Source: Tuwongella immobilis
GTDB lineage: Bacteria > Planctomycetota > Planctomycetia > Gemmatales > Gemmataceae
Length of the DNA stretch: 64,000 bases
NCBI RefSeq assembly: GCF_901538355.1
Contig: NZ_LR593887.1
Coordinates: 1 to 64,000, forward strand
Reading direction: 5' to 3'
Each line of letters opens with the position of its first letter. Position 1 is the stretch's first letter. The position numbers were made by a program, and so were the translations under genes. The notes below the pieces were generated by a model. That model ran no database searches, was not told where the DNA came from, and saw nothing but the letters and a program-made list of their open reading frames with translations. Shown here piece after piece: positions 1 to 64,000 of this stretch.

Positions 1-1
1 C

Positions 2-55
2 CATCGATTCTCGACAATCGTGGCCGATCCCGGCGAAGTGCTTGAGATTGGCTGA
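2..55 (+). CDS. Possible 3' tail of an upstream gene (partial)
   Basis: An open frame enters from the left edge and ends with TGA at 53-55. The last 17 codons read HRFSTIVADPGEVLEIG, which looks like ordinary protein, and the stop lies 42 bases before the dnaA start. Only this fragment is visible, so no function can be given and another frame cannot be excluded. Confidence 0.3.
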   Translation, partial: HRFSTIVADPGEVLEIG

Positions 56-97
56 TAGGGCGGCGTACATTGAAGGATGTTTGATCAGGGAGGATCG

Positions 98-1216
98 ATG
101 AGACCACCCGCTTCATCCCCATCGGCCGATGACACGCTGGCGCGTTTCGTCCGGCTGCCCGAAAATCGCAGTGCCTGGTTGGCCATCCAACGGGAAGTTC
201 GACGCATGGTGCGCGGTCGGCGATCCAGCCGATTGCTCTGTCTGCATGGCGGCCCTGGTACCGGCAAAACGCATCTCGCCAGCGGCATGCTCGAACGAGT
301 CATGCAGCAACTTCCCGGCGTGTCGGTTCGCCAACTTTCCGCCGCCGATTACGAACGACTTTCCGCCGAGGGTCGGCCCGGCTCCACCATCGGCACCTCG
401 CAGGCATCCTTCCGCATGGAAGAATCCGCTGGCGATTCCTCTGGCACCGTCGCGGGCGAATCGCCGGATCTGCTCGATGCTCAAATCGAACTCGAATCCT
501 TGCGAGACTGCGACCTGCTCGTCGTGGAAGATCTGCAACATTTAAGCGACCGTGCCAGTGCCTCGTTATCCAATCTGTTCGATCATCGCCAAAGTCGCGG
601 GCGGGGAGTGGTGCTGACCTGCTCGCCAGGGCCAGGGTTGCTGACGCATCTGTCTCGACGGCTGACCAGTCGCATGGCGGGCGGGTTGGTGGTGCATCTG
701 GAGCCGCTTTCGCCGCGCAGCCGTCGTCGCATGGTTCGCCAATGGATTGAATCACGCCGTCTGCATGTGACACCAGCGGTCATTCATTGGATTGCGGATC
801 ATGGGCAAGGTGGCGGAGCGCGGCCGCTCTTGGGGGCGGTGAATCAATTGGAACAGCTCGCCCGATTGCATCCCCCGCCATTGGATCTGCCGTTGGTCAC
901 TGGTCCGGCGTTGAATCTGCCATTGGAATCGGGCAGCGACTTGGAACGCATCGCCTTCCGAGTTGCCGAGCAGTATCGGTTGCCGTTGGCGCTGGTGCGC
1001 TCCCGAAGTCGGCATCAGCACGCCGTTCTCCCGCGGCAGGTGGCGATGTATTTGGCGCGGCAAATCACCAATCATTCGCTGGTTCAGATTGGCGGATATT
1101 TTGGCGGGCGAGATCATGCCACGGTCTTGCATGCGTGTCGTAAAATGGAGCAACGGCTCGAAACCGACGTTGGCTTTGTGGCGATGATCCGATCGTTACA
1201 ATCAGAATTATCGTAA
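98..1216 (+). CDS. dnaA: Short DnaA-type replication initiator
   Basis: Predicted DnaA: binds DnaA boxes at the origin and opens it in an ATP-dependent manner. The AAA+ domain shows Walker A GGPGTGKTHLA near residue 50 and a Walker B-like LLVVEDLQHL. The C-terminal DNA-binding helices carry the DnaA signature GGRDHATVLHACRKME. At 372 residues it is shorter than the usual 450 or so: the AAA+ domain begins almost at the N-terminus, so domain I (oligomerisation and helicase recruitment) and the linker are not visible. An insertion of about 40 residues rich in Ser, Gly and Glu lies between Walker A and Walker B. The start at 98 is chosen because AGGGAGG lies 4 bases upstream; an in-frame ATG at 77 would add 7 residues. 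The neighbours dnaN and the DciA gene support a role in replication. A paralogue of another full-length DnaA cannot be excluded. Confidence 0.88.
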   Translation: MRPPASSPSADDTLARFVRLPENRSAWLAIQREVRRMVRGRRSSRLLCLHGGPGTGKTHLASGMLERVMQQLPGVSVRQLSAADYERLSAEGRPGSTIGTSQASFRMEESAGDSSGTVAGESPDLLDAQIELESLRDCDLLVVEDLQHLSDRASASLSNLFDHRQSRGRGVVLTCSPGPGLLTHLSRRLTSRMAGGLVVHLEPLSPRSRRRMVRQWIESRRLHVTPAVIHWIADHGQGGGARPLLGAVNQLEQLARLHPPPLDLPLVTGPALNLPLESGSDLERIAFRVAEQYRLPLALVRSRSRHQHAVLPRQVAMYLARQITNHSLVQIGGYFGGRDHATVLHACRKMEQRLETDVGFVAMIRSLQSELS

Positions 1217-1548
1217 TGGTTTACCAAGTCCATGCCGATACTAACGCTGTGGAAAACTTGGCGCGCGATTGATGCGCCAGCGCCGCGCGTCGATGCGCAG
1301 TTGGCATTCGAAATCACTCGCGTTGACTGGCTCGAATTGGCGCACCGATGCGCATCAGTTGCGCGGCAGATGCGCACCAGGTTTTCCACATTAGCCCAAT
1401 TGCCGTAACTCCTTCTCCACGAATCATTTCGTGCAATCGAGTGCGGGTTACAAGCGCAATTGGGCTTCGCCTTACTGTCAACACGGTATTTTTAAATGAG
1501 AGAACTATCTCTCTTTATTCTCCGGGGCACAGCTCAAGGAAAGAACCC
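1217..1548. promoter_or_regulatory. oriC: Candidate chromosomal origin (oriC) between dnaA and dnaN
   Basis: This 332-base spacer holds two perfect 9-mers in inverted orientation, TGTGGAAAA at 1248-1256 and TTTTCCACA at 1382-1390. Each differs by one base from the classical DnaA box TTATCCACA. A weaker box-like TTCTCCACG is at 1413-1421. Between the two boxes the heptamer GATGCGC occurs four times in the same orientation (1271, 1292, 1347, 1369). An AT-richer stretch around 1485-1520 lies just before dnaN and could serve as an unwinding element or promoter. Location between dnaA and dnaN is common for bacterial origins. Replication activity is inferred, not seen. Confidence 0.6.
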
Positions 1549-2655
1549 ATGAAGCTCCAGTGTCAGCGAGATGGATTGTTGCTGGCTTGCCAGCTCGTGG
1601 GAGTGGCCGTTGCAGGACGCACCCCGTTGGCCATTCTGAGCAACATCAAAGCCATCGCCGATAATGATCGATTGATCCTCATGGCCACCGACCGCGAGAT
1701 CGGGATCCGCTATGTGCTGCAAGGCGTGCAGATCGACCTGGGAGGAGAAGCCATCTTCCCGTTCAACCGATTGGTGTCGATTCTCCGCGAAGCCAGCTCG
1801 GACAATATTCAGATCGAAGCCGACGCCAATCGCATGATGGTCACCGTTGGCAGCAGCGAATACGAAATGGCGACGGAGAACCCCGCCGAGTTCCCGGACA
1901 TTCCGACATTTGAAACGCCGCAATCGCATGAACTGACTGCGGGTGTGTTGCGTCAGATGATTCGGCAGACGGTTTTTGCCGCCGCCAAGGAATCGACCAA
2001 GTACGCCATGACCGGCGTGCTTTGGGAAGTAGACGAAGACAAGGCCCGACTGGTGGCCACGGATAGCAAGCGATTGGCACTCATCGAAGGGCCAGCCGTG
2101 GTGCATGGAACGGTGGAGAAATCCGGCCATACGCATCTGGTGCCCACCAAGGCCATGTCGCTGTTGGAAAAGAACCTCAACGATGCCGATGAGCGGGTGC
2201 AGGTTTGTCTGCGGCCCAACGAGGTGCTGTTCCAGACGGAAAAGGCTACGATTTATTCGCGGCTCGTCGAAGGACGGTTTCCGCCGTATAAAGACATCAT
2301 CCCCAAGAAGATGAACGCCAAAATTCCGCTCCCGGCTCAAGAGTTTCTGGCCGCCGTCAAACAAGCGGCGATCATGACCGAAGAAGAGAGCAAGCGTGTT
2401 CGCTTCGAATTCGAGCCGGGCAAGCTGAAGCTGTTTGCCCAAGGCAACGCCACTGGCCGCTCGAAAGTCGAACTCCCGCTGGAATTCGATGGCCCGGCAT
2501 TGGAAATCAACTTTGATCCATCGCTATTGGTCGAGATGCTCCGGGTGTTGGAACCCGAACAGGAGCAAATCGCCCTGGAGTTGGTGGACAGCACCCGCCC
2601 TGCGGTATTTCGCTGTGGCCCACACTATCTCTATTTGGTGATGCCGCTGTCATGA
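1549..2655 (+). CDS. dnaN: DNA polymerase III beta subunit (sliding clamp)
   Basis: Ring-shaped processivity clamp that tethers DNA polymerase III to DNA. The 368-residue length and the three repeated clamp folds match DnaN. Recognisable segments include an N-terminal LACQLVGVAVAGRTPLAIL, a middle VLWEVDEDKARLVATDSKRLA, and the C-terminal end HYLYLVMPLS with the usual M-P-L/M motif. The start at 1549 follows AAGGAAAG at a normal distance; an upstream in-frame extension from 1348 covers the origin spacer and is not credible. The next gene overlaps it by 4 bases, which suggests translational coupling. Confidence 0.97.
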   Translation: MKLQCQRDGLLLACQLVGVAVAGRTPLAILSNIKAIADNDRLILMATDREIGIRYVLQGVQIDLGGEAIFPFNRLVSILREASSDNIQIEADANRMMVTVGSSEYEMATENPAEFPDIPTFETPQSHELTAGVLRQMIRQTVFAAAKESTKYAMTGVLWEVDEDKARLVATDSKRLALIEGPAVVHGTVEKSGHTHLVPTKAMSLLEKNLNDADERVQVCLRPNEVLFQTEKATIYSRLVEGRFPPYKDIIPKKMNAKIPLPAQEFLAAVKQAAIMTEEESKRVRFEFEPGKLKLFAQGNATGRSKVELPLEFDGPALEINFDPSLLVEMLRVLEPEQEQIALELVDSTRPAVFRCGPHYLYLVMPLS

Positions 2656-3155
2656 ATCGACGTCGATCCAAAAGCTCGCCCGAACCCGCGCCGCAGTTGC
2701 CCGTGTTTCCGAATCCCTCGGCCCGACCAGCCGGGGGGACGGGGATTCCGGGTGGCACATCGGGCGGTGCTACGGGGCAACCCAATCGTCGGCCGAGCTT
2801 GCGGATCGATCCCCCGGCTTCCGACTCCAGATCCGGTCCCGAGAAATTCGGCGACATTCTGGGCAAACTATTCGCCGCTCGCGGTTGGGGGCGACAGCAG
2901 GAACGCAATCGCCTGGAACGCGCCTGGGCGGAATCGGTCGCCGAGGTCGCCGGCGCGGATGTCCCCATTCATACACGCGTGCTGGGGTTGAAACGCGGTT
3001 TGCTCGAGGTGGAAGTCGATAGCCCGGTGCGATTGCAAGAGCTGGCCCAATTCCACAAGCGGCGATTGTTGGAACAACTTCGCAGTCGAATGGGCGGAAC
3101 CACGATTTCCGACTTGCGTTTCCGCGTGGGAGTTTGGAAAACGAAAGGAGCGTAA
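2652..3155 (+). CDS. dciA: DciA/DUF721-family helicase-loading protein
   Basis: Residues 75-165 match the DUF721 family, whose founding member DciA recruits the replicative helicase DnaB in bacteria without DnaC/DnaI. Typical features are the AWAESVAEVAG stretch, the basic-hydrophobic KRGLLEVEVDSPVRLQELA, and a closing ISDLRFRVG. The first 75 residues are Pro/Gly/Ser-rich and probably disordered. The ATGA overlap with dnaN puts it in one operon with the clamp. Its presence next to a DnaA that lacks a visible domain I fits a DciA-dependent loading route, which is inference. Confidence 0.82.
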   Translation: MNRRRSKSSPEPAPQLPVFPNPSARPAGGTGIPGGTSGGATGQPNRRPSLRIDPPASDSRSGPEKFGDILGKLFAARGWGRQQERNRLERAWAESVAEVAGADVPIHTRVLGLKRGLLEVEVDSPVRLQELAQFHKRRLLEQLRSRMGGTTISDLRFRVGVWKTKGA

Positions 3156-3182
3156 TTCCGCTTCCTTCCGTGCCGAGCGTTC

Positions 3183-4340
3183 ATGATGCCGCCGTTGAAT
3201 CAACTTCTCGCCGATCTCGTCTCCATTCCCAGTGTTAACCCCATGGGCCGTCCTGCGGATGGTCCTCTTTTTTTTGAAAATCGCGTTACCGATTATCTGG
3301 AACAATTCTTCCGCAATCTTGGCGTGCCCTACGAACGCCAACCCGTGGCCCCCTTGCGCGACAATATCGTCGCCCGATTCGATTCTCCGGGGGCGACTCG
3401 CACCTTGCTTTGGGAAGTCCACCAAGACACGGTCCCCGTGGATGCGATGGTCATTGACCCCTTCGCCGCCGAAATTCGGGATGGGCGGCTGTACGGTCGT
3501 GGTGCCTGCGATGTCAAAGGTAGCATGGCGGCGATGCTGACGGCGTTCGCACGCTTGGTGCGGGAAAAACCTGCCGGGGCGTGCAACGTCATTCTGGCCT
3601 GCACCGTGGATGAGGAGCACACCTTTCTGGGGGTGCAAGAGCTGATGCGCCGCGGGGTGCAGGCCGAGGCCGCGATTGTCGCCGAACCCACGGGGTTGAA
3701 CATCGTCGATGCGCACAAGGGCGTTACCCGTTGGAAACTGACCACGCCGGGACGAGCCTGCCACAGTAGCCGTCCGGATTTGGGTGTGAACGCCATCTAT
3801 CGCATGGGGTTGGTGTTGGAAGCCACCGCACGCTATGCCCAGCAGCTTTCGGCATCTCGAAGCGAACCGCGTCTGGGTGTCCCGACCATCTCCGTGGGCC
3901 GAATCGAAGGCGGAGTCAGCGTCAATACGGTGCCGGATGTGTGCACCATTGAAGTGGATCGGCGATTGTTGCCGGGCGAAAGCGGAGCCGCCGCTCACGA
4001 AGACCACCTCGCCTTTCTGCGATCCCAGCCCGGAATCGACTTTGAATTGCTGTCGAAACCGTGGATGGCATGTCCGGCGTTATCCAACGAATTGTCTGCG
4101 AAAATCACTGCGCAACTCGGCCAAGCGATCGATGCCGTGGTGGGATCGCACTCGGTTTTTGCCGTTCCATTTGGGACCGATGCCTCGACGATTGCCGAGT
4201 ATGGCATTCCCGCTGTGGTGTTCGGACCGGGTAGTATTGACCAGGCCCACACCAATGATGAGTGGATTGAGCTGTCGCAGGTGGAAAAAGCGGTGGAAAT
4301 CTTGCTAGAAGTGGTGCAAGGACGCAGTTCTGTTGCATAA
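3183..4340 (+). CDS. M20-family metallodeacylase (ArgE/DapE-like)
   Basis: Zinc-dependent amidohydrolase of the acetylornithine deacetylase / succinyl-diaminopimelate desuccinylase family, 385 residues, cytoplasmic. The metal and catalytic landmarks are in order: HQDTVPVD (His80), GRGACDVKG with the bridging Asp, DEEHTFLG with the catalytic Glu pair, AEPTGLN, and a late FGPGSIDQAHTNDEWI with the last His ligand. The dimerisation lid domain lies in between (about 185-300). The closest match by eye is ArgE, removing acetyl from N-acetylornithine, but substrate cannot be fixed by motifs alone. The start may be the ATG at 3183 or the one immediately after it. It is 27 bases downstream of the DciA gene. 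Confidence 0.85.
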   Translation: MMPPLNQLLADLVSIPSVNPMGRPADGPLFFENRVTDYLEQFFRNLGVPYERQPVAPLRDNIVARFDSPGATRTLLWEVHQDTVPVDAMVIDPFAAEIRDGRLYGRGACDVKGSMAAMLTAFARLVREKPAGACNVILACTVDEEHTFLGVQELMRRGVQAEAAIVAEPTGLNIVDAHKGVTRWKLTTPGRACHSSRPDLGVNAIYRMGLVLEATARYAQQLSASRSEPRLGVPTISVGRIEGGVSVNTVPDVCTIEVDRRLLPGESGAAAHEDHLAFLRSQPGIDFELLSKPWMACPALSNELSAKITAQLGQAIDAVVGSHSVFAVPFGTDASTIAEYGIPAVVFGPGSIDQAHTNDEWIELSQVEKAVEILLEVVQGRSSVA

Positions 4341-4473
4341 GTGGGAGTGACAAGTTCGGAATTGTGAATTAGATTGTGCAACAGGGAAAAATCGAGGGAT
4401 TCTCGCGCATCCTTCGGGCCATCCAAATCCAACGAATCGAGTCGACCACTCGGTCAATCAGGGGATCACGTTC

Positions 4474-5148
4474 ATGATTCGAGTTGGCTTATCGGAAACG
4501 AAAAACTTTGCGGAAGGGTACGACGCCATTTTCGGCAAGTCGGCCTCGAATGCAAGCGGCGATGCCGCGACATCGGATAAGAAATCGGGCGGCAAGAAAG
4601 GCGGCAAGAAAGCCAAAGCTGCCAAGGCCGCCAAGAAAGCTGCGAAGGCTGCAAAAGCCGCCGCCGCTGCAGCTCCGGCAGCCGAATCGGCCACGGAACC
4701 CGCGAAGAAGCCGAAAGTGAAGAAGTCCGCTGCGCCGGAAGCCCCTGCCCCGGTCGCCGAAAAGCCTAAGAAGAAGAAAGCCGCCGCTGCGGAAGCTCCT
4801 GCGGCCCCGGCCCCTGCCCCGGCTGCTGCCGAAACTGCCCCCGCCAAGAAGAAGAAGAAAGCCGCAGTCGAAGCCGCTCCAGTGGTTGAAGCGACGACCC
4901 CCGCCGCCGAAGCCAAGCCTGCGAAGAAGAAGAAAGCGGCCGCCGTGGAACCGGTTGCCGAACCCGTGGCGGAAGTGAAGCCCGCCAAGAAGAAGAAGGC
5001 CGCCGTGGAAGCCCCCGCCGCTCCCGCTGCCCCGACTGTGACGGAAGCCCCAGCCCCGGCCAAGAAGAAGAAAGCCGCCGCTGCCGCACCGGAACCTGAA
5101 GCCGCTCCCGCAAAGAAAAAGAAAAAATCCGATAGCAAGAAGAAGTAA
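4474..5148 (+). CDS. Lys/Ala/Pro-rich histone H1-like protein
   Basis: A short N-terminal segment, MIRVGLSETKNFAEGYDAIF, is followed by about 190 residues made almost only of Lys, Ala, Pro, Glu and Val. The repeat unit is close to PAKKKKAAxxxAPA and occurs at least eight times with 4-5 consecutive Lys. This resembles bacterial H1-like nucleoid proteins with eukaryotic H1-type tails. The likely role is DNA binding or compaction, but RNA or polyanion binding is equally possible. AGGGGATC precedes the ATG. The repeats make the DNA (4700-5130) internally repetitive and prone to length variation. Confidence 0.7.
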   Translation: MIRVGLSETKNFAEGYDAIFGKSASNASGDAATSDKKSGGKKGGKKAKAAKAAKKAAKAAKAAAAAAPAAESATEPAKKPKVKKSAAPEAPAPVAEKPKKKKAAAAEAPAAPAPAPAAAETAPAKKKKKAAVEAAPVVEATTPAAEAKPAKKKKAAAVEPVAEPVAEVKPAKKKKAAVEAPAAPAAPTVTEAPAPAKKKKAAAAAPEPEAAPAKKKKKSDSKKK

Positions 5149-5408
5149 ATCGCTGCTCCCGGTGAGTCTCCCCAATCCCGGCGGTGGAGAATCGGTGCCC
5201 CGATCCCCGCGAACGCCCACTAGCATTCCGTCTGCGGTGGGCGTAATGGACGGCGTTGGTGATCTCCCGGGTGGTGTTCTCTGGAACAAACCGCAGAGGT
5301 GGTGTCTTTTTCCCAGGTTTTCCAGTTTCTCCAGTCGGGATGAACTGGCGAAGCTCGGCTTTTTCGCGCATGCTACCAGAAGAGGTTGCTTCTTCTGAGG
5401 ATTTGCCC

Positions 5409-6410
5409 ATGCGTTCGCGTCGCTTCGCATTTACGCTGATTGAATTGCTGGTGGTCATTGCCATTATTGCAATTCTCATCGGATTGCTGTTGCCCGCTGT
5501 GCAGAAAGTGCGGGCGGCGGCGGCTCGGCTCCAATGTCAGAATCATCTCAAGCAACTGGCGTTGGCCAATCATGGCTATCACGATGCGCAGGAGACTTTC
5601 CCGCCTGGATTGACCATGCCGGGTGCGGTGCCCAATCCGCGCTATACCTCGCTGATGGTCGAATTGCTTCCGTACATCGAACAAGCGACGCTCTATCAAC
5701 GATGGGATTTTCTCTTTCCCGGCAATAATCTGCTGCTGCCCAATGGCCCGGGAACGGTGAAGCTCAGCGTGCTGGTTTGCCCCGCGGAAATCGTGGCGCA
5801 AAATCCGGTGCCCGCGGCGTCGGGACAGGCCGCCGGGGTGACGACCTACGCGGGCAATGGTGGGATTCGGCCGCTGCCGTTGAGCCAGGCGACCGTCGAT
5901 GGAATCTTCCATACCACGGGAGCGATGTCGCGACCGCGAGCCAATCAGACGCCGACGCGCATGCTGGCCATTACCGATGGCACGTCGAATACCCTGCTCT
6001 TGGGCGAACGGCGCATCGGCGATCCCGCGCTGGATTCGTATCTGACCGCTCCCGTCTCCCCGGCTCCGAATCCGCCGATGGAGCCATTCTTCGCCAGCAT
6101 GATCTACGCGCCATTTGGTCCCTGGGCGGCGGGCACCGTCACCTTGGGGGCGTTGATGCCGATCAATTATTTTCATGGCCAAGCGTATGTGCCGCCGACA
6201 CCCCCCGCGTTACCCACGCCGGTGGATGGCAACGCGCTCACGCAAAGCATCGAGAATCGCTTCGGGGCGTATGGCAGCAACCACACCGGGGGCGTGAATG
6301 TGGCGATGGCCGATGGATCGGTGCGGTTCCTGCGCGATACCATTCGCCCGGTGACGTTGGCAGCGCTGGCCACCCGATCCGGCGGGGAAACCGTCAGCGT
6401 GGATGATTAA
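5409..6410 (+). CDS. DUF1559 type IV pilin-like (pseudopilin) protein
   Basis: The N-terminus has a prepilin peptidase site and a hydrophobic helix: [20 protein letters not shown], with cleavage expected before the Phe and the conserved Glu at +5. This is followed by the planctomycete DUF1559 (SBP_bac_10) domain. The H-x9-DG signature near the C-terminus is visible as [19 protein letters not shown]. The family is greatly expanded in planctomycetes and its function is unknown; secretion or surface display is inferred. The start at 5409 follows GAGG; a longer frame from 5256 would bury the leader and is rejected. It is convergent with the next gene and overlaps it by 4 bases. Confidence 0.93.
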
Positions 6411-7297
6411 GCGAAGTTGATTTTCGGGAATCGCTCGGAATCGAGCGGCTCAAAGCATTGCTCCCGAAGCAGAATAATCGTGCGGCTGTCGGTGTTCAGG
6501 ATGCGGGTGCCGTTGGCCAAGTCGCCGAATGGGTTGCGCCAGTGATCGTGCCCGCAGACGATCCAAGTAGGGGACGAAGTTTCGCACACCCGTTGCACCA
6601 TGGGATGACCGGGCTGCGTGGCGGTGCGTGGCCCTTGATGCAGAATCAGCATCGTCGGTTGGCGGCGGAGCATGCGACTGATGCGGTCGAGTTGATCCAT
6701 CTCCCGACGGCGATTGGGTTTGCGCGGTGGACCGATGATGCCACCCACCCCGGCAAAATGGATGCCGTCCAGATGCACCGATTCGCAATCCAGCAGGTGG
6801 ATGCCGGATTCGCGGCGGAAGGCGAGTTCTTCGCCCAGCGTGCCGAAGTTGTCGTGATTGCCAGCCACGCCGACAACCCAGCGGGTGACGGCTCGAAATG
6901 CCCGCCACACGTCCCGCACATCCCCGAAACCACCTCGTTTCGCCAGATTCTCAATGGCAAAGAGATCGCCGGCCAGCACAATCCCCATGCGTTCGGCGGG
7001 AGGCAGAACGCCAGTTGCAGACAATTGCCCCAGCGTATCGGCCACCAGAAACCCCAGTAGGCGGTCATCGCGCTCGGCGGCGGGGACGGGAGTCCGAGTG
7101 GTGCCCGGTTTGAACAGCCGACCGCGTGCCTGCAAATCGCTGGTCAGCACCAGCGCATCCAGGCTGTCGGGAAGCCCCTGGGTGGGATAGGCGAACAGAT
7201 CGAGTTGATCGGTCGTGATTTGCCCTTCGGAATGGACATTCTGATGCGACACCGTGGCCAACACACGGGCAGTCGTCGCATCCCAGACGATCCTCAT
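6407..7297 (-). CDS. Calcineurin-like metallophosphoesterase
   Basis: 296 residues with the metallophosphoesterase ligand blocks in order: [13 protein letters not shown] (a variant of D-x-H), [20 protein letters not shown] (the GNHD motif), LILHQGP and VCGHDHW. These bind a dinuclear metal centre and hydrolyse phosphoesters. The first block has Asp-Leu-Gln where most members have Asp-x-His, so metal site 1 may be altered. Substrate is unknown. The gene ends inside the last codons of the pseudopilin gene on the other strand, leaving no room for separate terminators. Confidence 0.82.
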
Positions 7298-7440
7298 GGT
7301 GGTTCCTCCGGTGGTGATCGCATCTCAAATTCCTCGGAATACGATACGAATCAGAACAACGTGATTCATCCCCAATTGCTCAGAAATGTGCCCCTGAGTT
7401 GGGGGGAGTCGGGTACGGTCACGGCGATCGCGCGGATCAT

Positions 7441-8754
7441 TCAGGACATCAGCAATTGTTGGGGGAATCGATGGGCCAATCGTTTGCGGCACTCCACCGA
7501 GAGCATTTGCAGCGGCAGGCGCAACCGACGCAACGCCGGGTAATGGTGGCGTGGTGATCGACTGAGTTGATCCGCGAGATCCGCTGCCTGATCCGAGCGC
7601 CAGCGTTCAAACCCCAGTGCCAGCGATTCGAGATGCGGAAACTCTCCCAATCGGTGCAAATGCGGCTCGGTATCTTCGGGCACGACGCCGATTTCCAGAT
7701 GCCATAAATTCGGGAGTTGGTGCAATTGTCGCAGCAATCGCGGGAGCCAAGCTCCGCTTACCTGCGTGAGTGTGAGACATTCCAAATCTCGAAGCGATCC
7801 CAGTACCGACAGCCATTCTTCGTCCAAGGTGTTGGCTTGGGTGAGATGCAACCGGCGGAGTTTGTCCCAACGGCGGAGCGCCACGAGCACACCGGGCGAC
7901 AATCGACCGGCCAGTCGGAGTTCCCGGAGTGACAACCGCGAGGCCCATTCGATGAGCACAGCCGACGGTAACTGATTGGCGTGATCCAACTGCAGCGATT
8001 GTAAGCTGGCAGGCGGCTCGAATGCGCACCAGGCCGCGGCGGTGAGTCGCTTGGCGTTGCGGATGCGGAGCGATTCCAATTCGGGGAACGATTCTAGCCA
8101 GCGGAGTTCGTTGTCTTCCAGGAACGAATTCCAGGTGAGCGAGCGCACGGCGGTCATGGCTGCAAAGCGTTGCCAAGGAATGGGTTGCGTTCGGTGGCGG
8201 CGATTTCCAGAAAACCACAACTCCCGAACGCGATGCGTCACGGAATCCGGGCAGCGAATCGGCGAGCTGCCTTGCGAGAACGGCACGGTGAGTGATAACC
8301 ACCAATTGCTATCGGAGAGTCGTGGGGCGACATCCTCGGCGGCCAATTCGCATTCAAAGCGTTGATTGTCGGTGAATCGCCAGAGCACGGGCCAGGCTTG
8401 GTCCATCGCTTGATGCGTGGAGGGATAGTAAGTCAACGGAGCGGAGTACCAGCCGTGATCCCACAGCATGTCGAATCCCATTGGGGAGGTCTGCGGAGTT
8501 CGCGGGGCGGGAATCAGCCAATGATGCGGCGCGAAATGATCGCAAAACCACGATTGCCATTGGTCGGCTTGGCTGGGACGATCGGAGGAGCGCTGTCGGG
8601 AATAATGCAGCAGATCGCCGCGAGGGTCGCCTTGCTCGATGAGCCAATCCGCGGTGCCCAGCCAGACGGCATCATCGAATCGAGGAGCGTTCGCGCATGC
8701 CGACATGAGATTGGGGAATGTCCGTTCCACGGGCGGCTCCTCAGAAAGGATCAT
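7441..8754 (-). CDS. TIGR02996-type leucine-rich-repeat protein
   Basis: Residues 10-50 match the planctomycete/myxobacterial TIGR02996 domain, with the hallmark WLGTADWLIEQGDPRGDLLHY. The rest contains irregular leucine-rich repeats (for example LRRLHLTQANTLDEEWLSVL and LECLTLTQVS). About 437 residues, no signal peptide seen. Such proteins are common in planctomycetes and of unknown function, presumably protein binding. The start at 8754 is chosen because the in-frame extension to 8919 would run 92 bases into the upstream peptidase gene and is low-quality sequence. Confidence 0.75.
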   Translation of the reverse strand: MILSEEPPVERTFPNLMSACANAPRFDDAVWLGTADWLIEQGDPRGDLLHYSRQRSSDRPSQADQWQSWFCDHFAPHHWLIPAPRTPQTSPMGFDMLWDHGWYSAPLTYYPSTHQAMDQAWPVLWRFTDNQRFECELAAEDVAPRLSDSNWWLSLTVPFSQGSSPIRCPDSVTHRVRELWFSGNRRHRTQPIPWQRFAAMTAVRSLTWNSFLEDNELRWLESFPELESLRIRNAKRLTAAAWCAFEPPASLQSLQLDHANQLPSAVLIEWASRLSLRELRLAGRLSPGVLVALRRWDKLRRLHLTQANTLDEEWLSVLGSLRDLECLTLTQVSGAWLPRLLRQLHQLPNLWHLEIGVVPEDTEPHLHRLGEFPHLESLALGFERWRSDQAADLADQLSRSPRHHYPALRRLRLPLQMLSVECRKRLAHRFPQQLLMS

Positions 8755-8827
8755 CGCGGTGCCATCCCCACAGAGACAGCACCGCGATGCGAGGTTCGCC
8801 CGAATCAACGGGATGATCGTGCGGAGA

Positions 8828-11179
8828 TTATCGTGGTTTGGCCGATTTCGGTGCGGCGGTCGTTTTCGGTGCGGCGGCTTTGCTTGGCGATTGCTTGGAT
8901 TCCCAGCGTGGCTCGACATTCAGCAGATGTCGCACCAGGAAATCGCGCCGCCGTCGTTGGGCGTATGGCGAGCCACTGCCGTGACCCGCGCCGGGGAAGA
9001 CGATCAAATCGAAGTCTTTGTTCGCCTTGATGAGGGCATCGACGACTTGGTAGGTCGATGCGGGATCGACGTTCTTATCCAATTCGCCCACCATCAGCAT
9101 CAGCTTGCCTTCCAGCTTGTGGGCTTGCGTCACGTTCGATTGCTCGGCGTAGTGCGGTCCCACGGGGTAGCCCATCCATTGCTCGTTCCACCAGATTTTG
9201 TCCACCCGATTGTCATGACAGCCGCAATCCGAGACGGCGACTTTGTAAAAATCGGGATGGGCCAGCAGCGCCCGCAGCGCACTTTGCCCGCCCGCCGAGG
9301 TGCCAAACACCCCGACACGGCTGGTATCCAGGTACGGATATTTGGCCGCCGCCGCCTTCATCCAGCGAATCCGATCCGGGAATCCCGAATCGCCCAGATT
9401 CTTCCAGCAAACATCGTGGAACGCCTTCGAGCGGTTCGAGGTGCCCATGCCGTCCATCTTGACGACAATGAACCCCAGCTCCGCCACGCTTTGCATGCCG
9501 TAGTGCGAGCGAAATTCCTTGGGCGTGTGCGAATCATGCGGCCCGGCGTAAATATCTTCGACAATGGGATATTTCTTCTTGGGGTCGAACTTCATCGGAC
9601 GGAAGATGATGCCGTAGATCGGCGTCTTGTCGTCGCGGCCCATGCTGACGAAGCGTTCGGGGCGTTGCCAACCGGCGGCGACCAAGGCGCGATCGTCGGC
9701 CCGTTCCAATTCGGCAATTTTCTTGCCATCGGCCGTGCGGCGGATTTCGGTGATCGGCGCAAGATCGACTCGGCTATAGCGATCGATGTAGGTTTTTCCA
9801 TCCGGCGAGAATTGAATGTCGTGCGTGCCATCGCCATCGGTCAGTCGAGTCAGGCCGGTACCATCGACCTTCACGCGAATGAAGTGAATATGGTACGGAT
9901 CTTCCCCCGGTTGAATGCCGCCGACTTTCAGCAGCAATTCGGTGTCGTTCCCCTGCCCGGTCACGCGGACCACATCCCGCACCACCCATTCGCCCTTCGT
10001 GATCGGGTTCTTGACCGCGCCGGTTTGCCCGTCAATGCGATATAGGTGATTCCAGCCGCTGCGCTCGGACATCCAGATCAGGTCGTTGGTGTCGGCAATT
10101 TTGGCCCGGTACACTTTGCGGGTCCAATCGATGAACGTGGACGTCTTCTCGTCGATGATCGCTTTGGCCGCGCCGCTGGTGGCATCGACGGCAATCCAGC
10201 GCATCACCTGGTGGCCACGCTGGTTGTACAGGAACAGAAACCGCGAGCTATCCGATTCCCATTCGATATCCGAAATGCTCCAGGGGCGATCGAATAATTC
10301 GCGGGATGCGATGGCGATCGCTTGCTGTTTGGTCAGATCGAACAAGAATGGCTGAAACGTATCAATCTCGTCGCCGGGCTTGACATACGGCAACATGATG
10401 AGTTTCGAGTGAATGCTATCCTTGGGCGACGATTCGACCAACGGAATCTGCCGATTCAGCCCGCGCGTCAATTTCGTGCAGACGACTTTTTGACCATTCG
10501 GCGAGATGCGGAAATCGCCCTGATACGGCGATTTCTCGGTACCGTCTTTGGTCATTGGGAAGATCATGCCCGATTTCACTTCGCGCACCCAGACATTGTG
10601 ATCTTTCAGGAACGGCACCCAGTCTCGTTTCGCGGGCGGTTCCGTGCGAGCGCGTGGCGGCCGATTCCCACCCCGACGACCACCGGCGACTGGCTGCGGA
10701 TCGTTCGGCTCTGCGGCGACTTTGGGCACCTTGTCGCCGGTGAGCAGTTCGTTCGATTGGCGATTCCACCCCAGTCGTTTGCCATTCGCATCGAAGCTCA
10801 GCACGTCGTTACCCGAATGCAGCACGGTATTTCCGATCGGCAATTGCTTGGGCGAGACGGCTTGCTTGAGTTCCTTGGCGAGGGCGGCGGCGAGTTTCTC
10901 CGCATCGAACATCGGGGCACGTTGGCCGTTGTTCAGATCGATGAGCACATATTCGCGCTCGTTGGGCGAGGTTTCGCGTCGGTAGAAGACGAAAGCGCGA
11001 TCTTCCGACCAGCGGGGTTCGATGCGCTCATTGCGGACTTTGCCAGCGAACAGGCCGCCCAATTTCTCGGCGCGGTCGTAATCGGCTCGGCTCCCCTGCC
11101 CCCAGGCCCACCCCGAAGAGCAGGCGATGAGCAGCAGGCCGGCGATGGATAAGCGAACGGGCGAACAGCGATTCCTCAT
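8828..11179 (-). CDS. Secreted S9-family prolyl oligopeptidase / dipeptidyl peptidase
   Basis: 783 residues beginning with a signal peptide (residues 1-28, ending AWGQG). It continues with a DPP-IV-like beta-propeller and a C-terminal alpha/beta-hydrolase peptidase domain. The catalytic triad is visible: Ser in GTSAGG, Asp in GELDKNVDPAS, and His in GAGHGSG. Family members cleave after proline in short peptides outside the cytoplasm. The start at 11179 is supported by AGGAACT just upstream and by the signal peptide. It lies 65 bases downstream of the hydroxyproline genes on the same strand, so a role in releasing (hydroxy)proline-containing peptides is plausible but inferred. Confidence 0.88.
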   Translation of the reverse strand: MRNRCSPVRLSIAGLLLIACSSGWAWGQGSRADYDRAEKLGGLFAGKVRNERIEPRWSEDRAFVFYRRETSPNEREYVLIDLNNGQRAPMFDAEKLAAALAKELKQAVSPKQLPIGNTVLHSGNDVLSFDANGKRLGWNRQSNELLTGDKVPKVAAEPNDPQPVAGGRRGGNRPPRARTEPPAKRDWVPFLKDHNVWVREVKSGMIFPMTKDGTEKSPYQGDFRISPNGQKVVCTKLTRGLNRQIPLVESSPKDSIHSKLIMLPYVKPGDEIDTFQPFLFDLTKQQAIAIASRELFDRPWSISDIEWESDSSRFLFLYNQRGHQVMRWIAVDATSGAAKAIIDEKTSTFIDWTRKVYRAKIADTNDLIWMSERSGWNHLYRIDGQTGAVKNPITKGEWVVRDVVRVTGQGNDTELLLKVGGIQPGEDPYHIHFIRVKVDGTGLTRLTDGDGTHDIQFSPDGKTYIDRYSRVDLAPITEIRRTADGKKIAELERADDRALVAAGWQRPERFVSMGRDDKTPIYGIIFRPMKFDPKKKYPIVEDIYAGPHDSHTPKEFRSHYGMQSVAELGFIVVKMDGMGTSNRSKAFHDVCWKNLGDSGFPDRIRWMKAAAAKYPYLDTSRVGVFGTSAGGQSALRALLAHPDFYKVAVSDCGCHDNRVDKIWWNEQWMGYPVGPHYAEQSNVTQAHKLEGKLMLMVGELDKNVDPASTYQVVDALIKANKDFDLIVFPGAGHGSGSPYAQRRRRDFLVRHLLNVEPRWESKQSPSKAAAPKTTAAPKSAKPR

Positions 11180-11244
11180 GGGGAGTTCCTGCAAGATCAC
11201 GGGGCGGAATCTGGAATTCGGTCGGGTTGGGAAACCGAATCTGC

Positions 11245-12489
11245 TCAAAAGCGAGTGACGGCATACGGAGCGGGATCGATGCTGGGCGCTTTGCCCGTCA
11301 CCAATTCGGAGATGAGTTGGCCGGTGCCGGTGGCCATCGACAGGCCCAGCATGCCATGCCCGGCGGCAATCCACAGATTGTCCCACGCCGGACTCGGGCC
11401 GATGATCGGCTTGCCGTCATAAATCATCGGACGCCAGCCCCACCATTGTTCCATCACCGGCTCGGCGGTTGGTTCCTGCAAATAGATGGCCGCACCATCT
11501 CGCAGCAGCGCGAGCCGTTTCGGATTCATCGTGGCATCGTAGCCCGCAAATTCCATGGTCGAACCAATGCGGTACGAATCGCGCATCGGGGTGATGGCGA
11601 CGCGGTGTTCCTCGAAAATCAGCGGGATCGTCGGGCAGACTCGCGGGCGCGGCATGGTCAGCGAGTAGCCCTTGCCCGGTTGAATGGGCACCTTGCAGCC
11701 GAGTTCCTTGGCGAAGAGCGGTGTCCACGCGCCGGTTGCCATCACCACCCGGCTGGTGGGAATGCGGCCCTGGTCGGTCTGCACGGCGACAATCCGCCGC
11801 CCGTCCCGTTCCAATTGCCGAAATTGGCATTTCTCCCGAATATCGCCCCCTTGTTGCAGGACGATTTGGCGCAGGCCACTCATCAGCAGGTCCGGCCGCA
11901 GGTGAGCATCGCCCGGATAGTGCCAACCGCCAGCGATTCCTGGCTTCAGCGACGGTTCCAGTTCGGTCAACTTGGCCCCATCGTACCGCACGGCACCTTG
12001 GCCAAAGACTTCTGCCAACAGATGGTCCGTCTCGGCGTAGTGGTTCATCGCCTTTTCGGTCTGAAACACGAACAGCAATCCCCGTTGTTCCCATTCGGCA
12101 TCGATCGGTTCGCGCTCGAACAGTTCGCCGTACAGCGTGCGGGAATGATTCAGAATGGCGGAAATCGCGTGACCGGAGTCGATCATATCCCGCTGATTGC
12201 ATTTCAGGGCAAAGCGGAGCATCCACCCCCACAGCGATGGATCGAATCGCAATCGCACGGCCAGCGGCGAATTCTTTTGCAGCATGGTTTTCAGCGTGCT
12301 GCCAATCGCCCCCGGTGCGGCCAACGGCAGCACATGGCTGGGGCAGACATAGCCGCAATTGCCCCGCGAGCACGCCTGGCCGATGTCGCCTTGGTCGATC
12401 AGCACGACCGACTCACCGGCTTTCGTCAGATAGTACGCGCACGTGGTGCCAATGACGCCGCCACCGACAATGACAATCGGATCGCTCAT
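11245..12489 (-). CDS. FAD-dependent D-amino acid dehydrogenase (probable D-hydroxyproline dehydrogenase)
   Basis: 414-residue DadA-like flavoprotein. The N-terminal Rossmann FAD-binding motif reads IVIVGGGVIGTTCAYYL, followed by a second FAD segment GNCGYVCPSH and a C-terminal WGWRPMIYDGKPIIGPS with AAGHGMLGLSMATGTG, all typical of the family. It probably oxidises cis-4-hydroxy-D-proline to the pyrroline carboxylate, the step between the epimerase and the deaminase encoded upstream. It overlaps the epimerase gene by 4 bases, indicating coupling. Related sarcosine or glycine oxidases are alternatives; the context favours hydroxyproline. Confidence 0.82.
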   Translation of the reverse strand: MSDPIVIVGGGVIGTTCAYYLTKAGESVVLIDQGDIGQACSRGNCGYVCPSHVLPLAAPGAIGSTLKTMLQKNSPLAVRLRFDPSLWGWMLRFALKCNQRDMIDSGHAISAILNHSRTLYGELFEREPIDAEWEQRGLLFVFQTEKAMNHYAETDHLLAEVFGQGAVRYDGAKLTELEPSLKPGIAGGWHYPGDAHLRPDLLMSGLRQIVLQQGGDIREKCQFRQLERDGRRIVAVQTDQGRIPTSRVVMATGAWTPLFAKELGCKVPIQPGKGYSLTMPRPRVCPTIPLIFEEHRVAITPMRDSYRIGSTMEFAGYDATMNPKRLALLRDGAAIYLQEPTAEPVMEQWWGWRPMIYDGKPIIGPSPAWDNLWIAAGHGMLGLSMATGTGQLISELVTGKAPSIDPAPYAVTRF

Positions 12490-13454
12490 GCCCGAATTCC
12501 TTCGCGGAAGGGATCGCCCGCATCGAAAATCAACGTGGTTTCACCCGTAACAAACGCTTGCCCGGAAATCACAGGCAGCACGCGCTCGCCATCGGTTTGA
12601 TAACTCGCGGTAAACACGCTGCCCAGAATGCTTTCTTGTCGCCACAATTCGCCCGGCTTCAGCTTGCCGTCTGCCGCCAAACAGGCGACTTTGGCGCTGG
12701 TTCCGGTTCCGCACGGGGAGCGGTCGTAGGCTTTGCCGGGGCATAGCACAAAATTGCGACTCTGATTCTCCGGCGAACCCGGCGGGCCGAACAGTTCGAT
12801 ATGATCGATCTCGGCCCCGTTGGCACCCGTGATTCGCGCGGCCCAGAGCGCCTGGCGAATCCGCCAGGTGACATCCGTTAGCCGATCAATCTGCGACAGA
12901 TCCAGCGTTTCCGGATGCTCCCGCACCAAGAAAAACCAGTTCCCACCCCAAGCGATATCGCCCCGCACCAACCCCAGCCCCATCACATCGACGGCGACAT
13001 TGGCCGCCAACCGATAACTGGGCACGTTGGATAACGTCACCGTATTGGCCCCATCGTAATCGAACGGAACAATTCCGACGGGGGTTTCCAGTCGGTGCGT
13101 GCCCGCGCGAATGCGGCCCAGGTGCCCGAGCGTGACGCCCACACCAATGGTGCCATGTCCGCACATGCCCAGGGTGCTGACATTGTTGAAGAAGATCACC
13201 CCCGCCACGCAACTGGGATCGCTGGGTGGCACCAACAGCGCACCCACCAGCACATCCGAGCCGCGAGGTTCGCAGACCAGTGCCGATCGCACCGGATCAA
13301 ACTCGCGGCGAAATCGCTCGCAGCGTTCGGCCAGCGAGCCGGTGCCCAGCGGCAGAAAATCGTCGATTACGGTCCGCGTCGGTTCGCCCCCGGTGTGCGA
13401 GTCGATCACTCGCACTCGGTTCGGCATCGTCCATCCGCTGATATCCACGCTCAT
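12486..13454 (-). CDS. 4-hydroxyproline 2-epimerase (proline racemase family)
   Basis: 322 residues. The family signatures are DSHTGGEPTRTV near residue 18, MCGHGTIGVGV with Cys98, and DRSPCGTGTSAK with Cys248. Two catalytic cysteines are the mark of proline racemase and 4-hydroxyproline 2-epimerase; dehydratases of the family carry Ser or Thr in the first position. It would interconvert trans-4-hydroxy-L-proline and cis-4-hydroxy-D-proline, the first catabolic step. An alternative start lies 9 codons downstream at 13427. It sits between the DapA-family gene (80-base gap) and the dehydrogenase (4-base overlap). Confidence 0.88.
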   Translation of the reverse strand: MSVDISGWTMPNRVRVIDSHTGGEPTRTVIDDFLPLGTGSLAERCERFRREFDPVRSALVCEPRGSDVLVGALLVPPSDPSCVAGVIFFNNVSTLGMCGHGTIGVGVTLGHLGRIRAGTHRLETPVGIVPFDYDGANTVTLSNVPSYRLAANVAVDVMGLGLVRGDIAWGGNWFFLVREHPETLDLSQIDRLTDVTWRIRQALWAARITGANGAEIDHIELFGPPGSPENQSRNFVLCPGKAYDRSPCGTGTSAKVACLAADGKLKPGELWRQESILGSVFTASYQTDGERVLPVISGQAFVTGETTLIFDAGDPFREGIRA

Positions 13455-13534
13455 GAAGCTGATTCCTGATCGCTGAATCGTCGTGAAGTCGGATTGGTGG
13501 CGTTATGTCGGTGCTTATGTCGGTGATTGCCGAC

Positions 13535-14452
13535 TTAGGCGTTGGCGAAGTACGCTTTGGCATCCGGGCGAGTCGCAATCGCCTTGCGGATAATGTCCAA
13601 AACCTTGGCCAGTTCCGCACCTTCGATCGGCAGGCGCGGAGCACGCGTCTTGGCCGACCCGTAGCCACATTCCGCCACCGCCAACTTGATGTACTGCACC
13701 AACTTCGGCAGCGTATCCAAATGCAGCAACGGCGTATACCACCGATACACGTCCACCGCTTCGGAGTACCGGCCTGCCATCGCCAAATCCCACAACAGTC
13801 GATTTTCCGCCGGGAAGGCGTTCACCAGGCCCGACACCCACCCCGTCGCCCCGAGCATCGCCGATTCCAGCACCAGATCATCCACCCCGCAGAACAGCAG
13901 GAAGCGATCGCCGGTCAGATTCTTCAGATCCGTGATACGACGCGGATTGTCCGACGATTCCTTGATGCAGACGAATTTCGGCTCATCGGCCAGATCGACA
14001 AACATTTCCGGCGTCACGTCAATGTTGTACGACGGCGGATTGTTGTAAATCATGATCGGCAAATCCGACGCCTTGGCGACCGTGCGGAAGTGGGCCATCG
14101 CTTCGTGCCCGTCGGCCTTGTAGACCATCGCCGGCAGCACCATCAGGCCGTCTGCCCCGATCTTTTGCGCTTCCGCCGCATAGCGACACGCCAGCCGAGT
14201 CGAGGTTTCCGCTACGCCCGACAACACCGGAATCCGCCCGCGCACATGCTCCACCGCCGCCTTCAGCACGGTCAGCTTTTCGCTCATTTCCAGCGAGCAG
14301 TTCTCGCCCACCGTCCCCAACATAATCACGCCATGAATGCCCGCTTCGATCATCTTTTCCAAGTGGTCGAGCGTTGCCGGCAGATTGATCGATTCATCGT
14401 CGTGGAAGTGAGTCACTGCCGCCGGGAACACACCGTGCCAATTCGCTTGCAT
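13535..14452 (-). CDS. DapA-family lyase/deaminase (probable pyrroline-4-hydroxy-2-carboxylate deaminase)
   Basis: 305-residue TIM-barrel enzyme of the dihydrodipicolinate synthase family. The substrate-binding GTVGENCSL (from residue 46), the catalytic Tyr136 in PIMIYNNPP, and the Schiff-base Lys164 in KFVCIKESSDN are all present. In hydroxyproline catabolism a family member deaminates 1-pyrroline-4-hydroxy-2-carboxylate to alpha-ketoglutarate semialdehyde; the neighbours favour this over lysine synthesis. The start at 14452 is supported by TTGGAG upstream; a longer frame would cover the divergent control region. The semialdehyde dehydrogenase that would complete the pathway is not in this window. 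Confidence 0.85.
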   Translation of the reverse strand: MQANWHGVFPAAVTHFHDDESINLPATLDHLEKMIEAGIHGVIMLGTVGENCSLEMSEKLTVLKAAVEHVRGRIPVLSGVAETSTRLACRYAAEAQKIGADGLMVLPAMVYKADGHEAMAHFRTVAKASDLPIMIYNNPPSYNIDVTPEMFVDLADEPKFVCIKESSDNPRRITDLKNLTGDRFLLFCGVDDLVLESAMLGATGWVSGLVNAFPAENRLLWDLAMAGRYSEAVDVYRWYTPLLHLDTLPKLVQYIKLAVAECGYGSAKTRAPRLPIEGAELAKVLDIIRKAIATRPDAKAYFANA

Positions 14453-14481
14453 CGTCGGACTCCAAGGATTGAGATTGTCTT

Positions 14482-14514
14482 TGTACACACAGTCAAGATG
14501 ATTGACGTTGTACA
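14482..14514. promoter_or_regulatory. Candidate operator between hydroxyproline genes and gntR-type regulator
   Basis: A nested inverted repeat lies in the 142-base divergent spacer. Outer TGTACA palindromes are at 14482-14487 and 14509-14514, and inner arms GTCAA (14492-14496) and TTGAC (14502-14506) are separated by 5 bases. The octamer TTGTACAC occurs at both ends. FadR/GntR-type regulators commonly bind such short inverted repeats, so the adjacent regulator is the natural candidate. Binding is inferred. Confidence 0.55.
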
Positions 14515-14529
14515 CGAAAACAATATGCT
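14502..14529 (+). promoter_or_regulatory. Possible promoter of the GntR-type regulator
   Basis: TTGACG at 14502-14507 and TATGCT at 14524-14529 are 16 bases apart, a fair sigma70-like pair. The -35 box overlaps the right half of the candidate operator, so a bound regulator would block its own transcription. Inference from sequence only. Confidence 0.4.
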
Positions 14530-14594
14530 TGTCTAGGACGATCCTCAAAATTCCTGGAGTTTTCGGCACCCTACGCCGATGAGCGGGCGGCAAG

Positions 14595-15479
14595 ATGACG
14601 TTATCCGAACGAATCCAACACGAACTCGAACAATCGATCCGCCACCCCAGCGATTTGCCCGACTATTGGACGCTGGAAATGCTCGCGCAGCAATTCCAAG
14701 TCAGTCTCACACCCGTGCGAACTGCCGTCCGCACCCTGTTGGAACAAGGCTGGCTGCTCCGCGACGAACAGAGCCGACTCATCGCCAATCCGGAGCGCAT
14801 CGGCAAACGCGGCGAATCCCGACCGGCTCCCCTGCCCGTCTCGCCCGATTGGGAACGAACCCTCCGCGAAATGATCCTGCGGTCCAGTCTCGATGGCGAA
14901 GCGCGATTCCTCCGCGAAGAAGCCATTGCCGAGCAATTTGGCATCAGCCGCACCATCGTCCGCCAGCATTTCAGCAAGTTTGCTGGCAGCGGATTCCTGG
15001 AACATGTCCCCCGCCGCGGCTGGCGACTGACCCCGTTCCGCGAAGCCGATATGCTCGCCTATCTCGATGTGCGCGAAGTCCTTGAATGCCACGCACTCCA
15101 ACTCGCTTGGCCCAAACTCGACCCCGCCGAGATTCAACGCATGCACGATGCCAATCTCCCCGCACCCCATTCGCAAGAACCCCGACTCGATAACCAATTG
15201 CACGCCTACTTCCTTGCCCATGCCGACAATCGCTACCTCTCCGCCTTCTTCCAAACCCACGGCGGCTACTTCTCCGCCCTCTTCGACTACGCCGCCCTCG
15301 GTGCCGATGCACTCGCCGACATGGCCACCCAACACCGCCAAATCCTTGCCGCCATCCTCGCCCAAAATCTCCCCGCCGCCCAATCCGCACTCCGCTCCCA
15401 TATCCAAGCCCAAGCCCCAACCCTCCGCCGACTCGTCTCCCTCGCCCGCTCCCTACCCAGCGAGTCCTCCGTGGGTTAA
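14595..15479 (+). CDS. GntR/FCD-type transcriptional regulator with tandem winged helices
   Basis: 294 residues. Residues 1-63 form a GntR-like winged helix (LEMLAQQFQVSLTPVRTAVRTL). Residues 82-150 form a second one (LREEAIAEQFGISRTIVRQHF followed by a wing at VPRRGWRLTPF). The remainder (about 155-290) looks like an alpha-helical FCD ligand-binding domain. Most FCD regulators have a single winged helix, so the duplication is unusual. It is divergent from the hydroxyproline operon and is its likely regulator. No clear Shine-Dalgarno is seen before the ATG at 14595. The last 100 codons are strikingly C-rich at the third position compared with the first half. Confidence 0.83.
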   Translation: MTLSERIQHELEQSIRHPSDLPDYWTLEMLAQQFQVSLTPVRTAVRTLLEQGWLLRDEQSRLIANPERIGKRGESRPAPLPVSPDWERTLREMILRSSLDGEARFLREEAIAEQFGISRTIVRQHFSKFAGSGFLEHVPRRGWRLTPFREADMLAYLDVREVLECHALQLAWPKLDPAEIQRMHDANLPAPHSQEPRLDNQLHAYFLAHADNRYLSAFFQTHGGYFSALFDYAALGADALADMATQHRQILAAILAQNLPAAQSALRSHIQAQAPTLRRLVSLARSLPSESSVG

Positions 15480-15528
15480 TGGTTGATGTGGATGTGGGTT
15501 GATGTGGGTGTGGGTTGGTGAGAGTGAT

Positions 15529-15726
15529 GTGGGACGCTGTTGGTGGAGTGTGGGACGCTGTCCCACGCCCTGGCCAAGGGACTGGGAGCCCCTTGGCGAA
15601 CCCCGTCTTCGCTCCGGTCATTTTCCGAGACAGAATTTGTCTGCGACAAATCCCGCCTCGGAAAATGCTCGTCGCGGGGGCCACTTTGGGCTTGTTGGCG
15701 GGGAGCATTCGCAGGCTGATGCCCCT
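15529..15726 (+). repeat. Left arm of repeat copy 1
   Basis: Begins with GTGGGACGCTG repeated and the palindrome GTGGGAC-GCT-GTCCCAC. It then carries a nested hairpin: outer stem CATTTTCCGAG / CTCGGAAAATG (about 15619-15667) and inner stem ATTTGTC-TGC-GACAAAT. The segment is nearly identical to 49135-49330. Confidence 0.85.
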
Positions 15727-15772
15727 CTTCGGTCATTCTTCAGCGGATTGCGTCGATGTCGCTGATCGTGCG

Positions 15773-15869
15773 ATTGGGGTCTGCGATCTATATCCGTGAA
15801 CTGACTGCCGACTCAATTCCGATCCGCGAATCGACAGCCCGCACGAGCGTGGGATCAACTCGCCCCAAT
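15773..15869. repeat. Core of repeat copy 1, bounded by ATTGGGG / CCCCAAT
   Basis: The 7-mers ATTGGGG (15773-15779) and CCCCAAT (15863-15869) flank the core. Sub-blocks 15769-15811 and 15831-15870 reappear as reverse complements and in reverse order at 49477-49519 and 49381-49420. The core is therefore inverted relative to the other copy while the outer arms are not. Confidence 0.75.
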
Positions 15870-15917
15870 TGCCCATTCCACAAGCGTGTCATCATCCTGC
15901 GCCGAGTGAAAGCGCAA

Positions 15918-16142
15918 GGGGCGACAGCCTGCGATTGCTCCCCGCCGATGAGCCGAAGTGGCCCCCGCGACGAGCATTTTTCGGGGTGAGCGGATTGACG
16001 CAGTCAGCCGATCGCCCCGAAAAATGACCGGAGCGAAGCCGGGGATTGCCAAGGGGACCACGTTCCCTTGGCCAGGGTCCCAGGGGCAGAGCCCCTGACA
16101 CCATCCGAAAAGCGTCCCACACTCCACCAACAGCGTCCCGCA
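15918..16142 (-). repeat. Right arm of repeat copy 1
   Basis: Read on the minus strand this arm follows the left arm from GCGGGACGCTGTTGGTGG through CTTCGCTCCGGTCATTTTTC to GGGAGCAATCGCAGGCTG. It differs in the hairpin interior: outer stem CATTTTTCGGGG / CCCCGAAAAATG (about 15974-16025) around an imperfect inner stem containing TTGAC-GCA-GTCA. Confidence 0.82.
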
Positions 16143-16258
16143 TCCACTGGGGGATTTTGATTGTGTTTCGTGGGATGGAATGTAGGATGGGGTTCTCTCC
16201 GTTGGAATGGGTGGTGTTCTTGGCCGATCCTCGAGTGGGAATGGGTGGGGGACGGTTC

Positions 16259-18949
16259 ATGCCTCGATTCATCTTGGGTGTGGTAATTTTCCTGGTGGTT
16301 GGTGGTGGGCGGGTGGAGTTCGTGTGGGCGGCGGAGCCGATCGATTACGGTCGGGAGGTGAAGCCGTTGATGCGGGAGCGGTGCACGCATTGTCATGGTG
16401 CGTTGGCGCAGAAGGGTGGATTGCGGCTGGACACGGTGGCGGGGATGTTGCGTGGTGGTGCGAGTGGTCCGGCGGTGGTGGCGGGTCGGTCGGTGGAGAG
16501 TGAGTTGGTGGAGCGGGTGGGGCATGCGGAGGGTGAGTTGCGGATGCCGCCGGATGGATCGGCGTTGAAGCCGGAGCAGGTGGCGATGTTGCGGCGGTGG
16601 ATTGATGCGGGGGCGAAGGGGCCGGCGGATGAGCGGCCGGAGGCGGATCCGAAGTCGCATTGGGCGTATCAGCCGATTCGGCGGCCGGAATTGCGACCGG
16701 AATTGGCGGCGGGGCATGCGAATCGGATTGATGCCTGGATTGCGGCGAAGATGCGTGCGGAGCAGGTGACTCCGGTGGGGGTTGCCGACCCGGCGACGTT
16801 GTTGCAGCGGGTGTATTTGGATTTGACGGGGCTGCCACCGACGCGAGCGCAGGTGGAGGCGTTTTTGGCCGATCCATCGCCGACGGCGTATGCGAAGGTG
16901 GTGGATGAACTGCTGGCGTCCCCGGCGTATGGGGAGCGGTGGGCCCGGCATTGGCTGGATGTCTGGCGCTATTCGGATTGGTACGGTCGGCGAAGTGTGC
17001 CGGACGTGATGAATAGTTATCCGCGGATCTATAAGTGGCGTGATTGGACGGTGCGGTCGCTGAATGCGGACAAAGGCTATGACCGCATGATTTTGGAGAT
17101 GTTGGCCGCGGATGAGCTGAATCCCACGGATGATGAGAACATCGTGGCGACGGGATTCATTGTGCGAAATTTCTTCAAATGGAATTACCATTCCTGGATG
17201 CGGGACATGGTGGAGCATACCGGCAAAGCCTTTTTGGGGCTGACGTTGAATTGTGCCCACTGTCACGATCACAAATACGACCCGATTTCGCAGCGGGAAT
17301 ATTTCCAATTTCGGGCCTTCTTTGAGCCGTTGGAAATGCGGCATGACCGGGCACCGGGCGAGGCCGATCCGGGTGCGTTTCGCAAATACGTCTACTCGCA
17401 ATCGTATGGGCCGATTTCGGGCGGTTCGATCCGCGTGTTCGACGAGAAGTTGGACGCGAAGACGCAATTTTACACCGGCGGCGATGAGCGGAATATCGTG
17501 TCGGCCAAGTCGCCGGTGCCACCGTTGGGGCTGCGGATTCTGGGCGGGGATCGACTGACGATTGCGCCGGTATCGCTGCCGCCGCTGGCCTATTATCCGG
17601 GGTTGAAGCCGTTTGTGCGGGCGGAAGAACGGCAAAAACGGGATGCGGCGATCACGGCCAAGGAGCAGGAGGGGGCGAGCGGGAAAATCCCCAAGCCGCT
17701 GTGGGAAGCGCAATTGGCCGCGCTGCGGGCGGATCGGGAGGCGTTGGAAGCACGCATCGCAGCGGATGATGTGCGCTATGCTCAGCCGCCTAAGCCAGAG
17801 TTGGTGATTCGGGCCGCTTCACATGCGGCGGCGGTGAGCGAGAAGCGGGCCGCGCTCGCGGCGCTGGTTGCGCAGCGAGTGCAATGGGAGCAATCGCCCG
17901 GCGATGCGAAGGCGAAGGATGCCTTGGCGAAATTGTTGCCGCAAATCACGGCGGCGGAACAGGCGATCGGCAAGGCAGGGGAGGAATACGCGCCGCTGTC
18001 GCCGATGTATCCGCAGCAGAGTACCGGTCGGCGGCTAGCGCTGGCGAAGTGGATTGCGAATCGGGATAATCCGCTGACGGCTCGCGTGGCGGTGAATCAT
18101 CTTTGGGGCTGGCATTTTGGGCGGCCGCTGGTCGAATCGACGGCCGATTTCGGTCGCAATGGCAAATCGCCTAGTCATCCGGAATTGCTCGACGATCTTG
18201 CCTGCGAACTGATGGAACACGGCTGGAGTTTGAAGCATCTGCATCGGTTGATTGTGACGTCGGCGACCTATCAGCGCCAATCGACGGGCACGCTGGAGCA
18301 GGTGGCCGCGAATCGGCAGCGGGATCCGGACAATCGCTGGTTGTGGCGCTATCCCGCGCGACGGGCCGAGGCGGAGGTGGTGCGCGATCGGTTGCTGGCG
18401 GTGGCGGGGGCGCTGGATCGCACGATTGGCGGCGTCGAAATTCCGCATGAGCAGGGGCTGACCGTGCCGCGACGCAGTCTGTATTTCGCGCATCATGGCG
18501 AAAGTCGCATGACGTTCCTGACCTTGTTCGATGCGGCCAATCCCTGCGATTGTTACCGTCGCACGGTTTCGGTGCAGCCCCAGCAAGCACTGGTGCTGGC
18601 GAATAGCGATTTGGCCCTGCGGATGAGTCGACTCGTAGCCCGCCAATTGCATTCAGAAGTTTCAACCGATGATGTTGCGTTTGTGCGATTGGCGTTTCTG
18701 CAGGTGTTGGCGCGACCGGTGAAGCCGACGGAATTGCAGGCTGCGCTCGCGTTTTTGGCTCGGCAGCAGCAAGTGTATCGGGATGCGAATGATTCGTTGC
18801 CAAGTAGTTCGGTGGCTGGGAGCAATTCCGCTGCGGCGACTGCTGTGGCGACGAATCCGGAGCAACCTGCCGCGGATTTGCGAATCCGCGCTCGCGAAAG
18901 CCTCGTCCATGTGCTATTGAATCATCATGATTTTGTGACGATCCGCTAG
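16259..18949 (+). CDS. DUF1549/DUF1553 protein with cytochrome c-like motifs
   Basis: 896-residue exported planctomycete protein. A signal peptide (residues 1-22, ending VWAAE) precedes a PSCyt1 domain with the haem-type motif CTHCH at residues 42-46. This is followed by a DUF1549 (PSCyt2) domain with a second motif CAHCH near residue 333, and a DUF1553 (PSD1) domain in the C-terminal third (from the QQSTGRRLALAKWIANRDNPL region). The family is typical of planctomycetes and is encoded beside DUF1501 genes, as here; a role in breakdown of complex substrates has been suggested but is unproven. The start at 16259 is chosen for the signal peptide and the GGGGGACGG upstream. The first 200 codons end almost entirely in G. 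Confidence 0.92.
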   Translation: MPRFILGVVIFLVVGGGRVEFVWAAEPIDYGREVKPLMRERCTHCHGALAQKGGLRLDTVAGMLRGGASGPAVVAGRSVESELVERVGHAEGELRMPPDGSALKPEQVAMLRRWIDAGAKGPADERPEADPKSHWAYQPIRRPELRPELAAGHANRIDAWIAAKMRAEQVTPVGVADPATLLQRVYLDLTGLPPTRAQVEAFLADPSPTAYAKVVDELLASPAYGERWARHWLDVWRYSDWYGRRSVPDVMNSYPRIYKWRDWTVRSLNADKGYDRMILEMLAADELNPTDDENIVATGFIVRNFFKWNYHSWMRDMVEHTGKAFLGLTLNCAHCHDHKYDPISQREYFQFRAFFEPLEMRHDRAPGEADPGAFRKYVYSQSYGPISGGSIRVFDEKLDAKTQFYTGGDERNIVSAKSPVPPLGLRILGGDRLTIAPVSLPPLAYYPGLKPFVRAEERQKRDAAITAKEQEGASGKIPKPLWEAQLAALRADREALEARIAADDVRYAQPPKPELVIRAASHAAAVSEKRAALAALVAQRVQWEQSPGDAKAKDALAKLLPQITAAEQAIGKAGEEYAPLSPMYPQQSTGRRLALAKWIANRDNPLTARVAVNHLWGWHFGRPLVESTADFGRNGKSPSHPELLDDLACELMEHGWSLKHLHRLIVTSATYQRQSTGTLEQVAANRQRDPDNRWLWRYPARRAEAEVVRDRLLAVAGALDRTIGGVEIPHEQGLTVPRRSLYFAHHGESRMTFLTLFDAANPCDCYRRTVSVQPQQALVLANSDLALRMSRLVARQLHSEVSTDDVAFVRLAFLQVLARPVKPTELQAALAFLARQQQVYRDANDSLPSSSVAGSNSAAATAVATNPEQPAADLRIRARESLVHVLLNHHDFVTIR

Positions 18950-18965
18950 CCCGCCGAGATTCGCC

Positions 18966-19442
18966 ATGCTGCTCTCCATCAAGAAATTCATGCAGACACT
19001 CGATTGCCCCGCCTGTTTGACGACGGGGCAGTTGGAAGCGCCCCACCCTCGGATTATGTTTGCGAATTCGGCCTTCGAAGAACTCACCGGATACACGCTG
19101 GCGGAATTGCTGTTCGAATCGCCGCGAATCTTCCAAGGCCCGCAAACGGATCGCCGCGTGTTGGATCTGCTCAAGAATTCGCTGGTGCAGCATCGCAGTT
19201 TCGAAGGCTACACGATCAACTATCGCAAAGATGGCACGCCGTTTGGCATGGGGTGGCTGGTGTCCACGGTCTTCGACGGGGGGCGGCCACAATACTACCT
19301 GTCGATGCACCAGGAATGCAGTGCCGCTCAGTTGGAATGGACGTTGTCGCAGATTCGCTTGCAGCAAGAAGCGTTGAAGGATTGGGTAGCGCCATCGCGG
19401 CAGTCTGGGGAGAGAAATCCTCCGGCGGCTCCGCCTGTGTGA
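18966..19442 (+). CDS. Single PAS-domain protein, LOV-like without the photoactive Cys
   Basis: 158 residues, essentially one PAS fold (about 10-125) with no attached kinase, cyclase or DNA-binding domain. The stretch MFANSAFEELTGYTLAELL, then SPRIFQGPQTD and NYRKDGTPFGMGW, resembles LOV/PAS domains. The LOV photo-adduct motif NCRFLQ is replaced by SPRIFQ, so no flavin-binding Cys is present. It sits 16 bases after the DUF1549/1553 gene and 13 bases before the DUF1501 gene. A sensory or protein-interaction role is inferred. Confidence 0.78.
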   Translation: MLLSIKKFMQTLDCPACLTTGQLEAPHPRIMFANSAFEELTGYTLAELLFESPRIFQGPQTDRRVLDLLKNSLVQHRSFEGYTINYRKDGTPFGMGWLVSTVFDGGRPQYYLSMHQECSAAQLEWTLSQIRLQQEALKDWVAPSRQSGERNPPAAPPV

Positions 19443-19455
19443 AAGGATTGTGACC

Positions 19456-20961
19456 ATGACCCCGCGCTGCGTGTTTCCCTGTGGACGATTGAGCCGCCGC
19501 ACGTTTCTGGCCGATGTGGGGCTGGGGTTTACCGGCCTGGCGCTGGGGAGCATGCTGCATGGCGATCCGCTGGCACGGGCGGCTGATCCGCACGCGGGGC
19601 CGGATGCGGGCACTCCCGGCGGGCCGCCTTCGGGTAAGCCGCATCATCCACCCAAGGCGAAGAAGGTGATTTGGATTGTGCTGAGTGGCGGGGTCAGCCA
19701 CATGGAGACGTTCGATCCCAAACCCGCGCTCAATCGCTACGCGGGGAAGAGTTTCGAGGCGTTGCCCATCGCCAATCCGATGAAGCACCCCTATTTCCTG
19801 GCGCGATCGCGCAGTGTGGTGGGCTTCAATCGGGAAGTGTATCCGCTGATTTATCCGCTTCAGGTGGGCTATTCCAAGTGTGGGCAATCCGGAATCGAAG
19901 TCTCGGATTGGCTGCCGCGATTGGGGAGCGTTGTCGATGATCTGTGCGTGATTCGATCGATGTACACCACCGACAACGATCATGCCGCCGAGTTCCAATT
20001 CCATACCGGACGCCATCATCTGGATGAGCCGCAACCCAGCGTTGGTTCGTGGATTCATTACGGGTTGGGGGCGTTGAATGCGAATCTGCCGCAATTTGTC
20101 TTTTTGGGGCAATATTCCGATGCGCGGGTGAAAAAGAATTTCGATGCCGACTATCTCGGGCCGCAACATGCTGCGGTGGAATTGTCGCTGGATCCGAATG
20201 CGCCGCTACCGTTTGCGAAACCGGGCAAGGGGGTGTTGGCCCAGGAGCAAGCCAATGAGTTCGCGCTGGCCGGTGAGTTGAATCGGCTCGCGGCGGTGGA
20301 GATGCCCGACGATCCGCAGTTGCAGGCCCGCATTCGCTCGTATGAATTGGCCTTCCGCATGCAAATGGCGGTGCCCGAAGCGATGGATCTTCGCAAGGAA
20401 TCGCGTCGCACGCAGGCACTATACGGAATCGACAACCCGACGACGGCGATTTATGGCCAGCGATTGCTCGCCGCTCGCCGATTGGCGGAACGCGGGGTGC
20501 GGTTCACGATGGTCTATCTGAGCGATTACGGCGAGTGGGATTCGCACCAAAATTTGAAGACGCTGCACGCTCGCAGTTGTGCTCGAGTCGATCAGCCGTT
20601 GACGGGACTCATCACCGATTTGAAGCAGCGCGGCATGCTGGATGACGATACGCTGGTGGTCTGCATGACCGAATTTGGCCGCACGCCGGGAGTGGAGCAG
20701 CGCGGCGGGGGCACCAACGGCCGCGATCATCACCCGCACGGCTTCAGCATTTGGATGGCCGGGGCGGGGCTGAAGCGCGGCATCGTTCACGGGGCGACCG
20801 ATGAACTCGGATTCCATGCCGTGGAATCGCCGCATTATGTGACCGATATTCATGCCACGGTGCTGCATCTCTTGGGGCTGGATAATCGCCGATTGGATGT
20901 GCCCGGTCGGAAGCGGCTGGAAATGGATCACGGGCAGGTGATTACGCCGATTTTGGCGTGA
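19456..20961 (+). CDS. DUF1501 exported protein (sulfatase-like fold)
   Basis: 501 residues with a Tat-type leader (LSRRTFLADVGLGFTGLALG). The DUF1501 body shows KKVIWIVLSGGVSHMETFDPK, CMTEFGRTPG, and GRDHHPHGFSIWMAGAG. DUF1501 proteins are related to alkaline phosphatase/sulfatase folds and are regularly paired with DUF1549/DUF1553 proteins in planctomycetes. The ATG at 19456 has GAAAGGA 8 bases upstream and is preferred over the GTG at 19450. Confidence 0.92.
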   Translation: MTPRCVFPCGRLSRRTFLADVGLGFTGLALGSMLHGDPLARAADPHAGPDAGTPGGPPSGKPHHPPKAKKVIWIVLSGGVSHMETFDPKPALNRYAGKSFEALPIANPMKHPYFLARSRSVVGFNREVYPLIYPLQVGYSKCGQSGIEVSDWLPRLGSVVDDLCVIRSMYTTDNDHAAEFQFHTGRHHLDEPQPSVGSWIHYGLGALNANLPQFVFLGQYSDARVKKNFDADYLGPQHAAVELSLDPNAPLPFAKPGKGVLAQEQANEFALAGELNRLAAVEMPDDPQLQARIRSYELAFRMQMAVPEAMDLRKESRRTQALYGIDNPTTAIYGQRLLAARRLAERGVRFTMVYLSDYGEWDSHQNLKTLHARSCARVDQPLTGLITDLKQRGMLDDDTLVVCMTEFGRTPGVEQRGGGTNGRDHHPHGFSIWMAGAGLKRGIVHGATDELGFHAVESPHYVTDIHATVLHLLGLDNRRLDVPGRKRLEMDHGQVITPILA

Positions 20962-21070
20962 GCCGCGGCGAAGTGACCGAGTCGGGAAACGCCGATCCGC
21001 CGAGATTGCCATGGTCTCCCCACCCGGAATGGGCGGGGGAGTTTGGCAAAGTCGGCGGATGCGGATGGAT

Positions 21071-21117
21071 TTCCAGAGCGGTCGGTCATCGGGTGGATGA
21101 ATCGGGCCGCTCTGGAA
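21071..21117. terminator. Hairpin between convergent genes
   Basis: An 11-base perfect stem, TTCCAGAGCGG (21071-21081) and CCGCTCTGGAA (21107-21117), lies between the DUF1501 gene and the convergent thioredoxin gene. There is no long T run, so a bidirectional terminator is likely but not certain. Confidence 0.5.
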
Positions 21118-21125
21118 CCTGTGGC

Positions 21126-22262
21126 TTAGTTGGCGGCCTTCTTGCTGGCTTCTTCGGTTTCCTTGACGAGCTTTTCGACGGCTTCGTCGAGTTGCTTGCC
21201 GCGGATGTTCTTGTGGCGAATGACGCCCTTGGCATCAATCACATAGATCGTCGGGAAGAAGCGGATATTCAGGTCGGTGCCCACGCCGTCTTTCGCGCCG
21301 TTCCACCAGTGGGTCCAGGGCATCGGTTCCTTTTCCAGGAACTTCTCCAGGGTTTCCTTCTCGGCATCAAAGCTGACGCTGATGAGTTCAAACGGCTTGC
21401 CGGCCATGCTCTTGACCAGTTCGCGTTCCGAAGGAATCATGGCGCGGCACGGTCCGCACCAGGTGGCCCAAATGTCCAGAACGACGACCTTGCCGCGGTA
21501 GTCGCTGATCTTGACGGCCTTGCCTTCCAGCGTATTGCAGGCGACATCCGGCAGCGTCTTGCCCACGGCCAATTCGCGGATTTCCTTCAGGAAGCCTTCG
21601 CTTCGCTTCTTCAACGTCGTGTTGCCCAGTTTGACATCGCCGAATTCGGTGCTGGCGCGGTCGAACAGCTTTTCGGCCTTGGCCATCAGTTCGGCGTTGC
21701 CATCTTCGCCTTGGTTGAAGTAGGTCGAAGCCAGACCGAAGGTGGCCAGTCCCTTCTTGTCGGTGTCGGTGCTCTTTTCGAGAATCGCTTCCATCAGCGG
21801 GGTTAGTTGCGGGGCGCGGCCCATGGCGGCGGTTTGCAACACGCTGGTGATGGCGGGATTGTCGAGGTGGTATTCCGTCAGGTAGCCGGCCAGCTTCGCA
21901 TTTTGGCTGCGCAGTGACGTCATGGCGAAGACGATCATCGCGGCGCTGGATTTGTCCTTGGGATCTTCTTCAATCAGCTTGATGAGGTCGGTTTCGTACT
22001 TCTTGATGTTGACCGGCTTCAGATTGGCGATGGCCTTTTGGCGTTCTTCGTCCGTCTTGGCCTCGCGCAAGGGCTTCATCATCGCCGCTTGTTCCGCAGC
22101 CAGATCGTTGCGGAGCTTCTTGAAGGCGTCTTCGCGAGAGGTGCCTTCCTTCTGGGGGGCGGTTGAATCCGCGCTGGGCTTGGCAGCGGGCTTGTCGTCG
22201 GCAGCCCAGACGGGGGCACAGAACAGCATGGCGCTGAGGACGCCAGTGGTCAAACGGCGCAT
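21126..22262 (-). CDS. TlpA-like thioredoxin-domain protein
   Basis: 378 residues with a signal peptide (1-20, ending VWAADD). A helical, TPR-like middle region spans about 45-230, and a C-terminal TlpA/ResA-type thioredoxin domain carries WCGPC at 268-272 and the cis-proline segment FFPTIYVID. It probably acts as an extracytoplasmic thiol-disulfide reductase. The helical N-terminal half is a common planctomycete addition and may bind partners. It stands alone on its strand. Confidence 0.88.
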   Translation of the reverse strand: MRRLTTGVLSAMLFCAPVWAADDKPAAKPSADSTAPQKEGTSREDAFKKLRNDLAAEQAAMMKPLREAKTDEERQKAIANLKPVNIKKYETDLIKLIEEDPKDKSSAAMIVFAMTSLRSQNAKLAGYLTEYHLDNPAITSVLQTAAMGRAPQLTPLMEAILEKSTDTDKKGLATFGLASTYFNQGEDGNAELMAKAEKLFDRASTEFGDVKLGNTTLKKRSEGFLKEIRELAVGKTLPDVACNTLEGKAVKISDYRGKVVVLDIWATWCGPCRAMIPSERELVKSMAGKPFELISVSFDAEKETLEKFLEKEPMPWTHWWNGAKDGVGTDLNIRFFPTIYVIDAKGVIRHKNIRGKQLDEAVEKLVKETEEASKKAAN

Positions 22263-22403
22263 TCGATTCTCCAGATGGATTCGCCAAGATGCGAGACGGA
22301 CCCCGATTCCGACACGAATCGGGGTGGATGCCTCATAGACGACTCGGGGAATCCAATCTAACGGAATAATTCCACCGGTCGAGAATTGGTCGAATCGGTG
22401 CCC

Positions 22404-23147
22404 TCACCGCGAGGCGATCGCTTGTTGAAGCGGTCGGACGATCTGCGGAATCACATGCTGATCCACCAGTTCGTGCAGTTGCGAAGTTTGGCTGTGGTAG
22501 GCATCGAGAAACCGCCGCGAACCTTGTTTGCTCCAGAATTGCCGCAGGGTGCAATGCACGCTGATGGGGGCATCGGGAAATCGCCCCGTGCGAATCTGGT
22601 AGCCCGTGGTGCGGGTTTCGATGCTCACGCGGAACTGCAAGCGGCATTCGTCATCCAGGGCGATGGTGGCCCAGGGTTCAAAGCTGACAATTTTGCTATT
22701 CGGAATGGTCAGCATGCTTTCAAAGGCCGTCTGTCGGCCAATGGCTTCCGCAACCAGGTCGTCGTGGTTGCCGGTGTAGTCTAACTCAAATGTCCAGGTG
22801 ATATCCAGAATGTCGGTGTCGAGTCCGGAGAGTCCCAGATGGTATGGGGCGATTTCGAGAATTCGGGTATGGAAGTCTTGGGCGAATTCGTGCGACTGCG
22901 GATTGACGCACCCGGCAGCCAATCGGCGGGGGCTGAGCCGAATCCAGCGATAGGCCGATTGTTCGCGGTCTTCTTCGACCGTGATTTCGCCATCGTCGCG
23001 TCGATCCAAATCGGTGAGCGTGGGGAACGACTTCTGGAGCGATTCAAACAGGGTCAAAACCGTTTCTCGAGGCAGTGATAGCTCCAATTTGGTGTTGAGG
23101 TAGAGGTTGCATTTGAATGTATCGGCCAAACCAGTGTAGGGGTGCAT
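22404..23147 (-). CDS. Conserved-looking hypothetical protein
   Basis: 247 residues, no signal peptide or membrane segment. The composition is that of a soluble alpha/beta protein, with stretches such as DILDITWTFELDYTGNHDDLVAEAIG and LQFRVSIETRTTGYQIRTG that suggest paired beta strands. No family recognised. The start at 23147 has AGGA upstream; the 65 extra residues of the longer frame are Arg/Pro/Ser-rich and unlikely. Confidence 0.65.
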   Translation of the reverse strand: MHPYTGLADTFKCNLYLNTKLELSLPRETVLTLFESLQKSFPTLTDLDRRDDGEITVEEDREQSAYRWIRLSPRRLAAGCVNPQSHEFAQDFHTRILEIAPYHLGLSGLDTDILDITWTFELDYTGNHDDLVAEAIGRQTAFESMLTIPNSKIVSFEPWATIALDDECRLQFRVSIETRTTGYQIRTGRFPDAPISVHCTLRQFWSKQGSRRFLDAYHSQTSQLHELVDQHVIPQIVRPLQQAIASR

Positions 23148-23338
23148 GGGGTGCGATCCTCGCAAGCGAGTGGGATTGGCAGAAACGTGGGGCGAATCAC
23201 GGGCATTGGCACGGGACGGGAGAGGTACCGATTGGTGTCCAGCGTCGCTCCACAAATAGAGAAACCCCGTCGGGGAACGATCTTCCCGACGAGGTTGCAT
23301 CAGCCGAGTGGTTCGTGAGCGATTCTCGGGCCGAAATC

Positions 23339-23617
23339 TCAAGCAGCCCGCACGAGCTTTTGGGGCGTCGTGGTGGGGAGTTTCAGGTTCGTGTGATGCA
23401 GCCAGCGGCCCGCATCCGGGGCCCCTTGCCAGCGTTGCATCGAGATGGTTTGTACGTGTTCCCGTTCGTCTTCGTCGAAGATTTCCAAGTAGGCTTCGGC
23501 GTACCCGGCTCGAACTTGGGTGGAGCTGCGGCCCAAGTAGATCAGCCCATCGGGACGATCATCGAACACAGCAACGGCTCGCCATCCTTGTGCCTTCGCT
23601 TCGGTAAGACTGAACAT
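23339..23617 (-). CDS. Small hypothetical protein
   Basis: 92 residues. The sequence AVAVFDDRPDGLIYLGRSS followed by acidic IFDEDEREHV looks like a folded small protein and is preceded by GGAGG about 10 bases before its ATG. Overlapping frames on the plus strand are Arg/Ser-rich and less convincing. No family recognised; the upstream position to the 22404-23147 gene on the same strand may reflect a shared transcript. Confidence 0.55.
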   Translation of the reverse strand: MFSLTEAKAQGWRAVAVFDDRPDGLIYLGRSSTQVRAGYAEAYLEIFDEDEREHVQTISMQRWQGAPDAGRWLHHTNLKLPTTTPQKLVRAA

Positions 23618-23698
23618 TGGGTGGGCCCCTCCATGGCCTACGAAGAAAATCAGGGTTGATTCGTAGGCATAGGGTGCCAGTTTCGAGCGCGGCTGTCA

Positions 23699-23746
23699 AG
23701 AAAAAATAGCGAATTTGCGTCAAGAAATGCGAGCAAAGTGACGCAA
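23699..23746 (-). terminator. Rho-independent terminator of infA
   Basis: Read on the minus strand just after the infA stop: stem TTGCGTCA / TGACGCAA (23746-23739 and 23722-23715), then a run of six Ts at about 23706-23699 on that strand. Confidence 0.7.
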
Positions 23747-23751
23747 GGGGT

Positions 23752-23970
23752 TTATCGACCGCGGTATACGATTCGTCCCCGGTTGGTGTCGTAGGGGGAG
23801 ATTTCCACCTTCACACGGTCGCCGGGAATGATGCGGATGAAGTTGCGGCGCATGCGGCCGGCGACATGGGCGATGACTTCGCCGCCAATGTCCAACTCCA
23901 CGCGGAACTGTGTGTTGGCCAGCGCCTCTTTGACGCGGCCTTCGACTTCGATCGCTTCTTCTTTGGCCAT
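23752..23970 (-). CDS. infA: Translation initiation factor IF-1
   Basis: 72 residues, exactly the normal IF-1 length, one S1/OB fold. [17 protein letters not shown], then [19 protein letters not shown] and a basic end RGRIVYRGR are characteristic. It binds the 30S A site during initiation. The longer frame reaching 24132 is rejected because the family length and the methionine at 23970 agree. It is alone here rather than in a ribosomal protein operon. Confidence 0.95.
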
Positions 23971-24471
23971 AAACTGTCTCACAAAAGGCGTGACCGGGTG
24001 GGTCACATGAAGTCCCCGAACACCGAGGGTGGCAGAGGAAGCTGCCGATGGAATGCGCCAAGGGTTGGGTGGCACCGTTGCAGATCGCAGAATTTGTGCC
24101 ATCGTAACGGTATTATGAAAAGTCAAGCACAAACGCTCTTTGGGTGCAAGAGCATTCTGCCGAAAGGGGAGGGATTCTCGACGGAATCAACCAAACTCGT
24201 CGCGGAATCGACCGGAAAGTTGGTGGGGTGGAGTCAATCGCTGGTGTTCAACACAATCGAAGACGCATGAGAACGAGGATTGGCGAATGAGGGATGATGC
24301 GGGATGGATTGAGGGATCCCAAAAAACGGGGAGGGAAGCTCACCGGATTCAGACAAGTGCCGCAAGAACGGATGTTGCTGTTGCCGGTGAGGATCTCGCC
24401 TATCCCCGGATGAGGGACAAGCTCCCGTTGGAACGAATCGGAAACGGATTCCGTTTCAACGGGAGGGTCAA
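23971..24471. other. Intergenic region upstream of infA
   Basis: About 500 bases between infA and the RNA-binding protein gene, both on the minus strand. The part next to infA should contain its promoter and leader, but no clear sigma70-like pair was found. Apart from the hairpin at its upper end, nothing that looks like a gene is seen. Confidence 0.5.
24424..24463 (-). terminator. Hairpin downstream of the RRM gene
   Basis: CCCGTTGGAACG (24424-24435) pairs with CGTTTCAACGGG (24452-24463) with one G-T pair. It begins 8 bases after the stop codon on the minus strand. No T run follows, so it may terminate transcription or protect the 3' end. Confidence 0.5.
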
Positions 24472-24846
<375 letters not shown>

Positions 24847-25227
24847 CGAGACCTTACCCTCAACCCTAGTTCAGGGGCCTCACCAAGCCAACCCACAGGT
24901 GAACCGCCTGAACCCGAGGACCGTCGTCCTCGTTCAAACGTGTAACTGAGCTGCCCACCGCGTTGGTGCATTGACATGCTACGATGGGATGACCGGAGAT
25001 TGACAAGTCGCAAGCCGGGCGGAAAAGAGATTCCCCGAACCAACCGCGAGCGGGGGTGGCCAGCCACTTTCCCCACTCCTCCTACCGAGGCTATTGCATT
25101 GTAGATTTATTCACGGAACAAACCAAGAGAATTTTCTAACTTTCCGTTATGTCCGGAACTCGATCTCGGTTTCCGAAGAATTTTTCGCTTGCCGGATCGA
25201 ATTCCGAATCATTCCATGGGTTTGTGG
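24847..25227. other. Intergenic leader region of the RRM gene with hairpin
   Basis: This 380-base gap should hold the promoter and 5' leader of the RRM gene. A perfect hairpin, CGAGGAC-CGTC-GTCCTCG at 24915-24932, lies about 70 bases upstream of the start codon and could serve in post-transcriptional control. Near 25085-25145 the DNA is AT-rich. No other feature was recognised. Confidence 0.45.
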
Positions 25228-27978
25228 TTAGCCGACAAACACTCCCAAGGGCGAATTGCTGTAGCCAATCGGGTCTACTTCCGATCGCAACGCCGGTTCG
25301 ACGCCGTTGGCCAAGCTATTGGTTTCGTACACCCGCAATTCGGTTCGGGTGCCGTTGCCGCTGCCGACGACCAATTCCATGTCCGTGTCGCCGTCGAAGT
25401 CTTTGACCGCGACCCGCACCCCACCACGACTGTTCGCATTGCCATCCACAAAGAAGTTGGCAATCGGGTTCGCTTGGGCTTCGCCGATGTTGGTCATCAG
25501 CATCGCACCGGACAGCACATACACCCGTGGACCGCCGCCGGGGCCGCCACCGAAGACCAAGTCGGCTTTGTTGTCGCCGTCCAAGTCACCGGCACTGATG
25601 TAGACACCGTTTCGCAGGCTGTTGGTGTCGGTACCGGGGAAGGCGAAGAAGTCGTTGATGAGCTTCTGTGGGCGATTGCTGCCGGCCATCAGCGCGTTAC
25701 CATCAAACACCGCGATGCGTGGGCCGCCGCCGTAGCCCGCGCCGACGATCACTTCGGCGCGATTGTCGCCATTAATGTCGCCGATCGCCACCCGAGCACC
25801 GCCGCGGAACGTGGTATCTTCGATGCCGAAGAAATTGTCCACTTGGGCCATTTTGCCATCGCGGAGCGTGAAAATCTGAATGCGCCCGCCGCCACCCACA
25901 TCGGGGCTGACCACGAGTTCGGATTTTCCGTCATTATCAATGTCGCCGGTGGCAATGAATACACCACCTCGGAACGATGATTCGAATGCCGAGAAGGTCG
26001 GGAACAGGTCTGCGCCGGTGGCTCCGTCGATGCCACGGATCACCGAACCGCCGCCCGGCCCGATGCCGAAGACGTAATCCGGGATGCTATCCCCGTTGAT
26101 GTCGCCGACCACCGCTTGCACGGCGCCGTTGTAATTGAACGGGCGGAAGACTTGGCCAGGCAGCGCCTTGCCTTCGGCGTCGTAGGTGTACAGTTGAGCG
26201 GAGCCATCCGGGAAGCCGCTGACGAGCATGCGACTGCTGACGGCGGCGGCTCCCGCTCGGGTCAGCGTCACCTTCCCGGTCGAGGTGCCAATTTCCTTGA
26301 CGTAGAGCGCACCGGCACCAACTTTGTTGCCAATGACCGCTCCCGGTGCCCCGGCCAAGATCGTGTTGCCATCATCGCTGAGGCTGACCGACGAGGCATA
26401 GGCATCGCCCGTGACCGTATCGCTCGAGGTGAGTCGTTGCACGGGTTCGTTGCCGAACAGCGAACTCGATCGGCGATAGAGATACGCCGCACCACCTGTC
26501 GGCACGTTGGACGATGTTCCACCCAGCGCTGTGGGATCACCCACGAGCAACACCGTGCCATTGTAGTTGAGCGAAATCGTCGTTCCGAAATCGAGCCCCG
26601 ATCCGACATCGGTCGACGCGTAAATCCGCTGCGGACTCGACTGATAGACGTAGTTGTTCGGCGAATTCGACGCGATGCGTTGGAAGACGTAGACCGCACC
26701 AGCTTGGTCGATGGTGCCGGTATCGCCGCCGACGGCATCCGGGGCACCGATCGCAATCACGGAGTTATCGCCGCTGATGGCAATGGTATCGCCGAACAGT
26801 TCCGCACCCACGGCGGTCGAAATCCCGTTGGCGTACAACTTTGTGGGCGTGGGATTGAAGGCGAATCCCGTGGTATCCGTGAAGATGTACGCGGCACCCG
26901 CTCCGGGCACCGTGCCATCGATACCGCCGGGCGCGGCTGGATCGCCGACGACGATCATCTTGCCATCGCGGGAGACGGCGACACTGTGGCCGAAGCGACT
27001 GACAAAATTCGCACCGGCGTAATCCGATGCATACAGTCGTTGCGACGGTTGGACGGAGAATTCTGCCCCCGTGCGACGGTAGACGAGGACGGTTCCGACT
27101 CCCGGAACGGTGCCATCGGGGCCGCCGTTGCCGGTGGTGTTGCCGATGACTAGCACTTTGCCGTCGCCGCTGATGGCAACCGATTCGCCGAATCCCAGGC
27201 CGACGCCGTCCAATCCGCTGGGCGTGAGTTTTTGCGGCGTGGGATTGAATCCGCTGCTGCCCAGGGTGAAGATGTAAACCGCTCCGCCGCCGGGAGTTGC
27301 GCCGCTGATGCCGCCGGTGGCTGTGGGGTCACCCACGATGAGCGTGGTACCATCGGCGCTAATCGCCATGGTCGCCCCGAAATTGGAGATCGACGCCTGA
27401 TTGGGGTTGGCCACTTCTCCCGGTTGGGGAGCCGGCAGGGCGGCTTGGCCATCCCCGGCCGCGAACAGCCGTTGCCGGAACGACCAACCTTGCGGCGTGC
27501 GAACGAAGACGAAGACCGAGCCGGCCTCGTTCACTGTCCCGGTATTGCCACCCGGCGCATCCGGGGCACCGACAAACGCCATATTGCCATCGGCAGACAA
27601 CACCACATGGTAGCCCAGCCGAGCATTCGCCGTCACATCATTGGGCGATGCGGAGAGCAGTGTCTCGGGCTTGCGCGGTCCAATGGTGTATTCAAACGAC
27701 GTGCCGTTGAACCCTTCACCCGGCGTAAACGTGAAGGTGCTGTCCGCATTGCGAACGAGCGTCCCTTGGCTGGCTGGCGGATCGGTGAATCCGTTGAGCA
27801 GAATTTGATCGGGGAACGAATCGTTATTCAGCACGGCGAACGTGACGGGATCGGTCGCCACCGACACAGTATCGTTGACCGCCAACGGGAACGCGGGAAC
27901 AACCCGTGCTTCCAGCGGGGCATCGGTACTCTGCAACTGTGGCGGTCGTCGATCCGACGGATTCGAACGGGGGGGCAT
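25228..27978 (-). CDS. FG-GAP / integrin-like beta-propeller surface protein
   Basis: 916 residues. The N-terminus has a basic segment and then LEARVVPAFP, a motif frequent at the start of secreted planctomycete proteins. Then come repeated FG-GAP units in two blocks: about 110-560 with units such as VAISGDGKVLVIGNTTGNGG, and about 600-900 with calcium-binding loops of the type GDINGDNRAEVIVGAGYGGGPR. Such repeats build seven-bladed propellers that bind Ca2+ and ligands. GGAGG lies before the ATG. A role at the cell surface, such as adhesion or matrix binding, is inferred. Confidence 0.85.
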   Translation of the reverse strand: MPPRSNPSDRRPPQLQSTDAPLEARVVPAFPLAVNDTVSVATDPVTFAVLNNDSFPDQILLNGFTDPPASQGTLVRNADSTFTFTPGEGFNGTSFEYTIGPRKPETLLSASPNDVTANARLGYHVVLSADGNMAFVGAPDAPGGNTGTVNEAGSVFVFVRTPQGWSFRQRLFAAGDGQAALPAPQPGEVANPNQASISNFGATMAISADGTTLIVGDPTATGGISGATPGGGAVYIFTLGSSGFNPTPQKLTPSGLDGVGLGFGESVAISGDGKVLVIGNTTGNGGPDGTVPGVGTVLVYRRTGAEFSVQPSQRLYASDYAGANFVSRFGHSVAVSRDGKMIVVGDPAAPGGIDGTVPGAGAAYIFTDTTGFAFNPTPTKLYANGISTAVGAELFGDTIAISGDNSVIAIGAPDAVGGDTGTIDQAGAVYVFQRIASNSPNNYVYQSSPQRIYASTDVGSGLDFGTTISLNYNGTVLLVGDPTALGGTSSNVPTGGAAYLYRRSSSLFGNEPVQRLTSSDTVTGDAYASSVSLSDDGNTILAGAPGAVIGNKVGAGALYVKEIGTSTGKVTLTRAGAAAVSSRMLVSGFPDGSAQLYTYDAEGKALPGQVFRPFNYNGAVQAVVGDINGDSIPDYVFGIGPGGGSVIRGIDGATGADLFPTFSAFESSFRGGVFIATGDIDNDGKSELVVSPDVGGGGRIQIFTLRDGKMAQVDNFFGIEDTTFRGGARVAIGDINGDNRAEVIVGAGYGGGPRIAVFDGNALMAGSNRPQKLINDFFAFPGTDTNSLRNGVYISAGDLDGDNKADLVFGGGPGGGPRVYVLSGAMLMTNIGEAQANPIANFFVDGNANSRGGVRVAVKDFDGDTDMELVVGSGNGTRTELRVYETNSLANGVEPALRSEVDPIGYSNSPLGVFVG

Positions 27979-28286
27979 GCGATTACCTCCAAGTCCTTAG
28001 CCCCGGACCTGTGAAAGTGGTCGGCACAACCTGACCTACCCTGTCACGGAGCGTCTTTGGGTGGGCACATACCAAAAGCCATTTCGCGTGAATAGTTGAA
28101 ATTTTTCGAGCCAGCGCGGGGCGATTCGTTCTCGAATGTCGGCAATCGACATTCAATTGGACGGAATTCGGGGAATTGGGCAGGTTGGCGACGATGGGGT
28201 GGCGGGAAACGACGCGAGAGAGCCAATCGGGGTGCGACTGGCTCTCTCGGTGATGATTCGCGGGACTGGTCCCGAGATCGGGACGA
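27979..28286. other. Intergenic region after groES
   Basis: 308 bases between groES and the FG-GAP gene (both minus strand). It contains the strong hairpin at 28215-28249 close to groES and an AT-richer stretch at 28075-28160 that may include the FG-GAP promoter. Short open frames here are Arg/Pro/Ser-rich and not supported. Confidence 0.5.
28215..28249 (-). terminator. Terminator-like hairpin after groES
   Basis: A perfect 11-base stem, CGAGAGAGCCA (28215-28225) and TGGCTCTCTCG (28239-28249), with a 13-base loop. It lies 38 bases past the groES stop on the minus strand. No T run follows. Confidence 0.55.
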
Positions 28287-28571
28287 TTACAGAATGGCGA
28301 GAATATCGTCTTCGGTCATGATGAGATATTCTTCGTTATCCACGCTGACTTCGTTGCCAGCGTAGGAGGTGAAGAGGACGACATCCCCTTCCTTGACTTG
28401 GAAGCTGGAGCGCTTGCCGCTATCGAGCAGCTTGCCATCACCCACCTTGAGCACCTTGCCTTGCTTGGGCTTTTCCTTGGCATTGTCCGGCAACAGAATC
28501 CCACCGGCGGTGGTGGACGATGCTTCCAGACGCTTGACGACGATCTTGTCGTTGAGCGGAATCAGCTTCAT
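28287..28571 (-). CDS. groES: GroES co-chaperonin
   Basis: 94 residues, the normal length. The Cpn10 start LIPLNDKIVVKRLE, mobile loop STTAGGILLPDNAKEKP and end DDILAIL are clear. It caps the GroEL folding chamber. No groEL follows within the window: the next gene in the transcription direction is the FG-GAP protein. AGGAGA precedes the ATG at a good distance. No CIRCE inverted repeat was found upstream. Confidence 0.94.
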   Translation of the reverse strand: MKLIPLNDKIVVKRLEASSTTAGGILLPDNAKEKPKQGKVLKVGDGKLLDSGKRSSFQVKEGDVVLFTSYAGNEVSVDNEEYLIMTEDDILAIL

Positions 28572-28610
28572 GGGGTCTTTCTCCTGGCAATCGTCAAACG
28601 AATCAGGGTT

Positions 28611-29033
28611 TCATTCCCAGGTCGATCGGGGAGTCCTCAGACGTCCGTAGAAGCGACCCAGGGCACGAATCACAGTGTAGAGCACCACATTCTTGCTCAC
28701 CGGCTTGGGGATGACGCTATACGCCTGGGCGTTGAGCGCTTGCCGCATCAGATCCTTCGTCGCATCCGCGGTGACCAAAATACAGGGCAACGCGATATTC
28801 GATTGATGGATCAATTGCAGGGTTTCCAGCCCAGTGAGGGTGGGCATATGGTAATCGAAGATCGCCAAATGAATCGATTCTTGTTGGACGATCTCGATGG
28901 CTTCTTCGCCCGATGCTGCCAAAAACGTCCGAAATCCTTCCGGTTCAATCATGTCGCGTAACGATTCCCGGGAACTTCGGTCGTCATCGGTGATCAGGAT
29001 CACATAGTTGTCAGTCGATCCGGTTTCGTTCAT
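28611..29033 (-). CDS. Single-domain response regulator (CheY-like)
   Basis: 140 residues, one receiver domain. The acidic cluster DDD at 16-18, phospho-acceptor Asp60 in LAIFDYHMP, Thr88 in LVTAD, and Lys110 in VIPKP are all present. There is no output domain, so it probably passes a phosphate or acts by protein contact. The start at 29033 follows GAGGTGAG. It is upstream of groES on the same strand with a 39-base gap. No cognate histidine kinase is visible. Confidence 0.88.
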   Translation of the reverse strand: MNETGSTDNYVILITDDDRSSRESLRDMIEPEGFRTFLAASGEEAIEIVQQESIHLAIFDYHMPTLTGLETLQLIHQSNIALPCILVTADATKDLMRQALNAQAYSVIPKPVSKNVVLYTVIRALGRFYGRLRTPRSTWE

Positions 29034-29307
29034 GCCGCTCACCTCGACCAGGGGTCGATGGGGTGCCCACGAGTTGCCCTCGTGTGAATCATGCGTCCGA
29101 AGGCACACCCTGGCGACATCGCCTTGCTAGTATCCCCAGCAAGTTGTGTGCCAGAATGGATTTCGTTCGATGAATCGATGCGCAAGAGTCGATTCTGTCG
29201 GGAGATACAGACTTTCTCTATTTTGCTCAGCTTCGGCCAGAAGAGCAAGAGGAACCGGCAACCTGGCAGGATTACTCCGACCATGCTGCCGAGTTGGCAG
29301 GAAGGGG

Positions 29308-30576
29308 TTACTTCGCGGCGCCCCACAAGGCAGTGGGATCGAAATCACGATCGTCCAACGGTACGGGTTGAATCAGCCGATCGAGGCGGAAGTATTCCAC
29401 TTCGCGGCCCGTCTCATCGTGCGTGATAATCAGCACCGGCAACAGTTCCGATGGCGAACCCGGCTGACAATCGAACCCGTACAAACGACGGCCACCCTTG
29501 GGCAGCAACGATTCTTTGCCGGGATAAATGCGGATTTCGATGCCTTCCATCGGGCAGGTCGCATCCGGGCGATTGAGCCGACCCAGATAGCGAATCGCGT
29601 CGGTATGCCCATTCTGCCGATTGATCATCGCTTCTTGCAGCCGTTGCAGTCCAATGGCGATTCCCGCTTCCCGAACCGAGTGGCGGCTGCGACTGCGGAC
29701 CATGAAGCTATCCGGCGAGAATGCCAGTCGGGCACCCGCTCGCGTAAATGGCATATCTCCATCGGCAGTCAGGATTTGCAGCTTGTCGTCGTAGCGATTC
29801 TGCACATAGATCATCTCTCGACCATTGCCTTCTTTGCCGATCCACTTCATATGAATGCTGTACGGCTGTTTGCGGAATCGGTAGCGAATCACCTCTTCCG
29901 GCGTCTGCCGACCACGCACGACTTCCCGACGGGTCAATCGACACTCGAATGAATCGGTTGCTGCATATTTTGCCGCGGAACCCGTCACCAAGCGTTGAAG
30001 CGGATCGACGGCTGGCATCGGTGTCGGCTGCGCGGAGGTCGTCGGCACCGGATCGGTCGAATCGGAGGACATCGGCACGAGGGCTGCGGCAGGTGGGCTA
30101 CCCGGTGACGGATTCGGCGGGGCGACTTGTGTGCCGATCGGTGCGGCGGTGGTGCCGGGCGTCGCGCCATTGGAAACGGTTGCGAAGCCGGGAGTAACGG
30201 CCATTGGCGCGGTTATCGATGGCAGTACCAACCCACCCATGGCGGAATTCTCGGTTGAATTTGCGATTGGATTCGGATTCCCAGTCGCATTCGCCGCAAC
30301 TGCCGGTGAATTCAGCGGTTGCGCTGCCTGCGAGGGCGTGCGAAGCGGCGGCGGGGGCGGTGGAACTGGCGCGGCCGGGGACGGAATCGGACCCTGAGGA
30401 TTCTGCATCGCGGAATCCCCCGAGTGCGGCATGAGCGGTGGTTTGGGACGGCGATCCAATGGATCGGCAGGCATGCGAACTTTCGGCGGTCGGGGCGGAT
30501 GCCAACGCTCAAAGATCGAGCAGCCCGAAAGCTGCATCGCCAAGATCGCCCAAATCAGGAGGGTGTATCGATTCAT
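29308..30576 (-). CDS. DUF1571 lipoprotein with long Pro-rich linker
   Basis: 422 residues. The lipoprotein signal ends in LSGCS (Cys near residue 19). Residues 25-190 are Pro/Ala/Thr-rich and probably disordered. The C-terminal part (about 195-420) matches the planctomycete DUF1571 domain, with FECRLTRREVVRGRQTPEEV, the IHMKWIGKEGNGREMIYVQ region, and GRLYGFDC-like segments. The fold resembles LolA/LolB-type lipoprotein carriers, so envelope lipid or lipoprotein handling is possible but unproven. The start at 30576 is chosen because it gives the lipobox. Confidence 0.82.
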   Translation of the reverse strand: MNRYTLLIWAILAMQLSGCSIFERWHPPRPPKVRMPADPLDRRPKPPLMPHSGDSAMQNPQGPIPSPAAPVPPPPPPLRTPSQAAQPLNSPAVAANATGNPNPIANSTENSAMGGLVLPSITAPMAVTPGFATVSNGATPGTTAAPIGTQVAPPNPSPGSPPAAALVPMSSDSTDPVPTTSAQPTPMPAVDPLQRLVTGSAAKYAATDSFECRLTRREVVRGRQTPEEVIRYRFRKQPYSIHMKWIGKEGNGREMIYVQNRYDDKLQILTADGDMPFTRAGARLAFSPDSFMVRSRSRHSVREAGIAIGLQRLQEAMINRQNGHTDAIRYLGRLNRPDATCPMEGIEIRIYPGKESLLPKGGRRLYGFDCQPGSPSELLPVLIITHDETGREVEYFRLDRLIQPVPLDDRDFDPTALWGAAK

Positions 30577-30658
30577 CGCCGCATCCCTGCCAAAAGAGGC
30601 TTTGAGAATCCATCCCCAAAGCGCGGGCAGGGTACCGATAATCCCCCAATCCGACAAG

Positions 30659-32365
30659 TCAGATTTGGAGCGATTCCGCAGCGGGCAAAATCTCGGATTC
30701 CACAGGCATTTTGCTGCGGAATTCCAGATCGCCAATCAAGCAGGGCCGCTTGTATTGCTCGGGGGAGCCGCCCGATTTTTGCAGCCGTTCCAGATCCCAC
30801 TTCGGCCAGGTGCCGTTGGGCATAATCAGTGCGCGGACTGGTCCCAAGCGGCCGCTCTCGCGTTTGGCAGCATATTCGATGTTCAGCACGGCTAACTGAT
30901 GATCGAGCAATCGCAAGAATGCCGCCGTTCGGGCCGGATCACTGACGTCGGCCTGTTCCAAGAAGATGCCGTAATACGATTGCGTTTCTTGGAAGATCGG
31001 CGCGAGGGTGTAGGCCGACACGGGTTGCGCGTGCCGTTGCAGCACGGTCGCCATCGCTTGCACGACTTGATGTTCAGACAATTTTTCGCCGGTGACGTTG
31101 GCAAAGCGGTTGCCCTTGCCCAAAAATTCGATCAACGGCGTGCGATTGAGAAAGCCGGTGCAGCGAACCAGATCGACGATGTGATAGCGGTACAATCCTG
31201 CGGAGGTGGTTGGCAGAATGTAGTACGATTGCCCCTCTTGCAATTCGTGGGCACCGAGGACGGTCGGCTGCGGCGAATCGATTTCGCCTTCCGGAACGAA
31301 TTCAAAGTAGTGCGAGGTAATGTCCAACACGCCGGATGGGGTGGCATCGTCCATTGGCAGCGTCATGCGGCCTTCGCTGGCGAGCAATCCCAAGTCGCGG
31401 ATCGGAGTATCGCCATAATATTTCGGCAATTGTTTGATGTATGCCCCGACACTGCCGCCGGTCCAGGTGCCGATCAGGGTGCGATCCGGCAGCCAGACAC
31501 CGCTGGGTCGAAGTGCCCCGGCGGCGGAAGCGGCTTTCTCCAACTCGCGGGCCCGATCCGGATTCTTCTTCAGCCGGGCCGAGAGCGAGGCGCGAATGTC
31601 GCTGGGCAGATCCAACTTGGCCGAAAGCGTGCCATCGAATAGATCCCGAATCAGCGACTCTTGGTGAGTCTCCATCATTCGCGCCAATGTCACCATGGTC
31701 GAAGGATTCGCCGATAGTAACATTCCGATTTGCTTGCGAATGCTGAACCGCAGCGCGACATAATAGCGCGTGCTGGGGTCTTTGATTCGGCCGGTGATCG
31801 GTGGCACCAAATACAGCCAGCGGACGATGCGCTTCTGGATCTGCGCCGTCAGGCCGGAGAGGTTGCCGCAGGGAATGCCCGCCTCGGTGCGGTATTCTTC
31901 GGGGTCGCCGACGAGCTGGACAATGGGCCGCATCGTGATGGGGCGATGATCGCGGAACGACTTCAGCCCCCAGATATTCCACCCATGTCGGTAGGCGGCC
32001 AAGTAGCTTGGCGTGATGGGGATGAGCTTGCGCGACGCGGTGGTGCCGCTGGTGAGCGCGAACATATGCACGATCGGATCAGCGATCAGCGCCCGAATGT
32101 CGCCTTTTTTGACTCGTTCGATATACGGAGCATGATATTCGTAGGGACCGATCGGCACCTGACGGCGATAATCGTCGATCGATTGGATTTTGTCGAATCC
32201 GTGATCGATACCGAAGCCGGTCTGCGCTTGGTGGGCGAGAATTTTGTGGAGCAGGGCGGTTTGCACGGCCTGCGGATCTTGGGTGGCGTCGAGAAAAGCG
32301 AACAAGCGTCGGCGAATGGGCCGGGCGACGATTTTACCCAAGATCCGAATAATGGTTGCCATCAT
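30659..32365 (-). CDS. GH3-family acyl-adenylate-forming enzyme
   Basis: 568 residues resembling the GH3 auxin-promoter family of acyl-acid amido synthetases (ANL superfamily). Visible motifs are FALTSGTTASRKLIPIT (ATP-binding P-loop), a central SEGRMTLPMDD and YFEFVPEGE, YRYHIVDLVRCTGF, and FLGKGNRFANVTGEKLSE. Such enzymes activate a carboxylic acid with ATP and join it to an amine. Its position after the fatty-acid-type operon and an alpha/beta hydrolase, on the same strand, suggests the acyl product of that operon as substrate; this is inference. Confidence 0.85.
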   Translation of the reverse strand: MMATIIRILGKIVARPIRRRLFAFLDATQDPQAVQTALLHKILAHQAQTGFGIDHGFDKIQSIDDYRRQVPIGPYEYHAPYIERVKKGDIRALIADPIVHMFALTSGTTASRKLIPITPSYLAAYRHGWNIWGLKSFRDHRPITMRPIVQLVGDPEEYRTEAGIPCGNLSGLTAQIQKRIVRWLYLVPPITGRIKDPSTRYYVALRFSIRKQIGMLLSANPSTMVTLARMMETHQESLIRDLFDGTLSAKLDLPSDIRASLSARLKKNPDRARELEKAASAAGALRPSGVWLPDRTLIGTWTGGSVGAYIKQLPKYYGDTPIRDLGLLASEGRMTLPMDDATPSGVLDITSHYFEFVPEGEIDSPQPTVLGAHELQEGQSYYILPTTSAGLYRYHIVDLVRCTGFLNRTPLIEFLGKGNRFANVTGEKLSEHQVVQAMATVLQRHAQPVSAYTLAPIFQETQSYYGIFLEQADVSDPARTAAFLRLLDHQLAVLNIEYAAKRESGRLGPVRALIMPNGTWPKWDLERLQKSGGSPEQYKRPCLIGDLEFRSKMPVESEILPAAESLQI

Positions 32366-32407
32366 GGCGGGGAATTCCTGTTTGGCTGCGGATCCGATTC
32401 GCAGGAA

Positions 32408-33442
32408 TCAATGTTCCGCGAGGCTACCGGTAACTTCGGGGTGGGGCGTTCCCCGTCGACGAAAAGGGACGACTGGCACCGCCTGGGCCAAGTATTGATC
32501 GAAGAACGCCAGAACGCGACTGCGATAGGCATCGCCCGCCACATGCAGCGCTTGATTATGCTTGGCCTTTTCCACCAGCCAAAATTCGCATGGCGGCGCG
32601 GCATAATCAAACACTTCGCGGGCCATTTGCGGTTTGATGTAGCTATCTTGCTCGCCGTGAATCATCAGCCACGGTCGACCGAATTGCTGAACCGCACTTT
32701 CCAGATGCAAATAGCGAAGTTTCTGGGCACGTTCCACCCGACGGATCCCGACCAGGGCCAGTTGTCCGTAGAACCACGCCGGCAGCAGCTTTTGCACCCA
32801 ATAGCGATTATTGTAAATCGCAATCCATTGCCGCATGTACGGCACCATGGTGGAATAGGTCGCAAACGCACCATCCGTCACGGCACAGCGAATGAACGGA
32901 TCATTGGCGGCTGCCAGCAGACCGAGCGTGCCCCCTTTGCTGATCCCGAACAGCCCCACACCGCGCGAGTCGGCATCGGGTCGCGATTTCAGATAGGCCA
33001 GCGCGGTTTGCGTGTCCAGCAAATCCAAGTTGGTCGCCCATTGCAGCGTCGCATACGAGGGCTGCTTGGTGCTATCCCCCTGATTGCGAACTTCGCAGGC
33101 AAAGACATCGTACCCGGCGGCTAACAGATAATCGCAATACGATTGGCATGACCAGCGATTGGAACCGAACTCCAGCCCGAAGAGAATCACGCCCTTGCGC
33201 GGCTGGGTGGTATGCAGGTAGCACGCGCGAAGGGTGATGCCATCCGGGGAATGCAGGGTGATGTCTTCCGCGTCGGGTTGTGGTTGTCCACGCGGAATCA
33301 CGAATAGGGGCTTCTCTTGGAAGATCCGAACCAGATAGTCCAGGTACCGGCGACGCAGATAGTAGTGGAGCGCCGTCAGCGCGGCGACGACCACCAACAA
33401 CGGTAACGCCATCAGCAGGATTCCAGCGAAGACCCCATTCAC
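32408..33442 (-). CDS. Membrane-anchored alpha/beta hydrolase
   Basis: 344 residues. One N-terminal transmembrane helix (about 5-28) precedes an alpha/beta hydrolase fold. The nucleophile elbow is GISKGG with Ser, the acid is Asp in HGEQDSYI, and the His is in KAKHNQAL. Esterase or thioesterase activity is likely. It lies 75 bases after the ketosynthase gene and 42 bases before the GH3-type gene, so it may release or modify the acyl product. Confidence 0.8.
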   Translation of the reverse strand: MNGVFAGILLMALPLLVVVAALTALHYYLRRRYLDYLVRIFQEKPLFVIPRGQPQPDAEDITLHSPDGITLRACYLHTTQPRKGVILFGLEFGSNRWSCQSYCDYLLAAGYDVFACEVRNQGDSTKQPSYATLQWATNLDLLDTQTALAYLKSRPDADSRGVGLFGISKGGTLGLLAAANDPFIRCAVTDGAFATYSTMVPYMRQWIAIYNNRYWVQKLLPAWFYGQLALVGIRRVERAQKLRYLHLESAVQQFGRPWLMIHGEQDSYIKPQMAREVFDYAAPPCEFWLVEKAKHNQALHVAGDAYRSRVLAFFDQYLAQAVPVVPFRRRGTPHPEVTGSLAEH

Positions 33443-33517
33443 CCGGAAGACTCCTTGGAGTGTGAGAATTCAGACCATGGCGTCCTGCCGGTGGGCGGCA
33501 TCCTGACAATCGGCGGC

Positions 33518-34810
33518 TTAGTCGCGGAACCGACTCACCACCAGCGAGATATTCTGCCCGCCGAAACCGAAGCTGTTGGACAGCACATGGTCGACGCGCT
33601 TTTCACGGGCGGTGTTGGGGATGTAATCGAGGTCACAATCCGGGTCGGGCGTTTCGTAGTTGATCGTCGGCGGCATGACTCCGTTGCGGATGGTCATGAT
33701 GCTGATGATGAGTTCCACCACCCCGGCGGCGGCGATCAGGTGGCCCAGCATGCTCTTGCTGGACGAGATCGGCGTCTTATACGCATGGTCGCCGAATAGT
33801 TTCTTGATGGCCACCGATTCCACGCGGTCGTTCACTTGCGTGCTGGTGCCGTGGGCGTTGACGTAGCCAATGTCTTGCGGCGTTAATCCGGCGTCTGCCA
33901 GTGCGTTGGCAATGCAGGCGATTGCGCCACGGCCTTCCGGATGCGAATCGGTCACGCGGTAGGCATCGGCGGTGGTGCCGTAGCCGGTCAGTTCGGCGTA
34001 GATGGTCGCGCCGCGCTTCTTGGCATGTTCCAATTCTTCCAAGACAATCATGCCCGAGCCTTCGCCCAGCACGAATCCATCGCGATTGCGATCAAACGGA
34101 CGCGAGGCTTTCGTCGGATCGGCATTATTGGTCGAAAGTGCCGTCAGCAGATTGAAGCCGGTCACCCCCAGCGGGTGAATCATGCTGTGCGCGCCGCCGG
34201 AAAGCATCAGGTCGGCATCGCCATACCGAATCATCGCCACCGCTTCACCAATGGCCTGGCTGCTGGCAGCGCAGGCGGTCAAGCAGGTGAAATTCGGTCC
34301 CTGAAGATCGAACGCCTCGGCCAAGTGACCGGCGGTCGTGTGCATCTCCAGTTCGTATTCGCACGCGGGTCGGAATAACTTCAACCCGTGGTTGTAGAAT
34401 TCCGCGCCGTCGACTTGCAACCCGTCCGGGCTGCACGACCGCGAAATGCAATCCACCAGTTGATGAAATTCGTGATTCCCTTCGCCGGAGCCGAGATAAA
34501 TCCCGGCCACGAGATCATCGTTGGTTTGGCCCAACAGTCCGGCATCGGCCAACGCTTGCTTGGCGGCGGCGAGAGCGAAGTTGGTGTTGACGCCCGAAAA
34601 TTCGTACTTCTGAGCGTCTGGCACATATTTGCTCAGATCGAAGTTTTGCACCTGGGCGGCAATCTTCGTCGGGAACTTGCTGGCATCAAAGTGATTGATC
34701 CAACCGACGCCCGATTTTCCGGCAATCAGATTTTGATACAGGGCATCCACATGATGCCCCAGCGGGGTGATCACACCCATCCCAGTGATCACGACACGTC
34801 GTTTGGACAT
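33518..34810 (-). CDS. Beta-ketoacyl-ACP synthase (KAS II/FabF-like)
   Basis: 430-residue condensing enzyme. It has the full Cys-His-His triad: Cys180 in CLTACAASSQ, His320 in VNAHGTST, and His357 in SMLGHLIAAAG, with Lys352 nearby. It elongates acyl-ACP with malonyl-ACP. Residues 112-160 contain an extended loop relative to E. coli FabF. The start at 34810 gives the normal MSKRRVVITGMGV opening. It is 23 bases downstream of the Cys-less homologue, and the two probably form a heterodimer. Confidence 0.9.
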   Translation of the reverse strand: MSKRRVVITGMGVITPLGHHVDALYQNLIAGKSGVGWINHFDASKFPTKIAAQVQNFDLSKYVPDAQKYEFSGVNTNFALAAAKQALADAGLLGQTNDDLVAGIYLGSGEGNHEFHQLVDCISRSCSPDGLQVDGAEFYNHGLKLFRPACEYELEMHTTAGHLAEAFDLQGPNFTCLTACAASSQAIGEAVAMIRYGDADLMLSGGAHSMIHPLGVTGFNLLTALSTNNADPTKASRPFDRNRDGFVLGEGSGMIVLEELEHAKKRGATIYAELTGYGTTADAYRVTDSHPEGRGAIACIANALADAGLTPQDIGYVNAHGTSTQVNDRVESVAIKKLFGDHAYKTPISSSKSMLGHLIAAAGVVELIISIMTIRNGVMPPTINYETPDPDCDLDYIPNTAREKRVDHVLSNSFGFGGQNISLVVSRFRD

Positions 34811-34833
34811 GAGTTTTCCTTTTCCGGGATCGG

Positions 34834-36108
34834 TTATTCCCAACGGCGAACCACCAACGCAGCACATTGTCCCAGTTCGGTGTACCCCAGCTTCAGCGCG
34901 TAGGGTTTGGAGACGGGGCGCGGGTCGCCGGTATGCACCTGAATCGGGCACGCGGAATCGAGCGAATCGCAATTCAACGTACCGGGCAGTTGCCCATGTT
35001 GGAGCGCGAGCAGACTAACGGCCAATTCCATCAACCCCGAGCCGGCCCCCTGATGCCCAAACATTGGCTTGTAGGAGACAACCGGCACCGATGTCCCAAA
35101 GACATCCGCGATCGCACGAGCTTCCCAAGGATCGTGATCGACCGACCCCTGTGCATGGGCGTTGACGTGGTCCACTTGGTCCGGCGTGATCTGGGCATCT
35201 TGCAACGCTCGGCGAATGACTCGGGCGAGGGTTTTTCCTTCCCGTTTGACATCGCAGCCACCAGCGAAGCCAACAATTTCGCCGTAGATGTTGACACCGC
35301 GCTTCTGAGCGGAATCGAGTGACTCGAAGCCCAGGACCGTGGCCCCTTCGCCCAGAACGGTGCCATCGCGGGCGGCATCGAACGGTCGCAGGGCGCGAGC
35401 CGGTTCGCTGTTATGCCGCGATAATGGTTGGAACAACGTATGACGAACCAGCGACAGCGGGTTCATCTTTGATTCGCAGCCGCCTACCAGCATGAAGTCG
35501 GCCAGATTGCGCTGCAGAATGCGATAGGCTTCCCCGGCGGCAAGCAGGCCCGCGACATCGCTTTCGGTGATACTGTTGTTGGGGCCTTGTGCGTCGTGAA
35601 TGATCGACACATGGCATGCGGGCATGTTTGGTAGATACTTGAGCATCCAAAGCGGGGGAATTTCCTTCAGCCCCACTTCACCCCATTGGGTCATGCTGAC
35701 CATGCCGGGCTGACAATTCATGCTCGATTTGGCAGCGCGAGAAAGATCGGTGAGTTCGGTGGCGATCATACCCGCGCCGAATTCGATTCCGAATCGGAAG
35801 GGGTCGAAGACGCCGGGTTTGTAAGCCGCGTCGTCGAGCATGCGTTGAGCCGCTGCGACTCCGAGCTGTACCGTTCGCGCCATGAGGCGTAAGGAACGCT
35901 GATGCTTTTTGTCCAGAAACTTTTTGGCATCGAAATCGGGCAATTCAGCCGCGATTTGGACGGGCAATCGTGAGGAATCAATCACCGTGAGGTGACGGAT
36001 TCCCGATTGTCCGGCGAGGAGTGCTTGCCAGAAAGAGGCTGGATCGGAGCCGACTGGGCTCAGCACGCCCATGCCAGTGACGACCGTGCGACGGGCTAAT
36101 GCAACCAT
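34834..36108 (-). CDS. Ketosynthase-like protein lacking the catalytic Cys
   Basis: 424 residues of the same thiolase-fold family as its neighbour. When the active-site region GPNNSITESDVAG (175-187) is aligned with FabF, the catalytic Cys is Asp184. The two histidines (His318 in VNAHAQ, His352 in MFGHQG) and Lys347 remain. It therefore cannot form the acyl thioester. The pairing of one active and one Cys-less subunit resembles the KSalpha/chain-length-factor pairs of type II polyketide and aryl polyene systems. Likely roles are a dimer partner setting chain length or a malonyl-ACP decarboxylase. Confidence 0.82.
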   Translation of the reverse strand: MVALARRTVVTGMGVLSPVGSDPASFWQALLAGQSGIRHLTVIDSSRLPVQIAAELPDFDAKKFLDKKHQRSLRLMARTVQLGVAAAQRMLDDAAYKPGVFDPFRFGIEFGAGMIATELTDLSRAAKSSMNCQPGMVSMTQWGEVGLKEIPPLWMLKYLPNMPACHVSIIHDAQGPNNSITESDVAGLLAAGEAYRILQRNLADFMLVGGCESKMNPLSLVRHTLFQPLSRHNSEPARALRPFDAARDGTVLGEGATVLGFESLDSAQKRGVNIYGEIVGFAGGCDVKREGKTLARVIRRALQDAQITPDQVDHVNAHAQGSVDHDPWEARAIADVFGTSVPVVSYKPMFGHQGAGSGLMELAVSLLALQHGQLPGTLNCDSLDSACPIQVHTGDPRPVSKPYALKLGYTELGQCAALVVRRWE

Positions 36109-36188
36109 GAAAACACCTGTGCAACAAGTCTCACGGCCGGGACCGTGGCCCAGGCATCCATGCGGACCAACCCCCGAGACGGCCGGAG

Positions 36189-36674
36189 TCAGGACGAGGG
36201 GTGTGAGCTAACTTTCCGGGCCAAGCCCAGCAAATTTTTCAGCTCACCACTAAACACAAAATTTTGATCCCCGAACAACTGTTGGGAACGGGATTGATCG
36301 AGGTGAGCGAAAAAGATTTCCGCTTCGACAATCAATTCCGAATCCAACCAAATTTTACCGAGTACGGCGGCCCCTTCTTCACGGAGGGTCAGAATCTCGG
36401 CATCGTAGGTCAACAAGCGTCCGGGGAAGACCTCGCGATGAAACTTTGCGGTGGGGACTTTCGCTAGAACGACTTTCTCACGAAAGTCGCGAGCTTCCCC
36501 CACCAGAATGCCGCCAGTTTGTGCCAAGCCTTCGAGCATCAGCGGAGCGGGCATAATCGGGTAGCCCGGAAAATGATCTGCGAACAGATCTTCTGCGTGG
36601 CTGAGTGCCTTGACGGCTCGGGCGGATCGGCCCGACTCAAAGGCCACAAACCGATCAATCCAAATCCAACGCAT
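36189..36674 (-). CDS. Hot-dog fold 3-hydroxyacyl-ACP dehydratase-like protein (FabZ-type), second copy
   Basis: 161 residues starting MRWIWIDRF. The FabZ region HFPGYPIMPAPLMLEGLAQ keeps His34 and Glu48, the catalytic pair, while the usual MPG is MPA. It probably dehydrates 3-hydroxyacyl-ACP. The start at 36674 has CAGGAG upstream; a GTG at 36719 overlapping the ACP stop is the alternative and would add 15 residues. Confidence 0.8.
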   Translation of the reverse strand: MRWIWIDRFVAFESGRSARAVKALSHAEDLFADHFPGYPIMPAPLMLEGLAQTGGILVGEARDFREKVVLAKVPTAKFHREVFPGRLLTYDAEILTLREEGAAVLGKIWLDSELIVEAEIFFAHLDQSRSQQLFGDQNFVFSGELKNLLGLARKVSSHPSS

Positions 36675-36715
36675 GGGTCCCGCTCCTGGTCCTTGCTCGA
36701 TCATGCGAGCCATGC

Positions 36716-37114
36716 TCACACGTTGGCAGATTCCAACTTCGCTTGGACGTATCGCGTAATCAGGTCGACCGTGAACAGATCCGAGATCGCGTCCATCGAC
36801 GGGTTCTTCTCGAATTCGCTCAGATCGGCGAACGGCATGCGGGCTTTCAGTTCCGCCAACCCTTTCGCCGTCACCTTGCCATCGCTGACAAAGTCGGGAT
36901 CGCCCGAGAAGATCGATTCCGGGAACAGTTCCCCACGCGGGATCTTGATGCCGAATTCGCGTTCCAAGCGGAAGACAATATCCAAAAAGTCGATCGATTC
37001 CGCGCCCAGGTCCCCTTGCAGGGTAGCCGTCGGCGTAATCTGATCATCATCCACGTTCAACGCTTCCACCAACGTGGAGGCGACTTTCGCGTAAACTTCA
37101 TCCCGTGTCAGCAT
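36716..37114 (-). CDS. Acyl carrier protein with an extended internal loop
   Basis: 132 residues, against about 80 for standard ACP. The phosphopantetheine site is Ser40 in LGAESIDFLD. Helix I (LVEALNVDDDQI) and helix II (IDFLDIVFRLEREFGIKIP) are normal. An insertion of about 50 residues rich in Asp/Phe/Gly then separates them from the last helix VDLITRYVQAKL. It carries intermediates of the surrounding operon. Confidence 0.88.
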   Translation of the reverse strand: MLTRDEVYAKVASTLVEALNVDDDQITPTATLQGDLGAESIDFLDIVFRLEREFGIKIPRGELFPESIFSGDPDFVSDGKVTAKGLAELKARMPFADLSEFEKNPSMDAISDLFTVDLITRYVQAKLESANV

Positions 37115-37264
37115 CGACCATTCCTCCGGTCAGCCCGGACCGATTGTAGTCGCAGGCACTTTCCCACGCACGACGATCGGAGTCATCCCGGTTCCGAGTT
37201 TCCATCCCGTACCGCACGTTCCGACGATCGAACTATTCCTGACGCTCCGACGCCGTGCTTGAAC

Positions 37265-38026
37265 TTACGGCGTCACGGCACCCAGGCTCAACCCGCCATC
37301 GACCGTTAACACCTGTCCGGTCAAGTATGCACTCGCCGGGCTGGCCAGGAACAACGCGACGGCAGCAATATCTTCCGGCTCACCCAATCGACGCATGGGA
37401 ATGAGCTTTTTGGCGATAAAATCGCCTGCCTTGTTCCGAATCGCTTCGCTCATGTCCGTGGCGATGAACCCCGGAGCAATCGCGTTGACGGTAATCCCGC
37501 GGCTACCCAACTCCACCGCCAGGGATCGCGTCAAGGCGTTGACGGCACCTTTGCTCGCCGCGTAGTTGGTCTGACCCGCGTTCACATGATCCGCAGCCAC
37601 GCTCGAGATGTTGATAATCCGACCCGAGCGCTGCTTCATCATCGGATACGCCACTGCTTTGCAAAACAGGTACGTTCCGTCTAAGTTCGTATGAACGACT
37701 TTGAACCAATCATCCGGTTCCATGCGCACAAACAAGTCGTCGTGGATGATTCCAGCGTTATTCACCAGAATATCAATCCGACCCCAATCCTTGAGCAGTT
37801 GTTCGGCCAACGTATTGGCGAAGGTTGGTTCCTTCACATCGCCCTGACACGCGCGGATCGTCCCGCCGGCGGCGGTGACTTCTTCGACGAGCGCATCGGC
37901 TGCGGCTTGACTGCCCCGATAGACGAACGCCACTTTGGCCCCGGCGGCGGCATATGCTTTCACAATCGCACGGCCAATACCGCGACTTCCGCCGGTTACC
38001 AGTGCCACTTGGTCCTTCAATAGCAT
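37265..38026 (-). CDS. fabG: 3-oxoacyl-ACP reductase (FabG-like SDR)
   Basis: 253-residue short-chain dehydrogenase. The NADP-binding TGGSRGIG is at 11-18, NNAG at 89-92, and the catalytic set Ser142, Tyr155 and Lys159 (NYAASK) is complete. It reduces 3-oxoacyl-ACP. The start at 38026 gives the usual MLLKDQVALVTGG opening. It lies 23 bases after the first hot-dog gene. Confidence 0.92.
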   Translation of the reverse strand: MLLKDQVALVTGGSRGIGRAIVKAYAAAGAKVAFVYRGSQAAADALVEEVTAAGGTIRACQGDVKEPTFANTLAEQLLKDWGRIDILVNNAGIIHDDLFVRMEPDDWFKVVHTNLDGTYLFCKAVAYPMMKQRSGRIINISSVAADHVNAGQTNYAASKGAVNALTRSLAVELGSRGITVNAIAPGFIATDMSEAIRNKAGDFIAKKLIPMRRLGEPEDIAAVALFLASPASAYLTGQVLTVDGGLSLGAVTP

Positions 38027-38049
38027 CGTCTCGAAGCTCCTTCGCCACG

Positions 38050-38559
38050 TCAGCCCGGCGTTAAGGTCCATGATGCCGGGGAGGTTGTCAACACGCCTAG
38101 CCGTTGTTTCCAATGGTCTCGCAAGTGCGAATCCCGTTCCCGCATTTCTTCCGCACGGTCGGGATGTTTCGATTCCAGCGTGTATCCCGCCAGAATCAGT
38201 TGGGCGCTCACGCAGAGTTGCCCTTCGCAGCTTCCTTTGCCTTTGAAGGTGCCCAAGCCACCTTCCAATTTTACCAATTCCGTTTGAAGATCGAGGCAGT
38301 ACCCCGGCTTCATGAAATTTCCATATTTGACGCCTTTGACTTCGCGAAGCACAATCACGGTGGTGGCGTAATTCTCACTCAGTCGCCATAACCACGCAGA
38401 GGCTTCCGTCAGAGCTTCCAGCATCAACACTCCCGGCATCACCGGGAAGCCTGGGAAGTGATCACCCAGGTATTCTTCGCCAAGCGTCAGAAGCTTCTTG
38501 GCGGTTAATTTCTTGCCTGGAGTCCACTCGCTCAATTCGTCGATTAATTGGAATCGCAT
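38050..38559 (-). CDS. Hot-dog fold dehydratase-like protein (FabA/FabZ-type), first gene of the operon
   Basis: 169 residues. HFPGFPVMPGVLMLEAL keeps His34 and Glu48 at the same positions as the second copy (36189-36674). It is the first gene of the operon, about 55 bases downstream of a good promoter. Two dehydratase-like proteins in one operon suggest either two chain-length ranges or a heterodimer. Confidence 0.82.
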   Translation of the reverse strand: MRFQLIDELSEWTPGKKLTAKKLLTLGEEYLGDHFPGFPVMPGVLMLEALTEASAWLWRLSENYATTVIVLREVKGVKYGNFMKPGYCLDLQTELVKLEGGLGTFKGKGSCEGQLCVSAQLILAGYTLESKHPDRAEEMRERDSHLRDHWKQRLGVLTTSPASWTLTPG

Positions 38560-39020
38560 GCGAAACTTCCAAGCCAGACGTTACCGGAACTCGTATGCCA
38601 ATAACGCCATAAAAGAAGAAAATATAGTCCGGTTACCCATTAACGGCAACCCCGACCCATTTGTCGGGTTCGGACTCCCACTTCCCGTCTTCGGCGCTCC
38701 GGGCGAATGAAGGGCGGGAACTTTCCGGTTTCTGCCGGTTTCATCGCCTTCACATTCACGCTGTTCGCATTTTGGCGGATTTTGATCAATTCGGCAATTG
38801 CGAACGACTCGGGATTCCGGGCAAGCTGGCCAATCCGATCATTTTACACAGGATGCAGCGATCGTGCCTGGCGCATCGAGCGGGGGAGCGGCGACGATTG
38901 TAACGAGGTTACTCCAAAGTATCCGCTGCAATCTTCTCCGGCCTAGATGTCCAAGTCGATTCTGACCCGTGAAATTCAGCGTCTGATTCCTCGGTTGCCG
39001 TTCCCCGATTCGCATGGTCG
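38560..39020. other. Intergenic control region of the fatty-acid-type operon
   Basis: 461 bases between the MarR-type gene and the operon, both on the minus strand. The half near the operon is AT-rich and contains the promoter listed separately. The remainder (38700-39020) has Arg/Ser/Pro-rich frames on both strands and no gene that can be supported. Confidence 0.5.
38621..38649 (-). promoter_or_regulatory. Sigma70-like promoter of the fatty-acid-type operon
   Basis: On the minus strand TTGCCG (38649-38644) and TATATT (38626-38621) are separated by exactly 17 bases. Transcription would start near 38614, leaving a leader of about 55 bases. Confidence 0.65.
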
Positions 39021-39608
39021 TTACTCCGACTGCGGATCGGAGATTGCGAGCTTTCCCGATTCGGTCGCGGGTGGCCGGGGCGATTCCGAAGCCGAAGTTT
39101 CGGGGCTGGCAACGGGGCGACTCGCGTTGCCATTCGGGGGGCTGGCGGCGGATGGCTCGGCGTCGTCGCTGGCCCACAATTGATCGACAACCGAGATGAT
39201 TCGATCTGCGAGTGATTCGGATAAGAGATCACGGGCGGCATTTTGAGCGCGGGACCAAGCCGGAGCGGTCTGTTCGATTAACGATTTGCCCAGCGGCGTG
39301 ACTTCCAGATATTGACTGCGTCCGCTGCCTCGCGAGGCACACACCCACTGTTTGGCGATCAGTCGTTCTAAATCGCGGCTCAAGGTTGAGGCATCCAGTC
39401 GCAAGATGCGTGCCAGGTCAATTCCGCGAATCGGGCCGTGATGTTCGAGCGCCACCAGAATATTCGATTGGCTCACCCGCAGTCCAAACGGACGCAGCGC
39501 ATCATCGTACAGTTTAGTCAGCAGACGATGCAGCAATCGGAATCGCACGGCCAGACAGTTCTGGGCGATGTGGTGACCGATTTGGGAAACGTCGTCATTC
39601 ATTCCCAA
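39021..39608 (-). CDS. MarR-family transcriptional regulator
   Basis: 195 residues. A MarR winged helix is visible at about 45-110: VSQSNILVALEHHGPIRGIDLARIL, then LDASTLSRDLERLIAKQWV and a wing with GSGRSQYLEVTPLGKSL. The last 45 residues are Pro/Ser/Ala-rich and probably disordered. It is upstream of, and codirectional with, the fatty-acid-type operon and may regulate it or itself. An alternative start is at 39602. Confidence 0.82.
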   Translation of the reverse strand: MGMNDDVSQIGHHIAQNCLAVRFRLLHRLLTKLYDDALRPFGLRVSQSNILVALEHHGPIRGIDLARILRLDASTLSRDLERLIAKQWVCASRGSGRSQYLEVTPLGKSLIEQTAPAWSRAQNAARDLLSESLADRIISVVDQLWASDDAEPSAASPPNGNASRPVASPETSASESPRPPATESGKLAISDPQSE

Positions 39609-39911
39609 AGTGTATATGCAACTCAGTCCCCCGTCAACCGCATCTTTCCCGATATCCGCTCGTGGTCGATGTGCCGCGACGCATGATTGGTAACCCGCGA
39701 ATCTTCCGATTTTCTTCTCCGAAAGAATTCATTGCAGCGCCCGATTCTTCGGGAGATGATGATTGCAATGCGAGAAGGGGCGAACCGCAATCGCACCAAT
39801 TGACTCCGTTGGATCATGCCATCGGCGACCCGCTCCATTCGGGCACCCGATCGCAATGCCACCAGAATTTGCAACCAGCGATTGACAACCTTGGCAACGA
39901 TCGAGTGATGC
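39609..39911. other. Divergent spacer before the three-gene AAA+ operon
   Basis: 303 bases between the MarR-type gene (minus) and the first AAA+ gene (plus). It must contain the promoter of the AAA+ operon, but no strong sigma70-like pair could be fixed. Arg-rich frames on the minus strand here (39623-39913 and 39729-40256) are shadows. Confidence 0.45.
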
Positions 39912-42900
39912 ATGGCTCACGTCCGATTTCCTTTGCATCTCTTCTGGGTGCGGCTGCATTCGGGGTGGCTTCGCGCGGAAGCGTTGTTGTTCCCCGAAAT
40001 GGATGTTGTCGGGGCCAATGTCGATCGCACTCACGAACGACTCCGCCGCAAACTTCGCAAGTTGATCCAAGAGACACCCGTAGAAACGTGGTACGCCCGG
40101 CGGGTGATTCGCACCGCCCGCGCGGGGCGAATCACCGTCACGCTCACACCGCCAGCAGGCCAAGAGGCATGGACCGAGCCGTGGCGCATTCGGGTGCCGA
40201 TCGCGCTCTGGAAGCACGACGATGAGACAACCGTGGTGCGGATTCCCAGTGTGCAAGCGTCGCTGATCTTTGTGGGCAAGCGCCCCTCACGTCGCATGAT
40301 CGCCCGCGCCGTTCTGGATGGCTTAGTTCGCTGCCGCTGGCGCGATCGACTCCGCGAAATTGCCTTCCTGCCGTTGCATGCCGCGCCGGAAATCGCCACC
40401 GTGCATTGTCATGTTCCGACGCCCATCGAACTGCGCCGCCGCGAACGCGAAGCCGAGAAAGAGCCGAAGAAGCTCGTTTTGCCCACGGTCACGACATTGT
40501 GGGAACGCGATTCGCTGCAGCCCGCGTTTGGTGTGGATGACACCGTGAAGCATCTTGCCGAGTTGCTGCAAATGCAGCCGGGGCGAAGCATCGTCTTGGT
40601 GGGCGTGAGCGGCGTCGGGAAATCGTCGGTGATCCGCGAGTTCGCCCGCCAACGACATCGCTTCCAATTGGGCCAGTTGCCGATGCGGCAAACCAGCGGT
40701 GCGCGACTGGTGGCGGGGATGACCGGCTTTGGCGAATGGCAAGAACGGGTCACGCAAGTCTGGAAAGAAGCCGCCCAGGAAAAGGCGATTCTCGTTCTGG
40801 GCAATCTGATCGAACTGATGGAGGTCGGCAAAAGCGAGCATCAGCGCGCCGGCATTGGTGGATTTCTGCAACCATCATTTGCCCGCAACGAAGTCGCCAC
40901 CTTCACCGAATGCACCCCCGAAGAATGGGCGATGGTCGAACGATTGTTCCCGGCATTGGCCGCCGTGCTCACACCAGTCGAAGTCGCCGAGCCAACCCCG
41001 GACCAATGCGTTGAGATTCTCGCGGCCGTGGCGGAATCGCAATCCGGCGTCCGCATCGTGTCTCGGCCGTTGTTGCAACGTATCGATTTGCTGCATCGAC
41101 GCTATGCCACCTACTCCGCATTTCCGGGACGCACGATTCGATTTCTGGACCTGCTGCCCCGTCGCAACGAAGCCACGAATGAACCCGCCTGCATCACTGC
41201 CGAGCAGATCGAAGCCGCATTCTCGCGCTTGACAGGGCTACCGCGCGTGCTGCTGCACGATTCCGAGCCGTTGAATTTGCCCGCGACTCGTGAGTGGTTT
41301 ACGCAGCGGGTGATGGGGCAACCGCAGGCCGTCGATTGGATTGTCGGCTTGTTGGGCGTCATCAAAGCGCGGTTGACGCCGAGCGGGCGACCGTTGGCGT
41401 CGCTGTTGTTTGTCGGGCCGACAGGCGTGGGCAAGACCGAACTCGCCAAGGCACTGGCGACATTTCTCTTTGGCTCGCCGGATCGTCTGACCCGCTTCGA
41501 TATGAGCGAATACAACTCGCCGTTGGCCGTGCAGCGACTCATCGGCTTGGGCGACCGCGAAGGCCAACTCACAGCCCGCATCCGCGAGCAACCGTTTTCC
41601 GTCGTGCTGCTGGACGAGTTCGAGAAGGCCGACCCCAGCTTGGATGATTTGCTGCTGCAAATGCTGGGCGAAGCGCGGCTCACCGACCATCGTGGCCGAC
41701 TCGCCGATTTCCGCAATAGCGTGATTATTCTCACCTCGAATCTGGGGGCCGAGAGTTTCCAGCAGGGGGGCTACGGCTTCTCCGGGCAAGCGACGATTTC
41801 CGCCCAGGAGCATTTCGAGGCGGTCGTTCAATCGCATCTCCGCCCGGAATTGGTCAATCGGATGACGCGAATCATTCCGTTTCTGCCGTTGGATCAATCG
41901 GTGATTCGGGACATTGCGCGACGGGAATGGCAGTTGGCCGGGCAGCGCGAAGGCTTCAAACAGCACCGCGTGACGCTGCCAGAATCGGAGCCAATTCTCG
42001 ATCATCTCGCGCAAGTGGGGTTCGATGTCCGCTACGGGGCGCGACCGTTGAAGCGAGCCTTGGAACGCGAATATCTCGTCCCGTTGGCCGATGCGATCAA
42101 TTCGCTGTCGGAGCGGAAATCGCTGCGGCTGCAACTCGATGAATCCGGGCCGATTCCGCGATTTCAGGTGGAAGCGATTCCCGACGAGCCGGAGATTCCC
42201 AAGAGCGCGCAAGAGCAAACCGCACTTCAGCAATGGGAATTGAGCCAAGCCACCCGCATGCAATTGCTGCGATTTCTCCAAGCGGATTCGGTGCGGAATC
42301 GCTTCTTTCAGTGGAATCGATTGCAAGCGCATCGGGCGATTCGTCGCTACGAGCAATTCGGAACCATGCCGCCGGGGGCGATTCTGTCGGAATACTCCCG
42401 ACTCCGCGAATGGGCGGAATCCTGTCAGACCTTGCGGCGTGCGGTTGAGCAATGGGAATTTCAGCTTGCAGAATTGCTCTGGGAACCGAATCCGGTGGTG
42501 AGCGAATCCCAGGTGCATCACGGGCAATCGCTGCGGAATCAATTGCAGCAATTGCAGATGGAGATGGCCAGCCAGTTGAAGCCGGATGCCGATGTCGTCA
42601 CGATTGGCATCTTTCCCGATCACTTGGCGTGGGGCGAATCGCTGCTGGCAGCGCTGCAAGCGGATGCTCAGCAAGGCGGCTACCAGACGAAATGTTGGAA
42701 CTTCTTGCGCCAGGAAATCAAGGGCGGACAGCCACGACGCATCAACGGGGTGCCCGTCCCGGCGAAGTGGGAGTGGGTCCAACCCCCCGATCGAATCGGC
42801 GAAATCTACCGCGATCAGACCACCGGTCGCACCCAGTGGCGGCGGATCTCGACCCGCACCGAATTACCCCCCGCGTTGAAGGCACTGGAACCGATCGGCT

Positions 42901-43241
42901 ACGCGCTGGAAATCCGCGGCCCGTTGGCGTTGCTGCGCTACGAATCCACTCCGGGATTCATCGAATTCGTCGATCATGGAAAACCCCAGTTGCCTCATTT
43001 GGCGCTCATCGTCGCGCAGCGTGGAACCTTTGCATCACTGGTTCCGCCGGATGTCATTCTCAAGCGATTCGATCGAATCGATGCCCCGAAGTTGTTCCGA
43101 ATCCATCTACCCGAAGATAGTGCGACTTGGGGGGGACGCCATTATCGGCTCTCGATTCGCGGCGTCACCTGGCAAGAGATTCTCACCCAGCGGTTCAACT
43201 CCCGATTTGAGCGGGCATTGGACGAGGTGATTCAATCATGA
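39912..43241 (+). CDS. Clp-like double AAA+ protein A, with C-terminal extension
   Basis: 1109 residues. Residues 1-190 form a novel N-terminal region. D1 (about 200-430) has Walker A GVSGVGKSS at 231 but Gly297-Asn298 in place of the Walker B Asp-Glu, and TGFG at 271-274 where Clp D1 has pore loop KYRG. D2 (about 465-750) has Walker A GPTGVGKTE at 502, Walker B LLDEFEKA with Asp568-Glu569, the arginine finger RPELVNR (644-650), and sensor-2 GAR at 709. Between RLIG (542) and the next helix the GYVG pore-loop segment is missing. YGF at 621-623 occupies the place of the ClpP-binding IGF/LGF tripeptide. Residues 770-1109 are a coiled coil plus a region that resembles the PCRF domain of peptide release factors; this resemblance is tentative. 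First gene of a three-gene operon. Confidence 0.85.
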   Translation: MAHVRFPLHLFWVRLHSGWLRAEALLFPEMDVVGANVDRTHERLRRKLRKLIQETPVETWYARRVIRTARAGRITVTLTPPAGQEAWTEPWRIRVPIALWKHDDETTVVRIPSVQASLIFVGKRPSRRMIARAVLDGLVRCRWRDRLREIAFLPLHAAPEIATVHCHVPTPIELRRREREAEKEPKKLVLPTVTTLWERDSLQPAFGVDDTVKHLAELLQMQPGRSIVLVGVSGVGKSSVIREFARQRHRFQLGQLPMRQTSGARLVAGMTGFGEWQERVTQVWKEAAQEKAILVLGNLIELMEVGKSEHQRAGIGGFLQPSFARNEVATFTECTPEEWAMVERLFPALAAVLTPVEVAEPTPDQCVEILAAVAESQSGVRIVSRPLLQRIDLLHRRYATYSAFPGRTIRFLDLLPRRNEATNEPACITAEQIEAAFSRLTGLPRVLLHDSEPLNLPATREWFTQRVMGQPQAVDWIVGLLGVIKARLTPSGRPLASLLFVGPTGVGKTELAKALATFLFGSPDRLTRFDMSEYNSPLAVQRLIGLGDREGQLTARIREQPFSVVLLDEFEKADPSLDDLLLQMLGEARLTDHRGRLADFRNSVIILTSNLGAESFQQGGYGFSGQATISAQEHFEAVVQSHLRPELVNRMTRIIPFLPLDQSVIRDIARREWQLAGQREGFKQHRVTLPESEPILDHLAQVGFDVRYGARPLKRALEREYLVPLADAINSLSERKSLRLQLDESGPIPRFQVEAIPDEPEIPKSAQEQTALQQWELSQATRMQLLRFLQADSVRNRFFQWNRLQAHRAIRRYEQFGTMPPGAILSEYSRLREWAESCQTLRRAVEQWEFQLAELLWEPNPVVSESQVHHGQSLRNQLQQLQMEMASQLKPDADVVTIGIFPDHLAWGESLLAALQADAQQGGYQTKCWNFLRQEIKGGQPRRINGVPVPAKWEWVQPPDRIGEIYRDQTTGRTQWRRISTRTELPPALKALEPIGYALEIRGPLALLRYESTPGFIEFVDHGKPQLPHLALIVAQRGTFASLVPPDVILKRFDRIDAPKLFRIHLPEDSATWGGRHYRLSIRGVTWQEILTQRFNSRFERALDEVIQS

Positions 43242-46200
43242 ATTTGCTGCTGCCCATCTACATCTCGTCGCATCGAGACGGAACGCAGAAGCGTTACCGC
43301 GTTCGACCAGTGTTTCAATCCGATCCCGAAGCGTGGCATGAGCGCATGGATCAGGCGGTGCTGCATTTCCAGAAACGGGTCGAAACCGTGCTGCGATATG
43401 AGGCGGAGAATGATCGCAATGATCCGCTCGCGGCCTGGTCCTTTCGTCCGGAATTGGTCTGGACGCGGGCCAATGTCGAACTCGATCTCCGCAGTCAGAT
43501 CCATCGGTTCCGATTGCCATTTGTGCGATTCACCCATTGGGGCAAAGCGATTGCTGTCTGTCCGGAATTCCCGGATGTCTGGTTCGATTGCCCGAGCGAC
43601 GATCAACTGGTGCCCCGTGCCAATCGAGTACTCACGCAGTGGCTCCGTCGGCAGCAGCAAGAAGCCCGCGAGGCCGACGCTCGGCAGCAGACCTTTCACG
43701 GGTTGCGCATCGAATCGTATCAGCCCCCTGCTTCGTTTCAGGGGAATGAATTGCTGGTGGAAGTGCGGCTCCCGAATCCGAAACGGAATGCAAAATCGCT
43801 GGGCATGCTGCTGGGTGGCGGCGAATCGATGTCTGGCCGGGAGGAATTGGCGCGGGTGGGCGAATCGCTGGATCGGCTCGATCCGGAACGCCGGATGCGC
43901 GCTTACGAACGCGAGGCCGAAGTCGAGCAGCTTCTCGCCTGGATGAATCAACCCAAGCCAATGCCATTGATGCTGGTGGGACCGCGATTGGTCGGGAAGA
44001 CGGCGTTGATTCACGAACTCATCGCGCGACGAAATGCCGGGCAGGATTCGCTTCGCAGTCGTGGCCAGCAGTTCTGGCATGTCTCGCCGGGCCGGTTGAT
44101 TTCCGGCATGAGTTTCGTGGGCCAATGGGAACAGCGCCTGCTGGTGATCCTGAAGCACATGCGGCGAAGTGGGCATGTGCTGGTGTTGGATGATCTGGTC
44201 GGCCTGTTTCGCGCGGGGCAATCGGCGAGTTCGATTCTGCACGTCGCCCAGGTGCTCAAGCCATTTCTGGAACGCCGCGAAATTCGACTGCTCGCCGAGA
44301 TCACTCCCGAAGCCTTGCGCGTGTTGCAAGAACTCGATCGCGGGTTCGCCGATTTGTTCGATCGGCTCCCCGTCCACGAGCCAAACCAAGCGACTGCACG
44401 CCGAATGGTCTACGCCGCCATGAGCGCACTCGAGGGGCAATTCCAGTGTCGATTCCCCTGGCAGGCGATGCCGACGGCATTCTCGATGCACCAATTCTTG
44501 GATCGCAGTTCCGCCCTCCCCGGCGGCGTGGTTCGTATTTTAGAACGCGCAGCGATTCAGTTTCGAGGCATGCAACAGCGGATGCTCGGGCAATCGACAC
44601 AGTCCAGAATCCCAATCGAGCAGCCGTCGTTTCCGTCCAGAATGATCGTATCCGGCATCCGCAGACTTTGTTTCCAGCAGTATCAAATCAGCAACGTCTA
44701 TGATGACCGCACGACGATTCGGAAAGACGATCTCCGCGAACGGATGGTTCAATCGGTGATCGGGCAACCCGAGGCCGTGGATGCCCTGATGGATCTGCTG
44801 TGGCTGATTCGCGCTCGGCTGAACGATCCGAAGCGGCCTGCGGCGTCGGTGCTGATGATGGGGCCAACGGGCGTCGGCAAGACTGAGTGCGCCCGCGCGT
44901 TGGCGACGTTGCTATTTGGCGATCCGCGCCGGATGATTCGATTCGACCTCAACGAATTCGGCGAGCCTGGCAGTGCGGCACGGCTCATTGGCACATTCCA
45001 TCATCCCGAAGGCTTGCTGACCGCCGCGGTGCGCAGTCAACCATTCTCGATCATTCTCTTCGATGAAATCGAGAAGGCGGATCAGGAAGTCGTTGACCTG
45101 CTGCTGCAAGTGCTGGGCGAAGGGCGGCTGACCGATGCGCTGGGGCGGACCGCCGACTTCACCAACACGCTCATTTTGATGACCTCGAATCTGGGAGTCA
45201 CCGAGGCGGAATCTTCCTTCGGGTTTGGCACCAGCGGCAACGCCGATCGTCGGGCGGTTTACCTGCGAGCGGCCCAGCGGGCGTTCCGTCCGGAATTCTT
45301 CAATCGCATCGATCGCATCGTGCCGTTCAACCGACTCACTCGGGAGCATATCCGCCTCATCGCCGATCGACAGGTGAAGCAACTGCTGGAGCGCGAAGGA
45401 TTGCGACAACGGCGGGTGGTCCTGCAGATTCTGCCTGCGGCGATCGAACGCATCGTCGAAATCGGCTTCGAGCCTACCCTTGGCGCGCGTGCTTTGAAGC
45501 GGAGTCTGGAACAGAACCTTGTCACTCCGCTGGCGATTCAAATGGCGGAAGTCACCCTCGATGCGATTTGGCAAATCGACGTGTTGCCCAACCGCCCCAC
45601 AACAAGCGGCCACACTCCAGATCCTCGCCCCGGAATTCGCCTTGGAATCCCCCCTGGAATTCGCGTGGTCGGGCGAATCCTGCCGACGGTGCCAACGGTG
45701 CCAACGGTGCCAGCCGTGTCGTCGGTTCCACCCGGCGAGACCGAGTCCGAGTCCGATCCGGCCATCGTGGCGTTGCCCCAACTGCGGCAGCGCATTCAGG
45801 CCATGCAAAAGCAGATCGATCACTGGCAGCGGCAGCACGGCATCGAAGTGGGCCGAGTCGAAAATCTCCGCTCGCTCTCCCCGCATCAGGAACACACGTT
45901 GCAATTGAAGGAACGCTTGTTGCTGATCCGCGATGCCATGCGGGAGTTGGAGCCGCGATCCAGCTTCGATTCCGAGGATGGGGCGTCGATCTCGATTTCG
46001 CCTTCCGCCGTGACGCGGAGTTTCCGACGCGGGCATCCCCGAGAAAATCGTTTCGGCAACATGACGCCGCCGATGCGGGAATTGCTGTCGCGGGAAGATT
46101 TGACGCTGTTGTTTCGGGAACTCGCCGTCGATGTACCGCCCACGGCGCAACTCCCGATTTTGGCATTGGACCGCCAATTGCGCGTGCTGGAAATCATGGC

Positions 46201-46792
46201 CGATCTGCCAATCGATGATTCGCAATTGGCATCGGAAGTGGTGTTGCTCGTCCGCATCAGTTCCATCATTCCGGAACAACTCCTCAACGGAATTTCGTTC
46301 TTCGATGTCCTCACGCAGATCTTCCATGCCTTCTCGCTGGGAGTGCAAATCGAACATGCCGCCGAAACCGATTCGCTGAATCGATTGACGGCCATTCGGC
46401 TGCTGGGGCTGCATGCCCAGCGCATCGCCGACCTGCTGGAAGGCACGCTGCTGATGGCACCGGAGGGGAATTCGTTCCTGCCGATTTCGTTTGTCCGGCC
46501 ACCCGAGTCAGTCGTCGCCCCGAACCAATCTCTGGCGGAAATCATCGTCGCTGCCCAACGCGCCGATTCCGAATGGGTCACCAACTTGGAATCGGGCCGG
46601 GCATCCGATTCGGTCGAGGTGTTTCCGTTGGGTCCGGTCTGGGGCATTCTCTTGAGCAATCGAAGCTGGTTCGATTTTTCCAGCGGCGGTTCCCACCGCG
46701 GTTTCTCGCTGGAATCGCTCACCTTATCGTGGCTCAATCGCTTGGATGCCCGCCGTCGGGATGCGCAATCCGCACCGGAATCGGGAGAGTAA
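43238..46792 (+). CDS. Clp-like double AAA+ protein B, with C-terminal extension
   Basis: 1184 residues, overlapping gene A by 4 bases. The N-terminal region (1-200) again has no recognised family. D1 has Walker A GPRLVGKTA at 248, Asp318-Asp319 instead of Asp-Glu in Walker B, and SFVG at 292-295. D2 has Walker A GPTGVGKTE at 542, Walker B FDEIEKA with Asp609-Glu610, and arginine finger RPEFFNR at 684-690. The D2 pore-loop segment after RLIG (582) is shortened as in gene A, and FGF is at 661-663. After D2 comes a linker with a triplicated 9-base unit (about 45690-45715, protein VPTVPTVPAV), a coiled coil (LRQRIQAMQKQIDHWQRQ), and a C-terminal domain of about 250 residues that may be PCRF-like. 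Confidence 0.85.
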   Translation: MNLLLPIYISSHRDGTQKRYRVRPVFQSDPEAWHERMDQAVLHFQKRVETVLRYEAENDRNDPLAAWSFRPELVWTRANVELDLRSQIHRFRLPFVRFTHWGKAIAVCPEFPDVWFDCPSDDQLVPRANRVLTQWLRRQQQEAREADARQQTFHGLRIESYQPPASFQGNELLVEVRLPNPKRNAKSLGMLLGGGESMSGREELARVGESLDRLDPERRMRAYEREAEVEQLLAWMNQPKPMPLMLVGPRLVGKTALIHELIARRNAGQDSLRSRGQQFWHVSPGRLISGMSFVGQWEQRLLVILKHMRRSGHVLVLDDLVGLFRAGQSASSILHVAQVLKPFLERREIRLLAEITPEALRVLQELDRGFADLFDRLPVHEPNQATARRMVYAAMSALEGQFQCRFPWQAMPTAFSMHQFLDRSSALPGGVVRILERAAIQFRGMQQRMLGQSTQSRIPIEQPSFPSRMIVSGIRRLCFQQYQISNVYDDRTTIRKDDLRERMVQSVIGQPEAVDALMDLLWLIRARLNDPKRPAASVLMMGPTGVGKTECARALATLLFGDPRRMIRFDLNEFGEPGSAARLIGTFHHPEGLLTAAVRSQPFSIILFDEIEKADQEVVDLLLQVLGEGRLTDALGRTADFTNTLILMTSNLGVTEAESSFGFGTSGNADRRAVYLRAAQRAFRPEFFNRIDRIVPFNRLTREHIRLIADRQVKQLLEREGLRQRRVVLQILPAAIERIVEIGFEPTLGARALKRSLEQNLVTPLAIQMAEVTLDAIWQIDVLPNRPTTSGHTPDPRPGIRLGIPPGIRVVGRILPTVPTVPTVPAVSSVPPGETESESDPAIVALPQLRQRIQAMQKQIDHWQRQHGIEVGRVENLRSLSPHQEHTLQLKERLLLIRDAMRELEPRSSFDSEDGASISISPSAVTRSFRRGHPRENRFGNMTPPMRELLSREDLTLLFRELAVDVPPTAQLPILALDRQLRVLEIMADLPIDDSQLASEVVLLVRISSIIPEQLLNGISFFDVLTQIFHAFSLGVQIEHAAETDSLNRLTAIRLLGLHAQRIADLLEGTLLMAPEGNSFLPISFVRPPESVVAPNQSLAEIIVAAQRADSEWVTNLESGRASDSVEVFPLGPVWGILLSNRSWFDFSSGGSHRGFSLESLTLSWLNRLDARRRDAQSAPESGE

Positions 46793-46796
46793 CCCC

Positions 46797-49106
46797 ATGC
46801 CAACCTACCGATTCGATGCCGTGCAATGGGCCTCTCAAACGGGCGGCATCTTCGTGCGTCTGGTCGATCCGGGCATCTTCGATGGTGTCGGTTTCGGCGT
46901 GACCGCTCGCGATGCCCTGGCCGATCTGCGCGACCGACTCGAACATGCCTACGAATACGATCAGCCGATTGTCACGCCGCTCACCAACCTGAAGCGCGTG
47001 CGCATGAAAGTTGCCGTGCGCGCATCGTATGTGGTCGGCAACCGCGTCATCCCCGTTCAGGAACCGATTCCACTTCGCGTTGATGTCATTCAAGCGGATT
47101 TGGACGCGGATCGCATTCATGGCTTCCTGCCAATTCTGGGGCGAGTCTTCCAGATGGAACGCACGGAGACGTTGCGCTCGGTGGTAGAGCGGGTCGTGGC
47201 TCAGGCATTGGAACGCTGCGATCCGGCGATGATTGCCAACGCGCTGCCGCCCGCCGAGATGCAATTGATTCCCTTCCCCGTGCGGATTCGGGAAGGCTCG
47301 CCACGCCGACGATTCCGATTCGATGAACTCGCCACCGTGCGCTCGGTTGCGGATGCGCTCACCGATCCGGCCAATCGCAAGCAGATCCCACGGGCGTTGG
47401 GGAGTCCCACCTTTCATCAGGATTTGGCCGCCGATCTGGTGAAAACCTCCAACAATTTCGTGATTGTCGGGGCCGCCGGCCAAGGCAAAACCACGCAGTT
47501 GCTCGAAGCGATTGGGTACACACAATCCCCGCAATTCCTGGCGAGCGTGGATCAATCCCCGGAATTGATTCCGGCTGTTGATCCCAATGCGCCGAAGCTG
47601 TGCCGATACTGGCGGACCTCTGCCGGGCGATTGATCGCCGGGATGAAATATCTCGGGCAATGGGAAGCGCGGGTCGAAACGATCATCGCCGAACTCGGCA
47701 GCGTGAGTGGTATCCTGATCGTCGATCGGCTGCTCGATTTGCTGATGACCGGCGGTGCCGACGAAACCGATTCGCTCGCGGCGTTTCTGCTCCCGTATCT
47801 GCAACGGGGCGAACTGCGGATGATCTGCGAGGCAACCCCCGCGGAGCTGGATGCGTGCCGACGGTTGATGCCCGGCTTCATCGATGCGTTTGTCGAGCGG
47901 TCAGTTCCGGAATTTAACAAGTCCGAAGCAATGGAGATTCTCCGCAAGATTCTCACGCCGCCGCCCGGAAATACCACCCTGCAGATTGCCCCGGAGTTGT
48001 CGGATCAGTTATTCCAACTGGTGCAACGATTCGAGCCGGATTCGGTCTTCCCCGGCGCTGCCGTCCGGCTCGCCCGCGATCTGCTCAAAGGCGCGGTGCG
48101 GAGTCGGGCCAGTTCCCTGGACGGCGATGACCTCATCCGCTTCTACCGCGAACGAACCGGCCTGCCCGATCGCTTCCTGCGCATCGATTTACCCGTCACT
48201 CGCCAGTCGCTGCTGAGCGAATTTCGGGCATCCGTCATCGATCAAGAACCTGCCATCGAAGCCGCCGCGGACCTGGTGATGCGCTTCAAGGCGTCGCTCA
48301 ATGATCGCCAACGACCAATCGCCGTCATGCTCTTCTGCGGACCCACCGGCGTGGGCAAGACCGAACTCGCCCAAACACTCGCGCGATGTTTCTTCGGACA
48401 CTCCGAACGCAACCGCCACGATCCCGGCCTGATCCGACTCGATATGAGCGAGTACACCCAATTCGGTTCCGCCAGCCGACTGCTGGGAATCGATGGCGGC
48501 GAACCCAGCCTGCTCATCCGCAAAGTCCGGCAACGTGCGTTCCGCGTCATCCTCCTCGATGAATTCGAGAAGGCGTCCCCCGACCTCTTCGATGCCCTTA
48601 TGACCCTGTTCGACGAAGGTCGACTCACCGACCGCTATGGCCGCGAAACCAGCTTCCGTTCCACCGTGATTCTGCTCACCTCGAACCTCGGTGCCGGCAG
48701 CGGACCCAGCCTCGGCTTCGCCACCGGGACCGGCGGCCCCGATTATGTCGCTGCCGTCCGCAAAGCCTTCCGCCCCGAATTCTTCAACCGGCTCGATGCC
48801 ATCGTCCCATTCGCGCCACTCTCGCCGATCACCGTTCGTCGCATCGCCGAGAAAGAACTCGCTGCCATCGCCACCCGCGAAGGCATCCGCGATCGTCACC
48901 TCACCCTCCATTGGCACCCCGCCATCATCGATCGACTCACCCAAATCGGCTTCGACCTCCGATTCGGCGCCCGACCCATGCAACGCGCCATCGAACGCGA
49001 AATCGTCACCCCACTCGCCAACTTCCTCCTCACCCTCCCCACTCTCCATCACGCCCACCTCACCGCCACCCTCTCCCCCCACTCCCAAGTCGTGTTCACC
49101 CTGTGA
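46797..49106 (+). CDS. Clp-like double AAA+ protein C
   Basis: 769 residues, starting 4 bases after gene B with GGGAGAG upstream. The N-terminal region (1-190) begins with a beta-rich segment MPTYRFDAVQWASQTGGIFV. D1 has Walker A GAAGQGKTT at 225, Asp310-Arg311 in Walker B (Glu lost), and the most Clp-like pore loop, KYLG, at 284-287. D2 has Walker A GPTGVGKTE at 515, Walker B LLDEFEKA with Asp588-Glu589, arginine finger RPEFFNR at 659-665, and the same missing GYVG segment after RLLG (561). LGF at 639-641 is identical to the ClpP-binding tripeptide of some ClpC proteins. There is no C-terminal extension beyond the D2 small domain. The last 80 codons are strongly C-ending. Confidence 0.86.
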   Translation: MPTYRFDAVQWASQTGGIFVRLVDPGIFDGVGFGVTARDALADLRDRLEHAYEYDQPIVTPLTNLKRVRMKVAVRASYVVGNRVIPVQEPIPLRVDVIQADLDADRIHGFLPILGRVFQMERTETLRSVVERVVAQALERCDPAMIANALPPAEMQLIPFPVRIREGSPRRRFRFDELATVRSVADALTDPANRKQIPRALGSPTFHQDLAADLVKTSNNFVIVGAAGQGKTTQLLEAIGYTQSPQFLASVDQSPELIPAVDPNAPKLCRYWRTSAGRLIAGMKYLGQWEARVETIIAELGSVSGILIVDRLLDLLMTGGADETDSLAAFLLPYLQRGELRMICEATPAELDACRRLMPGFIDAFVERSVPEFNKSEAMEILRKILTPPPGNTTLQIAPELSDQLFQLVQRFEPDSVFPGAAVRLARDLLKGAVRSRASSLDGDDLIRFYRERTGLPDRFLRIDLPVTRQSLLSEFRASVIDQEPAIEAAADLVMRFKASLNDRQRPIAVMLFCGPTGVGKTELAQTLARCFFGHSERNRHDPGLIRLDMSEYTQFGSASRLLGIDGGEPSLLIRKVRQRAFRVILLDEFEKASPDLFDALMTLFDEGRLTDRYGRETSFRSTVILLTSNLGAGSGPSLGFATGTGGPDYVAAVRKAFRPEFFNRLDAIVPFAPLSPITVRRIAEKELAAIATREGIRDRHLTLHWHPAIIDRLTQIGFDLRFGARPMQRAIEREIVTPLANFLLTLPTLHHAHLTATLSPHSQVVFTL

Positions 49107-49134
49107 GTGGGTGTGTGTGGAGTGGAGTTTGGAG

Positions 49135-49350
49135 TGTGGGACGCTGTGGGTGTGGTGTGGGACGCTGTCCCACGCCCTGGCCAAGGGAACGGCGTCCCCT
49201 TGGCGAACCCCGTCTTCGCTCCGGTCATTTTCCGAGACAGAATTTGTCTGCGACAAATCCCGCCTCGGAAAATGCTCGTCGCGGTGGGCCACCTTTGGGC
49301 TTGCTGGCGGGGGACTCTCGTTGGCTGTCGCCACACTTCGGTCATTCCTC
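49135..49350 (+). repeat. Left arm of repeat copy 2
   Basis: Carries GTGGGACGCTG twice, the palindrome GTGGGAC-GCT-GTCCCAC, and the nested hairpin CATTTTCCGAG / CTCGGAAAATG with inner ATTTGTC / GACAAAT. The hairpin and its flanks are essentially identical to copy 1. Confidence 0.84.
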
Positions 49351-49381
49351 AGCCGCGTTCGGTGATGTCGGGGAATCGACG

Positions 49382-49514
49382 ATTGGAGCGAGTTGATCCC
49401 TCGTTCATGCGGGCTGTCGATGTTGTTTCGACTTGCAGAATGGAACGAATCGTTGCTGGGAATGACGTGCTGGAATCGGCAGCCAGTTCGCGGATATGGA
49501 TCGCAGACTCCAAT
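49382..49514. repeat. Core of repeat copy 2, bounded by ATTGGAG / CTCCAAT
   Basis: ATTGGAG (49382-49388) and CTCCAAT (49508-49514) flank the core. Inside, blocks 49381-49420 and 49477-49519 correspond to reverse complements of copy 1 blocks. The stretch between them is 56 bases here against 19 in copy 1, so an insertion or deletion has also occurred. Confidence 0.75.
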
Positions 49515-49549
49515 CGCACCATCCCCGGTATCAACAAATCTGGCTGAGG

Positions 49550-49773
49550 AGTCACAGAAGTGGGGCGTCAGCCAGCGAGCGATCCCCGCCGAAGAGCCCA
49601 AAGGTGGCCCCCGCGAGGAGCATTTTTCGGGGTGAGCGGATTGACGCAGTCAGCCGATCGCCCCGAAAAATGATCGGAGCGAGACGGGGTTCGCCAAGGG
49701 GCTTTCAAGTCCCTTGGCCAGGGCCGTGGGACAGCGTCCCACACTCACACCCACAGCGTCCCACACTCACGCC
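49550..49773 (-). repeat. Right arm of repeat copy 2
   Basis: Contains the hairpin CATTTTTCGGGG / CCCCGAAAAATG (about 49621-49672) with the same interior as the copy 1 right arm. It ends with inverted GTCCCAC units (GTGGGAC-AGC-GTCCCAC near 49727-49743). Confidence 0.82.
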
Positions 49774-49785
49774 CACATCCCTCAA

Positions 49786-51522
49786 TCAGGCCGGGATGCG
49801 GAGGGATTGCAGGATGGCGGGGAGGGGGAGGGTATTGAAGACATTTTGGGGGGTGAGCCAGCCACGGCGGGCGACGTTGACGCCGTAGCGGAAGAGGGCG
49901 AGTTCGTCGGTGGAGTGGGCATCGGGGTTGATGACGAGTGGGATGCCGAGGGCTTTGGCGCGTTTGACATAGATCCAATCGAGATCGAGCCGGGAGGGTT
50001 GTGCATTGATTTCGATCATTTTGCGATGCTCGGCAGCGGTTTGCAGGACTTCGTCGAGATTGACTTTGTAGCCATCGCGGCGGAGCAGGAGTCGGCCGGT
50101 GGCGTGGCCGAGCATGGTGGTGGCGGGATGTCGGAGGGCTTTGCAGATGCGGGCGGTTTGCTCCTCGATGGGCAGATCGAAGTAGGTATGCACGCTGATG
50201 ACGACGTAATCCAACTCGGCAAGCAGGTCGTCATCGTAGTCGAGATCGCCATTTTTGAGGATGTCGCATTCGATGCCTTTGAGGATACGGAAGCCATCGA
50301 GTTGCTGATTGAGTCGGTCGATTTCGGCGATTTGGTGTCGGACGCGCTCGGGACTGAGTCCACGGGCGACGGTGAGCGATTGGGAGTGATCGCCGATGCC
50401 GAGGTACTCGAAGCCAAGGGCTTTGGCGGCGAGTGCCATTTCTTCGAGAGTGTTGACGCCGTCGCTGTAGGTGGTGTGGTTGTGGAAGACGCCGCGGATG
50501 TCGCTGGCTTCGACGAGTTTGGGCAATGCGTGTTGGGTGGCGGCTTCAATTTCGCCGGTATCTTCGCGGAGTTCGGGCGCGATCCAATCCAGTCCCAGGG
50601 CGGCGTACAGATCCGCTTCGGTCTCGCAGGCGACGCGGGAATTCGGGCCGGCGAGTTCGTATTCGTTCAGCTTCCAACCGCGATCGGTGGCCAATTGGCG
50701 CAGGCGGATGTTGTGTTCTTTGCTGCCGGTGAAGTGGACCAAGGCGGAGGCGAACTGATCGGGCTTCACCACGCGCAGGTCGGCTCCGAGGGTGATTCGG
50801 TGCCCATGCGTGACCCACTCGGCAACGATGCTGGATTTGGTTTCACCTTGGCCGACGATGTGGCGAACTTCCGGCAGCGTGCAGAATGCCTGCATGATTG
50901 GCGCGGAATCTTCGGCGGCAACCAGCAAGTCGATGTCTTTGCTGGTCTCGCGACGGCGGCGGAGGCTTCCGCATAGCTCGGCACGCAGCACACCGGGCAG
51001 CGCGCGAATCCGCTCCAGGAGCATCAGCCCGAGTGGCAACGATTGATCGATCCGCACCCGCTCTCCCACGGATTCGATGAAGGTCAGCCCGTCCAAAATC
51101 TTCTGCTGCGTCTTCTCGCCGAATCCCTTCAATCCCGCGACTTTCCCACCGATGCAGGCGACGCGAAGTGTTTCCAGCGAGTCGATGCCCAAGCTGGTGT
51201 TGAGGGCACGCACCTTCTTTGGCCCAAGTCCGGGGATGCGGAGCATGGCGATGAGGCCAGGCGGAGTGACGGCACGCAGTTCTTCCAGCACGTCGGCGGT
51301 GCCGGTCTTGGCGAGTGAGAGGATGACTTCGCGAAGGGTTTCGCCGATGCCGCGGACCTTGGCGAGTTTGCCGGTAGCGATGAGCGTATCGAAATCGCCT
51401 TCGAGTTGCTCGATGGTTCGGGCCGCGCCGTGATAGGCTTTGGTGCGAAAGGCATCGTCGCCGCGGAGTTCCATCAGCGTGCCGATGAGTTCCAGATGTG
51501 CTGCGACTTCCTCTTTGGTCAT
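49786..51522 (-). CDS. polX: PolX family DNA polymerase with PHP domain
   Basis: 578 residues. The N-terminal 8-kDa-like and helix-hairpin-helix regions (1-150) include IPGLGPKKVRALN. The nucleotidyltransferase core has GSLRRRRETSKDIDLLVAA with the metal-binding Asp pair. The PHP phosphoesterase domain begins at FHNHTTYSDG and continues with GIGDHSQS and the late NAQPSRLDLDW and INPDAHSTD. This is the standard bacterial PolX layout: gap-filling synthesis in base excision repair plus a 3'-exonuclease/phosphatase activity in the PHP part. The last third of the gene has C-ending codons, as do other genes beside the repeat element. Confidence 0.93.
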   Translation of the reverse strand: MTKEEVAAHLELIGTLMELRGDDAFRTKAYHGAARTIEQLEGDFDTLIATGKLAKVRGIGETLREVILSLAKTGTADVLEELRAVTPPGLIAMLRIPGLGPKKVRALNTSLGIDSLETLRVACIGGKVAGLKGFGEKTQQKILDGLTFIESVGERVRIDQSLPLGLMLLERIRALPGVLRAELCGSLRRRRETSKDIDLLVAAEDSAPIMQAFCTLPEVRHIVGQGETKSSIVAEWVTHGHRITLGADLRVVKPDQFASALVHFTGSKEHNIRLRQLATDRGWKLNEYELAGPNSRVACETEADLYAALGLDWIAPELREDTGEIEAATQHALPKLVEASDIRGVFHNHTTYSDGVNTLEEMALAAKALGFEYLGIGDHSQSLTVARGLSPERVRHQIAEIDRLNQQLDGFRILKGIECDILKNGDLDYDDDLLAELDYVVISVHTYFDLPIEEQTARICKALRHPATTMLGHATGRLLLRRDGYKVNLDEVLQTAAEHRKMIEINAQPSRLDLDWIYVKRAKALGIPLVINPDAHSTDELALFRYGVNVARRGWLTPQNVFNTLPLPAILQSLRIPA

Positions 51523-51679
51523 GGCCCGTCCCTTTCATGCAACCGGGGATTGAGTGGGATGATTGTACCATTCCGCCGCGCATCGGGGGAATGTCGGATG
51601 GAAACGCCACGACCCGCGAGCGGATGTGGGGGACATCCATCGCGGGTCGAGCGATTATCGTCGTGAACGTCTCACCGCA

Positions 51680-52753
51680 TCAGGCGGCGATTCGCAACAC
51701 CGGTTGAACCGGCGGAGCGGTGTGCAGCAGGATTTCGATGCCGTTGACCAATCGGTCGGGGCCACGGCCATCGATGAGTTGTCGGGCACAGCGGCTCATG
51801 CCGAAGCGTTCGAGCGGATCGCTGAGCAAGAGTTGCACGGAGTGCCGCAGCGCGGTGGCTGGCACATGGGCCGCTTCGCCCAGGTACGTCGCCGCTCCTT
51901 CTTCGTCGAGTCGGGCCGCGTTCAGCACATGATGCGGCGCCTGGGCGAGGATAAATTGCGGGATGCCGACACAGGCCATTTCCAGCGACCAGCCATCGCC
52001 ACTGGTGACGGCGAAATGCGCTCGTGGCAATCGGGTCGAGAGTTCGGCGGTTTCGGTCAGGATTTCCAATCGCGTGCCGTGTTCGGCAGCCAGTGCCTTC
52101 AGCTCTTCCAGTTGCGGGTGGTGGCTGCGGACGGCGACCGAAATCTTGTCAATTCGCGTGGTGCCAAGCAATTCCTTGGTGCGAATCAGCGATTGGGTTT
52201 TGTCGTTGTCGCCCATGGCAATCAGGGCACGGAACGGCTGCACCGGGTCGATGGCACGGATCGGCCGTTGTCGGCGGAAGACCGACCGCACGAGCGGGTA
52301 ACGCGATCCGAGCAGCATTTGCGTGCCGCGTTGGATGCGATACGCCTTGGCGGATGGTCCCAGCAGCGGGTTGATGACCAGCCGCGAGGGATTGCAAATG
52401 CTGGCTTCGCTATCGAGCGTGACGACCATGGTGCCGGTGGAAGCGAGTTCCTTCAGGTACCCTTCGGTGACGCCGGGAATGGCGACTACAACTGCGGCGG
52501 CGTTGAGTCGGCGAATTTCGCGAATCGTTTCGTTGCAGTCATCGGGGCTACCGGCGACTGTTTCCGCTTGGATTGCTTCGTTTCCGCCGCGTTGAATCGA
52601 CGCGAACAGCGGGAACGGATCCAAGCGACTCATGAGATAGGTGCCCCGACGGCGGCGTTGCATTGCCGACGCCAGTGTCAGGCACTGATAGAAGCTCTCG
52701 TATCCGAGATCCGAATTGGCATCACAGCGAAAAAGAATCGGGGTTCGATTCAT
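51680..52753 (-). CDS. PseG/SpsG-like nucleotide-sugar hydrolase or glycosyltransferase-like protein
   Basis: 357 residues. The opening ILFRCDANSDLGYESFYQCLTLA resembles the R-x-D-x-x-x-x-x-G-H start of PseG, but the conserved His is Tyr here. The C-terminal half has ELSTRLPRAHFAVTSGDGWSLEMACVGIPQFIL, the GT-B-like nucleotide-binding part of the family. PseG removes UDP from a pseudaminic acid precursor; the altered N-terminal motif makes that exact reaction doubtful. No other sialic or pseudaminic acid genes are nearby. The start at 52753 begins the family-like sequence. Confidence 0.68.
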   Translation of the reverse strand: MNRTPILFRCDANSDLGYESFYQCLTLASAMQRRRRGTYLMSRLDPFPLFASIQRGGNEAIQAETVAGSPDDCNETIREIRRLNAAAVVVAIPGVTEGYLKELASTGTMVVTLDSEASICNPSRLVINPLLGPSAKAYRIQRGTQMLLGSRYPLVRSVFRRQRPIRAIDPVQPFRALIAMGDNDKTQSLIRTKELLGTTRIDKISVAVRSHHPQLEELKALAAEHGTRLEILTETAELSTRLPRAHFAVTSGDGWSLEMACVGIPQFILAQAPHHVLNAARLDEEGAATYLGEAAHVPATALRHSVQLLLSDPLERFGMSRCARQLIDGRGPDRLVNGIEILLHTAPPVQPVLRIAA

Positions 52754-53274
52754 GTACGTTTCCGTTCGCACAGGGTAATGGGGGTTGCCCTGGCTGATCG
52801 CGGCGCATTCGACTGATTTGGTGCGCAGGGTCTCCGCAGACAACGCCACAGGGGAAAGGGAGTTGCCGACAGACGCGACCCAGCCGCCTCAAGACTGGGG
52901 ACGCGAGGACCAGACGCAGTCGATCAGGGATTGCGAGTCCGTGAAAAAGCCACAATCAGCGACCGGAAGCGAAAACGGATGGAACGCCGCGGATGGTGAT
53001 TCCGAGGGGTGGACAAGTTCGACGGCTGTGGGGACAGCGAGTCGGCTTGCAAGTTCGTGCAGTGGAGCAGCGAATCCATTCGTTACGCCTCTTCTCAATC
53101 GAGGCCATCCATGACCTCGTTTGCTGACGGTTCCGACATCAGCGAGCGGAATCGTAATCCAATTTGGCCCAATCGCGGAAGGCCACTTTTTCACCGGATT
53201 TTCTTCGGTGCCTGCCCCCGTGCCTACTCCGAAGTGGTCGCCGCAACACCCCAGCGCAAGGCGAGTTAGGCATG

Positions 53275-53460
53275 TCACCCGACCCGCACGGGCATGTCCA
53301 ACTCACCCCCCTGTCACACACCGCGTCTGCACCCATCACGCACGCCCCACCACGCACCCCTGTGGCACCTCCACCATGCACTCACGCCCGCAACCTGTGC
53401 ATCTGCCAGCACCCCGCACGCACCCAACGGAATACCGGCACACACCCACACGCCTGCCGT
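53275..53460. repeat. C/A-rich low-complexity tract
   Basis: Over 180 bases (53281-53460) the plus strand has about 90 C and 32 G, with many CACGC, CACCC and CACAC units. It lies upstream of the parS-like site. It may be a structural or single-strand-prone segment; no coding role is seen. Confidence 0.5.
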
Positions 53461-53695
53461 GCGGATGACCGAGTGCAATCTCACGAGCGGGAGGCGATTC
53501 GCTGGGTAAACTTGGCTTGCGGCACTTTGAAAAATATGGTTCCCATGGGGGACACTCAGACCAAGGGCACGGATTCGCCCAGGTCGGATGGGTCGTTCGG
53601 AACGGGCCGATTGCTCATGGTGGCAACTGTTGTCGCCATTGGCAGCGATCGCCCCCGCGGATCGGCGAAGCCATGACTTTGCCGGTCGCGGGGAA

Positions 53696-53711
53696 TGTTC
53701 CATGTGGAACG
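53696..53711. promoter_or_regulatory. parS: parS-like centromere site
   Basis: TGTTCCATGTGGAACG matches the bacterial parS consensus TGTTTCACGTGAAACA in its near-palindromic GTTYCA-YGTG-RAAC form, with inverted arms GTTCCA / TGGAAC. It lies about 95 bases upstream of parB, a usual location. ParB binding is inferred. Confidence 0.65.
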
Positions 53712-53806
53712 ACTGCCCCGGCTGCGCACTTTGACACATCCACCAGGATTTGTCACACTCTCAACCAGACGGGCGAAGAGCGAATTCTCACGGAGGATCT
53801 TGCGAA

Positions 53807-54712
53807 ATGGAACCGAAATCTCGTCTGGGACGCGGCCTGGACGCCCTCATCGGCGGAATGGAATCGGGCGATGGCACCGCCACCGCGACCGAACCCGGCC
53901 AGACAGCCACCGTCGAAGTCGGCCGCATTCAGCAAAATCCCTATCAACCCCGCAAGCGGTTCGACACTGAAGAACTCGAACAACTCACCAGCAGCATCCG
54001 CAACCATGGCGTGTTGCAACCGCTGGTGGTGCGACAAACCAGCGAGGGATTCCAACTCATCGCCGGGGAACGCCGCCTGCGAGCCGCCCAAGAAGCCGGC
54101 CTCGACAAGGTGCCCGTGCATGTCGTTGATTTCAACGACCAGCAGATTTTTGAAGCCTCGCTGGTGGAAAATATCCAACGCAGCGACCTCAACCCCATCG
54201 AAAAGGCCCAGGGATTCAAAGACTACCTGGAACGCTTCTCGATGACGCAGGATCAACTGGCCGCCAAGATCGGCATCGATCGCACCAGTATTTCCAACCT
54301 CATCAACCTGCTGCACCTGCCGCACGAGGTCCAAGACGCGGTGCGGACCAATCAGGTCTCGCTAGGGCACGCCAAGATTTTGAAGGGGTTGGGCGATCCC
54401 GATCTGCAGATTCGGCTGTGCAAAGAAGTCACCATGAAGGGCCTGTCGGTGAAGGCTCTGGAGCAGATTGCCAAGCAGGCAAAGGCCGAGGCCGAGAACG
54501 CCGCCGCCAAGAGCGACGCCACCGAGACAGTCGAAACCACCACGACGGTGATTGAAAAGACCCCGCACGTTCTGGGCATCGAAAACGAACTGCGGCAGAA
54601 GTTCAGCGTCAAAGTCGCAGTGAAACTGAAGGCCAAAGACAAGGGCCAAATCGTCATCGGCTTCGATTCCAACGACGATTTCGAGCGGATCATGGAAATG
54701 CTCCGCCGCTGA
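53807..54712 (+). CDS. parB: Chromosome partitioning protein ParB
   Basis: 301 residues. The opening KSRLGRGLDALIGG is typical. The ParB/Srx CTPase domain shows IQQNPYQPRKRFDTEELEQL, the GERRLRAAQ motif and ENIQRSDLNPIEKA. A helix-turn-helix follows (DQLAAKIGIDRTSISNLINLL), and a C-terminal dimerisation domain ends IMEMLRR. It loads at parS and spreads for chromosome segregation. The ATG at 53807 has GGAGG 9 bases upstream; the 19 residues of the longer frame are not ParB-like. No parA is found in the window. Confidence 0.94.
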   Translation: MEPKSRLGRGLDALIGGMESGDGTATATEPGQTATVEVGRIQQNPYQPRKRFDTEELEQLTSSIRNHGVLQPLVVRQTSEGFQLIAGERRLRAAQEAGLDKVPVHVVDFNDQQIFEASLVENIQRSDLNPIEKAQGFKDYLERFSMTQDQLAAKIGIDRTSISNLINLLHLPHEVQDAVRTNQVSLGHAKILKGLGDPDLQIRLCKEVTMKGLSVKALEQIAKQAKAEAENAAAKSDATETVETTTTVIEKTPHVLGIENELRQKFSVKVAVKLKAKDKGQIVIGFDSNDDFERIMEMLRR

Positions 54713-54720
54713 TCGCACAC

Positions 54721-54753
54721 GCCGCCCGGCGGAAGTCCGCTTCCCTGGGCGGC
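54721..54753 (+). terminator. Possible terminator after parB
   Basis: GCCGCCC (54721-54727) pairs with GGGCGGC (54747-54753), with an inner GCGGAAG/CTTCC-type extension. No T run follows. It starts 9 bases after the parB stop. Confidence 0.38.
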
Positions 54754-54814
54754 ACCGGATGACCGGCCTGAGAATCGGAATCGTCAGAATCCGACAGATT
54801 TGAAAAAACGAACC

Positions 54815-54842
54815 TTTTCTTCTCGGCGGTGTCGGTTACAAT
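54815..54842 (+). promoter_or_regulatory. Possible promoter of the tRNA gene
   Basis: TACAAT at 54837-54842 is a near-perfect -10 box about 33 bases before the tRNA. The -35 candidate TTTTCT (54815-54820, 16-base spacer) is weak. Confidence 0.45.
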
Positions 54843-54874
54843 ACAAACACATTCGCTCGCAAGAGTGACATGTT

Positions 54875-54949
54875 CGGGGTGTAGCTCAGCTTGGCTAGAG
54901 CGCCTGCTTTGGGAGCAGGAAGTCGCAGGTTCAAATCCTGTCACCCCGA
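54875..54949 (+). tRNA. tRNA-Pro (anticodon TGG)
   Basis: Complete cloverleaf: acceptor stem CGGGGTG / CACCCCG, D stem GCTC / GAGC, anticodon stem CCTGC / GCAGG with loop TTTGGGA giving anticodon TGG, T loop TTCAAAT, discriminator A. CCA is not encoded. An open frame that runs through this gene from 54829 is not real in that part. Confidence 0.96.
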
Positions 54950-54967
54950 TTCCGCTGAAACTCATGC

Positions 54968-54998
54968 ACCCCTCGACTACACCGTCGAGGGGTGTTTT
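54968..54998 (+). terminator. Rho-independent terminator of tRNA-Pro
   Basis: Perfect 10-base stem ACCCCTCGAC (54968-54977) / GTCGAGGGGT (54984-54993), a 6-base loop, then GTTTT. It is 18 bases after the tRNA. Confidence 0.85.
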
Positions 54999-55137
54999 CG
55001 TTGATCCCGGTTGTTCGCCGATCCACTCCAAAATCCAACTCATCGCCCACCCCCGCGACGCAATCGTCGTGGGGGTGATTCATTCGTATGATTCCAATGT
55101 CGCTTGGGAATTCCGATCCGCACCTCGAGGATGGGCC

Positions 55138-56010
55138 ATGGTGGAAAAATCAAAACGGTCAGATTGGTGTGGTTTACTCTGGGTAATCGTTCCATGGGGT
55201 GTGATGATAGGGATTTTTCTCTTGTCGGTCCGGACGATTCTTTTCGATACGGATCCTGCGACTGTGGAGCGGGTTACGAATGCTTTGTCGCAGTTGGGAA
55301 CGTTCGGAGACATGTTCGGTGTGGTGACTTGTTTATTTACGGGCTTGGCGGTTTACTACGCGAATCGAGCATACGTAGCTCAGCGACTCGAAATGGATCG
55401 CACTGCAAAATCATTCGCGCTCCAAACTAAACTGAATGCATTTCAGTCGATGGTTGGGTTCTATCGCGAGCGATTCAAGGATGCTGACAAACCAGATGAT
55501 CGTGTTGAACTCGGACGCTCACTCGGTTTCCAAGATTTGGTTATTGCGGTGACGAATCAACTATGTTCAGAAGATCTGTTGCGTCAGAGTTTGAATATTC
55601 AAGATTCGTGGACTGAGCACCTCGAGCAGATTGATCAATATAAGGCGAATTTGCAGGATGTTTTGAATCGCTCTCAATTCGTTTTGATGGTGCCGATTCT
55701 CTTGAATTCTGTTGAAACGCTTTCGCGGATGGTGATTCTCGCGCAATACGGAGATCGTCCTTCGAATGCTCCACGGATTCGAAGAATCGGAGACTATTTT
55801 CGGAATCTGCATAGCAGAATCGCTGCGCCGAACAACCGGCAAGCTTCTCAAATGAATCAACCCGATCGTGCGAAGCAAATGGCTTCAAAGATCGAACCGT
55901 GTTTGAACTTCGTGTTGGGAAAATTGGCGGAGCCTGTCCCCATGGAGGAACTTTCGAAGATTGACGAGGAGCTGAACAATCTAATTGACAATTCAACTAC
56001 CCGACTTTGA
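55138..56010 (+). CDS. AT-rich two-helix membrane protein of unknown function
   Basis: 290 residues. Two N-terminal transmembrane helices (about 12-33 and 58-80) are followed by a soluble helical domain with coiled-coil character. No family recognised; the layout resembles small phage-defence or stress membrane proteins with a short loop between two helices and a cytoplasmic tail. The G+C in sampled 60-base stretches is about 42-45 percent, well below the neighbours. Together with its place just behind a tRNA gene, this suggests acquisition by transfer. No integrase or attachment repeat was found. The start at 55138 follows GAGG. Confidence 0.7.
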   Translation: MVEKSKRSDWCGLLWVIVPWGVMIGIFLLSVRTILFDTDPATVERVTNALSQLGTFGDMFGVVTCLFTGLAVYYANRAYVAQRLEMDRTAKSFALQTKLNAFQSMVGFYRERFKDADKPDDRVELGRSLGFQDLVIAVTNQLCSEDLLRQSLNIQDSWTEHLEQIDQYKANLQDVLNRSQFVLMVPILLNSVETLSRMVILAQYGDRPSNAPRIRRIGDYFRNLHSRIAAPNNRQASQMNQPDRAKQMASKIEPCLNFVLGKLAEPVPMEELSKIDEELNNLIDNSTTRL

Positions 56011-56239
56011 AGCATCCTGTTACCTTTGACTTGGAATCCTTCGCTCGCGTGGAATTGAGGAATGTTCGTTGATCGGCTCCTCCCCCCCGGCCAGCCCACG
56101 TTGTGGCTGGCCGATTGCGTGTTCCCGGTGTCTCGTCGGGTCGTCATTTTGCGGAATCCGGGGAATCGGACATGGCATCGGGGAAATCGTGTTCGGTAGA
56201 CTGGGGTGGGGTCGAATGGCCCGAGTTGGGGGAACGATC

Positions 56240-56581
56240 ATGGCGGCATCACCGCGGTTGGCGGAGCGAATTCGGGAGATGCTGGCGGGGCGAGGCATCG
56301 TGGAGAAACGGATGTTCGGCGGTGAGGCATTCTTCCTCAACGCCAACATTCTCGCGGCGGTCTGGGATGAGCGGCTCGTGCTGCGGCTCGGGGCCGAGGA
56401 GGCTGAGATCGCACTGCGGGAGCGGCATGTGCGGCCCTTCGATCTGACCGGCAAAGCGATGCGGAATTGGGTCGTCGTCGATGCGGCGGGAATCGCCCGC
56501 GACGATGAACTTGACTATTGGCTGCTGCGGGCGTGGCGGTTTGTCGAGACGCTGCCACCACCGAGGCCGCGCCGAAAATGA
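56240..56581 (+). CDS. TfoX N-terminal domain protein
   Basis: 113 residues matching the TfoX N-terminal domain: LAERIREMLAGRGIVEKRMFGGEAFFLN followed by RLVLRLGAEEAE, RHVRPFDLTGKAMRNWVVVD and YWLLRAWRFVETLPP. In gamma-proteobacteria TfoX regulates competence; stand-alone N-domain proteins are widespread and of unknown function. The start at 56240 gives the family length; 56216 is a possible alternative. Confidence 0.82.
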   Translation: MAASPRLAERIREMLAGRGIVEKRMFGGEAFFLNANILAAVWDERLVLRLGAEEAEIALRERHVRPFDLTGKAMRNWVVVDAAGIARDDELDYWLLRAWRFVETLPPPRPRRK

Positions 56582-56865
56582 CGGCGGCACCCGTGAATTG
56601 CGGTGCGGTTGGAGGGGTGGGAGCCGTTGATCGGCGGGCGATTCTCCGGTCATGGAATCTTGAAGCGCGGCGAACGACTCCATACCATCGTCCTAAGTGA
56701 AAAAATTCCCGAGAATCGGGAGCGGGGTTTGGCCCAACGACCGAGTCGAATGCCGGGACGAATTCGGGGGCGACCGCGTGAGTCGGTTCGGGGGCCGGTT
56801 CGGGGGCGGGTTCGGCATGGCGGAGATGCCGCGACGATCGACTCGCAATTATCGAGATCACCACC

Positions 56866-58020
56866 ATGGCTGATGCATTTCATTCCGAGTTTCCCTCCAT
56901 CGACCACCTTCGGGATCAGGCTCGTCGGCGTATGCCACGATTCGCCTACGAATACCTGGAAGGCGGCTGCTTCTCGGAAATCAACCTGCGGCGGAACACG
57001 GACGAGATTCGCCAATTCCAACTCCGCCCGTGGTACCTGCAAGACTATCCCGGATCGAACCTCAAGACGGAACTCTTCGGCGTCACCTACGATGCCCCGT
57101 TCGGAATCGCGCCGATTGGCCTGCAAGGGTTGATGTGGCCCGGCTCGACGGAGATTCTTGCCAAGGCGGCGCATCAGCACAATATCCCGTTCATTCTTAG
57201 CACCGTCGGTACCGCCAGCATTGAAACCGTCGCCGAGCTGACGGAAGGCAAGGCGTGGTTCCAACTGTATCATCCGGCGGAAACCGAGCTGCGGGATAAG
57301 CTGCTGGAACGCTGTGCGGCGGCGAAGTTTCCCGTGCTGGTGGCGCTGGCGGATACGCCGACCTTCGCCTATCGCCCGAAGGAAATTCGCAACGGCCTGT
57401 CGATTCCACCTCGGATGTCGCTGCGGAATATCCTGCAAATGCTGGGTTGCCCGTCGTGGTGCATGGGGCAGTTGCTGAAGGGTGCCCCCGAATTCAAGAC
57501 GATGAAGCCGTACATTCCCAAGGGGCTGAGCATGAAGCACCTGGGGCTGTTCATGAACAAGACATTCTCGGGCCGCCTGACGCCGACCAAGCTGAGCCAA
57601 CTGCGCGATCGCTGGAAGGGCAAACTGATCGTCAAGGGCATCGTCAACGAGCAAGACGCCGAGACCGCGTTGTCGATTGGTGTTGATGGCTTCATCGTCT
57701 CCAATCACGGTGGCCGCCAACTCGACGCCGGGCAATCGACGATTCGCCCCCTGGTGGACTTGGTGAAGAAGTTCGGCGACCGCACGACGGTGATGATCGA
57801 CAGCGGCTTCCGCAGCGGTCCGGATGTGGCCATTGCCTTGGCCATTGGCGCGAAGTTCGCATTCATGGGCCGATCGTTCATGTACGGTGTGGGTGCGTTG
57901 GGCAATCGCGGCGGCGATCACACCATCATCATGCTCAAGCGGCAGCTGCAACAGGTGATGGAACAGGTGGCTTGTCCCACCGTCGATCAATTCCCGCGCC
58001 ATCTCGTGACCTCGGCATGA
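56866..58020 (+). CDS. FMN-dependent alpha-hydroxy acid dehydrogenase/oxidase
   Basis: 384-residue TIM-barrel flavoenzyme of the L-lactate dehydrogenase / glycolate oxidase family. Visible are APIGLQGLMWPGSTEILAKAA, LSTVGTASIETV, the FMN-phosphate and catalytic segment VKGIVNEQDAE, and the signature SNHGGRQLD with the active-site His. It oxidises a short (S)-2-hydroxy acid. The segment at about 170-235 is divergent from LldD, so the exact substrate is open. Confidence 0.88.
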   Translation: MADAFHSEFPSIDHLRDQARRRMPRFAYEYLEGGCFSEINLRRNTDEIRQFQLRPWYLQDYPGSNLKTELFGVTYDAPFGIAPIGLQGLMWPGSTEILAKAAHQHNIPFILSTVGTASIETVAELTEGKAWFQLYHPAETELRDKLLERCAAAKFPVLVALADTPTFAYRPKEIRNGLSIPPRMSLRNILQMLGCPSWCMGQLLKGAPEFKTMKPYIPKGLSMKHLGLFMNKTFSGRLTPTKLSQLRDRWKGKLIVKGIVNEQDAETALSIGVDGFIVSNHGGRQLDAGQSTIRPLVDLVKKFGDRTTVMIDSGFRSGPDVAIALAIGAKFAFMGRSFMYGVGALGNRGGDHTIIMLKRQLQQVMEQVACPTVDQFPRHLVTSA

Positions 58021-58077
58021 TCGATCCGCGGTAGCAGTCAGGACACTCGACGGGAGAAGTGTGGGAATTCGGGTAAT

Positions 58078-58093
58078 CGTTCCGCGCGGAACA
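58078..58093. promoter_or_regulatory. Palindromic parS-like site
   Basis: CGTTCCGCGCGGAACA contains the perfect 14-base palindrome GTTCCGCGCGGAAC. The outer GTTCC/GGAAC arms equal those of the site at 53696 but the centre is CGCG instead of ACGT/ATGT. It may be a weak parS, another regulator site, or chance. Confidence 0.35.
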
Positions 58094-58159
58094 TTTATGG
58101 CCCGGATCTTGAGGGAGATACTCGAGATCCGGGTCTTCTGCCATTCGGGGAGAGATTCC

Positions 58160-59005
58160 GTGCTGTCGAATTCGCCACGCCTGCTCGCGATTGGGATGGT
58201 CGGATTGCTCCTGATCGGGCTTTTACCGATGCGATTACAAGCCGCAGATGCGAAGCTGCCGGGCAAGTCGCTCTGGCCCGATGCCCCGATTTGGGTGGCG
58301 ACCCCAGCCGGAGCGAATGCCGATGGGGCGAATGCCGATGGCGCGGATGCGATCTTTCCGCAGTCGTGGCAGAAGCCGCCGATTTCGGCGCGTGGCAAGC
58401 CGATTGCGGATGCCGAGTGGCCGCGGGTTAAAGCGATGCTGCAACGAGCGCTGGCCAAGTATCCGCCTGCGGTGCTGAAGCGGCACTTGGAAGCGGTCTA
58501 TCTGGTGGAGGATTTGGAATACAACGATGTCCGCACCGGTGGGACCAATTCGCGGACGGCGGTTTATCTCAGTGTCGGCAGTGTGAAACGTGGCTACACC
58601 GATGCCCATCTGGAGCGGGTGTTCCATGCCGAGTTCTCCAGCATTCTCTATCGCAATGCGCGGAAGTCGTTTGATGCGGCGGCGTGGGAAGCGGTCAATC
58701 CAGCGCGGTTTTCCTATCAGGGCAACGGTGTCGATGCGGTCAAAAATCGCAAGGCCGGGACGCAAGTGCTGGCCCAATACAATGCCCAAGGATTTCTGTC
58801 GCAGTATTCGCAATCCAACCGGGAGAATGATTTCAATGCCTTCGCCGGGATGCTGTTCCTGGGCGATACCGCAGGGTGGAAGGCGTGCGATGAATACCCA
58901 TCGCTGCGAATCAAACGGCAATTGGCGATCGCGTTCTATCAGCAAATCGATCCGATGTTCACGGAGTCATTCTTCCGCAACTTGCAGGGGAAGAAGTCTC
59001 GATGA
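58160..59005 (+). CDS. Exported protein resembling a zinc metallopeptidase
   Basis: 281 residues with a signal peptide (about 1-30, ending RLQAADA). The middle contains ERVFHAEFSSILYRNA, which looks like a family metal motif of the HHEFSS type with one His changed to Ala. This is followed by NDFNAFAGMLFLGD, where the Glu/Asp could complete a site. It may be an altered or inactive metallopeptidase. The GTG at 58160 has GGGAGAG upstream and gives a clean signal peptide; an ATG at 58097 is the alternative. Confidence 0.62.
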   Translation: MLSNSPRLLAIGMVGLLLIGLLPMRLQAADAKLPGKSLWPDAPIWVATPAGANADGANADGADAIFPQSWQKPPISARGKPIADAEWPRVKAMLQRALAKYPPAVLKRHLEAVYLVEDLEYNDVRTGGTNSRTAVYLSVGSVKRGYTDAHLERVFHAEFSSILYRNARKSFDAAAWEAVNPARFSYQGNGVDAVKNRKAGTQVLAQYNAQGFLSQYSQSNRENDFNAFAGMLFLGDTAGWKACDEYPSLRIKRQLAIAFYQQIDPMFTESFFRNLQGKKSR

Positions 59006-59103
59006 ATTCGCCCTACCATGCTGGCAACTCGGGGTGGAATGCGGTCTAATCGCATGCTGGTGAGTTTGCGGATTCGGTTGATGCACCCCGCGAGATTGTC
59101 AGC

Positions 59104-61575
59104 ATGTGGGAACGCTTGCACCAGGTTGATTGGGCCAAACTCGGGCACGCCTATGGTTCCGCACAGGGAACGCCGCGTGCATTGCGGCAGATGATTTCTC
59201 CCGATCCCACCGTGCAAAATGCTGGGTGGGAGTTTTTCTGGGGCACACTCAATCATCAGGGTGACTATTACAATTCCACCGTTGCCACGATTCCATTCCT
59301 GATCGAAGCGCTGGAAAATCCGGCGATTGCCGGGCGAGTCGAGATTCTGCACATCTTCGCCTCGCGGTGGCGGGATGCGCCGAATTATGGCGGCGATCCC
59401 TATGTGCCGACCCCGCCCGGTGGCGAGGATCTGCCCATCCCCATCAACGAAGATGCCGAACTCTGGACCTGCGATCCGCCCTATGCCGTTTGGGATGACT
59501 CCGAAGCCGATGCCGACTCCGATGCCGCTGACGGCGCTGATTCCGAAGATGACGAGGATTCCGATGAGACAGCACAGGACGCCGGCGATCGTCGGGAATT
59601 GTCGTCCGGGGATGCGGATGAGGATGCTCACGAACATCGGCCGATGAATCTCTGCGCCTGGCAAACCGCGCGGGGGATTGAAGCGGGGAAGCCGGTCTAT
59701 TTGCAATTGCTGAGTGATGCCGATCGACAGGTGGCACAGGCGGCAGCGTGGTTGCTGTTGCATTGGCGGGATACTCGAATCGCGGCAAAGTCGGCATTGG
59801 TCTCCTGGGCCGATGATGATGCCCTGGCACCCATCGATCGTGCGACCGCGATTCTGCAATTCGCCTCGTTTCGGGCCGAAGGGGATGCGGCGAGTTTCCA
59901 GCGTTGGCTCCAGCCGAATCAGCCTCCGATGCTGCGTCTGGCGGCGGGGCTGGGTTGGGCCAAGCAGCTTCACCCCGATCCGCTCCCGCCCGATGCGATG
60001 AACGATCTGCTTGCGATCATCGATGCCGACCCACAGGTTGCTTCACAACTTCCGCATGTTGGAATTCTCCAACAGGGCTGGTGGGGCGCCAGCGGCAATG
60101 TCAGTGTGCTGCGGTTGCGGCTGGCAGCGCACCCCGATCGGGAATTTCGCTGGCGGATTGTGCAGTCGCTCAGCCAACGATATTCGCCGGAATTCATGTG
60201 CAGCGATGCGGAGACGATTCCCGTCTTACTCGCTCGATTGGCTGATCCATTTGGGCGAATTGTCACCTCCGCGATGGAAGCCTTATGCGAACGCGCCACC
60301 GCTGTGGGGGATCTGTTCCCCGACGCGATTGATCGCATCATCGCCTGTGTGGAGCCGCGCTCATTCGAGGATTGGGGCGATCGTGTCTCCGGGTTGGACA
60401 ACGGGGCGACGCTCGCCGGGCAAGCGGTCACGCTGCTCAAGCGGATTCGCACGCAGTTGACGCCAGACCAGCGTTCGAGAATTCAGCATTCGCTGAGGCG
60501 AGCACTGGAGCATTTCCAGGATGCGAATGTCTATATTTCATTCGGATCGATGGGCATTCAGGCCAAATCATGGCTGCAAAGCCAACTGAGCGAATTCCAC
60601 ACAACAGACCCCGTGCGACTTCACTTGTGCTTCGAATGCCTGGCATTTAGCCACATGGTGAAATCTGGAATGCGGCCCGCCGAAGCGCTGGCGGAACTCA
60701 TCGCGCGGCACGAAACCGATCCCGTAGCGTTGGCCGAGGAAGCGCGGACGATTCTTCGCAAATGCACCGATCAACGCAATCCTGCCATTGGTGTCGGGGT
60801 GTGGCTGATGGCGCTGGGGCGAGATGCGGAGTGGGCACTCGAGCATCTCGACAACATGGCCAACGGCACGCTGGATCAGTATGCCCGAGGTCGTGCACGG
60901 GATGCGGCCCAGTTCATTCGAGAATCGTTGCAGGTTCCCGTCGAGCCATCTCCGGATCCACTGGGTTCGCCATCGCAACGCATCCGGGCATGGTGCCAGT
61001 CCCATCCGAATCTCGAGGATGGAATCATCCAAACGGAACTTCTCGAATTCCTGAAGGATTCGAGTGCGGATGTTCGCACCGTCGCGTTGCGCTGGGCCGC
61101 CAACCAGCCATCGATTGCCGATTTCGTCGCAGGCCATTTGGACTTCTTCGGCGAATTGCTCCAGTGCGGCGATTCCGTCGAATGGGGCATCTCGGACCGA
61201 TTCGAATTCGATTCCAAGACGGTATTCTGGCGACGCGAAATCCGCTCAGTCCGGACGGTGGCCATTCGTGTGATTTTGGAATTGCCCGAGATTCCGCCGG
61301 AGTTGCCGGTGTTCGCCGCCATGGTGGATGCGTGTCGCCAGCCGGAATTGCAAGTGTGGGGCGCATTCCAGATTCCGCAATTCTCGATCGCCGATTGGGT
61401 GTGGGCCGCCGAAGCGACCGGCGATCTGGATTCCGCCGAAATCGATCTGCGGATTCTGCGTCAAGAACGGGTCAACGAGGCGTGGAGCGAACGCCGGTAT
61501 CGTTTCCAGGATAGCCATCAGTTGGCCAAAATCATCGATGCAATCAATGGCTGCGTCATCTCGCATTCGGAATGA
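59104..61575 (+). CDS. Large HEAT-repeat-like protein
   Basis: 823 residues, cytoplasmic. The start MWERLHQVDWAKLGHAYGSA and HQGDYYNSTVATIPFLIEAL resembles HEAT-repeat proteins known from Streptomyces. The rest is mostly paired helices, with an acidic low-complexity insertion (about 140-170, Asp/Ser/Glu/Ala) between repeats. Function unknown; HEAT arrays usually bind other proteins. Confidence 0.72.
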   Translation: MWERLHQVDWAKLGHAYGSAQGTPRALRQMISPDPTVQNAGWEFFWGTLNHQGDYYNSTVATIPFLIEALENPAIAGRVEILHIFASRWRDAPNYGGDPYVPTPPGGEDLPIPINEDAELWTCDPPYAVWDDSEADADSDAADGADSEDDEDSDETAQDAGDRRELSSGDADEDAHEHRPMNLCAWQTARGIEAGKPVYLQLLSDADRQVAQAAAWLLLHWRDTRIAAKSALVSWADDDALAPIDRATAILQFASFRAEGDAASFQRWLQPNQPPMLRLAAGLGWAKQLHPDPLPPDAMNDLLAIIDADPQVASQLPHVGILQQGWWGASGNVSVLRLRLAAHPDREFRWRIVQSLSQRYSPEFMCSDAETIPVLLARLADPFGRIVTSAMEALCERATAVGDLFPDAIDRIIACVEPRSFEDWGDRVSGLDNGATLAGQAVTLLKRIRTQLTPDQRSRIQHSLRRALEHFQDANVYISFGSMGIQAKSWLQSQLSEFHTTDPVRLHLCFECLAFSHMVKSGMRPAEALAELIARHETDPVALAEEARTILRKCTDQRNPAIGVGVWLMALGRDAEWALEHLDNMANGTLDQYARGRARDAAQFIRESLQVPVEPSPDPLGSPSQRIRAWCQSHPNLEDGIIQTELLEFLKDSSADVRTVALRWAANQPSIADFVAGHLDFFGELLQCGDSVEWGISDRFEFDSKTVFWRREIRSVRTVAIRVILELPEIPPELPVFAAMVDACRQPELQVWGAFQIPQFSIADWVWAAEATGDLDSAEIDLRILRQERVNEAWSERRYRFQDSHQLAKIIDAINGCVISHSE

Positions 61576-61673
61576 TGCCGAGTCGTTCCACTGAACCGAA
61601 ACCGCGTTGAAGTGTGTCCATTCGCCAATGACGCTTCGATTCGGATTCGGAGAGTGTTGGTGGAGGCGATGCG

Positions 61674-62417
61674 ATGAGCGGTTCGGATTCAGCCAATGGC
61701 AGGAAATCGACGGCACCGGCGTGGCAATTCGATGAATTCCGTTCGGTGGGCCGAGACTATTCGCAACCTGCGGAGGCGGCCATTTATGATGCGTCGCACG
61801 CCGATTTTCGAGATGCCATCGCCGAGGCGGAGCGGATTCTCGATTGGTTGAATCTGGCTCCGGGGGAGCGGCTGATCGACGTGGGCTGTGGAACGGGTAC
61901 CCTGCTCATTCAAGCGGCCAAGCGCGGCATCGTCGGCGTGGGGGTTGATGTCTCCCCGGCCATGCTCACCCAGGCGAAGCTGAAAGCGACCGCCGCCGGG
62001 GTCGATGCCATCGAGTGGATTCACACCGGCTACCTGACCATGCCACCGCCTGAGCCTGCCGCATCGGGCATTGTCAGTTCGTTTTCGCTGCATCATCTCC
62101 CCGATTTATGGAAGCCTGTGGCCTTGCTGCGGCTGCGCTCGTGGCTTGCACCCCATGGCCGATTGTGGCTGCACGATGTGATTGCCGAATCTGGCGATCC
62201 CATCGAGATGCAATCCGCCGTCGCCGCATTCGTCGCCCGCCAGCACGCACTCGGCGGCGATTTCCTGCGCGAAGACGCCGAAGGCCATTTCCGCGACGAA
62301 CATTCCACCTACGCCTGGATTCTGGAAGCGATGCTCACCACCGCCGGATTCCGAATCCTCTCCCGCGAGTTCGCCCAAGGCGTGATCGGCACCTACCGCT
62401 GCGAACGGCTCGACTGA
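61674..62417 (+). CDS. Class I SAM-dependent methyltransferase
   Basis: 247 residues. Motif I is LIDVGCGTGTLLIQAAKRG, followed by GVDVSPAMLTQAK and a post-motif region SFSLHHLPDLWKPVALLRL. The fold is of the UbiE/Methyltransf_11/25 type. The substrate is not recognisable. It is preceded by a 98-base gap after the HEAT-like gene. Confidence 0.85.
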   Translation: MSGSDSANGRKSTAPAWQFDEFRSVGRDYSQPAEAAIYDASHADFRDAIAEAERILDWLNLAPGERLIDVGCGTGTLLIQAAKRGIVGVGVDVSPAMLTQAKLKATAAGVDAIEWIHTGYLTMPPPEPAASGIVSSFSLHHLPDLWKPVALLRLRSWLAPHGRLWLHDVIAESGDPIEMQSAVAAFVARQHALGGDFLREDAEGHFRDEHSTYAWILEAMLTTAGFRILSREFAQGVIGTYRCERLD

Positions 62418-62541
62418 ATCGGCGGGGGAGGGGAACAATTCATCCGATGAATTGTTGCGAATCGAACTGCATGAATGCTTGACGAAAATGGATGGCGTTC
62501 TGATAATCAAGTGGATTCGCATCCAAAATCGGAGAACCCGT

Positions 62542-63420
62542 ATGCCCCGTCTCTGCCGATTCATCGTCACGTCCCTGGTGATGATGGTGTTTCTGACTGG
62601 CTGCCGCGAAACGGTCAGCACCAATGTCGAAACGGTCGCACCACCACCTTCACCCGCAACTGAGCCGCCGAACGTGTCCGGCGCGGTGACCGCCGAAATC
62701 GCCGATGCATGCATTTACATCGATCGATGTTTCAAACGACTCGAAGCGGAGCCTGAATCCGAATTGCCGAGCTTGCGCGTGGCATCGATCATCCAATCGG
62801 CAGAACGCACCCTCCCGATTTTCTGGGGATTGGATCTTGCAAAAGTGCCTCCCGAATTGAAGCAGCGAATTGATGCGTATCCCGAAGCAATCGGCAAATG
62901 GGTGGACCGCGTCAACGAAACGAAATCGAAGCAGGCACTTGAGGAGATTCAGAAGGTCGCCGACGCTCATTACACTTGGCGCGATCAGAATCAGGATCAG
63001 AAGTGGCAAGCCTACATCGAGCAAGATGAGAAGGTCATCAAAGAGATCCAGCAAGCCATGGCGCGGATTCAATCGGCCAAGGAACAAAAACTCGCGGAGA
63101 TCGTTCTGCTGGAACATCTGAAGCTGCTGAATCTGCACCGGACCAAGCAAGCGACCGCCTATCAAAAACAGGCGATCAAGCACTGCCATCAATTTGTAGA
63201 TTACTGCAATACTAATACGATTATCTCTGACGAAACGTTGTTTACCGAGTTTGCAAAGGCGGAGATCGAGAAGATTGACCCGACTATTCTCGGGTATCAC
63301 GCCCGGCGGATGTACGACATCGCTGTTGGAATGATGGAATCGAAACTCGGATACAAGAACAAAGCCAAATTCATGCTCGACCTTGCGGAGGCGGCTCGAT
63401 GGCCCTTAAGCGATTTATAA
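62542..63420 (+). CDS. Helical lipoprotein of unknown function
   Basis: 292 residues. The lipobox FLTGC (Cys near 19) gives an anchored lipoprotein. A Pro-rich stretch (30-45) and a long, charged helical domain follow, probably with coiled coil (VIKEIQQAMARIQSAKEQKLAEI). GGAGAA precedes the ATG at 62542. The next gene starts inside it, 22 bases before its stop, so the two are translated together. No family recognised. Confidence 0.72.
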   Translation: MPRLCRFIVTSLVMMVFLTGCRETVSTNVETVAPPPSPATEPPNVSGAVTAEIADACIYIDRCFKRLEAEPESELPSLRVASIIQSAERTLPIFWGLDLAKVPPELKQRIDAYPEAIGKWVDRVNETKSKQALEEIQKVADAHYTWRDQNQDQKWQAYIEQDEKVIKEIQQAMARIQSAKEQKLAEIVLLEHLKLLNLHRTKQATAYQKQAIKHCHQFVDYCNTNTIISDETLFTEFAKAEIEKIDPTILGYHARRMYDIAVGMMESKLGYKNKAKFMLDLAEAARWPLSDL

Positions 63421-64000
63421 TTGGCCTGATGCTGGCCTTTGTGCTGTGCTGGGTTCCCGGATGGGTGAGCGCGGTGAACGATCCCGTTCCGGTACCTGCG
63501 AACTCCGCAGCGATCACTGGCATTCGAGATGATCGCCAATTCGCGGACTTATACCGACGACGAAGCGACAGTACGCCAATTCCAACTTGGGCGAGCATTC
63601 CAAGTCTGGGGGGCAAATCCGCAAATGATGCGAACGTTCCGATCTATATTCCGAAATTCGATCAGTCCACCCTAAAGGATCTGGGGTTGATCGATACGAT
63701 GCTCGAAGCAATCGATGGAGAGATCCGCGCGGTATCGAAAATGGTTCCGCATCGTCGAAACTCCAATTCATTGGCGGGGCGGCGGAGTAGTCAGTTTTTG
63801 AAAACCATGGCCCGGCGGCTGCACGGAGCAGCGGTTCTCTGGAATGCCACGGATGTATTCCTGAATGGTGCGACTCCGGACATTGAGATGGCGGGGGTTC
63901 CGCTGTTACAAATCGGTGGAGCAGCAATTGGTGGAGCGATTGTCACGAGCGGGCTCTTTACCGCGGCGTACCTCTTCGGGACGGCTGGGACCGGGGTGGC
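63399..64000 (+). CDS. Exported protein, C-terminus beyond the window (partial)
   Basis: An open frame of at least 200 codons starts with ATG at 63399, has GGAGG upstream, and runs to the right edge without a stop. It begins with a signal peptide (MALKRFIIGLMLAFVLCWVPG, cut near WVSA). A later hydrophobic Gly/Ala-rich stretch (residues about 168-200, IGGAAIGGAIVTSGLF) looks membrane-inserting. It overlaps the lipoprotein gene by 22 bases, indicating a shared operon and perhaps a joint envelope function. No family recognised. Confidence 0.72.
   Translation, partial: MALKRFIIGLMLAFVLCWVPGWVSAVNDPVPVPANSAAITGIRDDRQFADLYRRRSDSTPIPTWASIPSLGGKSANDANVPIYIPKFDQSTLKDLGLIDTMLEAIDGEIRAVSKMVPHRRNSNSLAGRRSSQFLKTMARRLHGAAVLWNATDVFLNGATPDIEMAGVPLLQIGGAAIGGAIVTSGLFTAAYLFGTAGTGV

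Follow-up and report, generated by a model that had tools for sequence, protein, structure and literature searches.

Three co-retained Hsp100-type AAA+ paralogues in which grip and ATP hydrolysis appear to be split between rings

In all Hsp100 motors that we know of, the ring that hydrolyses ATP also bears the loops that grip the substrate. ClpB follows this arrangement: its hydrolysing D2 carries substrate-gripping loops, including the aromatic-hydrophobic type, and residues E639, K640 and H641 of its D2' loop contact the substrate (excerpts of PMC6546751). Pex1/Pex6 is a heteromeric double ring whose D2 retains working pore loops and threads. Its D1 is inactive and its D2 hydrolyses (excerpts of PMC5762779). 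In eukaryotic Cdc48 (p97), canonical aromatic loops are found only in D2 (excerpts of PMC7226402). NSF provides a precedent for remodelling by the movement of attached domains instead of threading (excerpts of PMC5762779), and Cdc48 with Vms1 is an AAA+ motor linked with a release-factor-like protein (excerpts of PMC6514570).

Here we describe three genes, A, B and C, whose products each consist of two tandem AAA+ domains of Hsp100 type and resemble all of these systems in part. With ClpC and ClpA, the class I Hsp100 unfoldases of ClpP, they share the two AAA+ domains, the D2 catalysis, the ClpP-loop tripeptide and the lack of a long middle domain; they differ from them in the loss of the D1 glutamate and arginine pair, of GYVG and of the [KR]H of D2', in another N-domain, in the release-factor-like C-terminal domain of A and B, and in being three co-retained paralogues. 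The ClpB/Hsp104 disaggregases have the same D1-D2 order, and ClpB gives the top NCBIfam score for all three proteins (TIGR03346: A 300, B 308, C 260 bits), ahead of ClpA (TIGR02639: 264, 285 and 245 bits) and ClpV of type VI secretion (TIGR03345: 227, 240 and 187 bits), although every score falls below its cut-off (1232, 993 and 885, respectively). In contrast to ClpB, the trio lacks a middle domain, the Walker A starts of D1 and D2 being 269 (A), 292 (B) and 288 (C) amino acids apart versus 401 and 402 in two ClpB-like references; its D1 is probably inactive and its D2 loops are lost. This loss also sets it apart from Pex1/Pex6, whose general plan is the one we propose for the trio. Cdc48 is a partial precedent: there D1 lacks the loops and D2 both hydrolyses and grips, whereas in the trio the gripping ring has lost its catalytic glutamate. 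The D1 of Cdc48 does hydrolyse ATP. The arms of NSF are N-terminal and unrelated to those described below, and its pore loops hold substrate. Vms1 belongs to the aeRF1-type superfamily, unrelated to the RF2-like arms, and Vms1 and Cdc48 are separate proteins, so that the likeness is one of analogy only. Searches of the open-licence literature listed no account of a trio like this one or of a Clp motor fused to a release factor, and excerpts of PMC6514570 and PMC7159879 describe no such fusion.

Gene layout and the two AAA+ rings

The three genes were found in a window of 64,000 nucleotides, the whole stretch of DNA that was analysed. This window is the initial 64 kb of a single-contig 6.69 Mb genome. 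The genes all lie on the plus strand and overlap or nearly touch (Table 1). The ATG of B overlaps the stop of A (ATGA), and the true start of C is likely at 46797 (MPTYRFD), 4 bases past the B stop; many of its orthologues start with MPTxRY. An orthologue profile aligns from the first residues of A. A and B both comprise an N-domain, D1, D2 and a C-terminal release-factor-like domain; C has no C-terminal extension, and the median number of residues after D2 is 378 in A, 351 in B and 21 in C. Pfam models AAA_2 and ClpB_D2-small score above cut-off in all three proteins, and D1 of A aligns with NBD1 of ClpB.

Table 1. Position of genes, domains and motifs of the trio in the window
Feature	Coordinates	Strand	Basis
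Gene A, 1109 aa	39912..43241	+	longest ORF; D2 and D2-small Pfam matches
A D1 Walker A GVSGVGKS, intact	40602..40625	+	in-frame sequence
A D1 pore loop 1 TGFGEW, aromatic present	40722..40739	+	sequence, orthologue rows
A D1 Walker B LGNL, both acids gone	40797..40808	+	sequence, alignment
A D2 Walker A	41415..41438	+	in-frame sequence
A D2 pore-loop segment RLIGLGDREGQL, without GYVG	41535..41570	+	alignment, orthologue rows
A D2 Walker B LLDE, intact	41607..41618	+	in-frame sequence
A YGF(S), site of ClpC ClpP-docking loop	41772..41783	+	alignment
A C-terminal domain, likely degenerate class I release factor (RF2-like), no GGQ domain	42111..43238	+	profile comparison
Gene B, 1184 aa	43238..46792	+	ORF; Pfam matches
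B D1 Walker A GPRLVGKT, intact	43979..44002	+	in-frame sequence
B D1 pore loop 1 SFVGQW, aromatic-hydrophobic pair	44111..44128	+	sequence, orthologue rows
B D1 Walker B LDDL, Glu to Asp	44186..44197	+	sequence, alignment
B D2 Walker A	44861..44884	+	in-frame sequence
B D2 pore-loop segment RLIGTFHHPEGLL, without GYVG	44981..45019	+	alignment, orthologue rows
B D2 Walker B LFDE, intact	45056..45067	+	in-frame sequence
B FGF(G), site of ClpP-docking loop	45218..45229	+	alignment
B C-terminal domain, likely degenerate class I release factor (RF2-like)	45557..46789	+	profile comparison
Gene C, 786 aa as ORF	46746..49106	+	ORF; Pfam matches
C D1 Walker A GAAGQGKT, intact	47469..47492	+	in-frame sequence
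C D1 pore loop 1 KYLGQW, aromatic-hydrophobic pair	47646..47663	+	sequence, orthologue rows
C D1 Walker B VDRL, Glu to Arg	47721..47732	+	sequence, alignment
C D2 Walker A	48339..48362	+	in-frame sequence
C D2 pore-loop segment RLLGIDGGEPSLL, without GYVG	48477..48515	+	alignment, orthologue rows
C D2 Walker B LLDE, intact	48552..48563	+	in-frame sequence
C LGF(A), site of ClpP-docking loop	48711..48722	+	alignment

Motif conservation was counted over orthologue rows (59 A, 67 B and 49 C) drawn from Gemmatales genomes, from other parts of the phylum and from named genomes. Identical rows were merged and a row was counted only where the column was present. Loci L111-L122, L124, L127, L134-L136 and L146-L148 were left out as repeats, and L157 as a second copy. 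Locus L051 (genome G026), a single frame that spans the last part of B and the first part of C, enters neither the B nor the C count. At L108, two proteins gave nearly equal scores for all three families and were entered as A and C. Locus L138 is broken into pieces. As controls we hand-picked 20 canonical Clp proteins of the same order from the matches of an order-wide search (17 ClpB-like and three ClpC-like; one of the 20, on contig 50 of genome G060, came from a second search), and D1 DE, the arginine pair and GYVG/GYIG are present in 20/20 of these.

The preliminary description of this DNA read the D1 Walker B as LGN in A, LDD in B and VDR in C and deduced that D1 hydrolysis was probably lost. 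Each string occurs in frame, once per protein, and the deduction is supported by the orthologues: the catalytic glutamate is absent from all 174 rows (0/58 A, 0/67 B, 0/49 C). Its replacement is mostly Gly, then Asn, Ser or Pro in A, mostly Asp-Asp in B (Asp at the Glu position in 63/67 rows), and Glu or Asp, then Asn, Arg or Ser in C. The RR arginine-finger pair of ClpB D1 is not conserved in A, B or C rows either. In B, the change from Glu to Asp is conservative and weak activity may remain. The Walker A lysine of D1 is kept in 57/57 A, 67/67 B and 48/49 C rows, and so is the aromatic of pore loop 1 (54/57 A rows, as F/Y; 61/67 B rows; 49/49 C rows). A Trp follows at a distance of three or four residues in 173/173 rows. 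Most B and C rows have an aromatic-hydrophobic pair here (SYV, KYL), the type that ClpB uses in D2. D1 thus looks able to bind ATP and to grip, and unable to hydrolyse.

D2 presents a different pattern. As first described, it keeps Walker A (GPTGVGKT), the DE of Walker B, the arginine finger (RPExxNR) and the sensor-2 GAR in all three proteins; the Walker B glutamate is present in 57/57 A, 66/66 B and 46/46 C rows, and the D2 catalytic residues are invariant in the rows where they are present. The reported deletion of the GYVG segment was also confirmed, both by the strings themselves and by the alignment of A to Thermus thermophilus ClpB (1qvr), where the gap falls at this segment. The segment is shortened by about five residues: the loop region measures 30 residues in 46/57 A, 67/67 B and 39/46 C rows (29 to 31 in the others, with one at 38), versus 35 in three in-house references. 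A GYVG-like motif occurs in 0/170 rows (0/57 A, 0/67 B, 0/46 C), and the [KR]H of the D2' loop in 0/57 A, 0/67 B and 0/45 C rows, versus 20/20 canonical Clp proteins. Homologues of the trio with both D1 DE and GYVG, named earlier as counter-evidence, were sought in the orthologue rows and none was found. From these motifs, D2 looks able to hydrolyse and unable to grip. The kept D1 pore loop 1, the lost D2' loop and the C-terminal domains were not mentioned in the preliminary description.

With the D1 glutamate and arginine pair lost, and both D2 loops lost, grip would thus reside in D1 and hydrolysis in D2. The earlier prediction that substrate is not threaded through D2 in the usual way stands insofar as D2, lacking GYVG and the D2' [KR]H, cannot hold a chain as ClpB does. 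It has to be restricted in that the D1 pore loops are kept: threading could be driven indirectly by D2, and only threading by contact with D2 is excluded.

C-terminal domains, N-domains and structure models

Profile comparison relates the C-terminal domains of A and B to one another (6.5e-8) and to that of a fourth family, X (1.7e-8 for A, 5.8e-9 for B). X domains match PCRF, the Pfam model of the release-factor domain, above cut-off in 4/4 cases (3.4e-14 to 7e-8), and no match to PCRF was obtained for six of six A or B domains. A combined A, B and X profile finds RF2 at 9.1e-18 along its length, with one stretch unmatched, which we take from the domain borders to be the site of domain 3. Profiles of A only and B only were run to take out the influence of X. 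The best match of the A profile is RF1 (0.0021, over a short stretch), just ahead of the coiled-coil protein PspA (0.0031), and 24 of the 25 chains listed are release factors. The B profile has RF2 as its best match (1e-7), and 8 of the 12 chains listed are release factors, the best other standing at 0.054. A search of 10,072 in-house frames put a release factor at 8.3e-7 with the A profile (best unrelated frame 0.38) and at 0.0016 with the B profile (best unrelated 0.068); one L108 frame was kept out of the unrelated ones, as it belongs to a trio-like gene. Alignment with hhalign to 19 release factors gives a strong probability for X (97.5 percent) and weak ones for A (39) and B (23), or 89.5 percent for A and 37 for B with larger profiles; N-domains stay below 1 percent. 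PCRF proteins number two in the genome itself, as expected for RF1 and RF2.

By profile comparison, the kinship of the X domain with RF2 is well supported and that of the A and B domains likely, the latter link leaning on X. The domains of A, B and X match most of the length of RF2, a class I release factor. Unlike RF2, they are fused to a Clp motor; the GGQ region is unmatched in A and B, which lack the GGQ domain, and GGQ is replaced in X. The loop for stop-codon recognition, for which SPF is named as the recognition tripeptide (excerpts of PMC8012679), is altered or shortened in an alignment judged by eye. With stop-codon loop and GGQ gone, release-factor activity of these arms is excluded, and even contact with ribosomes may have been lost.

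The N-domains of the three proteins are related to one another (A-B 1.9e-10, A-C 5.4e-11, B-C 1.4e-5). Nine N-domains of A, B and C gave no Pfam match worth noting, and the profile of the C N-domain finds only weak matches among solved structures (TTHA1756 at 0.041, the antitoxin HicB at 0.21). AlphaFold2 models of A (mean pLDDT 82.7, pTM 0.56) and C (mean pLDDT 86.0, pTM 0.70) match Clp proteins over D1-D2 in a structure search. Release factors are absent among the 50 structure matches listed, a search that barely covered the C-terminal domain.

Distribution and ancestry of the trio

Of 102 Gemmatales genomes, 22 have gene A (at least 558 bits), and exactly these have B; C is present in 20 of the 22, plus a fragment in G034. 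C was not found in G020, where the contig ends with B. Fragments of A only are present in G013 and G018. The co-occurrence extends to genes that lie apart: A is separated from B, with room on the contig, in five of the 22 genomes (G016, G019, G023, G028 and G088), and C from B in six others (G017, G044, G053, G054, G060 and G094). In G023, B and C lie on a 4.9 Mb contig and A on one of 2.3 Mb. Contig ends leave one junction each without judgement in G092 and G026. In the latter, an incomplete genome, B continues into C as one open frame without a stop, either through a genuine gene fusion or through a fault of the assembly.

The order A-B-C recurs in Planctomycetota, Acidobacteriota and Verrucomicrobiota records. 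It is complete in 14/20 loci elsewhere in the phylum (15 with a cut piece) and in 19/49 loci of named genomes (25 with cut or broken pieces), part of these 49 repeating Gemmatales records counted above. By title, 35 of the 49 are planctomycete, 9 Acidobacteria or subgroups (with Acanthopleuribacter pedis twice), 2 Verrucomicrobia and 3 other; most are metagenome-assembled genomes. The exceptions are L125, L128 and L130, which have B with neither A nor C nearby, and L131, which has a piece of C upstream of B. On this distribution, we regard A, B and C as a co-retained unit.

Clustering of neighbouring genes in two locus sets revealed no conserved partner gene beside the trio and no conserved translation gene next to it. 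The clusters are ordinary, scattered gene families in the first set and, in the second, mainly synteny common to a few related loci (up to 7/45).

We built a D2 tree of 80 sequences: the proteins of the window together with randomly drawn others (18 A, 17 B and 17 C in all), 7 X and 21 canonical sequences. The trio falls into a single clade (UFboot 97; A+B 98; group A alone 22), and together with X it stands apart from canonical Clp (UFboot 95). Family X has the same D1 and D2 pattern. Since A, B and C are a single clade and X shares their pattern, the losses most likely arose once, before the duplications. This leaves unsupported the argument, made in the preliminary description, that the same changes in three diverged proteins point to selection: they were most likely inherited once. 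The case for selection lies instead in the persistence of the pattern in several phyla.

Mode of action and its alternatives

The motifs, shared ancestry and co-occurrence of the three proteins are established at the level of their sequences; from these we infer one heteromeric complex with a static D1 and a lever mechanism. A, B and C would be three subunits of a single AAA+ machine of Hsp100/Clp descent. Its D1 ring would stay ATP-bound without hydrolysis, serving assembly and gripping through the aromatic pore loops, and the D2 ring, with both chain-holding loops of ClpB type lost, would be the motor. Because D2 has neither of these loops, its power stroke should act on something besides a chain held in its pore. 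The most likely recipients are the release-factor-like arms, which in A and B come after D2. The machine would then lever a partner apart rather than pull a chain through. We give nearly even chances to this reading as a whole, an obligate A/B/C two-ring complex whose D2 motor moves the arms, perhaps on ribosomes, with no threading. Several observations count against this reading. The tripeptide at the ClpP-loop site is kept and suggests a ClpP-like partner instead. C has no arm. The kept D1 loops would allow threading that D2 drives indirectly, the arms lack the stop-codon loop and GGQ, the direct likeness of the A and B domains to release factors is weak, clustering of neighbours showed no conserved translation gene, and a few loci depart from the A-B-C arrangement.

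Such a trio would apparently be an undescribed protein-remodelling motor. Hydrolysis and grip are apparently split between rings in three paralogues co-retained in several phyla, which makes the trio a direct test of whether D2 force requires D2 loops. A release-factor-derived domain fused to a Clp motor is seen in both A and B and again in the separate family X, and points to a bacterial link between remodelling and translation that did not turn up in the literature listings.

What would the arms act upon? They appear to derive from RF2 without its catalytic domain, so the ribosome or a termination complex is the most likely partner, though as a partner the ribosome is only faintly suggested. 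A more specific version, which we hold to be rather unlikely, has a non-threading AAA+ machine working on ribosomes or termination complexes, where D2 would drive the RF2-derived arms, docked at the ribosomal A site or close to it, while the frozen D1 holds the complex or a chain. If true, this machine would be the bacterial counterpart, by convergence, of Cdc48 with its release-factor-like proteins.

Indirect threading into ClpP is the main rival to the lever. The trio would then be a ClpC-like unfoldase in which the D1 loops thread, driven by D2 hydrolysis through rigid D1-D2 coupling, and feed ClpP1P2. The D1 loop aromatic is kept, the B and C pair resembles that of ClpB D2, and ClpAP and ClpCP entries rank among the top structure matches of the A model. 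A G-F-like tripeptide (by a permissive pattern) is found after D2 sensor 1 in 55/57 A, 66/66 B and 45/46 C rows, at the same position as in the three ClpC-type controls, which we take to be that of the ClpP-docking loop of ClpC. ClpP is available in 98/102 genomes, and in 71/71 good ones. However, both D2 substrate loops are lost, and the large domains of A and B come directly after D2, at what would be the docking place of ClpP. ClpP also numbers about two per genome regardless of the trio, and we consider an unfoldase of this kind an unlikely, if serious, alternative. A trio-specific ClpP was looked for as well; none was seen, ClpP counts being alike with and without the trio.

A scaffold regulated by nucleotide, or a storage or hibernation assembly, is a doubtful explanation. 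D2 hydrolysis would do no more than time assembly and disassembly, and the arms would hold ribosomes or release factors inactive. This is compatible with D2 having lost its gripping loops and the arms the active parts of a release factor, and with the record titles, which point to environmental lineages, presumably mostly slow-growing. The kept D1 pore loops would then lack a reason, however, and the complete catalytic set of D2 is retained.

The patchy distribution (22/102 genomes in the order) could also suggest a module for conflict or defence in bacteria that are multicellular or form colonies, and PADLOC reports matches to DolB and PDC-M37B, down to 2.3e-25. These matches fall on the AAA part of D2, which is common to canonical Clp, and no conserved neighbours of the trio emerged from the two locus sets. 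None of the 38 plasmid and 45 phage records matching the B probe covers 80 percent of it (0/38 and 0/45); the ten matches listed in each case are partial and short, and most are annotated as Clp proteins or not at all. We regard a defence role as very improbable. That the genes are functionless, decaying paralogues, as lost catalytic residues and loops and the A-only fragments might suggest, is scarcely credible, being contradicted by long open frames, by invariant D2 catalysis and an invariant D1 Trp across phyla, and by the co-retention of genes that lie apart.

A fourth Clp-like family and divergent trio members

A fourth Clp-like family, here called family X, was found in 7 of the 102 Gemmatales genomes (loci L052, L053, L054, L055, L056, L062 and L064). 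Its gene stands alone, and its product contains HEAT repeats, as tested in L052. The first AAA+ domain (D1) is without the Glu and the second (D2) without GYVG. The release-factor-like character of the C-terminal domain is clearer, with an altered GGQ, the motif of the release factor catalytic domain.

Divergent members of the trio A, B and C occur elsewhere in the phylum (loci L103, L104, L105 and L108). Those of L108 give nearly the same score against each of A, B and C; their place may be near the base of the trio.

Possible fused and duplicated copies, and fragments of A

In one Gemmatales genome (G026, 68 percent complete), a single open frame of 1225 amino acids takes in the last part of B together with the first part of C, and is possibly a natural B-C fusion. 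Acanthopleuribacter pedis has two trio loci, L156 and L157, with gene lengths identical between them; this pair is perhaps a recent duplication. Fragments of A are present in two other genomes (G013, contig 128; G018, contig 501), where no B or C was detected at the scores used. The G013 fragment consists of two matching pieces with most of D1 absent between them, and is possibly a relic.

Other genes in the window

Likeness by eye suggests, upstream of the trio on the opposite strand, putative genes for fatty-acid-synthesis enzymes (ketosynthase, dehydratase and reductase), and elsewhere a frame for a putative PolX-type polymerase with a PHP domain.

Coordinates of the candidate fusion frame and of the other genes
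Feature	Sequence	Positions	Strand
B-C frame	L051 (G026)	1-3676	
Putative fatty-acid-synthesis genes	Window	34834-38559	minus
Putative PolX-type polymerase frame	Window	49786-51522	minus
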